Assembly: GCA_036244855.1 (NCBI GenBank)
Contig: BQKZ01001691.1
Location: 20,036-84,035, forward strand
Reading direction: 5' to 3'
DNA: 64,000 nt
Source: Temnopleurus reevesii
Taxonomy: Eukaryota > Echinodermata > Echinoidea > Temnopleuroida > Temnopleuridae
Shown: in pieces, positions 1-64,000 of the stretch
Position numbering within the stretch: the stretch's first letter is position 1
Layout of the letters: every line of letters begins with the position of its first letter
Notes under the pieces: model-generated
Database searches by the model: none
Told to the model about the DNA's origin: nothing
Seen by the model: only the letters and a program-made list of their open reading frames with translations
Position numbers and translations under genes: made by a program

Positions 1-1234
1 ATTCTTTACTGTACAGTTCTGCAAAAAAGTTGCTACACAAAATAAATTTTGTATAGCAATTATTCCAAAATGCATAGCAAATTGCGATGCGATACCAGGA
101 AAATCATTCCCTGAAACATTACTTCTTTTTCCCTAAAATATAATTTCCTCAAAACTTTAACCGTAGGACATCGATATGATAGATATGCACTATTGGCATG
201 TTAACATTCATACAAACTTTGCAATGTTCTGTAAAAAGGAGGAATTTTGCACCATATTCATAATGAAAACTCTGGTTAGTTGTGCAACAATGATGTCATC
301 AAATTGGCAACATCTCTGGAAATTTCCACTGATTTGCCCATTTTTACAAATCTGTTTATTACTTGTCCGATTTCCTTCAAACTTTTTTTGTTTTACTCAC
401 AAATTTTTTCTGCTTCTGTTGAAAAATTATTATTTTGGGGGAGACTCTTCGTTTAAATTAAATGCGATTTCCTGACATCTAAGACCATATTTCAAAATAT
501 ATACTAAAATATTGTAAATTCCTCCATAGAGTGCTCAATGTTTGGGAACAGAGCAAATTATATATAAAGTGAGCGATATACTGCCTTATCCCCTCTTGTT
601 TTTCACTTTTTCGTTCATTCTTTGGGCCGAAAAGTAAGGGGGCGTGCGCCGGGACGCCCCCGGATCCGCTAGTCGCTACTGTGCTTGATCTGTGTTATTT
701 GGAAGGAGGGGGGGGGGGGCTGCGTTGGTATTAGTTACCAGCCAGGGTAGGGAGGTTATTGACCAGTACGTTTAGAATGTTGATGTTTTGGGTTTAGCCA
801 AAGAAAAAAAATAGAGATTATATCTCTTATGCATCTTTAAGAATAATATTAAAAAATCATGATGTCATCGCTTGGTTCTTGTGTTGTATCTGTATCTGTA
901 CATGTCGTACAATCACCAACAGATAGGGCCGAACAATAAACATTTTCGTTTGGAAATTTATGTGGTTTGGAGACTAGAGTGTCTATTTCAAGTTTTTTTC
1001 AATTTGAGTAATTCCTGATGTCTTCACTAAGGATATTCCATTCTTGGACAGGTGCAATATAATATGCCTCTTGCTGATTTTGTTTCACCCCAGTATAAAG
1101 TAAACTTGGTTTGAAATTTTACTACAAAACAAAATCCATTGGTTTCAGCAAGGTTTTAACACTTTCTTACAGTGAATGCCCTCCCCTCATATGGAGAAAA
1201 GATCATTGAATCTTAGCACAAAAGGGACCTGATT
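1..1234. other. upstream non-coding DNA
   Basis: I see no convincing coding exon here. The longest open frame, about 99 codons near 176-475, has low-complexity AT-rich composition and no recognisable domain. A short GC-rich hairpin lies at 638-661 (GGGGGCGT and ACGCCCCC arms around GCGCCGGG), and a G-run lies at about 709-719. The first non-coding exon and promoter of the LRR-ARH gene could be in here, but I cannot place them. Confidence 0.5.
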
Positions 1235-1410
1235 GGGCACAGCTAAATGCAACACAGTCTTACATGATGGGGGAAAATGCAAAAATATGAATAATAATGA
1301 TAAAAGAAATGGGAATGTGTAGCTACATGTTCCCATTTCTTTTATCATTATTATTCATATTTTTGCATTTTCCCCCATCATGTAAGACTGTGTTGCATTT
1401 AGCTGTGCCC
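1235..1410. repeat. 176-bp near-perfect palindrome
   Basis: The left arm starts GGGCACAGCTAAATGC and the right arm ends with its reverse complement, GCATTTAGCTGTGCCC. The arms are about 88 bases each, the centre is TGTAGCTACA, and the only mismatch I see is a two-base TG/TG step beside the centre. There is effectively no loop. It could be a foldback-type element or a source of a long hairpin RNA. It lies about 440 bases upstream of the first coding exon of the LRR-ARH gene. Confidence 0.85.
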
Positions 1411-1831
1411 AAAATGAAGGGTCAGGACTAGCAAACATTGGATGAGCGGGTTTTGTATGAAATTGTTATTGCTTCTTTTTTTCTATCTTTAGTTTAAACA
1501 AAATGCAAACATTATGTGGAACTGATGTGACCAACTCATCATGTGATATGATCTGCAATGCAGTGGACTTAAAAAAAATGGTTCTAGCTCTTTGAAAAAG
1601 ATTGTAAAAGATTACGGCTGTAAGAAGTAATTCTTGATGGGCCCAGGCCCTTATACTGACTTTACACTGACTCTATTCATACAAACAAACAGCCCAGGAA
1701 TTACTAAGCAGCATGAACTCTTAGCATAAAAAATACTGGTTAAAATTTATGAACTATAATGTACTCTGCAACATTTATTTCAATTTTTTCTGTCAGATAA
1801 TTTACATCTTTGTTAAGACAATTCTCCATTT

Positions 1832-1847
1832 CGAGAGAGAGAGAGAG
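1832..1847. repeat. (GA)n microsatellite abutting the start codon
   Basis: A run of GA dinucleotides directly precedes the proposed ATG at 1848. It would form the end of the 5' UTR. In-frame translation through it gives alternating Glu-Arg, which is not typical coding sequence. Confidence 0.8.
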
Positions 1848-1952
1848 ATGGGGAATGTGCAACTACAAGTGAATGACTTTACACCTGTAAGGCCAGATGA
1901 AAGGAGAGAGTTGAAACTCACAAGGAAGATAACAAGTTCAGATTATCAGAAG
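1848..1952 (+). CDS. LRR-ARH gene, coding exon 1
   Basis: It encodes residues 1-35 (MGNVQLQVNDFT...SSDYQK), a polar segment with no recognised domain. Donor AAG|GTAAGC, phase 0. A pyrimidine-rich stretch ending in TGTCAG at 1791-1796 is a plausible upstream acceptor, so this exon probably carries 5' UTR from about 1797. Confidence 0.75.
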
Positions 1953-4900
1953 GTAAGCTGATCTTGAAAGAATTTTCATTCTAAAAAATCCAACATATTT
2001 TTGAACGGTAATCAAAGTCAGGAAGGTGTAACAGGTCAAAAGTTCTAAATTAATTTGCAAGTGTATAGAATTGGACAATAATAGAGACTAACAATGCTGT
2101 GTTACAGACTGGGACTAAATTTAAGAATTTGCAGGGAAGCTATGAATAGCTCTCCTAGCGGCTCTCAAGGAAAATTTTATGGGAGCTAAATTGGGTCTTG
2201 ATAATGTATTCTATTAGGATTACAAGGGGCTCAATAAATCACTCTCCCAAAAGCATTTAAGGGGAGCTTTAGGAGAGCAATCGCTCTCACTCCCCTTAAA
2301 TTTTAGTCCAGGGCTGCATTAATGCCTCTATTTTTAAAACCATGTGATATCAAGTTTATTGTATCACAAACCAATTTAATCAATCTATTGTGTTTGAGGG
2401 AAGCAAAGACTTAAAAAAAATATTTCTGGGAAGGGGTAAATTGTTTTTCATTCGGCATGATACAAGCTTGTTGGTTTAATCTGATATCATTTTCTTGATT
2501 GTGCATCAAAGCATGTGGCTGGTGAAGATGTAGAAGGAGCATTGACTGAACTACCTTGGGCCTTGGTGGACTCTATCTCTCTGTTTGAACACATGGATGC
2601 CAGCTTCAATCACATATCAGTCATCCCACCTGAGATACCGATCCGTCTCCCGCATCTCTCACATCTCAACCTAAGTCACAACCGCATCCCTACTCTACCA
2701 GACAGCTTCTCACTCCTCTTTCATCTCAAAACTCTACTCATCAACCATAATAAACTTGAACATCTTCCTGATTCCTTCATTCATCTTGTTAAGCTTGAGA
2801 AACTGGATCTGTCGAACAATAGGTTGAAGGTATTACCTGAGAGCATTGGTGCCATGGAATCATTATGCAAATTAAATGTTGCTGACAATGCCTTAACAAT
2901 ATTGCCTCCCTCTCTTGGGAAGTCAGCCATGATAGAAGTGTTAATGGCATCTGGGAATAAATGTACCTCACCGCCTCAGAGTGTGTGTGATGAGGGATCA
3001 GAAAAGACATTGCAATTCTTGAGGAAGCAGTCAGAAAATGGTTACATTCCAAAGAAAGGCAACCAAGGGAACGTGTTAAAGAGATGTAGAGGTAAAGCTT
3101 GCTATTTTATCCTCATATTTCTAGATGTATATGATGCAAGCATGGTATTCTTAAAGTTATGATCTTAAATTTTGATTATATCACAGAATCAGAGGTAAAA
3201 TGAAGAGATCTGTTAGAAAACAGAATTAATAGTAAGGAATTAGAAAAACTGTATTTCATTGAAAACTCCTGATGGGGACATACAAAACCTGGGCTATGTC
3301 TAGAGAATTTGAGCATTTATTCTACCACAGTTTTTCAATTACTTATTTTTTAGTTGATCATCATATTATAAATGACCCATATTTTTATAACCTATAGAAT
3401 TGATATCTCTTGAATGATTTATCTAGATCATACATATTTGTCATGAGTGAAAGAAGGTTATATAGCAACTTTATTCCATTATACAAATCATGATTTTATT
3501 AATATGGTTAGATTTTTCATTTGATCATATTCTTTCAACTGTTGATAGGTGATGTATTGCAGTCACGTGTTGCCAATCCACAGTGTGCTCAAGCACAGTA
3601 TGCTCAAGAACTCACTGAGACGACCAATACAAAGAGTCGCATCCGCACTCCGCTAAGACCGCCCCCAGGTGCTACATCATTAGAAGCTGATGAACTCATG
3701 AATAAAATAGTTGGTAAGACAGCTTGATACAATTACATTCACTTTAACTCCTGAATAGGGTTGAACTGATTGTTCAGAATAAGTTAATTTAATTCTTCAT
3801 CACATGATCATTTTCAGAGATGATGAGGCTCTCATTTAAAGCAGTGTTTTCATCAGACAATTTCAGTAGTGAATTCATGATAGAGGTAAACCGTCTCAGA
3901 TTGATTTCAAATCCCCTTATTTAAATTTTAAAAAGACAAATTTTGTGTTTTATCATCTCAGTATTTTATCAAGAATTCCATATCTCCATAGACAGTAGTG
4001 GGTGGATGACCCAAACACATTAACTACCTACTGCATTACATCTCCTCCTCATAATGTTCACCAACATGACCAATGATCTCGTCACAAGAGCCTGTGGGAT
4101 GGCACACCCCTCTTCAACCAGAACAGGCAAAGTTCTGCTTACGCTGTACAATCAGTCACTCTCTGTCTGACAGACCTGCCAAGCTTATCCCACGAGTATT
4201 CAATGACAACATCGACATTGGATAACCCTGTTTTGAGTTGGCCATTGCTTGGGCCCTAAGGAGATTTGATGAGCAGGTATATTGGGGCTTTTCAAGCAAC
4301 CCATTCCCCCCTCCCCCACCTGCCCCATAGGTTTACATATATAACACAAACCAATAATATTGAGTTCATCAATGACAGACGGGACATCTTTCAAACACAT
4401 GTTATTCTGTAGACATAGACATCACTGAAAAACAGCAATTGGAAATTCATACCAACACGAGTCGGTTTAAGAAATTCAAACTGTCGTTAAAGAACTATGC
4501 ATTTTGCAACATCTCACTATTGACTTTGCATTATAATCTGCTGTACTGATCATTCCATGATTACATAATCAGGGCACATGGCATATCATTGTAATGGGGA
4601 ATAATGTAGCTTTTTAATGACACCACTTTCAACTTTCATAGATCAGTGAAAAAAAAGTTATTCTCCATCAAACCTGAGTTGCATTACTTTTTGAGGGGTT
4701 TATAGAAAACACCTTTTGTGACAAAACAGTATCAGATAAGCTCTTGCAAGGTGCAAAAATGAACCCAGTACAATGCAACTGTGNCGTGGATTAATTTTAT
4801 TTTTGGAAATATTTGAAGCCTGAAATATCTAGTTTCATTTCGTGCCAAGATTTTAAAAAATAATTTTGTATTTTAGGAGATATATTGTGCAAAGTACCAT

Positions 4901-7900
4901 GATCCAAAAATGCTCTAGAAAAAGGATACGAATTAATGTGACCCCATCATACAAAGGGATGAAGATAGGTAGCAATACAGCAAATGAATCTGATACAAAC
5001 AAAACCCCTCAAAAAAGTAACGCAACTCGGGATTTGATGGGGGATAACTTTTTCTTCACTGATCTATGAAAGTTGAAAGTGGTGTCATTGAAGAGCTACA
5101 TTATTCCTCTTTACAACAATATACCATATGCCCTGATTATGCAATCATGGAATGATTAGTACACTTGACAATAATGCGAAGCCAGATGTAAAGTGTTGCA
5201 AAATTTACTGCTTTCAGTATTGAATTCATGATAGAGGTAAACCGTCTCAGATTGATTTTGAATCCCCTTATTTAAATTTTAAAAAGACAATGAAGATAAT
5301 GAAACAAATTTTGTGTTTTATCATTTCAGTATTTTATCAAGAATTCCATATCTCCAGAGACAATTAGTGGGTGGATGACCGAAACACATTTTAATTAACT
5401 ACCTACTGCATTACATCTCCTCCTCATAATGTTCACAAACAACATGACCAATGATCTCGTCACAAGAGCCTGTGGGATGGCGCACCCCTCTTCCACCAGA
5501 ATCAGGCAAAGTTCTGCTTACGCTGTACAATTAGTCACTCTCTGTCTGACAGATCTTACCAAGCTTATCCCACAAGTATTCAATCATAACACTGACTTTG
5601 GATAACACTGTTTGGAGTTGGTCATTGCTTGGACCCTAAGGAGATTTGATGAGCAGGTAGATTGGGGCTATTCAAGCAGCCCATCCCCCCTCCCCCACCT
5701 GCCCCATAGATTTACATATATAACACAAACCAATAATATTGAGTTCATCAATGACAGACTGGACAGCTTTCAAACATATTTTATTCTGTAAACATAGACA
5801 TCACTGAAAAACAGCAATTCCTATTGGGAATTCATACCAACACAAGTCATTTTAAGGAATTCAAACATTCAAACATTTTGCAACATCTCACTTCTGACTT
5901 TGCATTATAATCTGCTGTACAGATCATTCCATGATTTCATAATCAGTGCATATGGCATATCATTGTAATGGGGAATAATGTAGCTTTTTAATGACACCAC
6001 TTTCAACCTTCATAGATCCGTGAAAAAAAGTTATTCTCCATCAAACCTGAGTTGCATTACTTTTTTGAGGGGTTTATAGAAAACACCTTTTGTGACAAAA
6101 CAGTATCAGATAAGCTCTTGCAAGGTGCAAAAATGAACCCAGTACAATGCAACTGTATGACAGTAAATCGTGGCTACTAACTGCAATGATCCAGAAGCAG
6201 ATTAGATCTTCTTTGTGCTTGATTCTAGTTTATTCTTGCATATATGTCAACTTGTTTGGAAACCAATTGATTGTTTACTAATAAAACCAATTCTTATCAA
6301 TCAATGTAAAAGGAAAGCGAAGAATAAACTTTAGGCCTTGAATTAAACCACAGCATTTGCCATGGGAGAACTCTTTAAATTAACTACATTTCTCAATTGA
6401 CTTGATGTGGTAGAAAAGTGCCCTTCATCAAAATTGCCTTTTTAGAGGCCTGAAACTTTGTCATATTCCTGCAAAACCCAATAACTACTTGTAGCTTGCA
6501 CTTTAACTCACCAACACCTGAAAGTGGTATTACAATCTCATTTTGCGATTGTGCTTTTATCATATTTAGGTTTATTGTATGGTGCTGCTATTGGTGATGC
6601 GGTTGGTCTATGCACTGCATGGATGACACAGGATGAATGTAGGTTTCATTATGATGAAGATACACTCCATCCCAGTCAGAAAGTGAGTGATAAACATAGA
6701 CTACAATGGGCCAAGGGAGATTGGACTACTGCCTTTGATCAGATGGTAAGAAAACATGATTCAAAACATTGCATTTAGCTAAACATTGTTCCAAGTCCAG
6801 TAAATGTAGTGATGAGCCCTCGAAGTAAAAGTAGAATGCATTTGTTACTAACCTGAAAGTTTCAAACCATTTCTAAACCCAGAATGATATCTCAGTGTTA
6901 CTTATTACCTAAGATTGGATCAGATAAATTGTCAGTTAGTCACCTAGAATTGTGTTCAGAGTTCTATAGTGCAATACTATCATAGTCTATGGATTGAGTA
7001 TACATGTATGTATTGAATATTAATCATTCCACATGTTTTCGTTTTTTAATCTCTGGAGAATAATTCTTTTCATTTCTCAACCACGTGCATGATGAATATC
7101 TTAGAATCTTTGTAGAATTATACATATGCCTATATATAAATTTGTGTATATTAGCAATCTGCAAAATAAAAAGACTGACTGATTACAAATCCAGCATACA
7201 GTCCTGATCATCCGGAGATAATCCAAATCTTTTTTTTTTTTCATTAAAGGTTCTGACATTGGACTCTATTCTTCAGTGGGCTGGCGTTGTAGATGAGTTA
7301 GACTTTGCCAAACGTCTTGATCATTGGTGTCATCATGGCTTCCCTGAGTTAGGTGATACCAATGGCTTTGAAGGATTCAGCAATACAGTTGCTAAGGTAG
7401 GAAGTCCCCCCTCCCTCCATCTTCGTTATCGTCTTATAATAATAATAATAATAATAATATTGGCATTTATATAGCGCTCTTACAGAAATATGTATCACTT
7501 TCCTTTATTAGTGAATTGTAAGAATGTTTTTTTCCCTGTGGAAAAGGAAACTCGTGCGAAAATTTTATGTGGTTTGATGAAGTGTCAATCAATTGAGATT
7601 AAAGTGAGAATTTTGAACAGCCCTGAATGTGAAATGATGTGAACACTGGACCAGAGGAGTTTATTTAGTGTCTCAAATTCGTGTGAGGACACTCTAAGTG
7701 TTTGTCACATGTACATGTAGAGGAGACCAACACCCCTTTGACGTTAAAGAACCTGTACTCCCATTCAGAAAGAGTAAGGAATTTTTACTTGGAAAGTAGT
7801 CATTCAATTAATTCAGCACTGTCATGAAAAAATGTTATCACCTATGTAAGCTTGATGCTTATAATGACATATTGTGTTGGTAGTGTTGTCATACTTTAAT

Positions 7901-10900
7901 TAATCAAACAATTTCTTGCCTGAAATATTAGAAGATTCAAGGATCTTGATTATAGTTCAGATTAGTATTATGCATAGTTCATTCCTCAAATCATATTCTA
8001 TGTTCACTGATTGTTTCTTCTTTCATCTGACAGGTGATATCAAACCCATTGTTCTGTAAAGAGCCCAGTGCGATTGCCAAAGGTTTATGGAACAGGAATT
8101 ATGACCATGAGGACCCTGATTCATGTGAGCATCTAGCGGATAACTGCGCTGTAGTGAGAACAGCTATCCTTGGTGTACCTCACTTCTATAGATTAGAGGA
8201 GGTGGAGGAAAATGCTCTCAGGATATGTACAGCAACACATCAAGATCCAAGGTAGGAATACTTTCATTCTTAAAATTATGTCATCGTTATAGTCAAGTAG
8301 AATCCCAGCAGGACCGTGACAAATTATAATAATGCTGGTTTATTGGTGAATATGATAGTCTAGGATGCCACTTGGGCACCCATGGGGAAAATTTTTTTAT
8401 TGAAATTTTAAAATTTTATGGAGGCACTAAGGTGACAGACATATACAAGATTTTTTTGCCACAACAGTAGCACTCCTTTTGAATCCCATTTTCGGTGTCA
8501 CTTTAGGGCCTCCATAATTTGTCGATATCCACGAATGAAGAAAATTGAGTCATCTTTTCATGAATTCTCAATGCTACATCTCAAAAGGATGATGTGACCC
8601 TCAATTTACTTCATATGGTCCGATATTAACAAATCACCAGCTTGCTCGTGTTTCACTTTTTTTTCATTTGAAGGTAAAGCACGGATAATTCATTAAAAAA
8701 TTGACATTTTCGTTTTCGCCAATCGTGGATATCGATCAATTACGGAGGCCCTAAAGTGCCACCAAAATAAGGACGGCAGCTGTTGCGGCGAAAAAAGATC
8801 CCATATATGTCTGTCACCTTTGTGCCTCCGTAAAATTTTAAAATGCCAATAAATTTTTTTCCCCAAGGTTGCCCAAGTGGCACCCATTGGGTTTGAGTTT
8901 AGTACCCCCTAGACTATCATATCCACCAATAAACCATCATTATCATGCTATGTCACGCTTTGGGTAAAAATCGGGTCAATTCTCTTTGGCTATTAAGTTT
9001 ATTTAACTGTCTAGCCTGCCAAGTTTTTATTGATTTCACAGGATAGTTTTATTAGCAAACGGGGTGAGATCCATCCATCAANTGGCTCAAGTATGTATAA
9101 CCATGTGAGGATGAACTGATTAGATTTTGGGTTCAGTGGGTCAAAGGTCAAAGGTCACAGGGCCAAAAAACTTGGTAAAAAATCACCAAAGATAGCTTGT
9201 TACCGCAATAAGTTCAGAACTGCTGTACAGATTTTGACGAAACTTTGCTCAAGTATGTACAAGCATAGGAGGATGAACTGATTAGATTTTGGGTTCAATG
9301 GGTCAAAGGTCAAAGGTCACCGGGCAGATAACAGAAACTTACAGTGTGTAGCTCAATTATGTATAAGAACTTATGAGATTTTGGGTTTGTGGGGTCAAAG
9401 GTGGCACTGCCCAAAATTTGTAAAATGTTTTTGATTTCCGATGGCATGGAACAAGCCGTACATATCTTTCTGATTGCGTGATGACGGAGGCATAAATTTC
9501 GACCGTGCGCGGTCGAGGATTCATCTAGTTTTATCTTGATTGTATTTTCATCAATCATCTTTCATATTGTTTTTCATTTTGTGTTTGTAGACCAATAATC
9601 TGAATTTATTTATTTCTAATATCAATGAGTTATCCAAACACTGAATTAGCTACATAAACCTACAAGGGTATTCCTGTAGTCTAGTGTTTAAACACGCAGG
9701 TGTATCGCCGGTCTAACAACCCAGGGGTAGTGGGTTTGAATGCCCTTAACCCTAAAAAGCTCCCTACGACATAATCGTAAACCACTCCTACATCTTCAGT
9801 CCGATTACGCTGAAATTTTGTGACTTTTACTGAAATTTTTTGCGGATATTAGGATACCATTTTTATTATTATCCCGTAGTTCATGTTGCCATAATAATTT
9901 CACCTTGTTTTTCTTTGTTTTTAGTCATTATTTGTCATGGATATCAAATAACATGTTTAAAAATACTTTTTCGTACTTAATGAAAATACAAGTAGCTCAG
10001 ACACATCCAGACGGCCCTAAAATTCATTTTGGTGAAGATTGGAGCCTAAAAAGTAAAAATGTTGAAGAATAACATGAGATTTTTAAAAAGCTGTCTGGCG
10101 CCCTCTATCATTAATATTGTGTTAAATGTGACATAGTGCATTTATTCGCATGTGCTCAATAAAGTCATGGAATATATGTTTCTAAGATAGTAAAGAGGAA
10201 TAAAACCATATTTCAGCCATATTTCTGTTCATAATTTTGCTTTTAATAGACTGTATGTGAAAAGTGACAAAAATCACCCTTTTTTAATGTATTTTATTGA
10301 ATTGCGCCCTCAAATGGTGACCTCGAGAAATTCTGATGGTCCCAAATTGTAGATTATGACTTGCTCTACATCTGTACCAAATTGTAGCCAGATCTGCCAA
10401 ATATTGTGGAAGTTCACGAGGGAGGAAGCACTACATGTATGTGCCCCCCCCCCCCTTGGGCCACAGAGACATCAAAATAGCTTGGGCTTTTGGGGTTAAA
10501 CTTATCGACAACACTGTGTAATTTTCACGTAGCAGTAGTGTGTTAAGTCGTCTTTGATCATTGTTAATGTTTTTTATGTTCAGGCCCCTTTATTAAGACC
10601 AACATTTTGTTGAAAGGAGACCCTAATCTTTTTCAATAAATTTGTACAGTGGAAACTTGGTATAAAGAGATCTGATATAACAAAATATCTGCTTTAAAGA
10701 GGTAAAGCTTTTTGCCCCAGCTCTTTATAACTTATTGTTTGTTTTTTTTAAACTCTACTCTAAGAGATTACTGCTTTAACAAGGTATTTTTGATGGTCCC
10801 AAGCACCTTGTTATACTGAATTTCGACTGTATTGAACAAAAAAGTAAAATAAATAAATGAATAATTTGTTACATAAACCACATACATGTACTCATACGCA

Positions 10901-13900
10901 TTTAATTGTTGTTTGATATTGTACCAATTTTCATTTGATGTTAGGTTAAGAAAGGTAAAAAGTTGCTATCTAAGCATAGTTGAAACCCAGCAAATCTGCA
11001 CTTACGGGGGAAGTCGAGGCGATTTTTCATTCATGGGCATCAATCTTGTGATTTTTAAAGCCACAATTATGTAATTTTGTTAAGCCACAATTATGTCATT
11101 GTGAATTTTACTGTAAACTGTTTTCTTGTTATCACAGTCTAAATATGGCCATGGCTGCACGACGCCATCATTGTAGTTCACAGTGCATATGAAAAATTTC
11201 TCTACAGACAATGCTAGACGCTGTTGTGTCAAGGTTTAGCAGCTCAAATGAGACTAAAGTTGAAAAAAAAATTCTGATACCCAACTATCTGACGGATTGG
11301 GGAGATGTACAGAATGGATTCATAATATTGGAACTGTCAAATCTGAGCTGAGGAACATATGTAAATATTTGAAACACCTGGTCATTGTGAGCCAAAACTG
11401 CAACACTGACATCATAAAAATGGGCGCAAACTGCATGATGGGTGAAACTGGCTTGTACAATAATTTGTTTTTCAGTGATAACATGTGCTTAGTCTACTTA
11501 GGGTATACATTATAAAGTAAGATAGTTTCTGAAATCTAGACTTTTGCTCTAAGATATTTAGCTTAAATTATCACCAGGACTTCCCCCTTTATAAGTAGTT
11601 TCATAGATTTTCATCAACTTTTCCATTCTTTACATGTTCATGTATAATACATGTGCACTATGGTAAATGAATTTAGGGGTATAATTTTGAGGAATGTAAT
11701 AACTATAGTCCCATGTAACGTTCCTGCCAAGATATACGTGCTACATTCCTGCACACATGAGCAGGTAGTTAATAGTTTTGAGTTCTGATTTCATAATGGG
11801 GTATTTCCATGGGGTTGAGTCAACTTTTTCATTCAATGTCAATTCAATTAAATTTCAAGTCAATTGCGGTTTCATTGTTAAAATATCACATGACAATAGT
11901 CAAAGGACCAATTCGGTCATAAATTTACAATCTATGAAAACAAACTTAAAAACCTTAAAAACCATACATTAAAAGCCATAAAAATCATGCATATATTTAT
12001 ATCATTAATGAAATAAAAACAATGTTCAGCAGAATACATTATAATTACCATTTACATAATTTGAAGGTAAATGGGAACTAACATTTATAATGGATACAAA
12101 AAGAACTTGATTTATTGCACAAGTATTTTGCAAGATTTAAGCAAATAGTTTGGTCAAGCACATCAATTGGCCAATTTGTGAGTGGAGTGAATAAATAAAA
12201 ACGTGAAATATTGCAATGGAATTCAATATATTATTGAATAGCATAGTAAATTGACATATTGTAGCAAAATTTAAAATGAATTGAAATTCAAATTAGTAAT
12301 ATGTAGTTCAAAGGTATATTGATTTTCTCTGTTCACCTTATTGATAAATTTAGACCTTGTGAAGCTTCATTTCCCTTTCGCTTCAGTAAAACACATTTAC
12401 AGTGTAAATTCAAAATATCTTCTGGATATCAAATCAAAGTTGTACCAACTTATACCTTTGTTACTTAGACCCCGCATTGTTTTTACATAACAAATTGTCT
12501 TGTTTCAAATTGCAATGTGCCTCGTTTAGGCTTTTAGGAATGTTGCTGAATGTGACACTGGTTTTTTAATGTCTTTGAAAATTACCTTTCAGTTATGATC
12601 ATGTTTGGACTACGTCTTGTTGGTTTAAAAAAGGCACAATTTGTATATCTGTTATGTCAAAAAGATTGCGCAACCCCATACAAATACTAAATAGTGAATA
12701 AGATTTCTGTTTTCCATAAAGAGAGAGTGGGTGTGCTTGAATCAAATTTATATGAATTTGGTCTTTTTCCCTTTGACCATACAATGTATTCAAGTTTGCT
12801 TGATACTAGAAAATAAAGAACTCTTCTTTTTAAACCCCACCTGTAAAGTGTAAGATTCTTCACGAACCTCTTTAAAATGTTTTTAATTATTTTTTTTCAA
12901 TTAGAATGCATTGTTTTGTTCACGAGTTAAACATGGAGGGACTTAATTTTTTTTATATATGGCTTTTATGATATTGAAACAAGAATTTGTTTATATCATG
13001 AAGAATTTAAAAAAATGTGCGCATCTTATGACACCCCTTATGCAAAAAGTAATTAAACTACTACTTTGTATTGATGTTGATGATAAATGATAATACCATG
13101 TGCTTGATATAGCACTTCATATTACTATAAAATTCCAAACGCTTCACAATCAAGTGATTAAAAAATAGAATGCTTGTTTTTTTTCTTCAATTTCTACTGA
13201 GATAGAATGATACTTGAGTTTTTATTTATCATTCTGCCCCCTTCAATCTGCCTGATCAGTTATTGACTGACTATGTAATCATTTTAAAGCTCAACAAAAT
13301 TAAAATTTCAGCTTTTGTCACACTGTTCAATAAAGTAAAGATAATGATGTTAAGCCTGTATCATGGATATTTTTTTTCTATTCTAATGAAGTTTAAGTTT
13401 AAAATAAAAATCTATCCCATTTGGATATGCATGTACATAGTATGACAGGTTAAAGCTGAGGTTCATTATCAGCCCTTTTTGTTCTCTAGATTTGATAAAA
13501 TGATATGAAGAATGAAGAAGTTACTAGCAAGTAAGTTTTCTTCTAATTCTGGTCTTGGAAAATAATTCTCTATAAGTATTAAAAAGAAAAAAGAGAACAG
13601 AAAATAAATTGTTAAGTATGTAATAGTCATTGATATAAATTGTTGATTTTAAGAAATATACACTGTATCTTAGCGTTTAAGATTTAAACCTTTGAGCTCT
13701 GATTTGATTTTCATTGAATGATGATAACTATCCTGGCTTCTACTTTTAATTCTGAATGGAAACGAATGTTCCTGAAATCTAAAACATTATGATTTCTCTA
13801 GTGTGAATATGACAGAGTAAACTATTTATTATGACTGTTGGATTTAATTGTAATCCTGACCATCTCATCTGTCTTCCAATTGTAGAGGATGCCCTTTTGA

Positions 13901-16900
13901 ACCAGGATGTCGTCAACAAGTTTCATCTTGAGCACATCTTTTTTGTCAATAATGTTATGTAATATCTCATATTTGTAACTTTGCACTTTATACATGATCT
14001 TCGTTTGTCCAGATTCTTTGAAACATGCTATAAAAGCTCATACAATTAGAGTGTGCTTATCCCCAGAGAGACTCTTCAGTCTGCACTGATCAATTCAATC
14101 AAGTATTTTGATGAATTTCATTCTCTATCCAATTTGTTTTAATGATCTACAGATGTCAGGCCAGTTGTGCATTCTTGTCATCTCTAGTGGCAATAATTCT
14201 TCAGAATAATTCATCATCAGCAGTGGGTACTTTAGACAAGATGATTACTATGGCAATAGAGATTGGAAGGAAACATCTTGACCATGATGAGCACCAACAG
14301 ATGTTCGATGAATATTGTTCTATTTCAAATATTGAAAGGTACAGTATGATACAAGAACATTAAATTGAATGAAGTGCAGTCAAAGTCATTTGAAATATTA
14401 CCATGAAAACCATCTATGCTTTTTGCCTCGTTTAGAATGAAAAGGAATTTGTATAATCAGATCTTTCATGTCCATGTGGAATTATTTGGAACTGTTGAAT
14501 TTGAAAAAAGAAGAACTGAAATTGTTTTCCACGTAAATACACACAAATTGGGGTAAACCGGCCTTCATGAAAGACTTAGAAACAAAGAGAATATTAAACC
14601 TCTATAACTCAACGTTATTTGACGCATCTTTGATCAGAAAATTTTTTGGAAGGTTTGTTAGAAAATTCAAATAGTTGATGGCCATTAATCTTGCTGATTG
14701 TTCTTTTATTTATCTACGATGTTGCACTAAACAAAATACAAATTATCCATTGAAATCCTCATGTACTATTTTTTCCAGCCGTGCTAAAAGTGGGGTTATA
14801 ATTGTTGAGTGCCAGGGGTAAAATGATACCATGGCCAATGTAGTTTATTCTGGTTATGTAATTATTGCTCGGTCTTTCATGCACCGTACTGGATTATGTG
14901 CATGACAAATAAATACATTATCTTGAGTGCAGGTCTTAATCGATCTACATGAGGGATAATTTATAGGTCTTTGGAGTATAGAATAATGTGGACCTTTTTA
15001 AAGCATGTTCTAAAGCTTATCTCCCGCTTTGGGTCGAAAGCAGAACTGCCCAGTCACTTATCATTGTATTGCCCGCTCACAAAAGTCTACAGTGAAATCT
15101 ATGCGTGTATAAATCTAGTGCATAAAATGCGCGTACTTGTTAATTATGCAATCTTGATGGAGATGCGTTTTGATGACGTCACAATTGCATGCAAAGTGAC
15201 ATTTAGATTGTAATCCAACATTTTTAATGGTTGTTTTACCATATCAAAGCCTTTATTTCAATGTTATAAAGTCATTTCCTTGTGGATTGAAATGTGAGTG
15301 ATATTTCAAATATTCTAAAATGTTTCTGATTTTACTCTAGATGTCTGATTAGATTAATAATAGCAATATTGAAATGCCTCAGAGCTTACAAATATCACCC
15401 TCATCTGCGATTCAGGCGATATTTGTTGTGTCACCCTGAGGCCATTCAGTATTGCTACATTTATCACTTTGTTGCTTGTTAGTTATCATTGACAAAATTC
15501 CTGTTGTAATCCCTTTTTTTTACACATGGTATACAATACTTGGACAAATTGGTTTTTAATATACCTTTGTTTGGTTTGTTGTTCATAACAGTTTGTTATC
15601 TCTAGATGTGAACAAACCTAGTCACACGTTCAGACCTGTGGCCACGTGTCTTGCAGCCCTTAGAATGTCAAGAAATACACACTTTAGGTAAGTACTCTTT
15701 AACCACAAGTAGTTTCTCTCAAAGACATCAATTATGTAATTTTAACATTTTTGTATTTATTATTTGCGATTTGAAGTGTAAGTATAACCTAAAGTCTTGC
15801 CATCAAAGAACGCAAGCACTCTTTAGTGTCCTTGTTGAGATATTACAAGTCCTATTACTCCTTGATTATACGTAATGATGACTGAATTTTTCCTCTTTTT
15901 AAACTGACAGATAAATATTTTATTGATCTGAAGAAATATGTGCATGATTATAACAATGATCATTGTATCAATGGGTAGAAAGATGTAAATCAAATGTCTT
16001 CAAAAGGAGATCAAAACGTCACTGATTTACAAGTAAAAATTTTGAGAATAACAAAGTGTCTCGTACTTTCTAGGTTCAAGGTAAAAAGTCATCATACAGT
16101 AGATTATGATATGTACGTCATGACTTGTGAAGACACCATCAAAGCAGCCAAGTCAAAAGAAAGGAATACATGTACAGTTCAAGTCATAATTCTTTGCTAC
16201 CTGTTATCAATGTAAAAGCTCAGAACAAGAGATATGGTCAAGTGATTCCGCCTTGATCCCACAAAATGCCTAAAAACACACAAATAAAAAAAGCCAGAAA
16301 TGCACAAAGTTGTACATAGGTGATCATGCAGAAAGAATTTACAATGATCAATGCTATTTTGTTAATGACTTGGTATGAAAGCAGATTTCCAATCTAATCC
16401 TGATGGAGTAATTTTGTATGTTTGTAGTTTATTGCCTTTAATGTATTCAAAGAAGCATATCAGTATAAGAACTTCAACTTCAGTAGATTTGATCAAGTAC
16501 AAACTTTGGTGTGATGTGTAAATATTACTTCTTTATGTGTTCTTTCAAATTGTTTTGCCTTTGCCAAAGAAGATGGTTTTGTCTCTAATTATGCCTTTAA
16601 TCGTACATCTACATGTACTGTAGAAATCATTCACAATTTAGTCATATTTTTATTGAAATTGTTTCTAAAGTTCTACAGATTGAAGAAGTTTAACTTTGTT
16701 TATTATACTTTTATTATTTTTCAATTGTTTTTATTTCATACAATTCTTTGCCCACAGATCATTGATAACTAAGATAGCCATGCAGGGAGGTGATAGCACC
16801 CACAATGCATCTGTGGCTGGTGCCATCCTCGGCTGTTGGTTTGGTTTCAAAAGTCTACCATCTTCCTGGGTTCAATGTTTTAAGAAGAGTCACACCGCTT

Positions 16901-16950
16901 GGCTAGATGTGAAGATCAATGCTTTCCTGGATATGATGGGGCTTCCATAG
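1848..16950 (+). CDS. LRR - ADP-ribosylglycohydrolase fusion protein (9 exons, 621 aa)
   Basis: Coding exons are 1848-1952, 2512-3091, 3549-3713, 6570-6745, 7250-7396, 8034-8251, 14153-14338, 15592-15687 and 16758-16950. Their lengths sum to 1866 bases, and all eight introns are GT-AG with matching phases (0,1,1,0,0,2,2,2). Residues about 50-190 are leucine-rich repeats of 22-23 residues (LxxLxLSxNxLxxLPxS). A polar linker runs to about 283. Residues about 284-621 are an ADP-ribosylglycohydrolase (ARH/DraG) domain with GAAIGDAVG at 288-296, NCAVVRTAILG in exon 6, and GGDSTHNASVAGAILG at 568-583. Active family members hydrolyse ADP-ribose linkages using two metal ions held by a TDD motif and a DxDT motif. 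Here those read TTAF and DSTH, so catalysis is doubtful. There is no signal peptide or membrane segment, so it is probably cytosolic or nuclear. The start ATG has G at -3 and +4. The frame stays open upstream to a possible acceptor at 1795-1796, so an N-terminal extension is possible. The family assignment is firm, the exact exon set fairly firm, and the biological role unknown. Confidence 0.88.
2512..3091 (+). CDS. LRR-ARH gene, coding exon 2: leucine-rich repeats
   Basis: It starts after ATCAAAG with CATGTGGCTGGTGAAG and encodes residues 36-228. It contains about six leucine-rich repeats. The clearest are LSHLNLSHNRIPTLPDSF, LKTLLINHNKLEHLPDSF, LEKLDLSNNRLKVLPESI and LCKLNVADNALTILPPSL. The LPxSI type resembles the Shoc2/LRRC57 class of intracellular LRRs. 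The region ends in a capping-like segment, GSEKTLQFLRKQ. Donor AGAG|GTAAAG, phase 1. Confidence 0.92.
3549..3713 (+). CDS. LRR-ARH gene, coding exon 3: linker
   Basis: It encodes about residues 229-283, a polar, Thr/Pro-rich linker ending LEADELMNKIV. Acceptor TTGATAG, donor TTG|GTAAGA, phase 1 in and 1 out. It joins exon 4 directly in frame. Confidence 0.8.
3818..3885 (+). other. possible extra or relict exon of the LRR-ARH gene
   Basis: The segment lies between an acceptor (ATTTTCAG) and a donor (GAG|GTAAAC). It continues the frame of exon 3 as EMMRLSFKAVFSSDNFSSEF, then MIE, which reads like real protein and extends the helix ELMNKIV. It enters at phase 1 and leaves at phase 0, and exon 4 needs phase 1. 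Splicing it straight to exon 4 would therefore shift the frame and end translation early. Either a partner exon is missing or unrecognised, or this is a poison or relict exon. Its last 15 bases are also copied at about 5223. Confidence 0.4.
3871..6155. repeat. direct duplication (about 0.9 kb) with an inverted block between copies, in intron 3
   Basis: About 3871-4775 and 5223-6155 are direct copies. Both begin GAATTCATGATAGAGG and end TGCAAAAATGAACCCAGTAC followed by AATGCAACTGT, with small indels between them. Between them, about 4998-5204 is the reverse complement of about 4501-4705, which recurs directly at about 5877-6078. The arrangement is therefore unit, inverted partial unit, unit. 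I did not recognise a transposase. Both copies carry a short coding-like stretch near 4230 and 5615, but it contains stops. Confidence 0.8.
6570..6745 (+). CDS. LRR-ARH gene, coding exon 4: start of the ARH domain
   Basis: It encodes about residues 284-342. It opens with GLLYGAAIGDAVGLCTAW, matching the GAxxGDAxG signature of ADP-ribosylglycohydrolases, and ends with GDWTTAFDQM. In active relatives this second place reads WTDDT followed by a polar residue and QM, and the two Asp bind metal. Both are absent here. Acceptor CATATTTAG, donor ATG|GTAAGA, phase 0. Confidence 0.92.
7250..7396 (+). CDS. LRR-ARH gene, coding exon 5
   Basis: It encodes residues 343-391, VLTLDSILQWAGVVDELDFA and onward to NTVAKV. 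This is the helical part of the ARH domain just after the degraded metal site. A T-run followed by CATTAAAG is the acceptor, the donor is AAG|GTAGGA, and the exon is phase 0 at both ends. Confidence 0.9.
7433..7500. repeat. (ATA)n with adjoining TTTATATAGCGCTC repeat
   Basis: An AAT/ATA microsatellite runs straight into GGCATTTATATAGCGCTCTTA. The same combination starts the repeat at about 60657, so this is probably a truncated member of that dispersed family. It begins just inside intron 5. Confidence 0.6.
8034..8251 (+). CDS. LRR-ARH gene, coding exon 6
   Basis: It encodes residues 392-463 and part of 464, including SCEHLADNCAVVRTAILGVP. That corresponds to the conserved NGAxMR-type stretch of the ARH fold. 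Acceptor CTGACAG, donor CCAAG|GTAGGA, phase 2. Confidence 0.92.
8315..8957. mobile_element. 643-bp foldback element in intron 6
   Basis: It starts CGTGACA and ends TGTCACG, with imperfect inverted arms of about 210 bases each (about 8325-8540 and 8715-8945). Shared arm landmarks include GGTTTATTGGT, ATGATAGTCTAG, TGCCACTTGGGC and TGTCTGTCACCTT. No open reading frame of transposase type is present. It is a non-autonomous, MITE-like element. Confidence 0.75.
9085..9420. repeat. tandem repeats (about 162-bp period) with GGTCA half-sites
   Basis: GCTCAAGTATGTA recurs at 9085 and 9247, with a degenerate third start at 9351. Each of the first two units contains GGGTCAAAGGTCAAAGGTCA (9138-9157 and 9300-9319), which is three nuclear-receptor half-sites spaced by one base. 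The third unit keeps only a single half-site, GGGGTCAAAGGTGG. A weak relative of the repeat lies at about 20765-20850. Confidence 0.75.
10645..10831. mobile_element. pogo/Tigger-like MITE
   Basis: TA-CAGTGGAAACTTGG at the left and TTCGACTG-TA at the right give a 187-base element flanked by TA. The interior has the typical layout of these elements: TATAAAGAGATCTGATATAA, a central T-rich tract, then GGTCCCAAGCACCTTGTTAT. A relative lies at 21899-22060. The family assignment rests on general resemblance only. Confidence 0.45.
14153..14338 (+). CDS. LRR-ARH gene, coding exon 7
   Basis: Acceptor GATCTACAG. The first base completes the Arg codon split from exon 6, giving ...QDPR|CQASCAFLSSLVAIIL. 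The exon covers about residues 464-525, the helical core of the ARH domain, and ends ISNIE. Donor GAAAG|GTACAG, phase 2 in and 2 out. Confidence 0.9.
15592..15687 (+). CDS. LRR-ARH gene, coding exon 8 (short, 96 bases)
   Basis: Acceptor TTCATAACAG, donor TTTAG|GTAAGT, phase 2 at both ends. It encodes residues 526-557: SLLSLDVNKPSHTFRPVATC then LAALRMSRNTHF. This matches the expected ARH segment before the last metal motif: a helix with a small-residue face, about 20 residues ahead of GGD. It is too short to stand out as an open frame. I found it by searching for a phase 2-2 exon between exons 7 and 9. Exons 7 and 9 would also join in frame without it, so skipping would be silent. Confidence 0.8.
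16758..16950 (+). CDS. LRR-ARH gene, coding exon 9 (terminal)
   Basis: Acceptor GCCCACAG. It encodes RSLITKIAMQGGDSTHNASV and onward to MMGLP, ending in TAG. In ARH enzymes the motif reads GGDxDT and binds the second metal. Here Asp-570 is kept, but the second Asp is Thr-572 and the following Thr is His-573. The trailing AGAILGCWFGFKSLPSSW is typical of the family's C-terminus. Confidence 0.93.
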
Positions 16951-17646
16951 AGAGATCTGAGGGTCTTAACCCTTAGATGTTGTATGTGGTTAATGTAAGA
17001 AGGGTCAAACTTTACCTGATATTGGCTTGGTATACTGAATCTGTGAGGGATGAATTGCCTCTAGGAGTTCAGAGTTCACTACAGCACAGATGAGAGTAAG
17101 GAGTGTCAAAATAATGGATTGTCATCAGATACAGGGTAGAGAAATGAAGTAAAGAAGAATATGTGAATGTTAGTTTAAATGAAAAAGCAAGGAGGCCTAT
17201 GGAATTAGATTATCACCCTTCTGCATCAAAAACGTAAACAAATGATTTTAGAGGTCATACAAACAGATTGTTATATGTAATAGGAATCTCAGACTGAATG
17301 AAGGTCTCGTATCAATCCCTTGGCTGATAACATGAGACATTTTTTATGTCCTTAGATCAGACACCTTATTCAGACTCTCATGAACTGATGGTTACCGTTA
17401 CGATAGTTCCTGATTTTGCAATCGCTTTGTGGTTGCAATGTAAAGATTGCTGATTTCAGACTGCCAATATACCCTGCGATCATGATTCATGTTATTATGA
17501 GTCCTTTTGATTGAAATTGGGGAAGCATAGCAACTGCCTGACGTATACGAACATGCAACGCTCAGTATCAATGACAAAGAAATATCAAACAAGTTCATAC
17601 CAAGTAAGGGCAATATTGAACCTAATTGAAAAGATTCACTAATAAA
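16951..17646 (+). other. 3' UTR of the LRR-ARH gene with candidate poly(A) signal
   Basis: After the stop there is no conserved coding sequence. AATAAA at 17641-17646 is the first canonical poly(A) signal I see, which would give a 3' UTR of about 0.7 kb. A 71-codon open frame on the opposite strand (17398-17613) has no recognisable features and is probably chance. Confidence 0.5.
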
Positions 17647-18250
17647 AATCCCTTTGCAGTCATAAACTTAATGAAAACTCTGTAATACATTGAACATATT
17701 TGCAGGATAGAAAATGAATATAGTTTAGCTGATTACAGCTTTTTGCCTCTAGATGTTAACAAACCCACACTTCAAATGAGTTCTCTTCTAATGGGAGAAC
17801 AAGAGTTTCTGTTAATTGTGTATTATAAAAAATGAAATACTGTAGCTCTTACATGATATTAGCTACATTTATTTTGGTGCTGTCACTATGCATTTACTCA
17901 GCTATGCATGCTAATATAAAAAATAGTATTACCCTGGTTTAAAGCGAGTTCCAACACTGTACTAGAATTGGGATGCTAAATTAATGAAGGAATGTATTCC
18001 TGCCAGGTCCTCTTTGGTATAAAGCTAACTGTCAGGAACTTTATAGAATGATAGGGGTCAATTATTTTACATACGTTTGATGCTTTTGCTTGCTTTTGCT
18101 TTTTCAACAATGTCATTTTAATCTTGCCAATATATTATCTCTAGTGCCAAGACTATTTCCGAGAGAAATTAAGGTATATCAATTTTTCTCATCAGGATAA
18201 AAAAAAAAAAATTGCCAAAGTGATGTAATTTTAATAATATTTCATTTCTA

Positions 18251-18877
18251 TTAAAGGGAAACCAACCCCTGGAATTATCATGCTCTCATTGAATGAAGAA
18301 AAATCAGATAAACAAACTCTGAAAATTTGAGCGAATTCGGACGTCATGGGTCTGTAACATAAAAGATGCAATTAAACTTACGATAAATATTAATTGCAAG
18401 TCTATGGTAAAATGTGTACCAAAGAGATGCAATTAATTGCAAAATTAATTGTATCTCTTTATGTTACGGGCCCCATGTTGGACAACTCCTCATTCTCTCT
18501 GTATACAAAACTTCATATTTTCTCCTTTTTCGGAAAAGTAAACAAAATGCCAATTTTTTGTTGGGGTATAGCATTTCTGTATTGATTCTGCATGTATTAT
18601 GAGAAGATTCATGTTGCACCCTTACTCCAAATTTTACATTAATTCATTTTTCGATATTCTATGTACAAAGTGAATGAGGAGTTGTCCGACATGTCGTCAC
18701 AGATTCCGTCGGTGTTGCCGAACGCACGGATCCCCATGACTGGCAGAGATCGTCAATTCGCTGTGAATTTGATAATTCATAACTTTTGAAAGGGTTGTCC
18801 GATTTTCGCAGTTTGTTCACCTGATTTTTCTTCATTCTATGAGAGCACAATAATTCCAGGGGTAGGTTCCCCTTTAA
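18251..18877. mobile_element. TTAA-flanked foldback element, copy 1
   Basis: It starts TTAA-AGGGAAACCAACCCCTGG and ends CCAGGGGTAGGTTCCCCT-TTAA. The arms are inverted copies; the left includes TGCTCTCATTGAATGAAGAA and the right TTCTTCATTCTATGAGAGCA. TTAA at both ends suggests a TTAA target duplication of the piggyBac type. No transposase frame is present, so it is non-autonomous. Confidence 0.75.
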
Positions 18878-19920
18878 GTTGAGTTCATGAGTGTGGTCAG
18901 AGTGATATAATGTTCCTATAATCTTTATCTGTTAACATATTTTTTCAGATATTGTTAATATTGATGATGAAATCTGGCTCCTCACTTCATGATAGTCAGA
19001 TTTTTACCCTTGTGAATGTGGAACGCCCAAGCAAAATCATGGACTTGTAAAAAAAAAGTTGCAATTCAATCTGCAATTAAATGTACCATTTTAGTACATG
19101 ATTTACCATACATTAATTCTATTAGAATTATTATTCATTATGTATTTGCATCTTTTATTATGCAACAGAAACAGTTTGAAAAATTACTTCTAAATTACAG
19201 CATCAACACTGCAAGATGCAGAAAGACTTGATATTAGAATCCCATGAATGCTCAAATTACCACTTTAAACTCATATTTTGGTGCAAACATGTACTCTTGC
19301 ACTCTTGCAACAGTCTTCACCTTGCAGAGCTCGGACTTGGGACGGACTCACTCTCAACTTTTTTCTTCTTCTTTTATTTCTAGTTCATAGTTTACATGGT
19401 TTTTATAGATATTGAATAAATACTGAATTTCCCCATCAGCAAGCCAAATTCTGTACATTGTTAAAAGTAACCAGATTGATTCTAGTAAGCCGGAGTCCCT
19501 GTTGTCTCAATGAAATATGTAATACCCAATTAAGAATTGGAAATGAACTTCTCTAAAAACATTGAAAATTCCTCAAATATTGAAACAATTTTGGTTGATT
19601 GAAATCAGAGGATGATAAATGTGATGTATATCCTTATGCTGTAGGCTACTCTAGCTATTATAAAAATCTGGAAGAATGAGAAGAAATTTAACTTTGAAGA
19701 GGTAAAAAACACAGGTTTTATATAATTTGTTAAAGAATTGCCTTTGGAAATTAGTCAATTTAACAGACAATTAGGAGAACATTAAATTGAGTCTTAGAGG
19801 ATATCTTCTACACAACTGCGATCATTTGCAAATTAGCTGCATTTCAGTTGCTAGATGATACATACATTGTTATTTGTGCATGGTCTGCTCTCTGTACAAA
19901 TCATGCATGAGAAAAAGACT

Positions 19921-20465
19921 TAAAAGGGAAACCAACCCCTGGGATTATCGTGCTCTCATTGAATGAAGAAAAATCAGATTAACAAACTTTGAAAATGTGA
20001 GCAAAATCGGACAACCCGTTCAAAAGTTATGACTTTTCAAAGTTACAGCAATATGACGATCCCTACCGTTCATGGGGATCCGTGCGATCGGCAAATTCAA
20101 TGGAATCCGTGACGTCATGTTTTACATTTTCTTTTTTTTTCGGAGAAGTAAACAAAATGCCAATTTTTGGTTGGGGTATAGCATTTCTGTATTGATTCTG
20201 CATGTATTTTGAGAAGAGTGATGTTCCAACCTTACTCTAAATCTTATATTAATCCATTTTTTAAAAATTCTGTGTTCAAAGTGAATGAGGAGTTGTGCGA
20301 CATGAAGTCACACATTCCATCGAATTTGCCGATCGCACGGATTCCCATCAGCGATAGGGATCGTCATATCTCAGTGACTTTGAAAATTCATAACTTTTGA
20401 ACGGGTTGTCCGATTTTGCCCAATTTTTCACAGTTTGTTCATTATGATTTTTCTCCATTCAAAAA
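19921..20465. mobile_element. TTAA foldback element, copy 2 (3' end degraded)
   Basis: It starts CTTAAAAGGGAAACCAACCC and follows copy 1 closely through TGCTCTCATTGAATGAAGAA. It has matching inverted sequence later (GGGTTGTCCGATTTTGCCC, then TTTTTCTCCATTCAAAAA). The right terminus lacks the AGGTTCCCCTTTAA end, so it is truncated. The central inverted pair GGGGATCCGTGCGATCGGCA and TGCCGATCGCACGGATTCCC is well kept. Confidence 0.7.
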
Positions 20466-21898
20466 TATCACTTGAAATTTTCATTCCATTTCTTCTGTCA
20501 GTATTTTTGTACATTTTTGGGTATGTGTTTAAGTCCAGGGTATTATGGCATTAATCTTTTGTTCATCTTCATGCTTCAATCTTTATTATTGATGGGTAAG
20601 CAAATTTCAACTGTTTCAAAACAATTGTGTCAGACAATTGCCTTCATTTATAAAGACCTCAGCCTCACTGAATTTTAGCATGCTTACATTATGCTTCAAC
20701 CAAGGGCAGTGTAGAGGCAGAATACAGATACAAATAACTTCAGAATTAGTGAAACAATTTCTACTGAACCTGGCTAAATTATCTGTAAGCATCTGAGGAT
20801 GAACCGATGAGATTTTGAGTTCAAGGGGTTACAGGGTCCCAAAAATTGTAAAAATCAATTGAAGTGAAGAGAAAGGGCTTTGTAACAAAAATATCAAGAA
20901 AAGAGTTAAAAGATTTAAACATACAGAGTTACGTAAATTATTAACAGTGTTCATTTTTTTACATAATTGTGATTTTCATGAAATGGCCATGAAGGTCTTG
21001 GAGCAGGCATGGTATGTGTGTCTAGTATTTGCCAAAGAAAATGATATTGCCATGCAGATATTGTGAGAACTCATTAAGTTATTACAGTGTGGAGAGAAAT
21101 AAAGTTAACAGTTTCTCATCATGCCTTTTTGTTTGACATGGTTTGACGCTATTAACTTTTACTGTATTATGCATCATTTACTAAGTGTATTTTGAATTTG
21201 ACGGATGTAATAACAGTTGCCGTTTCCATTAATTTTGCACTGGCTTTCTTGTCAATTTGTTGTTTTTCTTTAGACCACCAGCACTTATTGGTTTACTAGT
21301 ATTCAGTAATGATAAATAGTACTATAATGTAATGTAAAGTACCATTATTTTGTGTTATGTAAAACTTCAGATCTTGAATAATTAACTAATATGTGCACTT
21401 CGGATAGGGGTTCATATATATTCATGCACAACTGGAAGTAGGTGTAAATTGAGTGAATAACTTAATTAAATTCTGACTGTTGAAGCAACATGTAATCATT
21501 GAAATAATGTGACATCATCAGAAGTATCACTCCGTCTGAGACGGTGTTGTTCAAAAGTTGCAATGGATCGCAAATTGCAGTTGACCAATCAAAATTATCA
21601 CGTGTGAATGAAAATGCATGTGACGATTTGCAACTGATTTGCAGTTGATTTGCAATCAATTGAAACTTTTGCACAATGCCCCGTAGTAAATGATAAAAAA
21701 CATTGTTTTTTGGGGGTACTGATTTTTGTATTTTATGTTACATTACATTGAGAAGAAGAATAGGATGGATCCGAAACCTGTATTTGTTGTGTTATTACAA
21801 ATGCAAATTTGACTTTTCAGCTATTTGCATTTTTCATTTTTTAATTCTACTCTGCACTTGATTGTAATTTTGCTTCAGGCATGGTCGTTGAATGCAAA

Positions 21899-22060
21899 TA
21901 CAGTTTACCCTTGATATAGATACAACTGATATAAAAAGTGATTTTTGTGTGAACATCTCTATGTATTTTTATTGCATTTTTGCCCCTATATCAAAAAGTT
22001 TTGATATGAGGTAAATTTGCTGGTCCCAAGGACCTTGTTATATAACAAGGTTAGACTATA
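21899..22060. mobile_element. pogo/Tigger-like MITE, second copy
   Basis: TA-CAGTTTACCCTTGATATAG at the left, then GGTCCCAAGGACCTTGTTAT and a right end GGTTAGACTATA. The layout is the same as the copy at 10645, with internal sequence diverged. Confidence 0.4.
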
Positions 22061-22447
22061 CTCAGAGGTTTAGACATTTAAGATTAATTTTGTAATCATT
22101 CAATGGGTCTTACAATCCATTTCATTACATGTAGGAACATTTCAGATACGATCGGTGCAACTGGCCATTTGTAATATACTTCTAAATATTTTAAGGGTAT
22201 TATTCACTATTTGTATCTATAAAACTATTTAATTTTAAGATTTCATTTTTCAACATTTAGAGTAAAAGATGGTGATAGCTTTTATTACCCTATGCATTGA
22301 CTTGCTAAACGTGATAAATTTTGTATGATTTGGTATGTATTCATGATCAAACAATATAATTGTGCAATATCTTTGTTTTAATATATATATTTTGGTACAA
22401 ATGCAGTAATGCTCCAGTTGGTTGCCAAGCTTCGGTTCCATGACAAA

Positions 22448-22660
22448 TGCTCCGACGACAATTGCTCAGGCAAAAAACTGACACAGTAAGCCTAATGTCA
22501 AACCTAATCCCAAACCTAACCCTAACCCTAATCCTAATCTTGACATCATTCTGAATCATAAACCCTATCATAACCCTAACCCTAACCCTACTCCTAGCCA
22601 GAAAAATGAACCGGAGCAATTGTCGCCGGAGCAACTGTCGGGTCACCCAAGCTTCATCGC
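22448..22660. repeat. inverted repeat enclosing telomere-like CCCTAA tracts
   Basis: TGCTCCGACGACAATTGCTC near 22449 faces GGAGCAATTGTCGCCGGAGC near 22614. Between them are degenerate CCCTAA tracts (about 22502-22536 and 22560-22595) with several consecutive AACCCT units. This is more likely the interior of a non-autonomous transposon than a relic telomere. Confidence 0.65.
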
Positions 22661-24195
22661 CAAGCACAATCCATGTAAGTTGATTATGATGAATTAATTT
22701 TGCCAACAACTCATCCATTGTGTATTTTTAATTTTTATGATTTGTAGGACTATTTATGATTCACTTTATTGTGTAATGTACATTGATGTTTTAGTAGATT
22801 TAAGGTATGATATTTTTAGATTATTTAATGAATGCTGGCTGGTAGCACTTAATGAAAGTAGCGATTTATTTGCCAAAATATGGTGCTTCCAAAAGTTCTA
22901 TATAAAAGGTATACTGAGACCAGTATTTTAATGTGCTTTCTTTATGCTTATATTTTCAAAATATCTATATCGCTTATCAAGAGATGATTGATAAGCATTG
23001 TAATCAATCAATAAATGAGAATAATTTATCAAATATACAATTGTGTTTGGATTTTACTGATTTCTATTGTTCACGTTTTGTTCACATTTCCAACATTACA
23101 TTGCAGATCATTGAAAATCCTTATTCTGCAATGATATTAATGATGTCAATGTACAGTATATGCCTATTTTTATTAATACAGTATTATAACACTAAATTTC
23201 TTTTTTTTTTGGGTCATTCAAAATCATATTTATCCTTGAGTCCCGTTTTCCTGGTCTTTTGGAACAAAATCTTTCAAAAGTAGAATAAATGAATGTATTT
23301 GGATGTAGGTGTTTATCACCAAAGAGAGATTTTCCAGTGCCCAAGGGCTAAACAGTGTTAGTTCTTAGAAACAACATCTAATGAATAAAAAAAAAATGGG
23401 CAATTTGCCTAAAGTCATTTTTTGTAATGTCATGCAAATAGTTTTAACTTTTCAATTTACTGCTTGATTTTTCTCTGTTCATTTGATTTGTCCTTTTTTT
23501 CATCAAAGCAGGATTTTCTTTCTACGAAAAACTCAAAATTTGAAATGATTAGTGTCTCTCATCGAATTTACTAGGCATGTAACAATAAAAAATTCACGTT
23601 TTCTGCATTTTTGTTGGTGTTAAGCAAAACCTTTTAAACATTGAGTGCATAGTATGGGGGTGTTACCGGAGGGACATATTAGAATTCAATTTCACAATTC
23701 TAAAAACACTCATTCTTCTACTTAGTTCAAGGGCTTTGTTATTTTTCTAAACGTTCTTTACATAATAGTAGGCATGCATGGATTTGCACCTCTTCGCTCA
23801 AATGAGAATATTTACAGAATCGGGTCTTATCAAAATCGTTCAAAGAAGTATTGTATCAAATTGTATCCAGGGTGAGTTTCCATGGTAAACTTGGAATTTA
23901 AAGAAGACATGATTTTGACAATTATTTTCCAATGAAATAATATTTTCAGCAGTTCGATGACTTGTTTAGAAGCACGTCAAGTGGGAGATCAGAAGTGGGA
24001 CATCTAATCTTGTTGAGTACCTTAGAAAATGTTGCATTTGAATTTATTTGCGATAACCTGGAGAAAGAAGTGTGTGTGTGTGTGGGTGTTATGAAAGTGG
24101 GAAAGAGAGAAGTTGTTGCCATCTAGCAGGCCTGAAAACAATAGACACCTGTTTCTCTTTTTGGCATTTTCAGCTATAGTGATGATGAGAAGAAT

Positions 24196-24197
<2 letters not shown>

Positions 24198-24233
<36 letters not shown>

Positions 24234-24312
24234 AATGACGATGATGATGAGATGGCGGTGGTGGTGATGATGAGGATGATGATAATGATGATAACGATGA
24301 TGATGATGATGA
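24198..24312. repeat. (GAT)n microsatellite
   Basis: Long GATGAT runs are interrupted by AAT, GAC and GGTGGT. Apparent reading frames here translate to poly-Met, poly-Ser or poly-His and are artefacts. Confidence 0.9.
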
Positions 24313-24647
24313 CGGCCTCTTGGATAGCGCTGGTATACATTCCGCCTCAGTTAGCGCGTAAATACTCAAAATTATGTTTCAGAAATTTCGATGTTCTAAA
24401 ATCAGTGCTATTAATCATATTTAAGTCCAAGGATTCCCAGTAGAATCCAAGACACAACAATTAGAACATACATATGTTCCTATTTCTAAGGTCCCAGAAC
24501 ACACCCAACGATTCAGTTGGCGAAAATCAAAGTCTGTAGCTTTCGGTTTTTACTCGACCTATAGGGTCCGTTCCACTCTGTAGATCCGACTCATATGACA
24601 CATTTTGGGAGATGGGGCAAAACGTATTGGCGGCGATGCGGCATCCC

Positions 24648-24885
24648 CAGTAGTCCAGTTGAGGACTGTGTGTTCTAATAGCACCCACCTCTGCATATTC
24701 ACTTACGCTGAACACACAGGGACTGCATGCATAGCACTCAACCACTGATCGCGCCTCAGAGGGTATACAGATCAGAGGGTTAAGTAAGGACTCTGTGGTT
24801 GAGTGGCTATGTAGTCCCTGTGTGTTCAGCGTAAGTGAATATGCAGAGGTGGGTGCTATCAGAACACACAGTCCTCAACTGGACT
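24648..24885. repeat. inverted repeat with about 93-base arms
   Basis: The left arm TAGTCCAGTTGAGGACTGTG ... CACTCAACC is mirrored by GGTTGAGTGG ... CACAGTCCTCAACTGGACTA. The spacer is about 52 bases (24743-24794). The arms share GCACCCACCTCTGCATATTC and GTGTTCAGCGTAAGTGAA with only scattered mismatches. It is a foldback-type structure with no coding content. Confidence 0.8.
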
Positions 24886-25339
24886 ACATCTCCAAAAATA
24901 CAATTTCAAACATTCTGACAACCGGGTAGGAGGTATGAAACCGGGAATTTGTTCAAATAGACGATTTTTAAGATATAAATTTTCCAAAGTTTACCCGATA
25001 TCATTACAATTAAGTAAACAATATTACACGTTATTCTCATTACCGTAGACGGTGTTCCTTGTTTGATGTTGTACTCAAACTATTTTTTTTATTATACCGC
25101 TAGACACAATAAACGTTCAGTGTTTACCTGGCTGTTGACCGTATACATGTGAATAGAGTATTTAGAATATGATCTTTTTTTACAAGTCTTTTATGACATA
25201 GAACTTATTATCATAGTCCCCTCCCCCCTCCACCATTCAGCTATTTTACAGAAATGACTAGGAATGTTTGTCTTCTATTGTGGAAGCGTCGACGTTGTTC
25301 TTACTCTCACTTTCCTATCATACGGTCGCGGTTCATACC

Positions 25340-25480
25340 TCATCCTTCAGCAAGATAATTATACTAATCCACATTGTGCTGCACTCAACCCAGGCGACCA
25401 ATACCGGCAAGAAGTGGTTCCTTGAATGCAGAGAGCAGATACACCAAACTTGGTTGCCAACTATTATAGCTGGGTAGAAC
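25340..25480 (-). repeat. fragment of a dispersed repeat shared with 60657-60945
   Basis: Read on the minus strand, GGTTGAGTGCAGCACAATGT followed by GGATTAG and TTGCTGAAGGATGAGGTATGAA parallels GGTTGAGTGCAGCACAGTGT and TTGCTGAAGGATATCGACGC on the plus strand at about 60820-60870. A 69-codon open frame here is therefore repeat-derived, not a gene. Confidence 0.6.
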
Positions 25481-25916
25481 AATGCACTATTATTGTCATT
25501 GCATTTTAATCTTCTTTTTTTTGTGACATAAATCTACCGGCAGATAAAGTGCCTCGATCCAACATTGCAATCAGAACTGGGGGTCTCGAGGAGTAATGTC
25601 AAGGTATCAAACTCGAACAACGCAAAACTGGTCCCGCTTGAATCGTGCTGAAACAGAATCTCTCAGAAAAAGATGAAATCTATCATTCATCAATTATAAG
25701 ATTGGACGAGTTTTTTCAAAGCGCCGTAGGCGACGGACAATCATTAGATGCAGGATATGGCGTCATAAAGATGGCTATACCGATCATTAGCTCAATTTAT
25801 ATAATGGATGCTGGGTAGTGACATTGAATTTCCAATGTCCAGACTTCATACGGGAAGTATGAAATATCAGATTGAAACGAATAAAAAGGGTGAAGTGAGG
25901 AGGAGAGACAGGGGCA

Positions 25917-25919
25917 GAC

Positions 25920-25961
<42 letters not shown>

Positions 25962-25977
25962 AGAGAGAGGGAGGGGG
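25917..25977. repeat. (GA)n / GAGG microsatellite
   Basis: The stretch is an uninterrupted GA run grading into GGGA units. Confidence 0.9.
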
Positions 25978-26568
25978 ATCATCGTGTGTTTCGTGTAATA
26001 CAGTGTTGCAAAAAAAAATGTCAGTTTGAGAATACGTGTCAAACCATTACACAGCTTCAGAGGAAAATGATGTCTGTATTTAGAGCTAAAGCATTTTATT
26101 TTATAAATCTTATGCGAACATTGGCCTTGTCAGGTTTATCCATCTAGTCTCGGTGACTGTGTAGATTACAAATTAAGCCTGAAATATTCCGTATCCTTTA
26201 TTTATTTTTGATTTTTAATTATCTTCTATTGAATATCAAATAAAGATCCATGCATGACGGCCGTTAATACTTTAACATTTAAAATCAATGTGCCAAACTC
26301 CTGGGTTGTGTTTTATAAACACAAGACTCTACGAAAGACTGGTGTCATATGCTGCTGACCCTTTCCTACACTACATAATAACCCGTGGCGCCGAATCGCA
26401 CCTGAGAAAAGGTCATCAGTCGTGTGTAGAGTCGTGTGTAGATCTATCAACATGACGAACCGCTCGATGAAACACAACACTAATTGTTTCTTGTCATATA
26501 TCCATTATTCCCCATGTGAAAACCTTCTTTTCATTGTCCACAATTCTCTAAATACTCCACTGATCCAC

Positions 26569-26597
26569 CCCCCCCCCCCACACACACACACACACAT
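26569..26597. repeat. C-run followed by (CA)n
   Basis: About ten C residues are followed by about eight CA dinucleotides. A second C-run lies at about 26752-26761. Confidence 0.85.
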
Positions 26598-28138
26598 ACA
26601 CTATCACGATCCTCCTATATATCTGGATGGTGTGACGGGGAGTGATATGGATTGACAAAACTTGAATGATTCAAACTCACGATTGACATCATGCAACGTA
26701 ACCTTCCTTTCATTCACAGACAACCTCTTCCCCATCACATCGTCTCAACACCCCCCCCCCCAAAAAAAACCTCCTATCTCGATTACATGTTGGTGATTTG
26801 GTAAGAGAATTCATATTAGTTGTAACATAAAAAAGAAAGTGTCTGAAAAGAACAAGTAATTTCAACTACGCGAAGGTACAACATTACGTTTGCAATGGAC
26901 TACAAACATACTTTATGCTCATATAATTCGGGTTGTATTAATCGCTTAGAACGTTCACTTCAAATGAAAATCCTTATCTGATCATTTTGTTTTGCTTATC
27001 ATGATAATTAGTTAATTGAGGTAATTGAGGTGGACTCCTTCTGTAACGGATTATACTATGTTTTGATTAATTTGTTCATAAATGTGAATATACAATAACA
27101 TTTAAAAAATGTTTTGTTACTGGTTATGATGACAATAACATTTCTGAATTGCTCGCTGAAACGGGCTTACTTTCTACTTCAAAATATTTAGATATTTTAG
27201 TTAGCTTGGTCTAGATTATGAGTTTGCAATACCTACATTTATAGCGTGAGCGGACAAAGGGAGCAGTGGCTACCAACTGGCACATTTCTTTAAGAGTAAT
27301 ATTATTTAAGATGATTTCTTTTAAAGAATCATGGTGTTGAATATTATTGTGATGATTATTGGAAGTGATTCGCAACCATTTCCTCTTAGAACATAATTAA
27401 ATCCCTCATCGATTGCCATTATATAGCAAATATTTTTGCTTAATTTTTTTTTTCAACGAAAACCATGAAAAGATTTTAACACTTCAAGCAGTGCTCCTTA
27501 CAAACAGAATTGCAAGCATATATGAGAGCATACATGCAGTTGCGTTTTTTACTTGTCCTTGGCTGTACTTAGACCAAATTTACTTGTAATTTATACAATT
27601 CAGATGGGGTGATCAATTCTTAAGAACCACTTAAAATACGATGCTATTTATTCGCCGTGCTTTCTAATGCTTCCATGTCAGCACGTCGTACTGTCGCAGA
27701 ATTATCAAATTTTAATGAAACATCATCTTTTATTCCAAACCTTTCAGAAATCACTTTACAGTATGTGATGGATAAATCCCCTTATCCATTTGAATATTGA
27801 TTGAACCGATTTTTTTTACAGAGAGAAATTTCAATCAGAATATATTAATTTCTTCACTTCCTATATTCTGTAAAAACGGCTGGGGTTTAATCCATCTCAT
27901 TTGTATTCTTGTCGTCTTTATTCATGAGGGAGAAAAGTTTGATGATTTTTCATTATTCTCTGTATAATTGAAAAAAAGGCGGTTGTTTGAGGCATTTATT
28001 TTATAAATTGTTTCAATTTTCCTTTACCTTGGCCGACGGAAACAATGTTTTTTTTCTAAGGATCGTATACATTAACCTTTTTCTCATCAGCTTCCTTATC
28101 TCACACCCATTTCGTTATAGTCCACACACCTATACAAG

Positions 28139-28315
28139 TTGAGGCGGACGAAGGCTGACGAATACGAAAAATATGGAAGCTTATACGTGCAGTGCGAAGG
28201 CGATTTGTTAAACTTCTCGGCTTCTCGTGCTTGAGGAGGCACCTTGTCGAGTTTAACAACTCGCCTTCACCATGCTTCCGTATTTTTCCAATTAGCCAAC
28301 TTTGTCCGCCTCAAT
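28139..28315. repeat. foldback element
   Basis: TTGAGGCGGACGAAGGCTGA at the left mirrors TTAGCCAACTTTGTCCGCCT followed by CAA at the right. Internal pairs include GGCGATTTGTTAAACT with AGTTTAACAACTCGCC, and TACGAAAAATATGGAAGC with GCTTCCGTATTTTTCC. Arms are about 80 bases. Confidence 0.75.
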
Positions 28316-29442
28316 ACGCATAAATATGTGTGAGGGGGCTTTTAGAGTATAGGTCTTCGAAATAACTGTAATCCATAGAAGATAATTAAGAAACATAATT
28401 CAGGAGTCTTAATCATATGTTCAATCCCTAAAGTGCTTGCATTGAGAACACTTATTGCAAGATATACATTGGAAGCTATTATAATTGTTTAGCCCACTGA
28501 CATGTTGCCCCCCAGATACTGAACAAACATAAATACTAGTAAACAACAACAATAACAACAACAATATAAACAACAAAACACAAAGCAAACATGAAAACAA
28601 TCATGACATGGCCAGAACATTAGTCTCAAAGTTTTTAAGACTGGGTCTGCCCAAGATAAATTTTGTATTGATAAAAAGCAGAAAAAATAACAAATGTTTG
28701 AAGCAAATCGGACAATGAATAGGAAAATTATGAGTATTTGAGTGATATAAAAGGTTATTTTTCCTGCGAAAATAGTCACGTGAGTATTTGATTGATACGG
28801 AAGGTGATAATTCTTCATGCGAGAAATAGTCACGTGCTGTGACGTTATACATACACTTCACTCTCTGCAAGTGGTTTATCATAACTTATTGTTAAAAATC
28901 AGCACTGTAACGCGAGGCAACCGGATTTTCCGGATATAACATATATGAACAACTTGAATCCAAAAGATTTTTCTTGTGGAATAGGGTGCTTGTGTAAAAA
29001 AATGACATGTCCTTATTTTTGTTTTGCGAAAATTCAGCCTTTTCCAGGTCATTCTTATTTAGCCAAACTATGAACAACCTCTATTAAAAACCTGTCTAGT
29101 GCAGCTCACAAAATATCTGAAGCGCCACATATTAAGAATTGAATGAGAAACGCCTTTAAATCTGAATTCATCATCATCATCCCAAACTGATCCATACCTT
29201 TAACACGCACCATCAGAAGCGCTGAGTTTTGTTCCGAAAGTGCTACTTCGAGTACGTATATAGAGAGCTACGGTATTTGAATACTTTCTTCGAGTTGGTG
29301 GTATACAGCGCAAATGGGCAAGATATGACACAATAGGTATTGAAATAGCTCTTGAAGAGTAGAGAGTATGCGCAGTTTACTGTGGGAGTTGTTTCCGAGA
29401 CTTAACCCTAACTAGGCTGGGATATTCGTGGAGCTCCCATAG

Positions 29443-29646
29443 CCGGGGGTGGGGGGGGGGGGGGGGGGGGGCCCCCNNNNNNNNNNNNNNNNNNNNNNNN
29501 NNNNNNNNNNNNNNNNNNNNNNNNNNNNNNNNNNNNNNNNNNNNNNNNNNNNNNNNNNNNNNNNNNNNNNNNNNNNNNNNNNNNNNNNNNNNNNNNNNNN
29601 NNNNNNNNNNNNNNNNNNNNNNNNNNNNNNNNNNNNNNNNNNNNNN
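29443..29646. other. poly-G tract and assembly gap
   Basis: A G-run of nearly 30 bases with one T ends in GCCCCC and is followed by 170 Ns (29477-29646). The homopolymer probably caused the assembly break. Open frames spanning the gap are meaningless. Confidence 0.95.
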
Positions 29647-30984
29647 TCTAAATCACAGAATACAGGTGATAGAAAGGTAATTCTTTGGCAATGTTTGGTA
29701 AGAATGTTCCTTGTAACATCACTGACATTTCTACAAAATAAAATCGCTGAAGAATTCAATTTTTTTTTACTATTCATTTCAATTTCTTATGTATTTCATT
29801 ATTTTTCGGCATTATGATTTCTCTTGTGTTTTTAGCAGAATTTGTTGCAAATAATTATGTTAGAATGACTATATTTCAACCATCAAAAGCAAAGACTCTG
29901 TGAATCAATTGAAAAGAAACAAAATTGCCTTGACTTTGTACACAAAATCAATTTTTGGAGCAATTTTGAGGCTGACATGTATTGTATAAAACGTTGGTAA
30001 CTTCGTAACGGTATGTCCGATTTTCCGTGAAGTCCTAAAAGTTGTGGGAGACTTGAAAAAAAAGTAAAGTAGCCGTGTTATCAGACATTTTCGGCAGCGA
30101 AACGAAAGTTAATTCCGGGGTTTTTTTTGTGTGTAAATTTGGAATTTTTCCAATTATTTTGGGTGTACCCCTTTAGGTGTTTTTAAGCAATATACTGAGT
30201 CATGCATATACATTCCTATTATTCCCCCTCGTCACGCATCAAGCGCAGAAGTGACGAAATTGCCCCCGTCCACCCCCCCCCCGCCCTCTTTGATTGATGT
30301 TAGATCTACCCACCAATATGTAGAGGATAGAGGAGTAGACGACCTGAAACAATGGTATGGGGCCGTCTTCATAGTTTTCTATAAAAGCCTCCAAATTTAG
30401 GTGTGATGTCTAGAACACGTCATGTAAAAACAATTAAGATCATAAAGAAAATAGTGTGCGGCTCGTATCTACTTTCGTCACCTGATCATGGAGCAGCTAA
30501 CGCTCGGTTGGAAGAGGGGAAATGATCCCTAGAAGAAGGAGCTACTTGACGATGCTTGAGTGCTGGTTGAGTTACCCATCACAACCCACTCTCTACCAAT
30601 CGTCTCTCATAGAACACCTCCTCTGAACCTCTGCAAAGAAGCAAAAACGAAACATTTTTCCTCGAACCTTTGCTGCCATGGCCCCCGAGTTGATCGCTAA
30701 TTTGACGTAGCAATATGGTTGCATTTCGTCACTTTCTTGATGGTTTATCATTATCTTATTTGTAAAGAGGGGGTGTGTATGGCAGCCTATGGAAGCCCTT
30801 AAGTACGGCCGACAGCAGGCAATGCGAACCGTGATACTGGGGCTTGAAATTTGTGAGCTGTGACCCAAAGTGTTCAATTTCGTATAAGTATAAGCTTCGC
30901 GACCACAGGGCGTGGAATTTGCGTCTCTTATCCTCCCCCCCCCAAAAAAAAAAGAGCAAACTTTGTGGCCAAAGACTAAATACT

Positions 30985-31112
30985 CATGTGCTATATCACA
31001 AACGTTGCGTCCTAACTCACGAACTTCGCGTTCCAGGTAACAAACGGGTCAAACATCGCGTCCCAGGTCACGAACTTCGCGTCCCAAATCACAAACTTCG
31101 CGTCCCAGGTCG
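30985..31112. repeat. 21-bp tandem repeat, about six units
   Basis: The unit is approximately GTCACGAACTTCGCGTCCCAG. One frame reads repeats of His-Glu-Leu-Arg-Val-Pro-Gly type. The consensus varies by a few bases per copy, and one unit has an insertion (CAAACGGGTCAAACATCGCG). It is not part of a longer coding exon that I can see. Confidence 0.8.
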
Positions 31113-32924
31113 CTAACATCATATGTCACACTTCATGACACACATGGCCTGTCGCTGAACGTGCTGCAGTAGGCAGGTTAATGATAGATGCAAATATTAT
31201 GCTTTATCTATACACAAATGTTATTCTTGGCAACCCCAAATGTTGCCCGAGGATTGCCAACATACCAACAAGTAATTAATGCAAATTGGTTTCCCAATAG
31301 GCTTATTGTAGTTCAATAATTACTAACCTGAAACTAATAATGTGAATATATCAGCAAACCGGCCTATTTGGTCATTATATTAATGAATAATGTTTGGTCA
31401 ATCTGCGTTTGGAATCCAAATGTGCTGACCATTTCTCGCTTTGCTGAGCATTAGTTTTACTTAGTATTTCTTAAAAAATCACCATTGTCAAAATGTAAAT
31501 CAGATCATAATGTTTGAATGATAGCGGATAATGTCAAATGAATTTTCGACTATTTGTTAGAAATTTAATTTAAACAGTTTAATTTTGTACAAATTGGAAC
31601 CTTTCGATGACTCGTTACGACGTATGTCCTAAAACGTTACGATGTTCAGCTTGTTTGTGATATTAAGGTGATTATGTGGAAATGAAATAAGACGAAAGCA
31701 GTTTCATTCACAAGGTACTTACAAGAGGCACTAAAACAGCACAAATTTGTTGGTAATAAATATATACGACAGTTGGTCAGTATGTCAACATGCATTTTCT
31801 ACGAAAATCAACCTTAGTGAATATGATATTCACAGAGTTCATTATTATCCATGGGTGAGATCCAGTCATATCATTATGAAGTGCTGTAAAGTGTAGAAGG
31901 CACATACTTAATTCTCATTCGAGTAATTATGGAGTCTGTTGTTTTGAGAAGAAAAACACAAATGTCTATAAATTCACTTACTGTGTAAACTATGTAAATA
32001 TGTTCAACAAAACATTATCTTTTGTATAAAAAGTGAAAAAAAATAAAGATGTATATACGTTCAACAAAAATATATATTTTCATAACAACATATATGTTAA
32101 GGCCAACATGATAATAATAAAATGATGAATATAATTTCGTGTTAGGTAGGCAATAAACAGATTAGGCAATTCAATCTTGATTCAAAGTTGTTATTACGAT
32201 TGTGAATACGAATCTGTAGACTTTATTGCTTAACTGTCCCTGAACATTGAACGCATCCTATATATAGGAGACTATATGTAAATAATCTTTCTGGTCATTT
32301 TAGACCACAGGTACATCATGGGGCCTGTTTATCATTCAGCAATTTTCATTTTTTATAGAAGAACGATGACATTTTTTTTTAGAAAGATAACTACATTTAT
32401 TCAGATTTAAATCTTTTCCAAACCCGAGGTTCTGACATGCCGCTAAAACAAAGCAAAAAAACAACAACAACAAGCCGATACATACAAACCACACTGTGTA
32501 CAATGCATTATGTGGGAGTGGTGGGGGCTCGTCCCTGTACATTACGACTTAGTGCAATTGAATATGTAAACAAGATTTCTTCACAGACCTGTCTTGTATA
32601 TAGAATTGATATTTGTTCTTGGATTGTTACTATATTTAGAAGGTGCACATTTAGAGATGAATGGGAGTGTTAGATGAGAAAGATAATCCTCCTTGGAAAG
32701 AGGAACAGATTATATTAATTCATTCATGTCTTGTCATTGCAAACATTTGTATACTTTCACACGAGTCGCGTTGCATATCACGTGGTCAGCTTTCTTTCTA
32801 CATTGTACATGTTTCTTTGACAGGGGGAACTACAAAAAAAAAATGATAAAAACAAACTTCATAACACGTTGCGACGAGCTTCATTTGACTTGGGTAATAT
32901 GTTAATGTGAAGAGAGAAAAGGTG

Positions 32925-32932
32925 TGACGTCA
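32925..32932. promoter_or_regulatory. palindromic CRE (TGACGTCA)
   Basis: This is a perfect cAMP-response-element octamer, 466 bases upstream of the prokineticin-like start codon and 219 bases upstream of a possible exon start at 33151. CREs are common in promoters of peptide-hormone genes. Here function is an inference from sequence and position only. Confidence 0.35.
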
Positions 32933-33150
32933 TAGAGAGAGTTAGCCAGTAGAGCGTCAGTGTGGTGACTCCTCCCCATCGATGTCGCCTGTTATAACGA
33001 GCGCATCAGCTTTACACTCCTTTTCAACACCAGCTTCCCAATACGTCTTCTCTTTTCATTCAAAACAAAAACTGTTAAATGTACCTCACTTTTCTCAGAA
33101 CGTTAATAGGATTAATTGAGATCACTTTGTTCTGTCTTATTCTGTTTTAG

Positions 33151-33390
33151 ATGACTTATTTGAAAGGGTTGTGATGGTTTAGTTCATTCGTATCCGTATT
33201 CGTTAGACCCGAAGCGGACAATTTCATCCAAATAACGTTTGTAAAGTTTGGGAAGAGAAAGCTGAACGATTAAGGTAGCGGCAAGAGTGAAACGTTCCAA
33301 ATTCAGGTGACAAGGAAGAAGAAATCTCGACACTTCTTGGTGTTCAGAGAATCGCAACTTGTGTGCCTGTAGATTGAGGAGGCCCTCACA
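33151..33390 (+). other. probable 5' UTR of the prokineticin-like gene
   Basis: A pyrimidine-rich stretch ending TTCTGTTTTAG at 33140-33150 looks like a splice acceptor. If so, the start-codon exon carries about 240 bases of 5' UTR and a further non-coding exon lies upstream. Alternatively, transcription begins here. Short upstream ATGs, such as the one at 33151, terminate quickly. Confidence 0.4.
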
Positions 33391-33591
33391 ATGCTGTCTT
33401 ATTGCCAAGCTGGATTTGCAGCATTGTCTATGCTCTTTCTACTTCAAACTGTCACTGCTATCAACATGCACAGATTAACCCAGTCACAGATACCAGTATC
33501 AAATGTAGCAGATCAAGAAATCTCTCAACTTCTCCAACTTTATCCAGAGCAACAGATCCTTGACAGAAATAAGCGATTTCCCAAATTCTTG
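33391..33591 (+). CDS. prokineticin-like gene, coding exon 1: signal peptide and propeptide
   Basis: The start ATG has A at -3. The exon encodes 67 residues: MLSYCQAGFAALSMLFLLQT then VTA, a typical signal peptide with a small-residue cleavage site. A polar propeptide follows and ends DRNKR, then FPKFL. Donor TTCTTG|GTAAGT, phase 0. The KR pair is a classic prohormone-convertase site. Vertebrate prokineticins lack such a propeptide and begin their mature part right after the signal peptide. The linkage to the downstream cysteine exon is inferred from strand, phase, and exactly five residues remaining before the exon boundary, as with AVITG in vertebrates. Confidence 0.75.
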
Positions 33592-36500
33592 GTAAGTATA
33601 ACAATATAAAATCCTCATCTTGAATTGAATTGATGCCATGAATTAGCAAAAAAATGACTCAATTTGGATTGATATCTTTATATAGTTAAATTAAGTTGTA
33701 TTTTTAAATCAACAGTTTGGATTAAAAACTAATCTTGATGGGTTAAATCTAATTTTAAATAAATCATATTTCAGACCTGTCCCTCAGGCCAATAGAAATA
33801 AATATCATTCATAAGCTTTTGAAATGCTGTAACATTCTACGTCATGGGTATAGAGCGAATCAACTCGAATGTACTTACGACGACTTGCGACAGTTTGCGA
33901 TTCATGAGGCACTCATAAAACTTAACGAACTTTGTCAACATGTTGAACATTTCAAAACTTTGCTATTAACTTTCATGACTTTTGTGACTATGGAAAAGTT
34001 GGTGCAAAGTGTTACGAATGTTTACGAATATCATAACGAATCGTTTACAAATATGAATATCAAATTTTGCAGTGGTTCGCCATTAAAGTCGCAATGCTTC
34101 GCCTAATTGATTTTACATATATGAACATATCGACACGAAGTATTACGAATGCTAACAGAAGTCAAGACGAATCCACAAAAAATACGCAACGAATATTAAC
34201 GATTTCAACTCGCAATACTTCGCAACGAATATCGTAAATTGTTCGCCTATGTGGGGTTGTGGAAATGCAAATTTACGATTTATGAATCGCAAAGATTCGT
34301 AAACATTAATGCTACAATAATTTACGAATACTTAGAAGCAGGTTATGAATGCGTTGCAGTAATATGCGATGTGCATACACAATTTCAAAACGATGCAAAT
34401 ATTCATAAACAGGTATATAACCGTTAGTAGTTGGATTAGGCCAATCGAAATCGCCAATCACAGAGATCTTGACTTTGCAGTTGTTTCACCAATTCATTTC
34501 TCTTCATAAAAAGAAATGCCATTTAAGATTCATAATTTGCTATGAGTCGTAAATAGTACACACCTTTTGAAACGATTAAATAGATGAAAGTATAAGGGAG
34601 AAAATATAACCTTTTAATGAGAGCATGCCTTGAAGTGAACGGACTTCATCTCCAGATTACAAATCTACATAAAGTTAGGATTTTACATTTGAAGTAACCT
34701 TGCAATATGTAACAAAAATATAATAATATGGCAAATAGACAAGATTAATGAAATATATCATAACAATTAATAGGGACAAAAAAGGTAAAGGTGGGGGAAA
34801 TTAAAATAGTTCAGTGAATTTGATTGAAATCATTTTTATGATATTTGTACAACTGTCGATTGAGGGATTTTTTTCTCCATTTAATGAGAAGATCCTATTT
34901 TTTTTTGTTGAAAGTCAGTTCGTGCAGCGTCGAAAATTGTGAAACATTCGTGGCCACAATCGGCTAAACATTGGGGGAGGGGTCGATGATTGAAGGTGTT
35001 TCCAAATTACTCGGTTTGGAAAAATATTGAGACCATTGCCCAATATAAGAGTTTTTTTACATATGAAAATTGCATTTCAACATAGAGATAACATACCCTA
35101 TCGACGTAGGCCAGCGTATTTACCAAAATCCCCATACGTCGAGCATTCGTACGTCCGCTAGCTTGTGTGACAGCCTTTTCACGAATATTTGCGAATAGGA
35201 CCATTTGGATACAAATTGTTTCGAATGCTTACGAAATTTATAAAAAAAATCGTTTGCAAATACGTTACGGATATTTACGATGAAAAAAATCGTAATGGAT
35301 CGCAATGAAAATCGTAAAGGTTCGGCTTAGTGGGACTCGGGATTTAATGTAACAGCAGCTCTTTTCTTTTGATGTCTTTTGGTTAACCGCTGTTAGGAAT
35401 CAAACCCGGGCCTCCCGATTGTGAAGCAAGCACTATATTATCCTAATTTGAAATGATTTGTTAAAATCTTTACTTTTCAACAATTAACACCAACTTTCAA
35501 AATAAGAACATGGAATAAAAGACGTAACCAACAAACCGGAGTGAGACTTAAGTGATTAACCACCAACTTGCCAATTAGTTGTCGCCTACCACTTCAAGAA
35601 GTCAATCAATGCAACAAAAAGTCCTCTATTCAAAACAGTTCTCTTTTACAATTTTATAGGGTTAATAGCCAAATCGCCTAAAATATGTAGTCAATTCCAT
35701 TCCGATCTTTAGTTCCAATTCCATGCAGGAAGCACGATTTTGATAACAAATGTTAGACGAATCATTAACAATGTAACATTTTCGCACTAAAATTCAAAAT
35801 TCCCATGTCAACAATATTATACATGTATATAATTTTATAGTAAATTAGTTGATTCAGTGAATTAAGGTCACATTTCTAAAATAAGAATAATATAGATTTT
35901 GTCTATAAAGAATCACATTCTGTTCACGTCACCCCCCCCCCCCCCCCTTAGCATAAAGAGGAGGTGTATCAATTACAAAGAGATTCAATCAGCTTTAAGG
36001 CTCAATTTAAAAATGAAATAAAGATAAAATCGCAATCATTAAGTCTATTGAATCAAACTATTGGATCTCCACTTTACATCAACATTTACTGGCATACGAT
36101 GAGCAGTAAATAAGTTTTCAAGTATCAATTTAAAAAGATTTCAAAGGGGTTTACCAGGGGCGGATATCTCAGATTGGAAACAAAAATGTATTTGATGTAA
36201 TCAGTTAATGCTCCAATAATGGATTTCAATCTGATTAATATCTTCAAATATTTCGTTGATATAAATATACGGAAGTTTCATTAATCCACCTGGCTCCCGT
36301 AATCATTATTCTAGTAAGAAATACAACACTCATGGATTAGATCGAAAATGAAAATGAATAATTTTATTCAGCATCATTCTATATTAACCAAAGGGATGTA
36401 AATCACAATCAAATCTTTGATACGATTGTTTTTGTTTCTTGTCCTCCCACACTCGGCATTTCATTTATCCCTCATAAGACAGGCATACTTGATAATGCTT

Positions 36501-39500
36501 GCATTATTTCAAAAGATTACGCCTCCACCAAATAGACCACACCAAGGCGTATAGCAATCACAAATAGATGGTAAGGAAATGTCTAAACCTCTTCATAATT
36601 ATTACATAATATTACAATTTAGAACTCTTTTAGACTTCCTAAATTGTAATATCAAATAGCACAAATCATAATTATAGTATTTTATCGATTGCCAAGTTTT
36701 AGTATACAGTGCGTGGTTAAGCGATAGATATAACACGACAATCAATAAAGTCAGGCATACATCCATAATTTAACAAATAAAGAGATATATGTAAATATTA
36801 ATAAATCAATGAATATTAATAAATCAATAAATATTAATAAATCAATAAATAAACTAATAAATAATCATAGGTTTACCTGGTCAAGTCTTGCATGCATTCG
36901 CCAAATTAAATTTGAGATCCTCAAATTTTGCGCGGAACGTTGTGGGAGAATAAATGTCTGAATTATACACCCAATTTATTTCAGTTCAATTCAAATCAAA
37001 TATACAGGAGCCATATACAAAGGAAACATAGTAATGAAATATTGAGCAAAAATGTAGGGGATTAACAAAGGCCAAAGCTTTATCGAGGTAAATCCATTAA
37101 GTACATATACATGTAACTATAAATAAAACATTACATAAGATACAAAAACTATAAAAATAAAAAAAGGCAGACAAACACATGTGAGCGGCATAAAAAATTG
37201 CAGATTAGAATTTCGTTATAATTTTGTTTTAAAATACTACGCGAGGTTGTTTTTCCAAAGTAAAGGTTCGGATGAATTGAAGTTTGGGATTATTTTTTTT
37301 GGTGAATTAAAATTTTTAGATTGTTTTGTATAATTTTGTGAAATATCTAATTTGTTTTGAATACATTGATATATATTGGTACTAGAAAATCATGATTAAA
37401 TATTATTAAGTACATGAATATGCAGATTGATATTTGTTCATATTTTCTATGAAGAGTAAAATACAATTTTTAATAGATATTGCGTACTGCATGGTTGAGA
37501 AAAATGTGTTATTTGTAAATCTGTATAGTATACAATCAATGCTCCTCCAATATATAGCGCACTTAATCCCCCAAAGTATATTACAATAATGTATGCATGG
37601 CAGAACTAAGAATGATATATAGTGAAGAGTATATCAAATGGAGCTAAATCTTTTAGTCTATTGATTCCACCAATCGATCTACATATTTTGCAACATATAC
37701 GTGTTCTTTCCAAGTAAATTCATCACACACCATATATAAGAAACATGTGGAGTGAACAAAGAAATTTTGCTTTTCGAATGTAAATATAATGATTGCAACT
37801 CGAAATAATTTTGTTTTTAGATTTCTATAAAATGCAGCATGCATCATGAGTACTACATGCATCATAAGTACTAAGTATGAATTTGTTTTCAACAAACCAA
37901 TCATTTATTATTTACAAGCTCTGCATCAAATTACAAGCATTTAAGTTGTCACCTGATAAAAATGAATTTGTAGCATCTGCAAAAAAATATGGGATGCAAG
38001 ATATAGCTAGCATGCTGAACCTTGTGGTACACTATTGAAATAATTAATATAAAGAGAAATATTATTAATAGAAACATATTGTGATCTGTCATCAAGATAA
38101 CCTTTAAACCAGTCGAGAGCCACTCCTCTTATACCATAATGCTGTGTTTTAATAAAAATGCAAATATTGCATTGACATTGAATTCCATGAATATGAATGT
38201 ATTCTGTTCCAATATGCTATACTCACTGTGAGCGGAAGGGACAAAGAACTTGGACAAAGTAAACAGCTTCATTCAGGCGTTCACGATGATCACAAAGGAA
38301 GGTCACAGGTCCAATTCTTATTCAACATTTTCCAATGAATAACAAGGATGGAAATCTCTTCTGTGACCACCTAGCTATTGTTAACGCTTGAATGGAGGTT
38401 GTTTACTTTGTCCCTTCTGTTTAAAGGCCTGGTCACATCACAAATCCTCTCATCACAAATTCGGGTGTATATATATAATTTTTTAGTAATTAAGCCCTGA
38501 TTTTGTACATGCAACTCAATTTAATTCCATATTTTATCTACTGTATCCTGCTGTTTTATAATATATTCAAATTTGAATTTTCTTGTGCAATTGAAATGCA
38601 ATTCCGGTCTTTTTACACTATTACTCCTCATACTTTTCCATAGCAATAATTTTAATTTCATGTCAATTCTTTTATTCTTGTAAGAATATCAACGCTCTTG
38701 CAGTTTCTATTCTCTTAAACCCAACCAGCATATTATAATATAAACCCAGGTACATTATATTTTAGTAACCAAACCCCAGTTCCATTTAAATGTGTATTTC
38801 TTGCTTCAAATTCTAATGTCATTTGTTATTTCCTTTTTCCTCAAATTCTTCTTTCTTTTCTCCTACTTCTTCTACTTTTCCTTTCTTCGTATTTTCAGTC
38901 TTTTCTCCCTTTCCCCTACTTCTCATCATCCTCATTTTCTCCCTCATCCTAGATCTAAACACTTATTCTTCTCCTCTCAATTACTCCTTTCTATATCTCT
39001 TTTCTTTTTACTTTTGGGACTACCCTCTTTTTAATGTACATATTACTTCTCATTTCCAGTAATTTTATCATAAAATTCGCACGTATGTAAGATTTTGATT
39101 TGATTATTTTATGTCTTGCTTGTAAACAAAATGTTATTAGTCCTCGGACTTTTATTTTGTACTTTGATGATTATAATTTTAATAAACCTGAATTGAATTG
39201 AATTGAATTGAAAAACATCAGCCGAGCGGTGCAGGAGCAGACCTAGAGCGGTGACAAAAATTCATCACCGCGCGTAACCGTTCACAACCGTTTAACATAT
39301 GTTGGCATCCGCTAAAGTACCACTGGATAAGCTCTTCAATCTTTCATGGTCCCTAGTTCCGCTCCAAAATGCGTTTTGAACCGCACACAAGATTGCGAGA
39401 GGTAAGGAGAGGGCAAGTTTCCGTTCTGGCAAAGTTCACCACCGCTAGAACACCGCCCTGGCACCGCTAGATGCAGGTTTGTGGCCTCTTGGATCCGCTA

Positions 39501-42500
39501 GATCAACGCAAAATTCTTGAACGCTGGACTACCGCTCAGCTTCATTGGGCTTCATTTCAACAACGCTCGTCATCGCGCACAAAGTGGGGGTAAAATTGAA
39601 TACTCTAGCGTTTCCATGGCGAAAGCAGGTGAAGCTTTAGAGTCGGTCGAACGGTTGTGAGCCGTTGCAAGCGTTAATCTAACGGTGGCCTAGCGCTTGG
39701 CAGAGCGACATCGTGCGCATGCGTGCTTTGGTTCGTCGGAAGTTTAACCCTAAAAGCCATGCCCACTTAAAAAAATCGTCAAGCCCAAACTGGCTCAAAA
39801 TCACGATTTCGTCTACAAAGTCAATGTAAATTATGTTTTCAGTAAATATTAATAAATGATATTATTACGTTTATGGAATCGTTATGGCATATTTATGATT
39901 CTAATTAGTTCAGCAATACAATTCCAATAAAAAAAACAATGAAAAACAAAATGTCAAAATCCAAAAAAAAATAAAAACATTCGAAATTTGTCGGAATGAA
40001 TTTCGTTTTTTTTAAGTGGATTTGTAAAGAATTTTATTATAAACATTCACACACATCCACGACATGACATTGTAACTTTATTCCAAGTCAGACGCTTTAA
40101 TAACTGAGCTATGTATCCAATCTTGTTGTACGATGTACACTTATACACCGGAACTTTGGTTAGTCTCAAGCAGAAACAGGTTGCCACCACTCAATGAAAA
40201 ATGAGTCATCGTAAGGTTCAATATTGCACCCGTGGGTGTTACAAATGATCCATTGTGTAATATCGCACTTTTTTTTCTAATCATGCATTGCAAATCATCA
40301 CAAAAGTGTTAGGATAGCACCAGTTAATCTAACACCAAAATACCATAAGATACAAAAGAATAGTGCGCCACCCCATGAAGGGGCACGACCCCTTGCACCT
40401 TTCCCCGACTGAAACCCTACACCTGAATACCATATCTCCTCGTGACAAAATGATATATTACATGGACATCAACAACTTCTTTTAAAAAAAAATGCTTGAC
40501 TTCATAACAAGCGAGAGAGAAATATAATTGTACATCATTTTACCAAGAAACATCCTTGCGACAATTCAATGAATGACATCCCGAAAGTCCTGCATGGTGT
40601 TCAACCATCGTTTCCAGTCTCAATATCAATACACACGGGCTTTTAGAAGCAGATCTTACCTTAATCGTATCTACAGGGGGTCAAACTTAGCTCCCAAAAG
40701 TACATACCTTAAACCAGTATTGATTGTAACTAAATCAGTTGTAATTCTCAGCTCGTATACGGAGAAATCAAGTAGATCAGTACATCTTTGAGCCATTTGA
40801 TCTTCATAAAGCCTCAAGTCACATATCACACAAAATCGTCTATACATCTTTTTATGTCCCACTTGGATTTCAATTGATCTGAAGTGAGCAATTCAAGTCA
40901 TTTTGCCATGAAGATGAGAAGAATGTAAGTACTAATAAGGTGTTATTTACCGTATTTTTTTCAAAGGCAGGATAGTCCTATTCAGGCTATAGTTATTTCC
41001 TGCTTTTCAAAGAGTCACACAGGGTATACTTTTGATTGATTTTGATTTCCGTCAAGTGAATATATTACATTTAAAAATAGACAATTTTTTTGACAGCACA
41101 AATTCAAACAGGAATAATAAACATAAATAGTATACATAAAAAAGGAGAAAAGACGGCTGGATACCTAACATTCAGCTTCTAGTCATTTATAATTAAATTG
41201 AAACATAATAATTTTCAATTAAATCACATCGATAGATCCTTGAAACAATCAATATTTAAAGCAGCGTATTGACACTGTGTTGTATCCAATAATTTATTCA
41301 GAGCAAAAAATGTGTGCACTTCGTTTATTCCGTTGAATGAAAGTTGGTCTCTGTTATCCATCCTTTTGTCTGTCATATCTATTATGGATAATTGTAACTA
41401 ATGAGATCGACTAAATTCTTGAAGCCGTCTTATAAAAAATCTGATCAAGAAAAGTAGTAGTTTTACTAGAATTATGATTTTTACCCTTAATGTTTAATTT
41501 CTTCTTCATTCCTGATGTTCACCGAAACCATAATACTTTCTGTATATAAATAGGATGATGTAAAGCCAGTAGCCGAGGATAAATGTTCAATGAGCGAATG
41601 ATATTCCCCCCTTCATGATTCCACCTTGCCTGAATAGTCATTGACACATGTGTTGGAATTCATACTTGACGCATCTCGCAAGCCATCATCGTGAACATGT
41701 CCATGGTTAGCATAATGACGTAATGCTACTATGATGGTGCTTCAAACTGATTCAAAAGGTTGGAAAGAACAAGCACGTATCTCTCAATCATTGAGATTTA
41801 CATCATGACAGTTCGATTAAAATAGACATTTCATGGAAATAGAAAGAGTTCATATTTGGTAGACCTTTTGATGAGTGCGAATCTAAGACTAGGATTTTTG
41901 CTCATATAAGTTACAGGAAAGTTCACCCTGTCTCCCCCTCCCACCACCAAATATATCTTTAAAAATTATTTGACGATTCGGGGTCCATGAGTTTTTGTTA
42001 GCTTTTGTGGAGCTGGTCCTGATGCTGCCATATAGGGATGGGTTCGATTGGGGACCATCTAGACATCCTAACAGTTCGGGTATCATAATCTGTATTTATC
42101 GTCATGTACTTTTATAATTGTAATGAAATGTTTATATTCACTATAACATGGTGAATCTTTAATAATATGATCATAGTTGTTTGAGTTTGTTTGGGTTATT
42201 CAAGCATGTTGCTTTCTTTCAATGAAAGTGCTACTCTATTTCAACAAATTGACTGATATATAAACAAGTAAAAAATAATTTAATTATTTAAAAATAATTA
42301 CTATGTCATTTGGATGAATTTAAGCGGTCTGTCTGTTAATATTTTTGTACGGATATGAAACGATGTTTAATAGGAAAGAAGTAATCCCCTATAAACCCGG
42401 GTTATTTGATAATAATATAAAATTCCTCTACACGCCATATAGAATCAGTAAAAAAAAAAATATCCCATGATTTTTTTTAGAGATGTACTGTTTAAAGTAG

Positions 42501-42757
42501 GAAATTGCCATGATGCAACGTATGGTAATTGTGTTGTAGAATATTCATTCCTCTCCATTTTAGTACCCTGTTCAATGGGAAAATTGCACGCATGACTGAA
42601 CAAAAACACTTTCCCCAGCATAAAAAGTGCAAAATTTTATTTGCGTCAAGTGGCTGGATGAGCAACTTTAACAGGACTTTAAAAAGGACACGCACACACA
42701 AACACACGTTCACGTATACCCTTAAACACGTAAATAGTATACACATGCAAACACGAA

Positions 42758-42798
<41 letters not shown>

Positions 42799-45700
42799 CA
42801 TAAACACTCACACATGCACCCGCACCCAGTAATTCAAGTTAAAAATGGACAAATATGTTAGCGCATATAATCTTAACCCCTCCCTCCAAGAAAGATAATT
42901 ACTAACTGCCTGGTGAGTGGCACAATAGAAAAATAACCCAAACAAAAAGGAAATCGTGAAGTTATCAGATTACCTCTATAACTCTTCAAACATGTCAATT
43001 TATCATGAGAAAACCTTAACGGAGAAAGGCCAAATAAGTATTGAGTCATTTTATTTTATTCCCTCTTTCCTTATCAGCGTGTACCATTAACTCACGAGCT
43101 CCGCCACCCCGCCCCCTTACTTACTTTCAAGTCAAATCAAGCACGTCGTCGCAAAAAATATATATATATACATAATTTGTTACAGATCGTCACAAAGTAA
43201 TATTCGTTGGAATATTAAAGAAAGTTGTATCTTATATCAGGGCAACAGACTGCATGCTAGTTAGCATTACGTCTCCATATCACAAGGCTGAAGATTTGGA
43301 AATCCTCCATCCGGTTCTGTAACGTTACGGAAGCAATGTCTGGTGTAAAACCATCAGAGAAAGCTTTTATTTGAGTGGGAAGAAGTTGCTTCAAGCAAAA
43401 CTGGTATTATTTTACGTTTAGAGTGTTTCTAAATTGGCATGATTTGGGCATTGTGGCGCACAATGGGCGCAAACTATTTTGATAGCGAAATGGATTCCAA
43501 AGAAGGGTAACATATCCAATAGAATGGTGTTTTACAGAATGCAAAGAAAACTTAGGTTTTGCTCCAAAGCGAGAGGGGAGGACAAATGGAGAGCCTTCTA
43601 ATTAATTTTGAACGAAACGGAATATTTGATTTCGTTTCTTGATATTCTGAAGCTCAGATAGGAATGAATTTTGGTTTTTAGGGTTAGATTCGCGTGGTAA
43701 AATATGCGTGGTTTTTATGCTTAACATTTACGATATTTTGAACATTAAACCTGGCATCGTACGTCTTTTAAAACCGCGACAAACTCATCAAGACTTGCCA
43801 GACGGGGATGAAGTTGAATTTTGACCTTCTTAATATTACAAGTGTCTTTCTAAGGAACATAATTCCGGAACCAGATGATTGACTTGGTGAAAGGCTGAAA
43901 AAAAAAACAGCTGAAAATTGCCATGAACAGATTAAAAATAACATGCACTCATATTGTTTTGCTTTCTATCAGCCCATACGGATTCTTAATTCATGTTTGT
44001 TATAAAAATATTAATGGAATAATTAAAGGAAGTTAGTGGGTACGCTTAACATGATTCGTTGCCATAACAATTAAGAGAAAATCCATTCTGATAAATCCAC
44101 ATTTTGATCGGATGCATGCTCTTAGAATTCTGTACAACATGCTGTCCATAACTGTTAGTTAAAACATACACTCCATTGGAGGTGATGGGTCTATAGTTAT
44201 AGATATTTTTACCAAACAGGAGAAAATTATTTTACCAGTACCATTGGATGGTTGGTGATATTATGTTGCCCATTGCAAGTGTTGCGCTGCCTTCAATCTA
44301 CCTAGGGAGCAAAACCCTGATTTTAGGGTCAAGGTGCAATGACGAGAAAGATGGAGTAGTCCTATCTAGAATTGTTCTATGATTCCTGCGGAACATTTCT
44401 AGGGTGGACTACCCTTGCATCGAGGTGCACAAGGTTGTCAAAAATGCAGTTGCCATGGCAACGACCCTCCAAAATCCGGATTTTTATTTTAATCAAAATG
44501 GTCACTATAGATTTACTAATATTTTGTATTAACTGGTAAAAATATGCGTGTTGAAATATTCCTAGATGGAGAAGTCCGATAAAATACTTTTTGCATCAAC
44601 ACGAATAACGGTTGCCATGGTAACAGCCACATATTTGTAAAAAAATCTAGGATTTTTTAAAATTTTTAGCACAAAGTTAAATATTTTATTAATTTAAGGG
44701 GATCTATTGTCAATTATCTATATTGAATTACAAACCTATTTTATCGGTATATAATGTAGCCAAATATTATGTTCTATTAACTAGCCATTTTGTTACCATG
44801 ACAACAAAACCGAGCTCGATACATGGAGTGTATGTGACTAGTTTGTATATTTTTGTACAATTCATCAAGTTATTGACATTGATTTTCATGGAATACTTTG
44901 ACATTTCTTTTCTNCCACCACGGTCACATCTGACGCGCTACTGACCCTAAATACTATGATATTGGTTAATGACTGAGAACTGATCCCAGTCATCAATGTG
45001 TAGTCAGCGGATGGAGAAAATACTTTAATCAAATTATGAAAATTTGAGCAAAATCGGAAGATTCATTTTAAAGTTATGAATTTTCAAAGTTTTGATTGAA
45101 ATCCCTCATGAGCTCCTTAAATTTGCACCCTACGTGCACAAAATGGCTGCCAACATGAATAATTCTCCATTCACCTTGTACACACCATTTAACAGTTTCC
45201 CCTTTTACAGAAAAGCAAATAAAATTTTGTTTATTTTTAAGTAAAATATGATATATCTACAAAATTTGGAATGCTCGAGACTCGTAAAACGGCCTTAAAT
45301 TGTACATTTCACATTGAAAATGTCTGTGCTGTGCCAGCAGTATGCAGAGACAATACGGGAATTATAAAAAGATGTCGACAGATCTTGTTAAGGAGTAACG
45401 CATTTTCATTGCTTTGCCATTTTGACTATAGGCACCTAACCATTTCGGAAGGGTTTTTTTCTGCCACATTCTTGCGGCGTATATTTCAACATGAATCGAA
45501 CAATAGCACTATAATAACACTATACGAGATTCTAAAGAAAATCATTTTTCGATAGAACGAAGCATCCGAGCTTCATAAAATGTTCTTATTTCAATCACAA
45601 ACTGATGTGTTATTTTCTTCATACATTCCCCGAGTGAGAATGAGAGCATAAACCTTAAAAGGTTATATAAAACGTTGAAAAAAAAAGAATGTAAAATGGT

Positions 45701-48700
45701 CTGTGCATTAATTTTAAACTTTCTTCCTACGTCTGCAAAAAGTATATGAATGATGTCCTGGGGCAATGCCCATCTCTGCCTACACGAAATCACGTCCATT
45801 AGGATATAACTCGTGTTGGAGAATTGTTACGTGGTTGGGTGTAGGTGTATAGGTAACATTGCCCCTAGCGATGTAGGCGTAAGATCATCGTGAGAGATGG
45901 GGAGAAATCGGTCCTGTGATGTGATTCGCTCTCGAGTGCGCACTACTCAACCTACAAGTGCCCGTTTATGAATTCTAACACATACAGATATTCAAGGGAA
46001 AGTCGTAAATAGTATCAATACGGGATATAAACATTTATTTAAGTGTATCACATGTTCTTGGAAAATCTTTCAATGGGTAGCAGCACTACGAGTTTCTGGC
46101 ACTAATAAAAAACAATATAAGTCATTACAAGATGATATCTATAAACGAGTCGAAAATATTTAAATCAATCGAATCTTATTTTTAATCGGTAATGAACATA
46201 ATTATATAATTTTTCAAAAAGGATGTTCAGTCATCCATTTATCTTACTCAAACTTGTTGTTATTCATTTAACTGTGATCACTACAAGTTCTCTGAGTTGC
46301 TCTACTTGCCTTTTAAAGTTGTAATCTGACGATGTAAGTGTTCAGCGTTGGATTCTTCTACTAGCCCTGTTTAGGATCCGAGTGTCGCTTGGTTAAGAGG
46401 ATTCATGTGGATTAGTTTTCGAAATACGAGATCGTCTTAAGAAAGAAGAAAGGCAGGCAAAAGGGCTACCATGCCATTAAATGTCAAGCAACTGAAAAGT
46501 TAGCACATTAATAGGTCAGCAGTATCTCTCTTTTGAGCACATAAAATATATATAAATGGATAACAAACAGGTCCTTTGGTGAAGGAAGTTTAAGTGTCAA
46601 CCAGAATACATCTGATGTGATGTAGTCAGCCTGTAATAAATTGGCAAAAATGAATTAAAGATGGCGCTATAAAGCATGTGTTTGGGTGTTTCCAATTAAA
46701 GATAAAGAAAAGAATGAGCTAGCCACTTTTTTTCAGAATAATATACGTTTATATAGTTTTCACCGATTCTATTTTGCAGGAATAATTCCTCCAAGTTCTT
46801 AGCATTTTCCAATAAAATGAGCACACATAGATTAAAGATATAACTTTTCAAAAGTGTAACAGAAAATTACTTTTGCTTGCAAGACCACACTCTAGAAATT
46901 TCATTAAATTTGGGGATTTTGGGGGTAAATTTCAGGAATTTTAATTCTAGAGAAAAAAAGTAGACTCCTCAGCGTTTCATCTCAATCGATCTTAACCATA
47001 ATTTTGGGTCAAGCAAACCAAAATGATTTTAAGAATTAGACTGGGTGCAGCATTGGTAAACATACCAGTGTGAACGGGAAGCGTGAATGTTAAAAGTCGT
47101 GTTACAAGGAACTAAAAAGACATTAAAAGTTCCATTTTGCAACTGACGTGTTGTCACTAATAAAAATACCAAGCGATCATAATCATTTTCTATTTCACGA
47201 GTTTAGCCACAGTGTTGACAAATACTACTAATAACGTCTGTTACTGGAACCCCCTCAGTTTAACCATTTTATACCCACATTTTACAGTCAAGAATTTATC
47301 ATCACGTGCACGCTCTGCGACTGAGGTAATTTGACATTTTAGGGTAATTCACAGAAAGCGTTTTGACTTTGAGATCCATCACAGCGCAGTATAGCGGTTG
47401 TGGCTCTGTCTTGAAAATTGTTGACAAGAATGATATGTGTCTTTGCACCTCAGAACATCATTTGCGGTTAAAAAATGCTGGTATGCTTGTCATTTGTGTC
47501 GCAGTTGGAATTGACACCATGACAGCCATCTCAAGATCAATCGCAAGACTCATCGCGAGTATACACGATGAGTCTTGAGACCGTTCTTCTTGCTAGTCTT
47601 GGTATCGCCATGCTCGTGTTCTACTACTGGAAGTCTACTTACGGGTTCAAACATGCCTCTCGCAATATATTTGTCTAGCGTCAAGGCCATGACGGCGCCG
47701 AACTTACTGGCTCTACATCCAATGATGACAAAATCTGGTTTACACGCGTTTGTTTAAAATTCCAATGTCATTTTCTTAATCGAATGGTTTGACAACTTTG
47801 AACAACGAAATTTATACCTTGTAGTTGTACAGAAAAAAAAAAGATTTTATTTTGTTTTGTTGTTTTCGTATTGTGTAAAGTTTTCCTAATTTTTTACATA
47901 CAGCAAATACATCACGTAAAGGACTTCTTGAAACGTGCCAATGTTTATTCTTCAAAAGTCTTTCTTCTTATGTTATGGATTCATTGTAAAATTCTTACAT
48001 TATTTTAGCATATCCAAATTATGTATCTGTCAATGCTTTACCAGATTTTTAAATTGCATCGGCACGAGTCACACACCGAATCTGTATGCTACTTTGATTC
48101 ATGACATGTGATTTGCAATGCTCTTCCACATCGGTTGGTTGTGTTCAGATATTATCAGTTTATGCGTTGACATGCATCATAATGACAAGAACTTACGCAT
48201 TTTTACACTTAATGCATCATTCTGTGGTATGATATTTCTATTTATATAGTCGGTAAGAAGATTGAGCACCAATTACCGTCGGTCTTAAACATTTAATAAG
48301 ATATATTGGGGATGATGTAAAAAAGAACACTTTAATGGAGAATCAAGAAATATCAAGGTATCTATTGCCAAGGAATGGATGACTAGGTACAGATTAAAAT
48401 GTGCGCCAAAACCCTTACCCAGTGTGCACATGCAACTTATCATTTATAATTATTCTCGTTCCATTTTTTCCAAATAAAACCATTGTTTGTAAGATACATT
48501 TAAAAGCACACTGTCTGCGCCAGATGGATAACCAGAGACGATAGAGTATCATTTCACTCGCATTTATATTTCTAGCCAAAGAAGTGCTCGTTAGAGAAAT
48601 GATACTTCCACGCGTGAAAATTGATATTCTATTTCCTTTGGTAGATACTCTAACAAGTCATCAAGATAGCTATATCCTTCCCCGCATTGCATCTTATGGG

Positions 48701-50849
48701 AGACCCCAGGATCCAATATCCATTGAAATCATAACACTAATACTGATTACGGCACCAGTTATTCATCTATTTCTCACATCTCGCAAAATATAGATAAATT
48801 ATAACAAGAAAAAACCGCGATATGGGAATTAGAATTTATATTTCATGGACATAATGATATACGGATCAAGAGAAATAATGGTAGACTTTTATTATCTTAG
48901 TAAATGTGACATTCACACACATTCTCCCTATGGAGCAGTACATGAGCTTTAAATTAAATTATAACGCTGAGAGTGTTTAAACAATTAGACCGTAAATATG
49001 CACGAAAATAATCCCATTGTGCTAATTTCTGTAGCTTACTCAAACTGCAAAAGGTGTATCGTTTAGCAATTTGTGAAGTGCTCAGAGGCGGGATTCGAAC
49101 CCGTGCCTTTGATAAAACGGGATTGCTTGGTTCTATCCGATCGTGTCGTGTTCCCGTGTGTAAAAGATGGAGACTTGAAAAGGTATTAAACACTAGGTGA
49201 CTTCAAGTACGGTGTTGAACGCTGGTGTTGGTGTTGCAGCAAAACCAACACCAGCCTCAACACCAAACTTGAAGTCTGTCGGTGTTTGGGGTAGACCTCG
49301 CAAGATTCTGACGTATTTCCGGTCGTTTCTGTATCACTTCTGTAAACTGACCAACGGTGTTGGAGCTCGGTTTATGGATCGTTTTGCTCTCTCAACACCA
49401 ACACCAACACCGAACACCGTATTTGAAGTCCCCCAATGACTTTATAACATAACACAACGCCCGATTGTGGTTGTCAAAATGGTGCAAGATTGCACCTCTT
49501 TTTTGTACTTTGCTTCCTTTGTGTACCCTTTCTTTTGTGCTGAGCGTATACATCAAAAGGGTGTAATTTCGCACCTTTACGGGTTTTCACGACGGTTTTG
49601 CACCCTTTGCGCACCTTTTTTTTAGTGTGTAGCTAAAGTACTAATGCCAATGGTGCTGATGTTTTATTTTCATGTTGAATATCATCTCGTTGATTTCTTC
49701 AAACAGATGCATTTATTGGTTTGAAAATCATACTCGTTTAGAAAAAAACATCGTTTCATTATGGTAGTAAATTTACAAGAATACGAGTTCAATAACATGA
49801 GCTTGAATATGACTTTCGCAAGGTGTTTCCCCTAGCTAGCCCTCCTCAATTTTGTTGAACTCAATTAGTGAAATTATTTTTTGAATTATTCAAAATTATT
49901 TTAGAGGATTTGTAGCTTTGATCGTTTGCGTTTAATTTCTTGCTGCAACGTGGGCGAACAAAGCATATAAAGATGACAAAGCAAAGTGTTTCCAAGAACC
50001 CATTCACATAGAACCCCCGACTAAACACGATTCAAGACGGCTCAATGTTCACTGACAAGATGACTGCCCCCGAACAAAGAGTCGTGTCGAATCTTGGTTG
50101 GTAGGGAATTTTCCCGAGCAAGAAAATAAATTTCATTGACAAACAAATCAATGTTCAGAATAAATCATGTCTGCCCATATTTCATGAAATATAAAAGGAG
50201 CTTTGCGAACTCGGAAATATGGATGAAAGATACACAACCAATTACTATACAAGCTTAAAAGTGCCACCCAGATGTCTGGATAATCGAATAATGTCTACAT
50301 CTGTTAGAAGAAATGCTCAGTTGGCGAGATCTCGGAACTGGTCAGTGCAACATCTTGTAGAAGAAATTATCAAATGACAAGATCTTAAGCCCCGGTCACA
50401 TAGGGCTCCAGAAGCAAAACGATTCACCCCGACTCGTTGTTAATCCACAGTTAACTGCCTCAGAACAACGAGTCGGAGTGAATCGTGTTGCTTCCGGGGT
50501 CCTATGTGACCGGGGCATTAGATCCCGTCATATACATCCTTTGGATTTTTTTTTTAATTTGACCAGGTGCTTCAGATTCATAACTCTGAGCTGTGACTCC
50601 ATTCTTCTGAAATCTCCTTGATAGAACGAAGCTTTTCTCTCCTTTTTTGCGTTGACGGAGCCTTTTTTTAATTTTATTGAATGCTGGGAAGACATTGACT
50701 ATAAATACTAATGTAATGGACGTCTAGGCAAGGGGCTCATTATTTCCTTTATTATCATAATTTTAATTATTATTATTATTATCATTATTACTATTATCAT
50801 TATCATTATCATTATGATCATCATTATTATTATCATAACAACAATTATC

Positions 50850-50889
<40 letters not shown>

Positions 50890-52736
50890 ATAGTAGTATT
50901 AGTATCACTATTATTATTATAATAATAATAATATTTGCGATGTACGGGAAAGTACAATAAAACAGGCATAGAGAACGAAACACTTTCATTTAGCGGCGAC
51001 AAAAAAAAATTATTCATGTACAAAAATCGACTTAGGGACATCCTATCGATGCCCTTTTGGCATTTATGTATTTCCATATAAGTTTGGGGTAATTGTGCAT
51101 TTTAAAGATTAAAAGGCACTTGCATCTTTCAAATATAAAAAAAATATTATTATTTAGTTGACCCTATTAAGCACACACATCTCACCGAATCTCGTTATTT
51201 TCTACCATCCCTATTCCGCGGACAAAATGGTAAATTTCAATTTTTCAACTTATTCTTTTCTTTACCATTTCCTTTCACTAGATGGTGCTATTTCCCACTG
51301 TTTTCCTGAGATCTAGTTTGTGAAAACGTAAAGGCGAAACGATATTTTCCCCCATATTACAACACAAAATTTTGACTTAATCCGCCAATAATTACATCAT
51401 TATTTGCTTGGTAGCTCATTATTGGCTGGCGAAGTTTACTCTAAGGGGAGGGATGGGGGAAGAATGACCTGTTTTGGTGGTCGTGTTCGTTGGGTGTCAC
51501 ATGGAAACACGTAATTTAATGAATGAAAATGTGCTCGCAAATGTTTTATTAATTTGAAGAATCTCATAGGCCCATTTAGCATATTTCCCAAAGATTTGAA
51601 GACTTTTTGCGTCAAAATGATTGAGTTGTTCTTTGAACTACATGTTAGATAATTTGAATAGGAAAAATATGGGAAGATATTTGATATCTAATGCATTTTA
51701 TAGTTTTGATGAATTTCTTATGGATTTCTCTGTTTTCGATTTTTGTTATTTTTATCTATCATTTTTACTAAGAATACATTGAGAAATAATTATCTCCAAA
51801 TGACATCAATATCAAACGAAATACTTACTTTTCAGGTGATGTTGCATCATATGTGATTTATCATTAAAATCCATTTCCCATTCGTTTTGTACACACAACC
51901 AGGATATTGATTTTTTTGTTGTTTTGGAGCGAGCACTCTGCATACTGATTCAAAATAACTTCAATAGTTATGCGAGGGATGAAAGATGATAGAAGTCACA
52001 AGTGCATATATATATATTTTGCTATTTTTCGGGGCGCCACGAAATATCTAGACCCTATCTAGATCGAGATAGGGGGATTAATTACCACCCAGATTATAAC
52101 ACGACCCTGATTGCCCGGTCACATACGATTCCAAATATGTTTGAAGTGATCGTGCGAAGTTGTCATTTTTGGCAAATGTTCGGTTTAGCAATTATTTGAA
52201 CGGAGTATTGCCATATCCTACTGTTTCACTGCTGAGTACTGCTAATCACATGTTTGACATTAATATGTATTTGGCCTGATCATTAAATATATTGGGGTAG
52301 TCAAGTTTGGTTGTCCAATAATTACTCTCATGAATGAACTGATTGTCTAATATTATACTGTTAATATTTCTTTCTTTTCTTTCTTTCTTTCTTTTAACTC
52401 CCTATGAATGCCACTTCAACAACTGGTTCACCTCTTTGGACAATTGTCTTCTACGTCATCACTCCTTCGTCCTCCTACTCAATGACGTCATGACCGTAGA
52501 CGTGTGAAACCGACGATGACTGCGCAAGGTTAGATCGACCAGCTTGCTGTGCTAAATCAGTGATGGGTCCTTTCTGGGTGTGCAAACCACTCGGTGAACT
52601 CAACTCTGCTTGTAATGCATATAGTATGCCTCACATGTGGGGTGGTCAGAGAAATGGTCATTTCTGCCCATGCAAGAAACATCTTGTTTGTGTCGGACAT
52701 AGGCGAGGTGGTTGTGATTTAAGAAGTGAAAAATAG
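33391..52736 (+). CDS. prokineticin/astakine-like secreted peptide precursor (2 coding exons, 145 aa)
   Basis: Exons 33391-33591 and 52500-52736 join at a phase-0 GT-AG intron of 18,908 bases. The precursor has a signal peptide (about residues 1-23, cleavage after QTVTA), a propeptide (24-62) ending in Asn-Lys-Arg, and a mature peptide of 83 residues starting FPKFLTCETDDDC. Ten cysteines sit at mature positions 7, 13, 21, 22, 33, 43, 61, 63, 69 and 77, including a CC pair, CKPLG and CPC. This is the prokineticin/astakine/colipase-fold pattern. C7-E8-x-D10-x-x-C13 and the total length match vertebrate prokineticins (81-86 residues). Those peptides are secreted ligands of G-protein-coupled receptors acting in gut contraction, circadian output, angiogenesis and haematopoiesis; arthropod astakines are blood-cell cytokines. 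The AVITGA N-terminus that vertebrate prokineticins need for receptor activation is FPKFLT here. No other exon between the two is needed, but I cannot exclude one. Confidence 0.78.
33830..35340. repeat. region rich in TTACGAAT-type words
   Basis: TTACGAAT occurs exactly at 34012, 34022, 34143 and 34322. Many variants occur between 33840-34335 and 35140-35330 (AACGAAT, TTCGTAA, TTCGCAACG). The two clusters end with related strings, GTTCGCCTATGTGGGG (about 34239) and GTTCGGCTTAGTGGGACTC (about 35319). They look like two members, possibly inverted relative to parts of each other, of a family with internally repeated words. Open frames of 60-95 codons here are not recognisable as proteins. Confidence 0.5.
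35395..35435 (-). repeat. tRNA-like (SINE) fragment
   Basis: The reverse complement reads GGCCCGGGTTTGATTCCTAA, close to a tRNA T-arm/B-box. There is no complete cloverleaf. Confidence 0.3.
36793..36862. repeat. 18-bp minisatellite ATATTAATAAATCAATAA
   Basis: About three to four tandem copies grade into AATAAATAAACTAATAAAT. It is AT-rich simple sequence. Confidence 0.8.
36985..38200 (-). pseudogene. decayed non-LTR retrotransposon (LINE) with reverse transcriptase remnant
   Basis: On the minus strand, about 38145-38000 reads HYGIRGVALDWFKGYLDDRS then QYVS...SVPQGSA. This matches the CR1/Jockey/Rex-type reverse transcriptase stretch before the catalytic motif. After a deletion, FFADATNSF follows where FADDT is expected, then a stop, then INDWFVENKF. 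The catalytic Asp pair is broken and the frame is interrupted, so the copy is dead. The element runs down to a tail TTTGATTTGAATTGAACTGA at about 36985-37005, typical of LINEs with TTGAA-type tails. Confidence 0.75.
38232..38430. repeat. foldback element
   Basis: AGCGGAAGGGACAAAGAACT ... ACAAAGTAAACAGCTTCATT followed by CAGGCGTT is mirrored by AACGCTTGAATGGAGGTTGT followed by TTACTTTGTCCCTTCTGTTT. Arms are about 60 bases around an A/T-rich loop. Confidence 0.6.
38440..39212 (+). mobile_element. 3' end of a LINE with (AATTG)n tail
   Basis: The stretch ends TTTTAATAAACCTGAATTG followed by repeated AATTG units (to 39211). This is the usual 3' terminus of non-LTR elements that end in a short tandem repeat. 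The body is T/C-rich non-coding sequence; apparent frames are simple-sequence artefacts. The 5' boundary is approximate. Confidence 0.5.
39215..39770. repeat. GC-rich repeat block with ACCGCTAG words
   Basis: The block is clearly more GC-rich than its surroundings and begins directly after the LINE tail. It repeats words such as CACCGCTAGA, CCGCTAGATC, GGACTACCGCTCAGC and GCCTAGCGCTTGG on both strands, consistent with a degenerate foldback. No coding frame is evident. Confidence 0.45.
42758..42797. repeat. (AC)n microsatellite
   Basis: About twenty CA dinucleotides lie in a wider CA-rich region from 42689 to 42820. Confidence 0.95.
44164..44835. repeat. inverted-repeat-bounded element with three X-box palindromes
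   Basis: It is bounded by ACATACACTCCAT (44164-44176) and its reverse complement ATGGAGTGTATGT (44823-44835). Inside are GTTGCCATGGCAAC (44449-44462), GTTGCCATGGTAAC (44611-44624) and GTTACCATGACAAC (44792-44805), spaced 162 and 181 bases apart. These match the RFX-factor X-box (GTTRCCATGGYAAC). The spacing and the terminal repeats suggest a repetitive element with tandem internal units. Confidence 0.6.
44995..45240. repeat. diverged relative of the TTAA foldback family
   Basis: GAAAATTTGAGCAAAATCGG followed by a short gap and AAAGTTATGAATTTTCAAAG parallels the interior of the element at 19921. The termini are not recognisable. Similar remnants lie at about 53610-53780 (GAAATTATTGTGCTCTC, CCGTTCAAAATTATGAC). 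Confidence 0.45.
47550..47753 (-). pseudogene. possible fragment of a universal-stress-protein-like coding sequence
   Basis: The minus-strand frame encodes 67 residues between stops, containing KPDFVIIGCRASKFGAVMAL followed by TLDKYIARGMFEPVSRLPVV. It resembles the C-terminal end of universal stress proteins (DxIVIGSRG...GSVSxYV...PVLV), with the GSVS turn altered. There is no start codon, no clear acceptor, and a stop directly upstream. A GAACCC|GTAAGT string inside could be a donor. On the plus strand the same DNA reads MSLETVLLASLGIAMLVFYY followed by WKSTYGFK, a possible membrane anchor, from 47569. At most one of these readings is meaningful, and both may be chance. Confidence 0.25.
48576..48793 (+). 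other. orphan exon-like open frame
   Basis: It follows an acceptor-like TTATATTTCTAG and stays open for 71 codons to TAG. It reads KEVLVREMILPRVKIDILFP ... DPISIEIITLILITAPVIHL followed by FLTSRKI, with one possible membrane segment near the C-terminus. I do not recognise the protein, and no partner exon was found. Confidence 0.25.
49077..49165 (-). repeat. tRNA-derived SINE-like sequence
   Basis: The minus strand reads GGCACGGGTTCGAATCCCGC, a near-perfect tRNA T-arm with B-box GGTTCGAATCC (49091-49101). It is preceded by GGATAGAACCAAGCAATCCC. The D-arm is not well formed, so this is a tRNA-derived repeat rather than a working tRNA gene. Confidence 0.5.
49199..49430. repeat. foldback element with GGTGTT words
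   Basis: GACTTCAAGTACGGTGTT (49199-49216) mirrors AACACCGTATTTGAAGTC (49413-49430). Inside are short repeated GGTGTT and AACACC words, for example CTGGTGTTGGTGTTG against CAACACCAACACCAACACC. Confidence 0.75.
50389..50516. repeat. 128-bp palindromic element
   Basis: GCCCCGGTCACATAGG ... AAACGATTCACCCCGACTCG TTGTT is mirrored by AACAACGAGTCGGAGTGAAT ... CCTATGTGACCGGGGC. Arms are about 57 bases around a loop that includes GTTAACTG. The CGGTCACAT end motif also appears at about 38440 and 52107, indicating a dispersed family. Confidence 0.85.
50765..50935. repeat. compound ATT/AGT trinucleotide microsatellite
   Basis: ATTATT and ATCATT units are followed by about fourteen AGT units and then ATT/AAT. 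Apparent poly-Thr or poly-Ile frames are artefacts. Confidence 0.9.
52366..52395. repeat. (TTTC)n tract
   Basis: This tetranucleotide repeat lies about 105 bases upstream of the second prokineticin exon. With TCTTCTACGTCATCACTCC and TCGTCCTCC downstream it contributes a pyrimidine-rich approach to that acceptor. Confidence 0.85.
52500..52736 (+). CDS. prokineticin-like gene, coding exon 2: ten-cysteine domain
   Basis: The acceptor is GACCGTAG. The TAG is in frame with the exon, so the frame opens exactly at the splice site. It encodes 78 residues and a stop: TCETDDDCARLDRPACCAKS, then a stretch with CKPLGELNSAC, then GHFCPCKKHLVCVGHRRGGC and DLRSEK. All ten cysteines of the fold are in this one exon, whereas vertebrate genes split them over two. 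The spacing CExDxxC, CC, CxPLG, CPC with LxC six residues on is diagnostic of prokineticin/astakine. Trp-26 in the exon (FWVCKPLG) sits where vertebrate members also have bulky residues before CxPLG. Confidence 0.88.
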   Translation, partial: TCETDDDCARLDRPACCAKSVMGPFWVCKPLGELNSACNAYSMPHMWGGQRNGHFCPCKKHLVCVGHRRGGCDLRSEK

Positions 52737-52800
52737 TTCGAATGAAAACTTCTTTTGATGTGTACGTCTTTTATGGTATAACTTTTGAAAAATCAATAAA
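52737..52800 (+). terminator. short 3' UTR and poly(A) signal of the prokineticin-like gene
   Basis: AATAAA at 52795-52800 lies 59 bases after the stop codon, with an A-rich stretch just after it. A very short 3' UTR is plausible. Other A-rich signals further on could give longer forms. Confidence 0.6.
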
Positions 52801-55800
52801 ACAAAACAATCAATAATTGTATAAAATATCAATGTGACTTTATTTGGCATGGCTATTAATTTATAACTTCTTTCAAGCAACAGTTAATTTCTAAAGATTT
52901 CAGGTACGATAAATTACTCAGAAATTGTACAAATATTTGGACGATACGGCTTTTTACTGGATAGGAAAAACGTAACTTTTAGGCCTTTCGTTTTTCATTA
53001 TGTCTTAGCATAATCGATTTAAATGGTAACCATTATGATGTACCATTGTATAGTAATTATAAGTGATAACAAATAGATATATTTTATTTAATATTGCTCG
53101 AGGTTTGTCTTTCTATATACTAAAAAGATGCAGAGAAATTTGCCAGTGAAGCATTCGTTCATTGCTCTATCTTGTGTATTAGTAAATTTGAATAACACTT
53201 GAGTGCTGTATTGTTGGTTTTACATCAGGCAATGATTTAACGTATTTTAGTTAGAGGGAATTATAAACACAATTAATTAGTGCAATTCCTCAGAGATAAA
53301 GGTGCAATATTAAACAGCGTTAGAAGAAGCAGATCGGAGAGGGGCAGTTATCATTTATTCCATACACGTGAAACCGTGTATATCTTAGTGATACATATTT
53401 GGGTATTTTCGTAAACTAAAATTAAAGAACACCAGTGGTTATTCGGCATACTTGTAATTTAGCGCAGAGACAAATAACAAAACTAATTTCCAATGTACAT
53501 AAGCTGCTTGCAAATATAAAAAAAATGAATTATCATTTTGTTTTGTCTTCACTCTTCTTTCTCTTATAGAAAATTGGTCAGATTTGTATACACGTACATA
53601 TCAAAGTGAATCCCACCCATGAAATTATTGTGCTCTCAAAAATGAATTAATCAAACTATTAATTGTGGCCCATAATTTGAAAATCCGTTCAAAATTATGA
53701 CTTTCCAAATATTCAGTGGTACCCTTTTATGGGGATTCTTGAGTTGGCAAATATTTCGGATCTTTGCTCTAACAGCGGTTAAATTTTGCCAAATTTACTT
53801 TGTACATATCTTTAGAAATACATTAATGCAAAATTAAATCCAATGTAAGACGAACATGTTTTATTTAAATCTAAGAGCTGCAGAAATGGACGTACATGCA
53901 TGCAAGAATATGCCTAACCGGAAGTGAGCAACCCGGATACGATGAGTTGTTTACGATGAAACTTGTATATCGCCCTCAGCGGTTCTCCATTTGCATATAT
54001 ACTTGTCCGACGTGACATCACGAATTCCGTACTTGGTGATGTCTATGGCTATGTCAACTTCAGTCAATGGGCACGGAAATAATACGCTGCCTAGTGAGAT
54101 AAATATGAGCAGACTTATTCCAATATGAAAATGTTTCCATACCCAATATCAAATGCCGTTTTCATATTAAGTAAACATTTATTAAAGAAAGGGAACACGC
54201 ATGTCTGTTTGGTAAAAATGTCCAAATGTTAAGTGAAATATGTTAGCTGCACAGACATTCTTACGCCAAAACATGTATGCTCCCTTTTAATCCAAATTGA
54301 ATGAAGATTTGAAGTAGTGTTGCGAATTGCAAAGGACCTTTATCTCTTTCCATAATACGTTGCGTCCATCATCTTATTGCCAAGTCGAACACCGTATTTT
54401 CAAAAAGGGCTTCGTGCTTAGCTCGCCTTTTATAAACTTTTAGGGGCTACTACTGGTTGAAGTACTGAATTTATGCCTTTTAAAAATGCTTTCGGAACCT
54501 TATAGTCAAAACGTTTATCTTCTATAGAAGGAAATTTACGGAAGCCTCTGAAAGTAGTTTGGAACCTGGGGCCAATTGCATGAAATGGTCTTAGGTATCC
54601 TGTTCTTGCTAAAACGTCTTAACTTCATGTGCCACCCTTTTTTACATAGGCATAAACGTTAAAACTTCGAGGGTGGTTCAAGAAGTTAAGACGTCTGAGG
54701 TAGAAGATGATAGCTACAACCATTTTGTGCGTTTGGTCCCTGATTAACATGGCTTAGGTTGATACGGTTGGTAAAAAAATAATAATTATCGACAGTGACC
54801 GAGTGATTCAATGGGTGTTTGCAGGTTTTTCGTCTAAATGGGGTATATTTTGATAGAAAGTGGCTACAAAGATTCGAGAATAGGTATGTTTCAGTGCACA
54901 CTTACACATGAAATGCGCTGGCGTGTTTCACGCGATGTAAAGTGCATTCTCTTTGCATGACGTGTCATTATTGAGATAGGAGATACAGTTGTGCTCAAAA
55001 TGATTTATACCTGAACGTGCAAATGCCAGTACACCCAACAATCTAATCTAGTTTTCTTTTAAGTGAAGTATGATGATAATTCATATCAAATTAAAGAAAA
55101 AAATCAATTAAGAGTCATGACCATGTATGTATAAAGATATTGTCTACTGAACAAATGAATCTATGACCATGGCTTAGTGAATTTAGTTTTGATTCAATAA
55201 ATCATATTCTTCAGCTTGATATACACAATTCGCATTCTTTTAATTTTGAGCGAAGCTGAAATCTGAGGGATAATGGTATGGTCATTTTCTCCATAAATCA
55301 ATGGAGTGATTGATACAGATATACTTTGTTTCCAACTTGAAAGATGGAAGCTGAATTATTCTTTGAAAGAATAGATAAATTAATATCTGATTTTCCACCT
55401 AACAGAAAACTAAAAATATATTATTTGCACACTCATGTTATCAATGGGGATGAGTATTTTTTTAACACATCAGTACAACTAAATTCAAACAATGGATAAT
55501 GAACTTCTGAGCTAGGATGGTGTTAATATATATTTGCTTGTCAGGTTTTTTTTCAGCAAAATATTGTGGCATGGTGTTTCAAGTAAGAATATATGTAATA
55601 TGACAATATTTATTTATTCATTTATTTATTGATCAATAAATTGATTATATTGATTATTTGGCCAATTACTTTAGAATGGACTTTTAAAAGTTCGAATAAG
55701 ATACATAATAAAATGAAGTTTTCACATTCTAGAGACGATATGCTTTGATTAAATCTTATCAGCTTATGACGCAAAATATCACTGATATAAAACCATTAAA

Positions 55801-56203
55801 ATCTATAAAAGTCATACACCCAAGACGAGACGCATGTCGAGACTTCTCATATTCATGGCATAACGAAATGCAGAATATGAATTCGTTTGCATTTCCGAGG
55901 GCACGGTGGCGATTATTTTTTTTAAAGCCAGTGATCAAGCCTCGAAATATGATTTTTAATACATATTTTTAATCATCCTAACAGATAAATACCATTGCAC
56001 TGATATCTTAAAGCTAACAAATAATATTTTTAAATTATTATGTGCAAAATAGGAATTGTTTTCCAAATTTCAAGGGCTGGTTCTGCCCTATGAAAAAGCT
56101 TGCGTTGATTAAAAGAAGAAACGTCAAACGAACAGCTGAGAAAGTTGAGGTCAAACGGTAGTTTATGATTGTTTGAATCAGGTACCATGGAGCGTTCTCA
56201 ACT

Positions 56204-56232
56204 GTGTGTGTGTGTGGGGGGGGGGGGGGGGT
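56204..56232. repeat. (TG)n followed by poly-G
   Basis: Several TG units are followed by about 15 G residues. A second G-run lies at about 56308-56320. Confidence 0.85.
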
Positions 56233-57195
56233 TGTCGTAGGGGGGTTGGTATCAGCATTTTTACACCCTTCCATAGAATAAATATCTGAAAAAAGTGGTT
56301 GGGAAAGGGGGGGGGGGGGACTGCGCTAACATCATGTTCATTGATCCAGTCAAACTGTATAGACTAGCACTCCTCGATAAAACGATATGGCTTTGCATTT
56401 ATTCAGTGTTCATGATTAAAACTGATTCTTAAATCGATGAGTCGATGAGTGCATGGTATACATCTTGAGACGTGACCAAGTGTTGCCAGTATGTACATAA
56501 AAACACTGAACACGATGTAAACTATTTTTGAAAAAATAAGTCGAAAACAAATTCAATGGTCATTTGTAATGCTATTGAAATCGGGACTGGCTTGTCATTG
56601 TTGTGTCCGCACAAATGAATACACGGCCTACGGATCTATTTTATGCATTCGACTTAATTTTTCGGAAATAGATTATATCGTGTTACTGTTGCATTAGAAT
56701 TCTCAACAAAATAAATGATATAAAAATATTCATAACTTTCTTATTTATAGTCCGATATACTTTTTGAAAATTTGTTTGTCTATTTTTCTGCTTTTAAACA
56801 AAACAAGGACTTGCTGGGGCAGACCAAGTTTAAAATGAATATTTCAATGGAAAATAAAATGTTGGATTCATACTACAGTAGAATGCATGCATGGCTATGT
56901 TATGTTCATTGCTTCACAGAGCGTACATGTATATCCTGTATAGGCCTATTTTTGTTGATATTAATTCTAAAATGATTTGCCTCCATGTCGTTCATGAGAT
57001 TATTTTATTCGAATTGAGTACAGATTGAAAGTTTCATTGTAAATTGTAATGATTCATAACCTTTTTGTTTTATTAATATTTCCTGTTGAAGGGGAATTAA
57101 ATTGAAATGTATATTTATTCACTAATGTAAAGTGTGTCTCTTTCATTTTTACTAAGCAATGTTTCAAAATCATAATGCTGTTGCTGCTGCTCATC

Positions 57196-57198
57196 AAA

Positions 57199-57275
<77 letters not shown>

Positions 57276-57563
57276 AACGATGATGCTCCTGATGATGAAA
57301 AGTTTGGTGATAGTGATGATGATGAAAGTGATAATGGTAGTGGTGCTGTTGCTGCTGCTGCTGCTGATGATGATGAAAATGATATGGTGCTGGTGGTGGT
57401 GGTAATGATGATAGGCCTACTGAAAATAGCGGTAATAATGCCGATGATGCAAATTATGACGATTAAAATGATGATAATGGTGATGGTGGTGGTGCTGCTG
57501 CTGCTTCTGATGATGGTGATGATAAAGAAATGATGATGGTGGTGATGAAGATGATGATAACTG

Positions 57564-57626
<63 letters not shown>

Positions 57627-57632
57627 GAATGA
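57196..57632. repeat. (GAT)n microsatellite array
   Basis: Two long uninterrupted GAT runs (about 57199-57273 and 57563-57625) are joined by imperfect GAT, GCT and GGT units that continue to about 57755. In one frame it reads poly-Asp, in another poly-Met. The long apparent open frames are artefacts of the repeat. Confidence 0.9.
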
Positions 57633-58790
57633 TGGTGATAGTGATGACGATGAAAATGATTATGGTGGTGGTGGTTGTGGTGGTAGTGGTGGTAGTGGTG
57701 TTGGTAGAAGTGGTGATAATGATGATGATGACGATGATGATGATAACGATAATGCTGCGTTTCGTGAAAAAAAACTCATGGCGATGATAATTGTTATATT
57801 GATGATAATCAATAAGTAAATAACCATTTTAAGGCGCACAGTGTTAATTCTCTAGAATCTATATATTGAGGAAATTATCTTGCAAAATAAGATTTACTCC
57901 CAATTTACGGTAATATGATCTAAAATCAACTCAATAAGCCTTTTGTAATTTTCTATATTAATAACAAGATTGACACTGAAGTAATGATAACAGAAAAAAA
58001 ATAATCCCCTTTCCCGTTTTTTTTTATCCTAAAAATAATTGATCCTCGTTTAAGCAATTGATCAGAAATATCATTTTTCCCTCTTAGATAATAATTTAAA
58101 CATTTAAACAAATATTAAACAAAGAATAACATGAAGACCACTTTCTTACGAATGCATAATATCGATTCATTCAATTATTTCACTGACTTAATGATTGAAC
58201 ATTAGTACATTGTAGAGTAATTTCTCAACAAAGATGTTATAACAAGATGACTATGAGAGAGGCATCATCTTATTCTAAAACGAGAAATTCAATTTCAGAT
58301 TCCATGATTATTAACCAACAAGTGTCCTATTACGAATCAAATCGAATATGATTCTTCTAAGATTGATGTTATATTTCAAATAGATTAGACACGTTAGCTT
58401 GATATGTTAGTTCATCGCCCCGAGTATGAATAACATCAATTTCGTAAATATAAAGTTGCGGAGTGGCTGAAAGTGACACACAATAGCTTAGGGCAAGGAC
58501 AATTTTAGTCACTAAGATAACAATACACAATATAAAAAAGGATAATTGCGATGGAAAAAGTAGATAGGCGCGGAGTTGAAAACGTAATGTATGTCTTGGT
58601 TGGGAATTCAGCAGGAACCTCCTAACTCGAGAAAAACGATGTCGTCTACATTTCATTGCGTCACTTAATTGACAATTGAGAAAAAAAAAAAATTGATATG
58701 AAAATAAATCTCACTTTTAAATGTACAGAGTTTTCGACACCCCTCCCCTTCCCGACGTCGCGTCGGCTATGTTGGAGTTAATTAATCCAC

Positions 58791-58937
58791 ACACAAAAAA
58801 CAAGAACTCACATATTTGAGTAATGTGACACTATAATGACACACAGTTGAGTATTTTCATTGATATACTCACCGGTGTGTAATTATAGTGTCACTTTTTG
58901 CGACTTTACTCAGATCCATGAGTTCTTGTTTTTGTGT
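58791..58937. repeat. palindromic element
   Basis: ACACAAAAAACAAGAACTCA at the left mirrors AGTTCTTGTTTTTGTGT at the right. An inner pair, AATGTGACACTATAATGACA with TAATTATAGTGTCACTTTTT, surrounds a short loop containing TTGATATACTCACCGG. Confidence 0.75.
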
Positions 58938-59212
58938 GCATATAAGCATTTCCAGTGGTAAACTCTTTCCATTACGCCAGAAAACACACTTATTATAGGT
59001 TTTCATGGCTATTCTATGAATTTCAACTGAATCAGTGTGAAATTATTTAATCTGGAGGGAATTTTTTATTCATAACTTTCGTCACATTTTCTCATAAATA
59101 ATTTTAAAATACGATTTGGGTTTATAAACAAACATTTGCATAAATATTTCTCCAATCCAGTTCCCTCAGCAATTTTGACAGGAGGGCGAACGAGAACAGT
59201 AAGTACTGCATT

Positions 59213-59600
59213 TGATTTGATTTGATTTATTTGTTTTTCCATTTGAATAACATTTTACAATTTGAACAGGAAATGTNAGGATTTAGGAGACCCATTTCTT
59301 CAAAAACTTCATGAACATAACATTCTCTCTCTAAAAAAAGGTTAAATATCGATGCTATACTGAAATTAATGAAAGACGTATCATGCTTTATATATAATTC
59401 TTAACATCTTGAAGAAAGATGTGAATGTAATTTTGACTTTTTAGTTTTTTATCAATAAGTACAAAACTTCATGAAAAACCAGACGCAAAGACATATAAAA
59501 TTCTAGTCTAGGGATCATGTGGATTTATTAAAAATGGAATAAGTAGAAGGATGATATAATGATGGCTCAAAGAAATCAAGAGGCAAAAATGTATTAGCAA
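59213..59600 (-). mobile_element. possible LINE 3' end, minus strand
   Basis: TTTGATTTGATTTGATTTAT on the plus strand is, on the minus strand, AATAAATCAAATCAAATCAA. It has the same kind of tail as the LINE ends at 36985 and 39190. The extent of the body is unclear and no reverse transcriptase motif was seen. Confidence 0.35.
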
Positions 59601-60656
59601 TAATATAGAAATTCAAGGGATTTGGTTGTTTAAATAACAAGCAGTCATTGTGACTCATTTCTTTTGCCTAGATGAGTCATTTGATGAAGCTTTTGTTTTT
59701 GTTTTTAGAAGCATATCCCTTTGAGCAGAGAATCATACAATCAAAATTGCGCACTGGACCAAATATTAGCTCCCCCTATACACTAATTTCTTCTACTTTC
59801 TCCTGTGCAGGCCACTGATCAGCTAATGTGAACCTGGCATTCAAGGTGAAACTGGACGACCATTTTGTTGACTTGAAATTAAATGACCACTTTGAGATGC
59901 TACTTTGAATGATGCTAAACAAAGGAAAATGAACCATGAGACAACCAAGTAACTTCCCAAAAATACATCGAACTTGAACATGAATTTGTTGAATTGAATG
60001 TAACTCTGATAAAGATTTGCCGGGAAAATTATAAGAATTAATTTAAGACTTAACAGGATACAGAATACAGGGTAAAGGACAATCCCATGCATGTAACAAA
60101 CGAGTTACAAAAATCTATCGAAATTGAACATCCATTCGTTGAATTATTATTTCAACCCTACTGAAATTCGCCGGGAAAGCTCATATTACAAAGCCACCCT
60201 CACTGATGGATTGTGCCAAACAACATTAACAACATAATACATAAGAAATAGCAGATAAAACATCCCAAAATAAATGAGTGAGTAGAAAGCCCTCAACATT
60301 TTGCGTTGAGCTTTTAACATATTTCGATCTACGCAAGATACCCTGTTCCACCTTTTGAGAATGCCTCTGCCTTGCTTTTCAACACAACTCTTATTTCCCT
60401 GAATTTTATCCGCATGGTGGCGCTCTTTCTGAGAGCTGGATTAGACATGATTGAGCTTTCATTGCAGAGGTTGAAGTCTATCCAAAGATATCTTGGAATC
60501 CAACGATCTTATATATCGCGGTTGACAAAAAAAGGAAATAAGAGAACAGTTTTCTTGGTTGTTGTTTTACATTTATGCCCCTATATTTATAACATATTTG
60601 TGTAGCTCCTAATCTGATGAGGAAATAAAAACGTTTACATTTGATATAACGACTGT

Positions 60657-60945
60657 ATAATAATAATATGTGCAATTTATATAGCGTACGTTTCCAATCT
60701 CGCTGCTTAGTGCTCAAGGCGCTTTGCATTATTATTACCCTGGCATTATCCTGGCAGCCACCAGTGCACTTGGCATTTCAAGAAATAAATATTCCGGCCA
60801 GGTACCCATTCACCTCTCCTGGGTTGAGTGCAGCACAGTGTGGATGAATTTCTTGCTGAAGGATATCGACGCCATGGGTGGGATTCGAACCTACGACCTT
60901 CTGGTTGAAAGGCGAGAGTCACGACCCCCATAACATGGCGCCTCC
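60657..60945. repeat. dispersed repeat with TATAGCG start and B-box-like end
   Basis: (TAA)n-TATGTGCAATTTATATAGCG leads to AGTGCTCAAGGCGCTTTGCA. It continues through GGTTGAGTGCAGCACAGTGT and ends near GGGATTCGAACCTACGACCT, whose reverse complement contains the tRNA B-box GGTTCGAATCC. Parts recur at 7433 and, inverted, at 25340-25480. The 69-codon and 67-codon frames here are repeat-derived. Confidence 0.6.
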
Positions 60946-63900
60946 ACAAATAGATGAATATTCCACATTGTTAACAAGGTAGTTCGTATATATGCCAAGC
61001 GTTTTACGCTCTGAACTATAAACGTACATTTAAATAATATTATAATAAAGAGAACACAACTTTTTATAATATTATTCAAATGAACCTTTATATGTTCCGA
61101 AGTGACAGCACTTCATCTTCAGCTTAAATAAATCTCACAACTCACAACGAAATGTCACTTCTCTCTGGCTAAAAAATACGCCGCACTCTCTATTTACTGA
61201 GATTTTGTCAAACTAACAAAATACGGAAAACGATGCGTAGTGTTGTAAATTAAAATTTGACGAATATATCAAATGCTAGTCGACCTCATCTCTATGACCT
61301 CATGCGAAAACGCATTTGTGCAATTCAATCTTGGCCAGTATGGTTCCAGCAAGAAACTTAAACATAAGACATTCTTCAACAGGAATAATAATCTTCTCTA
61401 AAATTAAAAGAATCTATAATGGCAATTCAATTCATGCATGTCCCTGAAAAACTCAAACCGTTCTTCAAATGTTTCAGAATCCAATTGAGCGAATAAACTG
61501 CAAGTAGGAATAAGAAAACGTACTGTAGCAATATTCCACTAAAAGCAGTATAGGCAACACTAATTGGTTAGCATAGACCATGTAGGCAATAAAAGAAGTG
61601 GTTTCTTATTTTTTCGGTATTATTGATTGCATTTAAAATTGCCCAATCAATCTATGGAATTCCCCCAATCGGTATTCTTCACATATTTTTCATTTGGAAT
61701 CGTTAAAGATGCATGTACTCGTTTTTTTAATTATTTTTTTTTTATTAAACATGAAGAAAAATCAAAACATTAGAAAAGAAGATTTAAAGCAAGAAATTTG
61801 TACAAGCCATAAGACTTGTCATCCATTAAGAAGCTATTTTTGTTTGTTTGTTTTGTGTCTCATTGAGATTAAATCTTAATCACAATATAATAATCTTCAA
61901 AACCTACATTATTTTTGCTGTCTTTATTTTGTTTTGTTCTCAAATCTCATTGGTGTACGCGAAACCATCATATGGTGAATAACTCTTCTAAAATAAAATG
62001 ATGTATAAAGTTCTCAGCAAATCGTCTTCATTTGCTAAGGTTGGTGTATGTGACCGACCTATAACAAACCTGATACGCCTATACACACTGAAGGTAGGGT
62101 ATCTTTCCTACTTTGTATTTGTTGAGAGATCTCAAGAGGGCTCTAGGCTAAAGAACTCACTTGACACGTTTGTGATATGTCTATCCCGCCTCAGCTAAAT
62201 TTAGGAAATAAACAACATGATTTATTCAGGTTTGATTAAAGGAAGACGATGGTTATGATTTCTTAACGGTCACTGGGTCGGTAACTAGTCTCCTTTCTGC
62301 AAACCATCATCAAAAATTAATATCATATAGCCTTTTACCATTTTATGGTTGGTTGAACTTGCAACCTATTGGAATCCCATTGTGACCTGATAGTTATTGC
62401 GATAGCTTCATACAAATACATATTTCGAACCTTTATATAGAGTAGCTATTTCAATATCTTGAAAATTAACGAACCAAACGGTAATCTGACTTTATAGTGA
62501 ATTTATTCCATCATATCTAGATGACTTATTACTCATGGGAAGATATTTAATCAAACATGAGGGTGAAACGGGCAAGGTATCGCTCAAATGACATTTGTTT
62601 AATATTTCAAAGAAACAATCCAGTCGGTTACTTTATAATCAATACGGGCTTTAATTTCATTCACAATATATTTCCATCAGCAAAATGGGATTAAAGCGTA
62701 GAAATGACGTCAGAGAAAGACTTTAAAACATGAAATCGATATCTTTAATCAAATCTACCTCTCTTATTTGCCGTCGTGAAGAGAGGTTGAAGGAAATAGT
62801 ACATTGTATTGGGTATAATGTACTCTCTGGTCTTGTAATTAGCTAATCGATGGGTTGAGAGAATAGGTCGGGATGCATTAAAGCACTTTCAGGATACCAA
62901 TGAAACCTTCGAAATTGAGAATGGATCAATTGTAACGATTAGACAGAAAGGAAGGCTGTGCTCTTGTAGCATTTCCTCGAAAACCTGTCTAATCACATTT
63001 TAGTGCTGAAAGGGTACCACACTTTAAGTTGGATCTGATAGTGAGCACAACATCAGGAACGGAGCGGATCAGGTGGGAAAGAGCATATGTCTCACCCTTC
63101 CCAAAATAAGAATAAATTGTATAGGAGGTAGCGATGAGGTGCAAATTTTACAATCTGATCCCGGTCACCCCTTCTCCCTTCCCACCCTCTCTCCTCAGTG
63201 AAAAATCCTCAGTGAAAATGAGACACTAAAAATGATTTTCAGAATAATAAACCGTTGCACATGCGTTTATATTATTACTAATTATGTGTTGGATTTTTTG
63301 TTTATTGTTCATTTTGGAGAAAATTTTTTGATCATTTGATATCTGACTGCCCGTGGATGCGATTTAAATGTTATTATGTTTCATATTCCAATAATGGTAT
63401 GTAACCTGCCCCCTCGAGAATGTAGAAAACAACACATGTGCATAAAGGCCGACTCGATCACACCTTTGCGTTTTTAGCTTGCACCGGCCAAGCATTTTTG
63501 AAAATTAAAAACACCCCCTTGACGCAGAAAGACGCAGGTCATACCAGGGAGTTGTCATGTTATATCTCCATGGTCATACTGTTGGCTGCTCAATGTACGC
63601 TTCTTGAGCGCAAGCCAAACATCAGTCCATTATCTGATCAGCGTATGCTGGGCGCTCAGAGAGCGCTTTAAATTGTCAGAAACGCTGGGCCGAAGCAAGC
63701 TAAAACACAAAGATGTGAGTCAGCCTTTATAATCTCTTCTCTGGCCAATTACCAATCGAGCAAAATAATTTACTGATACATCGAGAGACACTTATATCAA
63801 TTTAATTTCATTATTGTAAATGACCCCTTTCAAAAGTTTGCATCCGGTAGGAAAGGGAAGAGCTCATCTAATAACCGAAACAGCGCCACTTACGTAGCCA

Positions 63901-64000
63901 ATACGCGCGTAATTATGTCAACGATTTACCAGATTCAACCGCCAGCCAGCAAATATGAGTCCGCGGCGACCTATTCCACACTGACTACTTGATAATGAGG

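Follow-up and report, generated by a model that had tools for sequence, protein, structure and literature searches.

A predicted two-exon gene for a prokineticin-family hormone of ambulacrarian type in Temnopleurus reevesii

Do an exon for a signal peptide and a cysteine-rich exon located far downstream on the same strand belong to one hormone gene, and to which family would such a hormone belong? In the window, here the whole analysed stretch of 64,000 nucleotides, the signal-peptide exon and, 18.9 kb downstream, the ten-cysteine exon pointed out in an earlier note are indeed found on the plus strand at 33391-33591 and 52500-52736, in phase 0 on both sides of the junction as claimed (donor 33591/33592, acceptor 52499/52500; a slash marks a splice junction; Table 1). 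Judged from the sequence, they would together make up one two-exon gene that encodes a small secreted hormone of ambulacrarian type, the prokineticin-family identity of which is almost certain. As the best explanation overall, a secreted signalling protein of the prokineticin family, ambulacrarian type, is assigned a probability of about 0.78.

Table 1. Features of the predicted prokineticin-family gene in the window
Feature	Position	Strand	Remarks
Exon 1, coding part	33391..33591	+	Signal peptide, propeptide, KR site and first five predicted mature residues; 67 aa
Predicted signal peptide	33391..33459	+	23 residues, end TVTA; read by eye
Lys-Arg, predicted prohormone-convertase site	33571..33576	+	KRFPK with the next three codons; putative cleavage
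FPKFL codons, first five predicted mature residues	33577..33591	+	Positional counterpart of AVITG
Intron	33592..52499	+	18,908 bases, GTAAGTATA...CCGTAG, phase 0; paralogue intron at same place and phase
AG-free stretch before acceptor	52306..52497	+	192 bases; pyrimidine run ~52367-52395
Exon 2, coding part	52500..52736	+	One Thr, ten-cysteine prokineticin domain, 78 aa, TAG stop 52734-52736
AATAAA, probable poly(A) signal	52795..52800	+	Just 3' of stop codon

Counted on the exon 2 translation, the cysteines stand in the order claimed for them, C-x5-C-x7-CC-x10-C-x9-C-x17-CPC-x5-C-x7-C, and six-frame scans with a loosened form of this pattern give one match in the window as against none in 200 controls (first-order Markov sequences of 64 kb each); the claimed poly(A) signal, AATAAA at 52795, follows the stop. 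The profile comparison proposed in the earlier note places exon 2 above the cut-off of Pfam Prokineticin PF06607 (27.7 bits, cut-off 21.6), and in the profile search of the genome the same domain scored 31 bits (E 1.2e-4), the match extending by one codon across the TAG of the acceptor. Its best solved relatives are MIT1 (1imt, E 9e-5) and Bv8 (2kra, E 0.0077), and the likeness to these two and to vertebrate PROK1/PROK2 includes the ten cysteines, CPC, a CxPLG-like turn and the Pfam domain. A secreted prokineticin-family ligand, as had been proposed, is thus supported by the profile score, by the solved relatives and by the same layout in a second gene described below. Since the single-sequence AlphaFold2 model of exon 2 reached a mean pLDDT of 65.9, too poor to use, and its eight Foldseek matches in the PDB at E <= 10 include none at E <= 0.001, the predicted colipase fold with five disulfides is not confirmed by the model; this outcome is regarded as uninformative and is not counted against the fold.

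Exon 1 starts with the ATG at 33391, six codons behind an in-frame stop, and runs through 67 codons to the donor TTG/GTAAGT at 33591/33592, its end reading KRFPKFL/GTAAGTATA; the best 15-residue Kyte-Doolittle mean of the predicted signal peptide is 1.89, from residue 10. At the acceptor (..CCGTAG/ACG at 52499/52500), 9 of the 18 bases before the AG are pyrimidines, with a fraction of 0.67 over ~57 bases, so that the tract is weak close in. AG-to-AG gaps of at least 192 bases are rare on the plus strand of the window (3 of 3218, the acceptor's own included). One of the other two gaps may stem from a run of 170 N.

The pairing of the two exons is supported by a second gene in the same genome, which combines the same halves with the same phases and the same first nine intron bases. 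In the genome search with PF06607, which could miss a domain divided by an intron, all five candidates were scored and two matches at E <= 0.1 were obtained, both above the cut-off; the only other domain found besides that of the window is 53% identical to it, scores 31.3 bits against PF06607 (cut-off 21.6) and shares all ten cysteines (10/10). Exon 1 of this paralogue was traced via K/R-R-F-P codons in 30 kb of the paralogue strand, where one of two pattern matches has a donor exactly seven codons on; it lies ~21 kb upstream of its domain and ends KRFPKML/GTAAGTATA, the intron having the same place, phase and first nine bases as the window intron. A stricter rule, set after both exons had been seen, required the motif, a GT exactly 21 bases further on and no fewer than 40 open upstream codons that include an ATG. 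Over 294,072 strand-bases (window plus fetched neighbours) it selects the two exons 1 alone, and it has no match among 300 Markov sequences of 64 kb, of which one strand each was scanned. KRFPK-x-L/TC is common to both genes, with six of seven residues identical and then TC, as against 13 of 51 residues in the remaining exon 1 (19/58 for the whole, score 9).

A search of the protein collection with the joined protein gave, among five candidates, one protein at E <= 10, P0002 (134 aa), which matches in exon 1 only; as far as the junction, 48 of the 67 residues aligned are identical. It reads ..DRNKRFPKFL and then VS, as is expected if P0002 runs on into the intron; exon 2 alone as query gave no candidate. 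A second copy within the window was not found by tblastn with both exons (three other rows, with E between 1.0 and 3.7, are short matches due to chance), nor was any Rfam match over the window at the gathering threshold. Among viral contigs, none of 50 stretches matches exon 1 and one of seven matches exon 2, a 12-residue match on L001 that is taken as chance.

In vertebrates, exon 1 of PROK2 comprises the signal peptide and AVITG, and exon 2 starts from Ala6 (PMC8876856); PROK1 is split in the same way (PMC8877203), and a mutation table assigns G32 to exon 1 and C34 to exon 2 (PMC3624607). The window gene (FPKFL/TC) and PROK2 (AVITG/AC) accordingly have the intron position in common, that is, five mature residues, the intron, one further residue and Cys1, which speaks for descent from a single ancestral gene in deuterostomes. 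In the published passages compared, neither the apparent match with the PROK2 intron position nor that in predicted hexapeptide length is mentioned. There are also differences, of which the absences of AVITGA, Trp24 and the second vertebrate intron speak against the preferred reading. The N-terminal AVITGA of vertebrate prokineticins is absent, FPKFLT standing before Cys1 instead, and the window gene, unlike vertebrate PROK1/PROK2, Bv8 and MIT1, has a propeptide and Lys-Arg before the predicted mature N-terminus. Trp24, called crucial for binding to the vertebrate receptor (PMC8877203), has no counterpart: in the alignment with MIT1 the window domain shows a gap there, and in the paralogue the segment from CC to the following Cys is free of Trp. 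The second vertebrate intron, which divides the cysteines 6 + 4 (PMC8876856), is missing, all ten cysteines of the window gene being located in one exon.

The genome was also searched, as the earlier note had suggested, for a GPCR resembling prokineticin receptors, and PROKR-like exons (C142, C1245, C655 and C3833) were found, the qualification being that the query was a provisional human PROKR2 sequence and that the candidates were taken by score. Altogether 84 GPCR exons in the genome match this query. The joined two-exon GPCR C142 scores 195.4 bits with it versus 127.9 for the best PDB chain, NPFF receptor 2, and the C1245 exon 117.1 versus 82.1 for bombesin receptor subtype 3. In C142 (donor and acceptor), C3833 (donor) and C1245 (acceptor), the Arg codon of DRY is divided by the splice sites; in vertebrates, too, the receptor genes are interrupted by an intron inside DRY (PMC8877203).

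An intron of 18.9 kb, a splice that is predicted and the few pyrimidines close to the acceptor could indicate that the two exons come from different genes or that an exon is missing between them, but the second gene with the same halves 21.4 kb apart in the same phases, the KRFPK reported to adjoin the N-terminus of the domain (PMC11521371) and the intron position equal to that of PROK2 (PMC8876856) make this highly improbable. Scarcely more credible is another job for a colipase-fold protein, be it as a venom peptide of the MIT-like atracotoxin type, a protease inhibitor or a colipase relative: among solved structures the window domain matches the mamba venom protein MIT1 best, and the paralogue reaches 21.9 bits against PF17556 MIT-like atracotoxin, but this is below the cut-off of 27.5, PF06607 alone is above cut-off in both genes, and prokineticin is favoured by the place of the intron, by the N-terminal signature and by the receptor exons. 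MIT1 itself has been called an orthologue of human PK1 in a review (PMC2694302).

Unlikely as well, if less so, is an astakine-like cytokine with the same domain that acts on blood-cell precursors and not via a prokineticin receptor; for astakine, a cell-surface ATP synthase subunit has been proposed as partner (PMC8398477). Arthropod astakines share the prokineticin domain with ten conserved cysteines (PMC8398477), AVITGA is lacking here as is said of non-vertebrate astakine/prokineticin precursors (PMC8398477), and Trp24 is absent from the window domain. On the other hand, protostomes are said to be without prokineticin receptors, while this genome has PROKR-like exons, and arthropod astakines have their own signatures inside the domain (PMC11521371).

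The ambulacrarian type of the preferred prokineticin reading, which would probably place the host among the relatives of starfish and acorn worms, is read from the KRFPK signature. Ambulacrarian and Xenoturbella prokineticins, aligned in 2024, carry K/R-RFP-K/R adjoining the domain with its conserved cysteines (Schiffer et al., PMC11521371), likewise here, and KRFPK is found in the window gene, the paralogue and P0002, of which the exon-1 part only is known. X. bocki has two complete ligands (PMC11521371), compared with two domains found in this genome. A hormone of this kind in an invertebrate deuterostome, as the earlier note had it, is thus consistent with the signature, yet it is not new, having been in print since 2024 (PMC11521371). 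The same publication, together with reports of prokineticin-type precursors in nemertodermatids, in several lophotrochozoan phyla, in oyster and in an annelid, leaves the proposed new bridge between vertebrate prokineticins and arthropod astakines unsupported. For prokineticin signalling beyond the vertebrates, one genome here provides a complete predicted gene together with its paralogue and a set of candidate receptors.

How the hormone would be processed and act is probably as follows. The precursor would enter the secretory pathway, signal peptidase removing ~23 residues, and a prohormone convertase would cut after Lys-Arg, releasing a peptide of 83 residues that starts with FPKFLT-C at Phe63 (FPKFLTCETDDDC...). 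Such a cut would leave six residues before Cys1, FPKFLT in the window gene and FPKMLT in the paralogue, the same length as AVITGA in vertebrate prokineticins, of which they would be the counterpart. While the compact ten-cysteine body would dock outside a prokineticin-receptor-like GPCR, the free N-terminus may enter the transmembrane pocket and switch the receptor on. That the ambulacrarian hexapeptide FPK[FM]LT-C is exposed by a prohormone convertase after K/R-R, and not by signal peptidase as vertebrate AVITGA, is a somewhat less secure but still favoured proposition; the hexapeptide is cut by the intron at the same residue as AVITGA, and its exon 1 part is the best kept between the diverged paralogues. 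In the main text of PMC11521371 'convertase' and 'dibasic' do not occur and 'cleavage' occurs twice (methods, references), and the passages of its ligand section compared hold no remark on the first two signature residues as a cleavage site or on the intron position. If true, what has been published as the K/R-RFP-K/R signature would combine a cleavage site with an agonist tip that differs from AVITGA in sequence but equals it in length and position, and the intron preceding Cys1 would be at least as old as the ancestor shared by ambulacrarians and chordates. The published signature thereby becomes a testable claim about the residues at the free N-terminus and about the ability of this tip to activate the receptor.

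The identity of the Temnopleurus reevesii window gene as a prokineticin-family member is independent of the approximate receptor query and of the small conservation sample, on both of which the putative processing and sensing of the hormone depend. Its second exon (78 residues, a threonine and the ten-cysteine domain, followed by TAG) scores 27.7 bits with the profile PF06607 Prokineticin against a cut-off of 21.6, and the joined protein, for which the earlier note had proposed such a search, still reaches 26.6 bits. Two solved relatives of the domain were found by sequence at E ≤ 1, MIT1 (1imt, E 9e-5) and Bv8 (2kra, E 0.0077). In the 558-Mb genome, PF06607 identifies two loci at E ≤ 0.1, the window and the paralogue on contig C2637, each above the cut-off (five candidates, all scored), in a search which is intron-blind and which a domain divided between exons could escape; matches were found in none of 14 control genomes (kinds unspecified). 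Vertebrate prokineticins possess Trp24, whereas neither the window gene nor the paralogue has a match.

Prokineticin-family and candidate receptor exons (feature, location, strand, remark)
Window exon 1	window 33391-33591	+	
Window exon 2	window 52500-52736	+	
Paralogue exon 1	C2637:44720-44944		75 residues
Paralogue domain exon	C2637:23096-23317	minus	TC and the same ten cysteines
Receptor first half	C142		up to DRY
Receptor first half	C655		up to DRY
Receptor first half	C3833		up to DRY
Receptor second half	C142		from DRY; 28 kb from the C142 first half, same strand
Receptor second half	C1245		from DRY

Inspection of the sequence bears out the positions and reading of both window exons as described in the earlier note, with exact cysteine spacing and, as it had claimed, a probable poly(A) signal past the stop codon (AATAAA at 52795). 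Exon 1 comprises 67 residues with a hydrophobic start ending in TVTA, a propeptide and DRNKRFPKFL before a GTAAGT donor, and its ATG is preceded by an in-frame stop with six codons in between. When the ten-cysteine pattern is loosened, it matches once in the six frames of the window and in none of 200 equally long Markov sequences. The acceptor is pyrimidine-poor close to the AG (9 of 18 bases, counted), but is preceded by 192 AG-free bases, a length equalled or exceeded by 3 of 3218 gaps, its own included, and is therefore the AG that naturally comes first downstream of a distant pyrimidine run. An assembly gap of 170 N (29477-29646) lies outside the gene.

The predicted pairing of the two exons is supported by the paralogue, since it is an independent copy of the same two-exon layout. 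Its domain scores 31.3 bits with PF06607, above the cut-off, shares 39 of 74 aligned residues with the window domain and follows a phase 0 acceptor (TTTCTTTTCAG/ACGTGT, slash at the splice site), as in the window gene. Codons for K/R-R-F-P match twice in 30 kb of the paralogue strand, covering the domain and its upstream side, and one match has a donor exactly seven codons on; the exon it ends, IEKRFPKML/GTAAGTATA against RNKRFPKFL/GTAAGTATA in the window, opens with a strongly hydrophobic stretch (mean 2.76 over 15 residues). A stricter rule, set once both exons were known (the motif, GT exactly 21 bases on and at least 40 open codons upstream holding an ATG), retrieves just these two exons in 294,072 strand-bases and none when 300 simulated sequences of 64 kb are read on one strand, a simple control in that Markov sequence lacks real genes. 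Downstream of the paralogue, a unit of about 58 bases was seen by eye to be repeated head to tail, between three and four times, adjoining a long N stretch (L003:646-857).

Six of the seven residues of KRFPK[FM]L are common to exon 1 of both genes, against 13 of the 51 remaining aligned residues (gapped alignment, score 9), and P0002, a 134-residue relative from a protein collection, agrees with window exon 1 at 48 of 67 residues and ends in the same way. Based on these two genes and P0002, the preservation of this stretch amid changing surroundings is as would be expected of a receptor-touching tip, while a conserved cleavage site alone would suffice to explain KR. If Lys-Arg is cleaved, Cys1 of the mature window peptide would follow six residues, as it does in vertebrates. 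The exact start of the hormone matters, because a vertebrate prokineticin turns into an antagonist if methionine is added before the first residue or the first two residues are lost (PMC2694302; PMC8877203).

The window intron falls after five of these residues (FPKFL), with one residue (T) between the cut and Cys1. The PROK1 intron (PMC8877203) is placed as in PROK2 (PMC8876856), before Cys1 after five mature residues, and a mutation table assigns G32 to exon 1 and C34 to exon 2 (PMC3624607). Vertebrate genes, on the other hand, possess an intron parting six cysteines from four, which the window gene lacks. The window gene carries the K/R-RFP-K/R signature of ambulacrarian and Xenoturbella prokineticins (Schiffer et al., 2024; PMC11521371), so that family assignment and likely animal group come together, and a prokineticin in such an animal is already known. 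Neither the cleavage reading of the signature nor the shared intron position was found in the passages of the literature examined, mostly from outside subscription journals.

A search of the same genome for prokineticin-receptor-like GPCRs, likewise proposed beforehand, yielded candidate exons on contigs C142, C655, C3833 and C1245 with an approximate human PROKR2 sequence as the query. Scoring of 107 of the 565 candidates gives at least 84 matches at E ≤ 1e-8, in line with what a large GPCR family would yield. Exons ending or beginning at DRY are among the best matches, with three distinct first halves against two second halves (stretches L030, L018, L022, L015, L019). The Arg codon of DRY is divided by the C142 donor and acceptor, the C3833 donor and the C1245 acceptor; in the C655 first half the reading frame hits a stop right after DR. 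Introns at DRY occur in other GPCRs too. Vertebrate prokineticin receptor genes have an intron within DRY (PMC8877203). With the PROKR2 query, the joined C142 receptor reaches 195.4 bits, versus 127.9 with NPFF receptor 2, its best PDB chain; for the C1245 exon the scores are 117.1 with the query and 82.1 with its best chain, bombesin receptor subtype 3. The PDB comparison is against non-prokineticin receptors only, as none of the best 60 PDB chains per search is named a prokineticin receptor. The first halves are 46 to 59% mutually identical, which makes two or three genes of PROKR type likely. In 2018, prokineticin receptors were described as known from deuterostomes only, plus one new nemertodermatid receptor (PMC6188537), and PMC7280269 names a Prokr2 of a sea urchin.

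Elsewhere in the window, an open frame with leucine-rich repeats (2485-3162, plus strand; LRR_8 76.6 bits) probably represents an exon belonging to an unrelated gene. An imperfect trinucleotide array at 57199-57664 (unit ATG, 156 copies, 71% matches) gives long D, I or H/S runs in several frames, and a second array (TGA, 45 copies) lies at 24180-24312.
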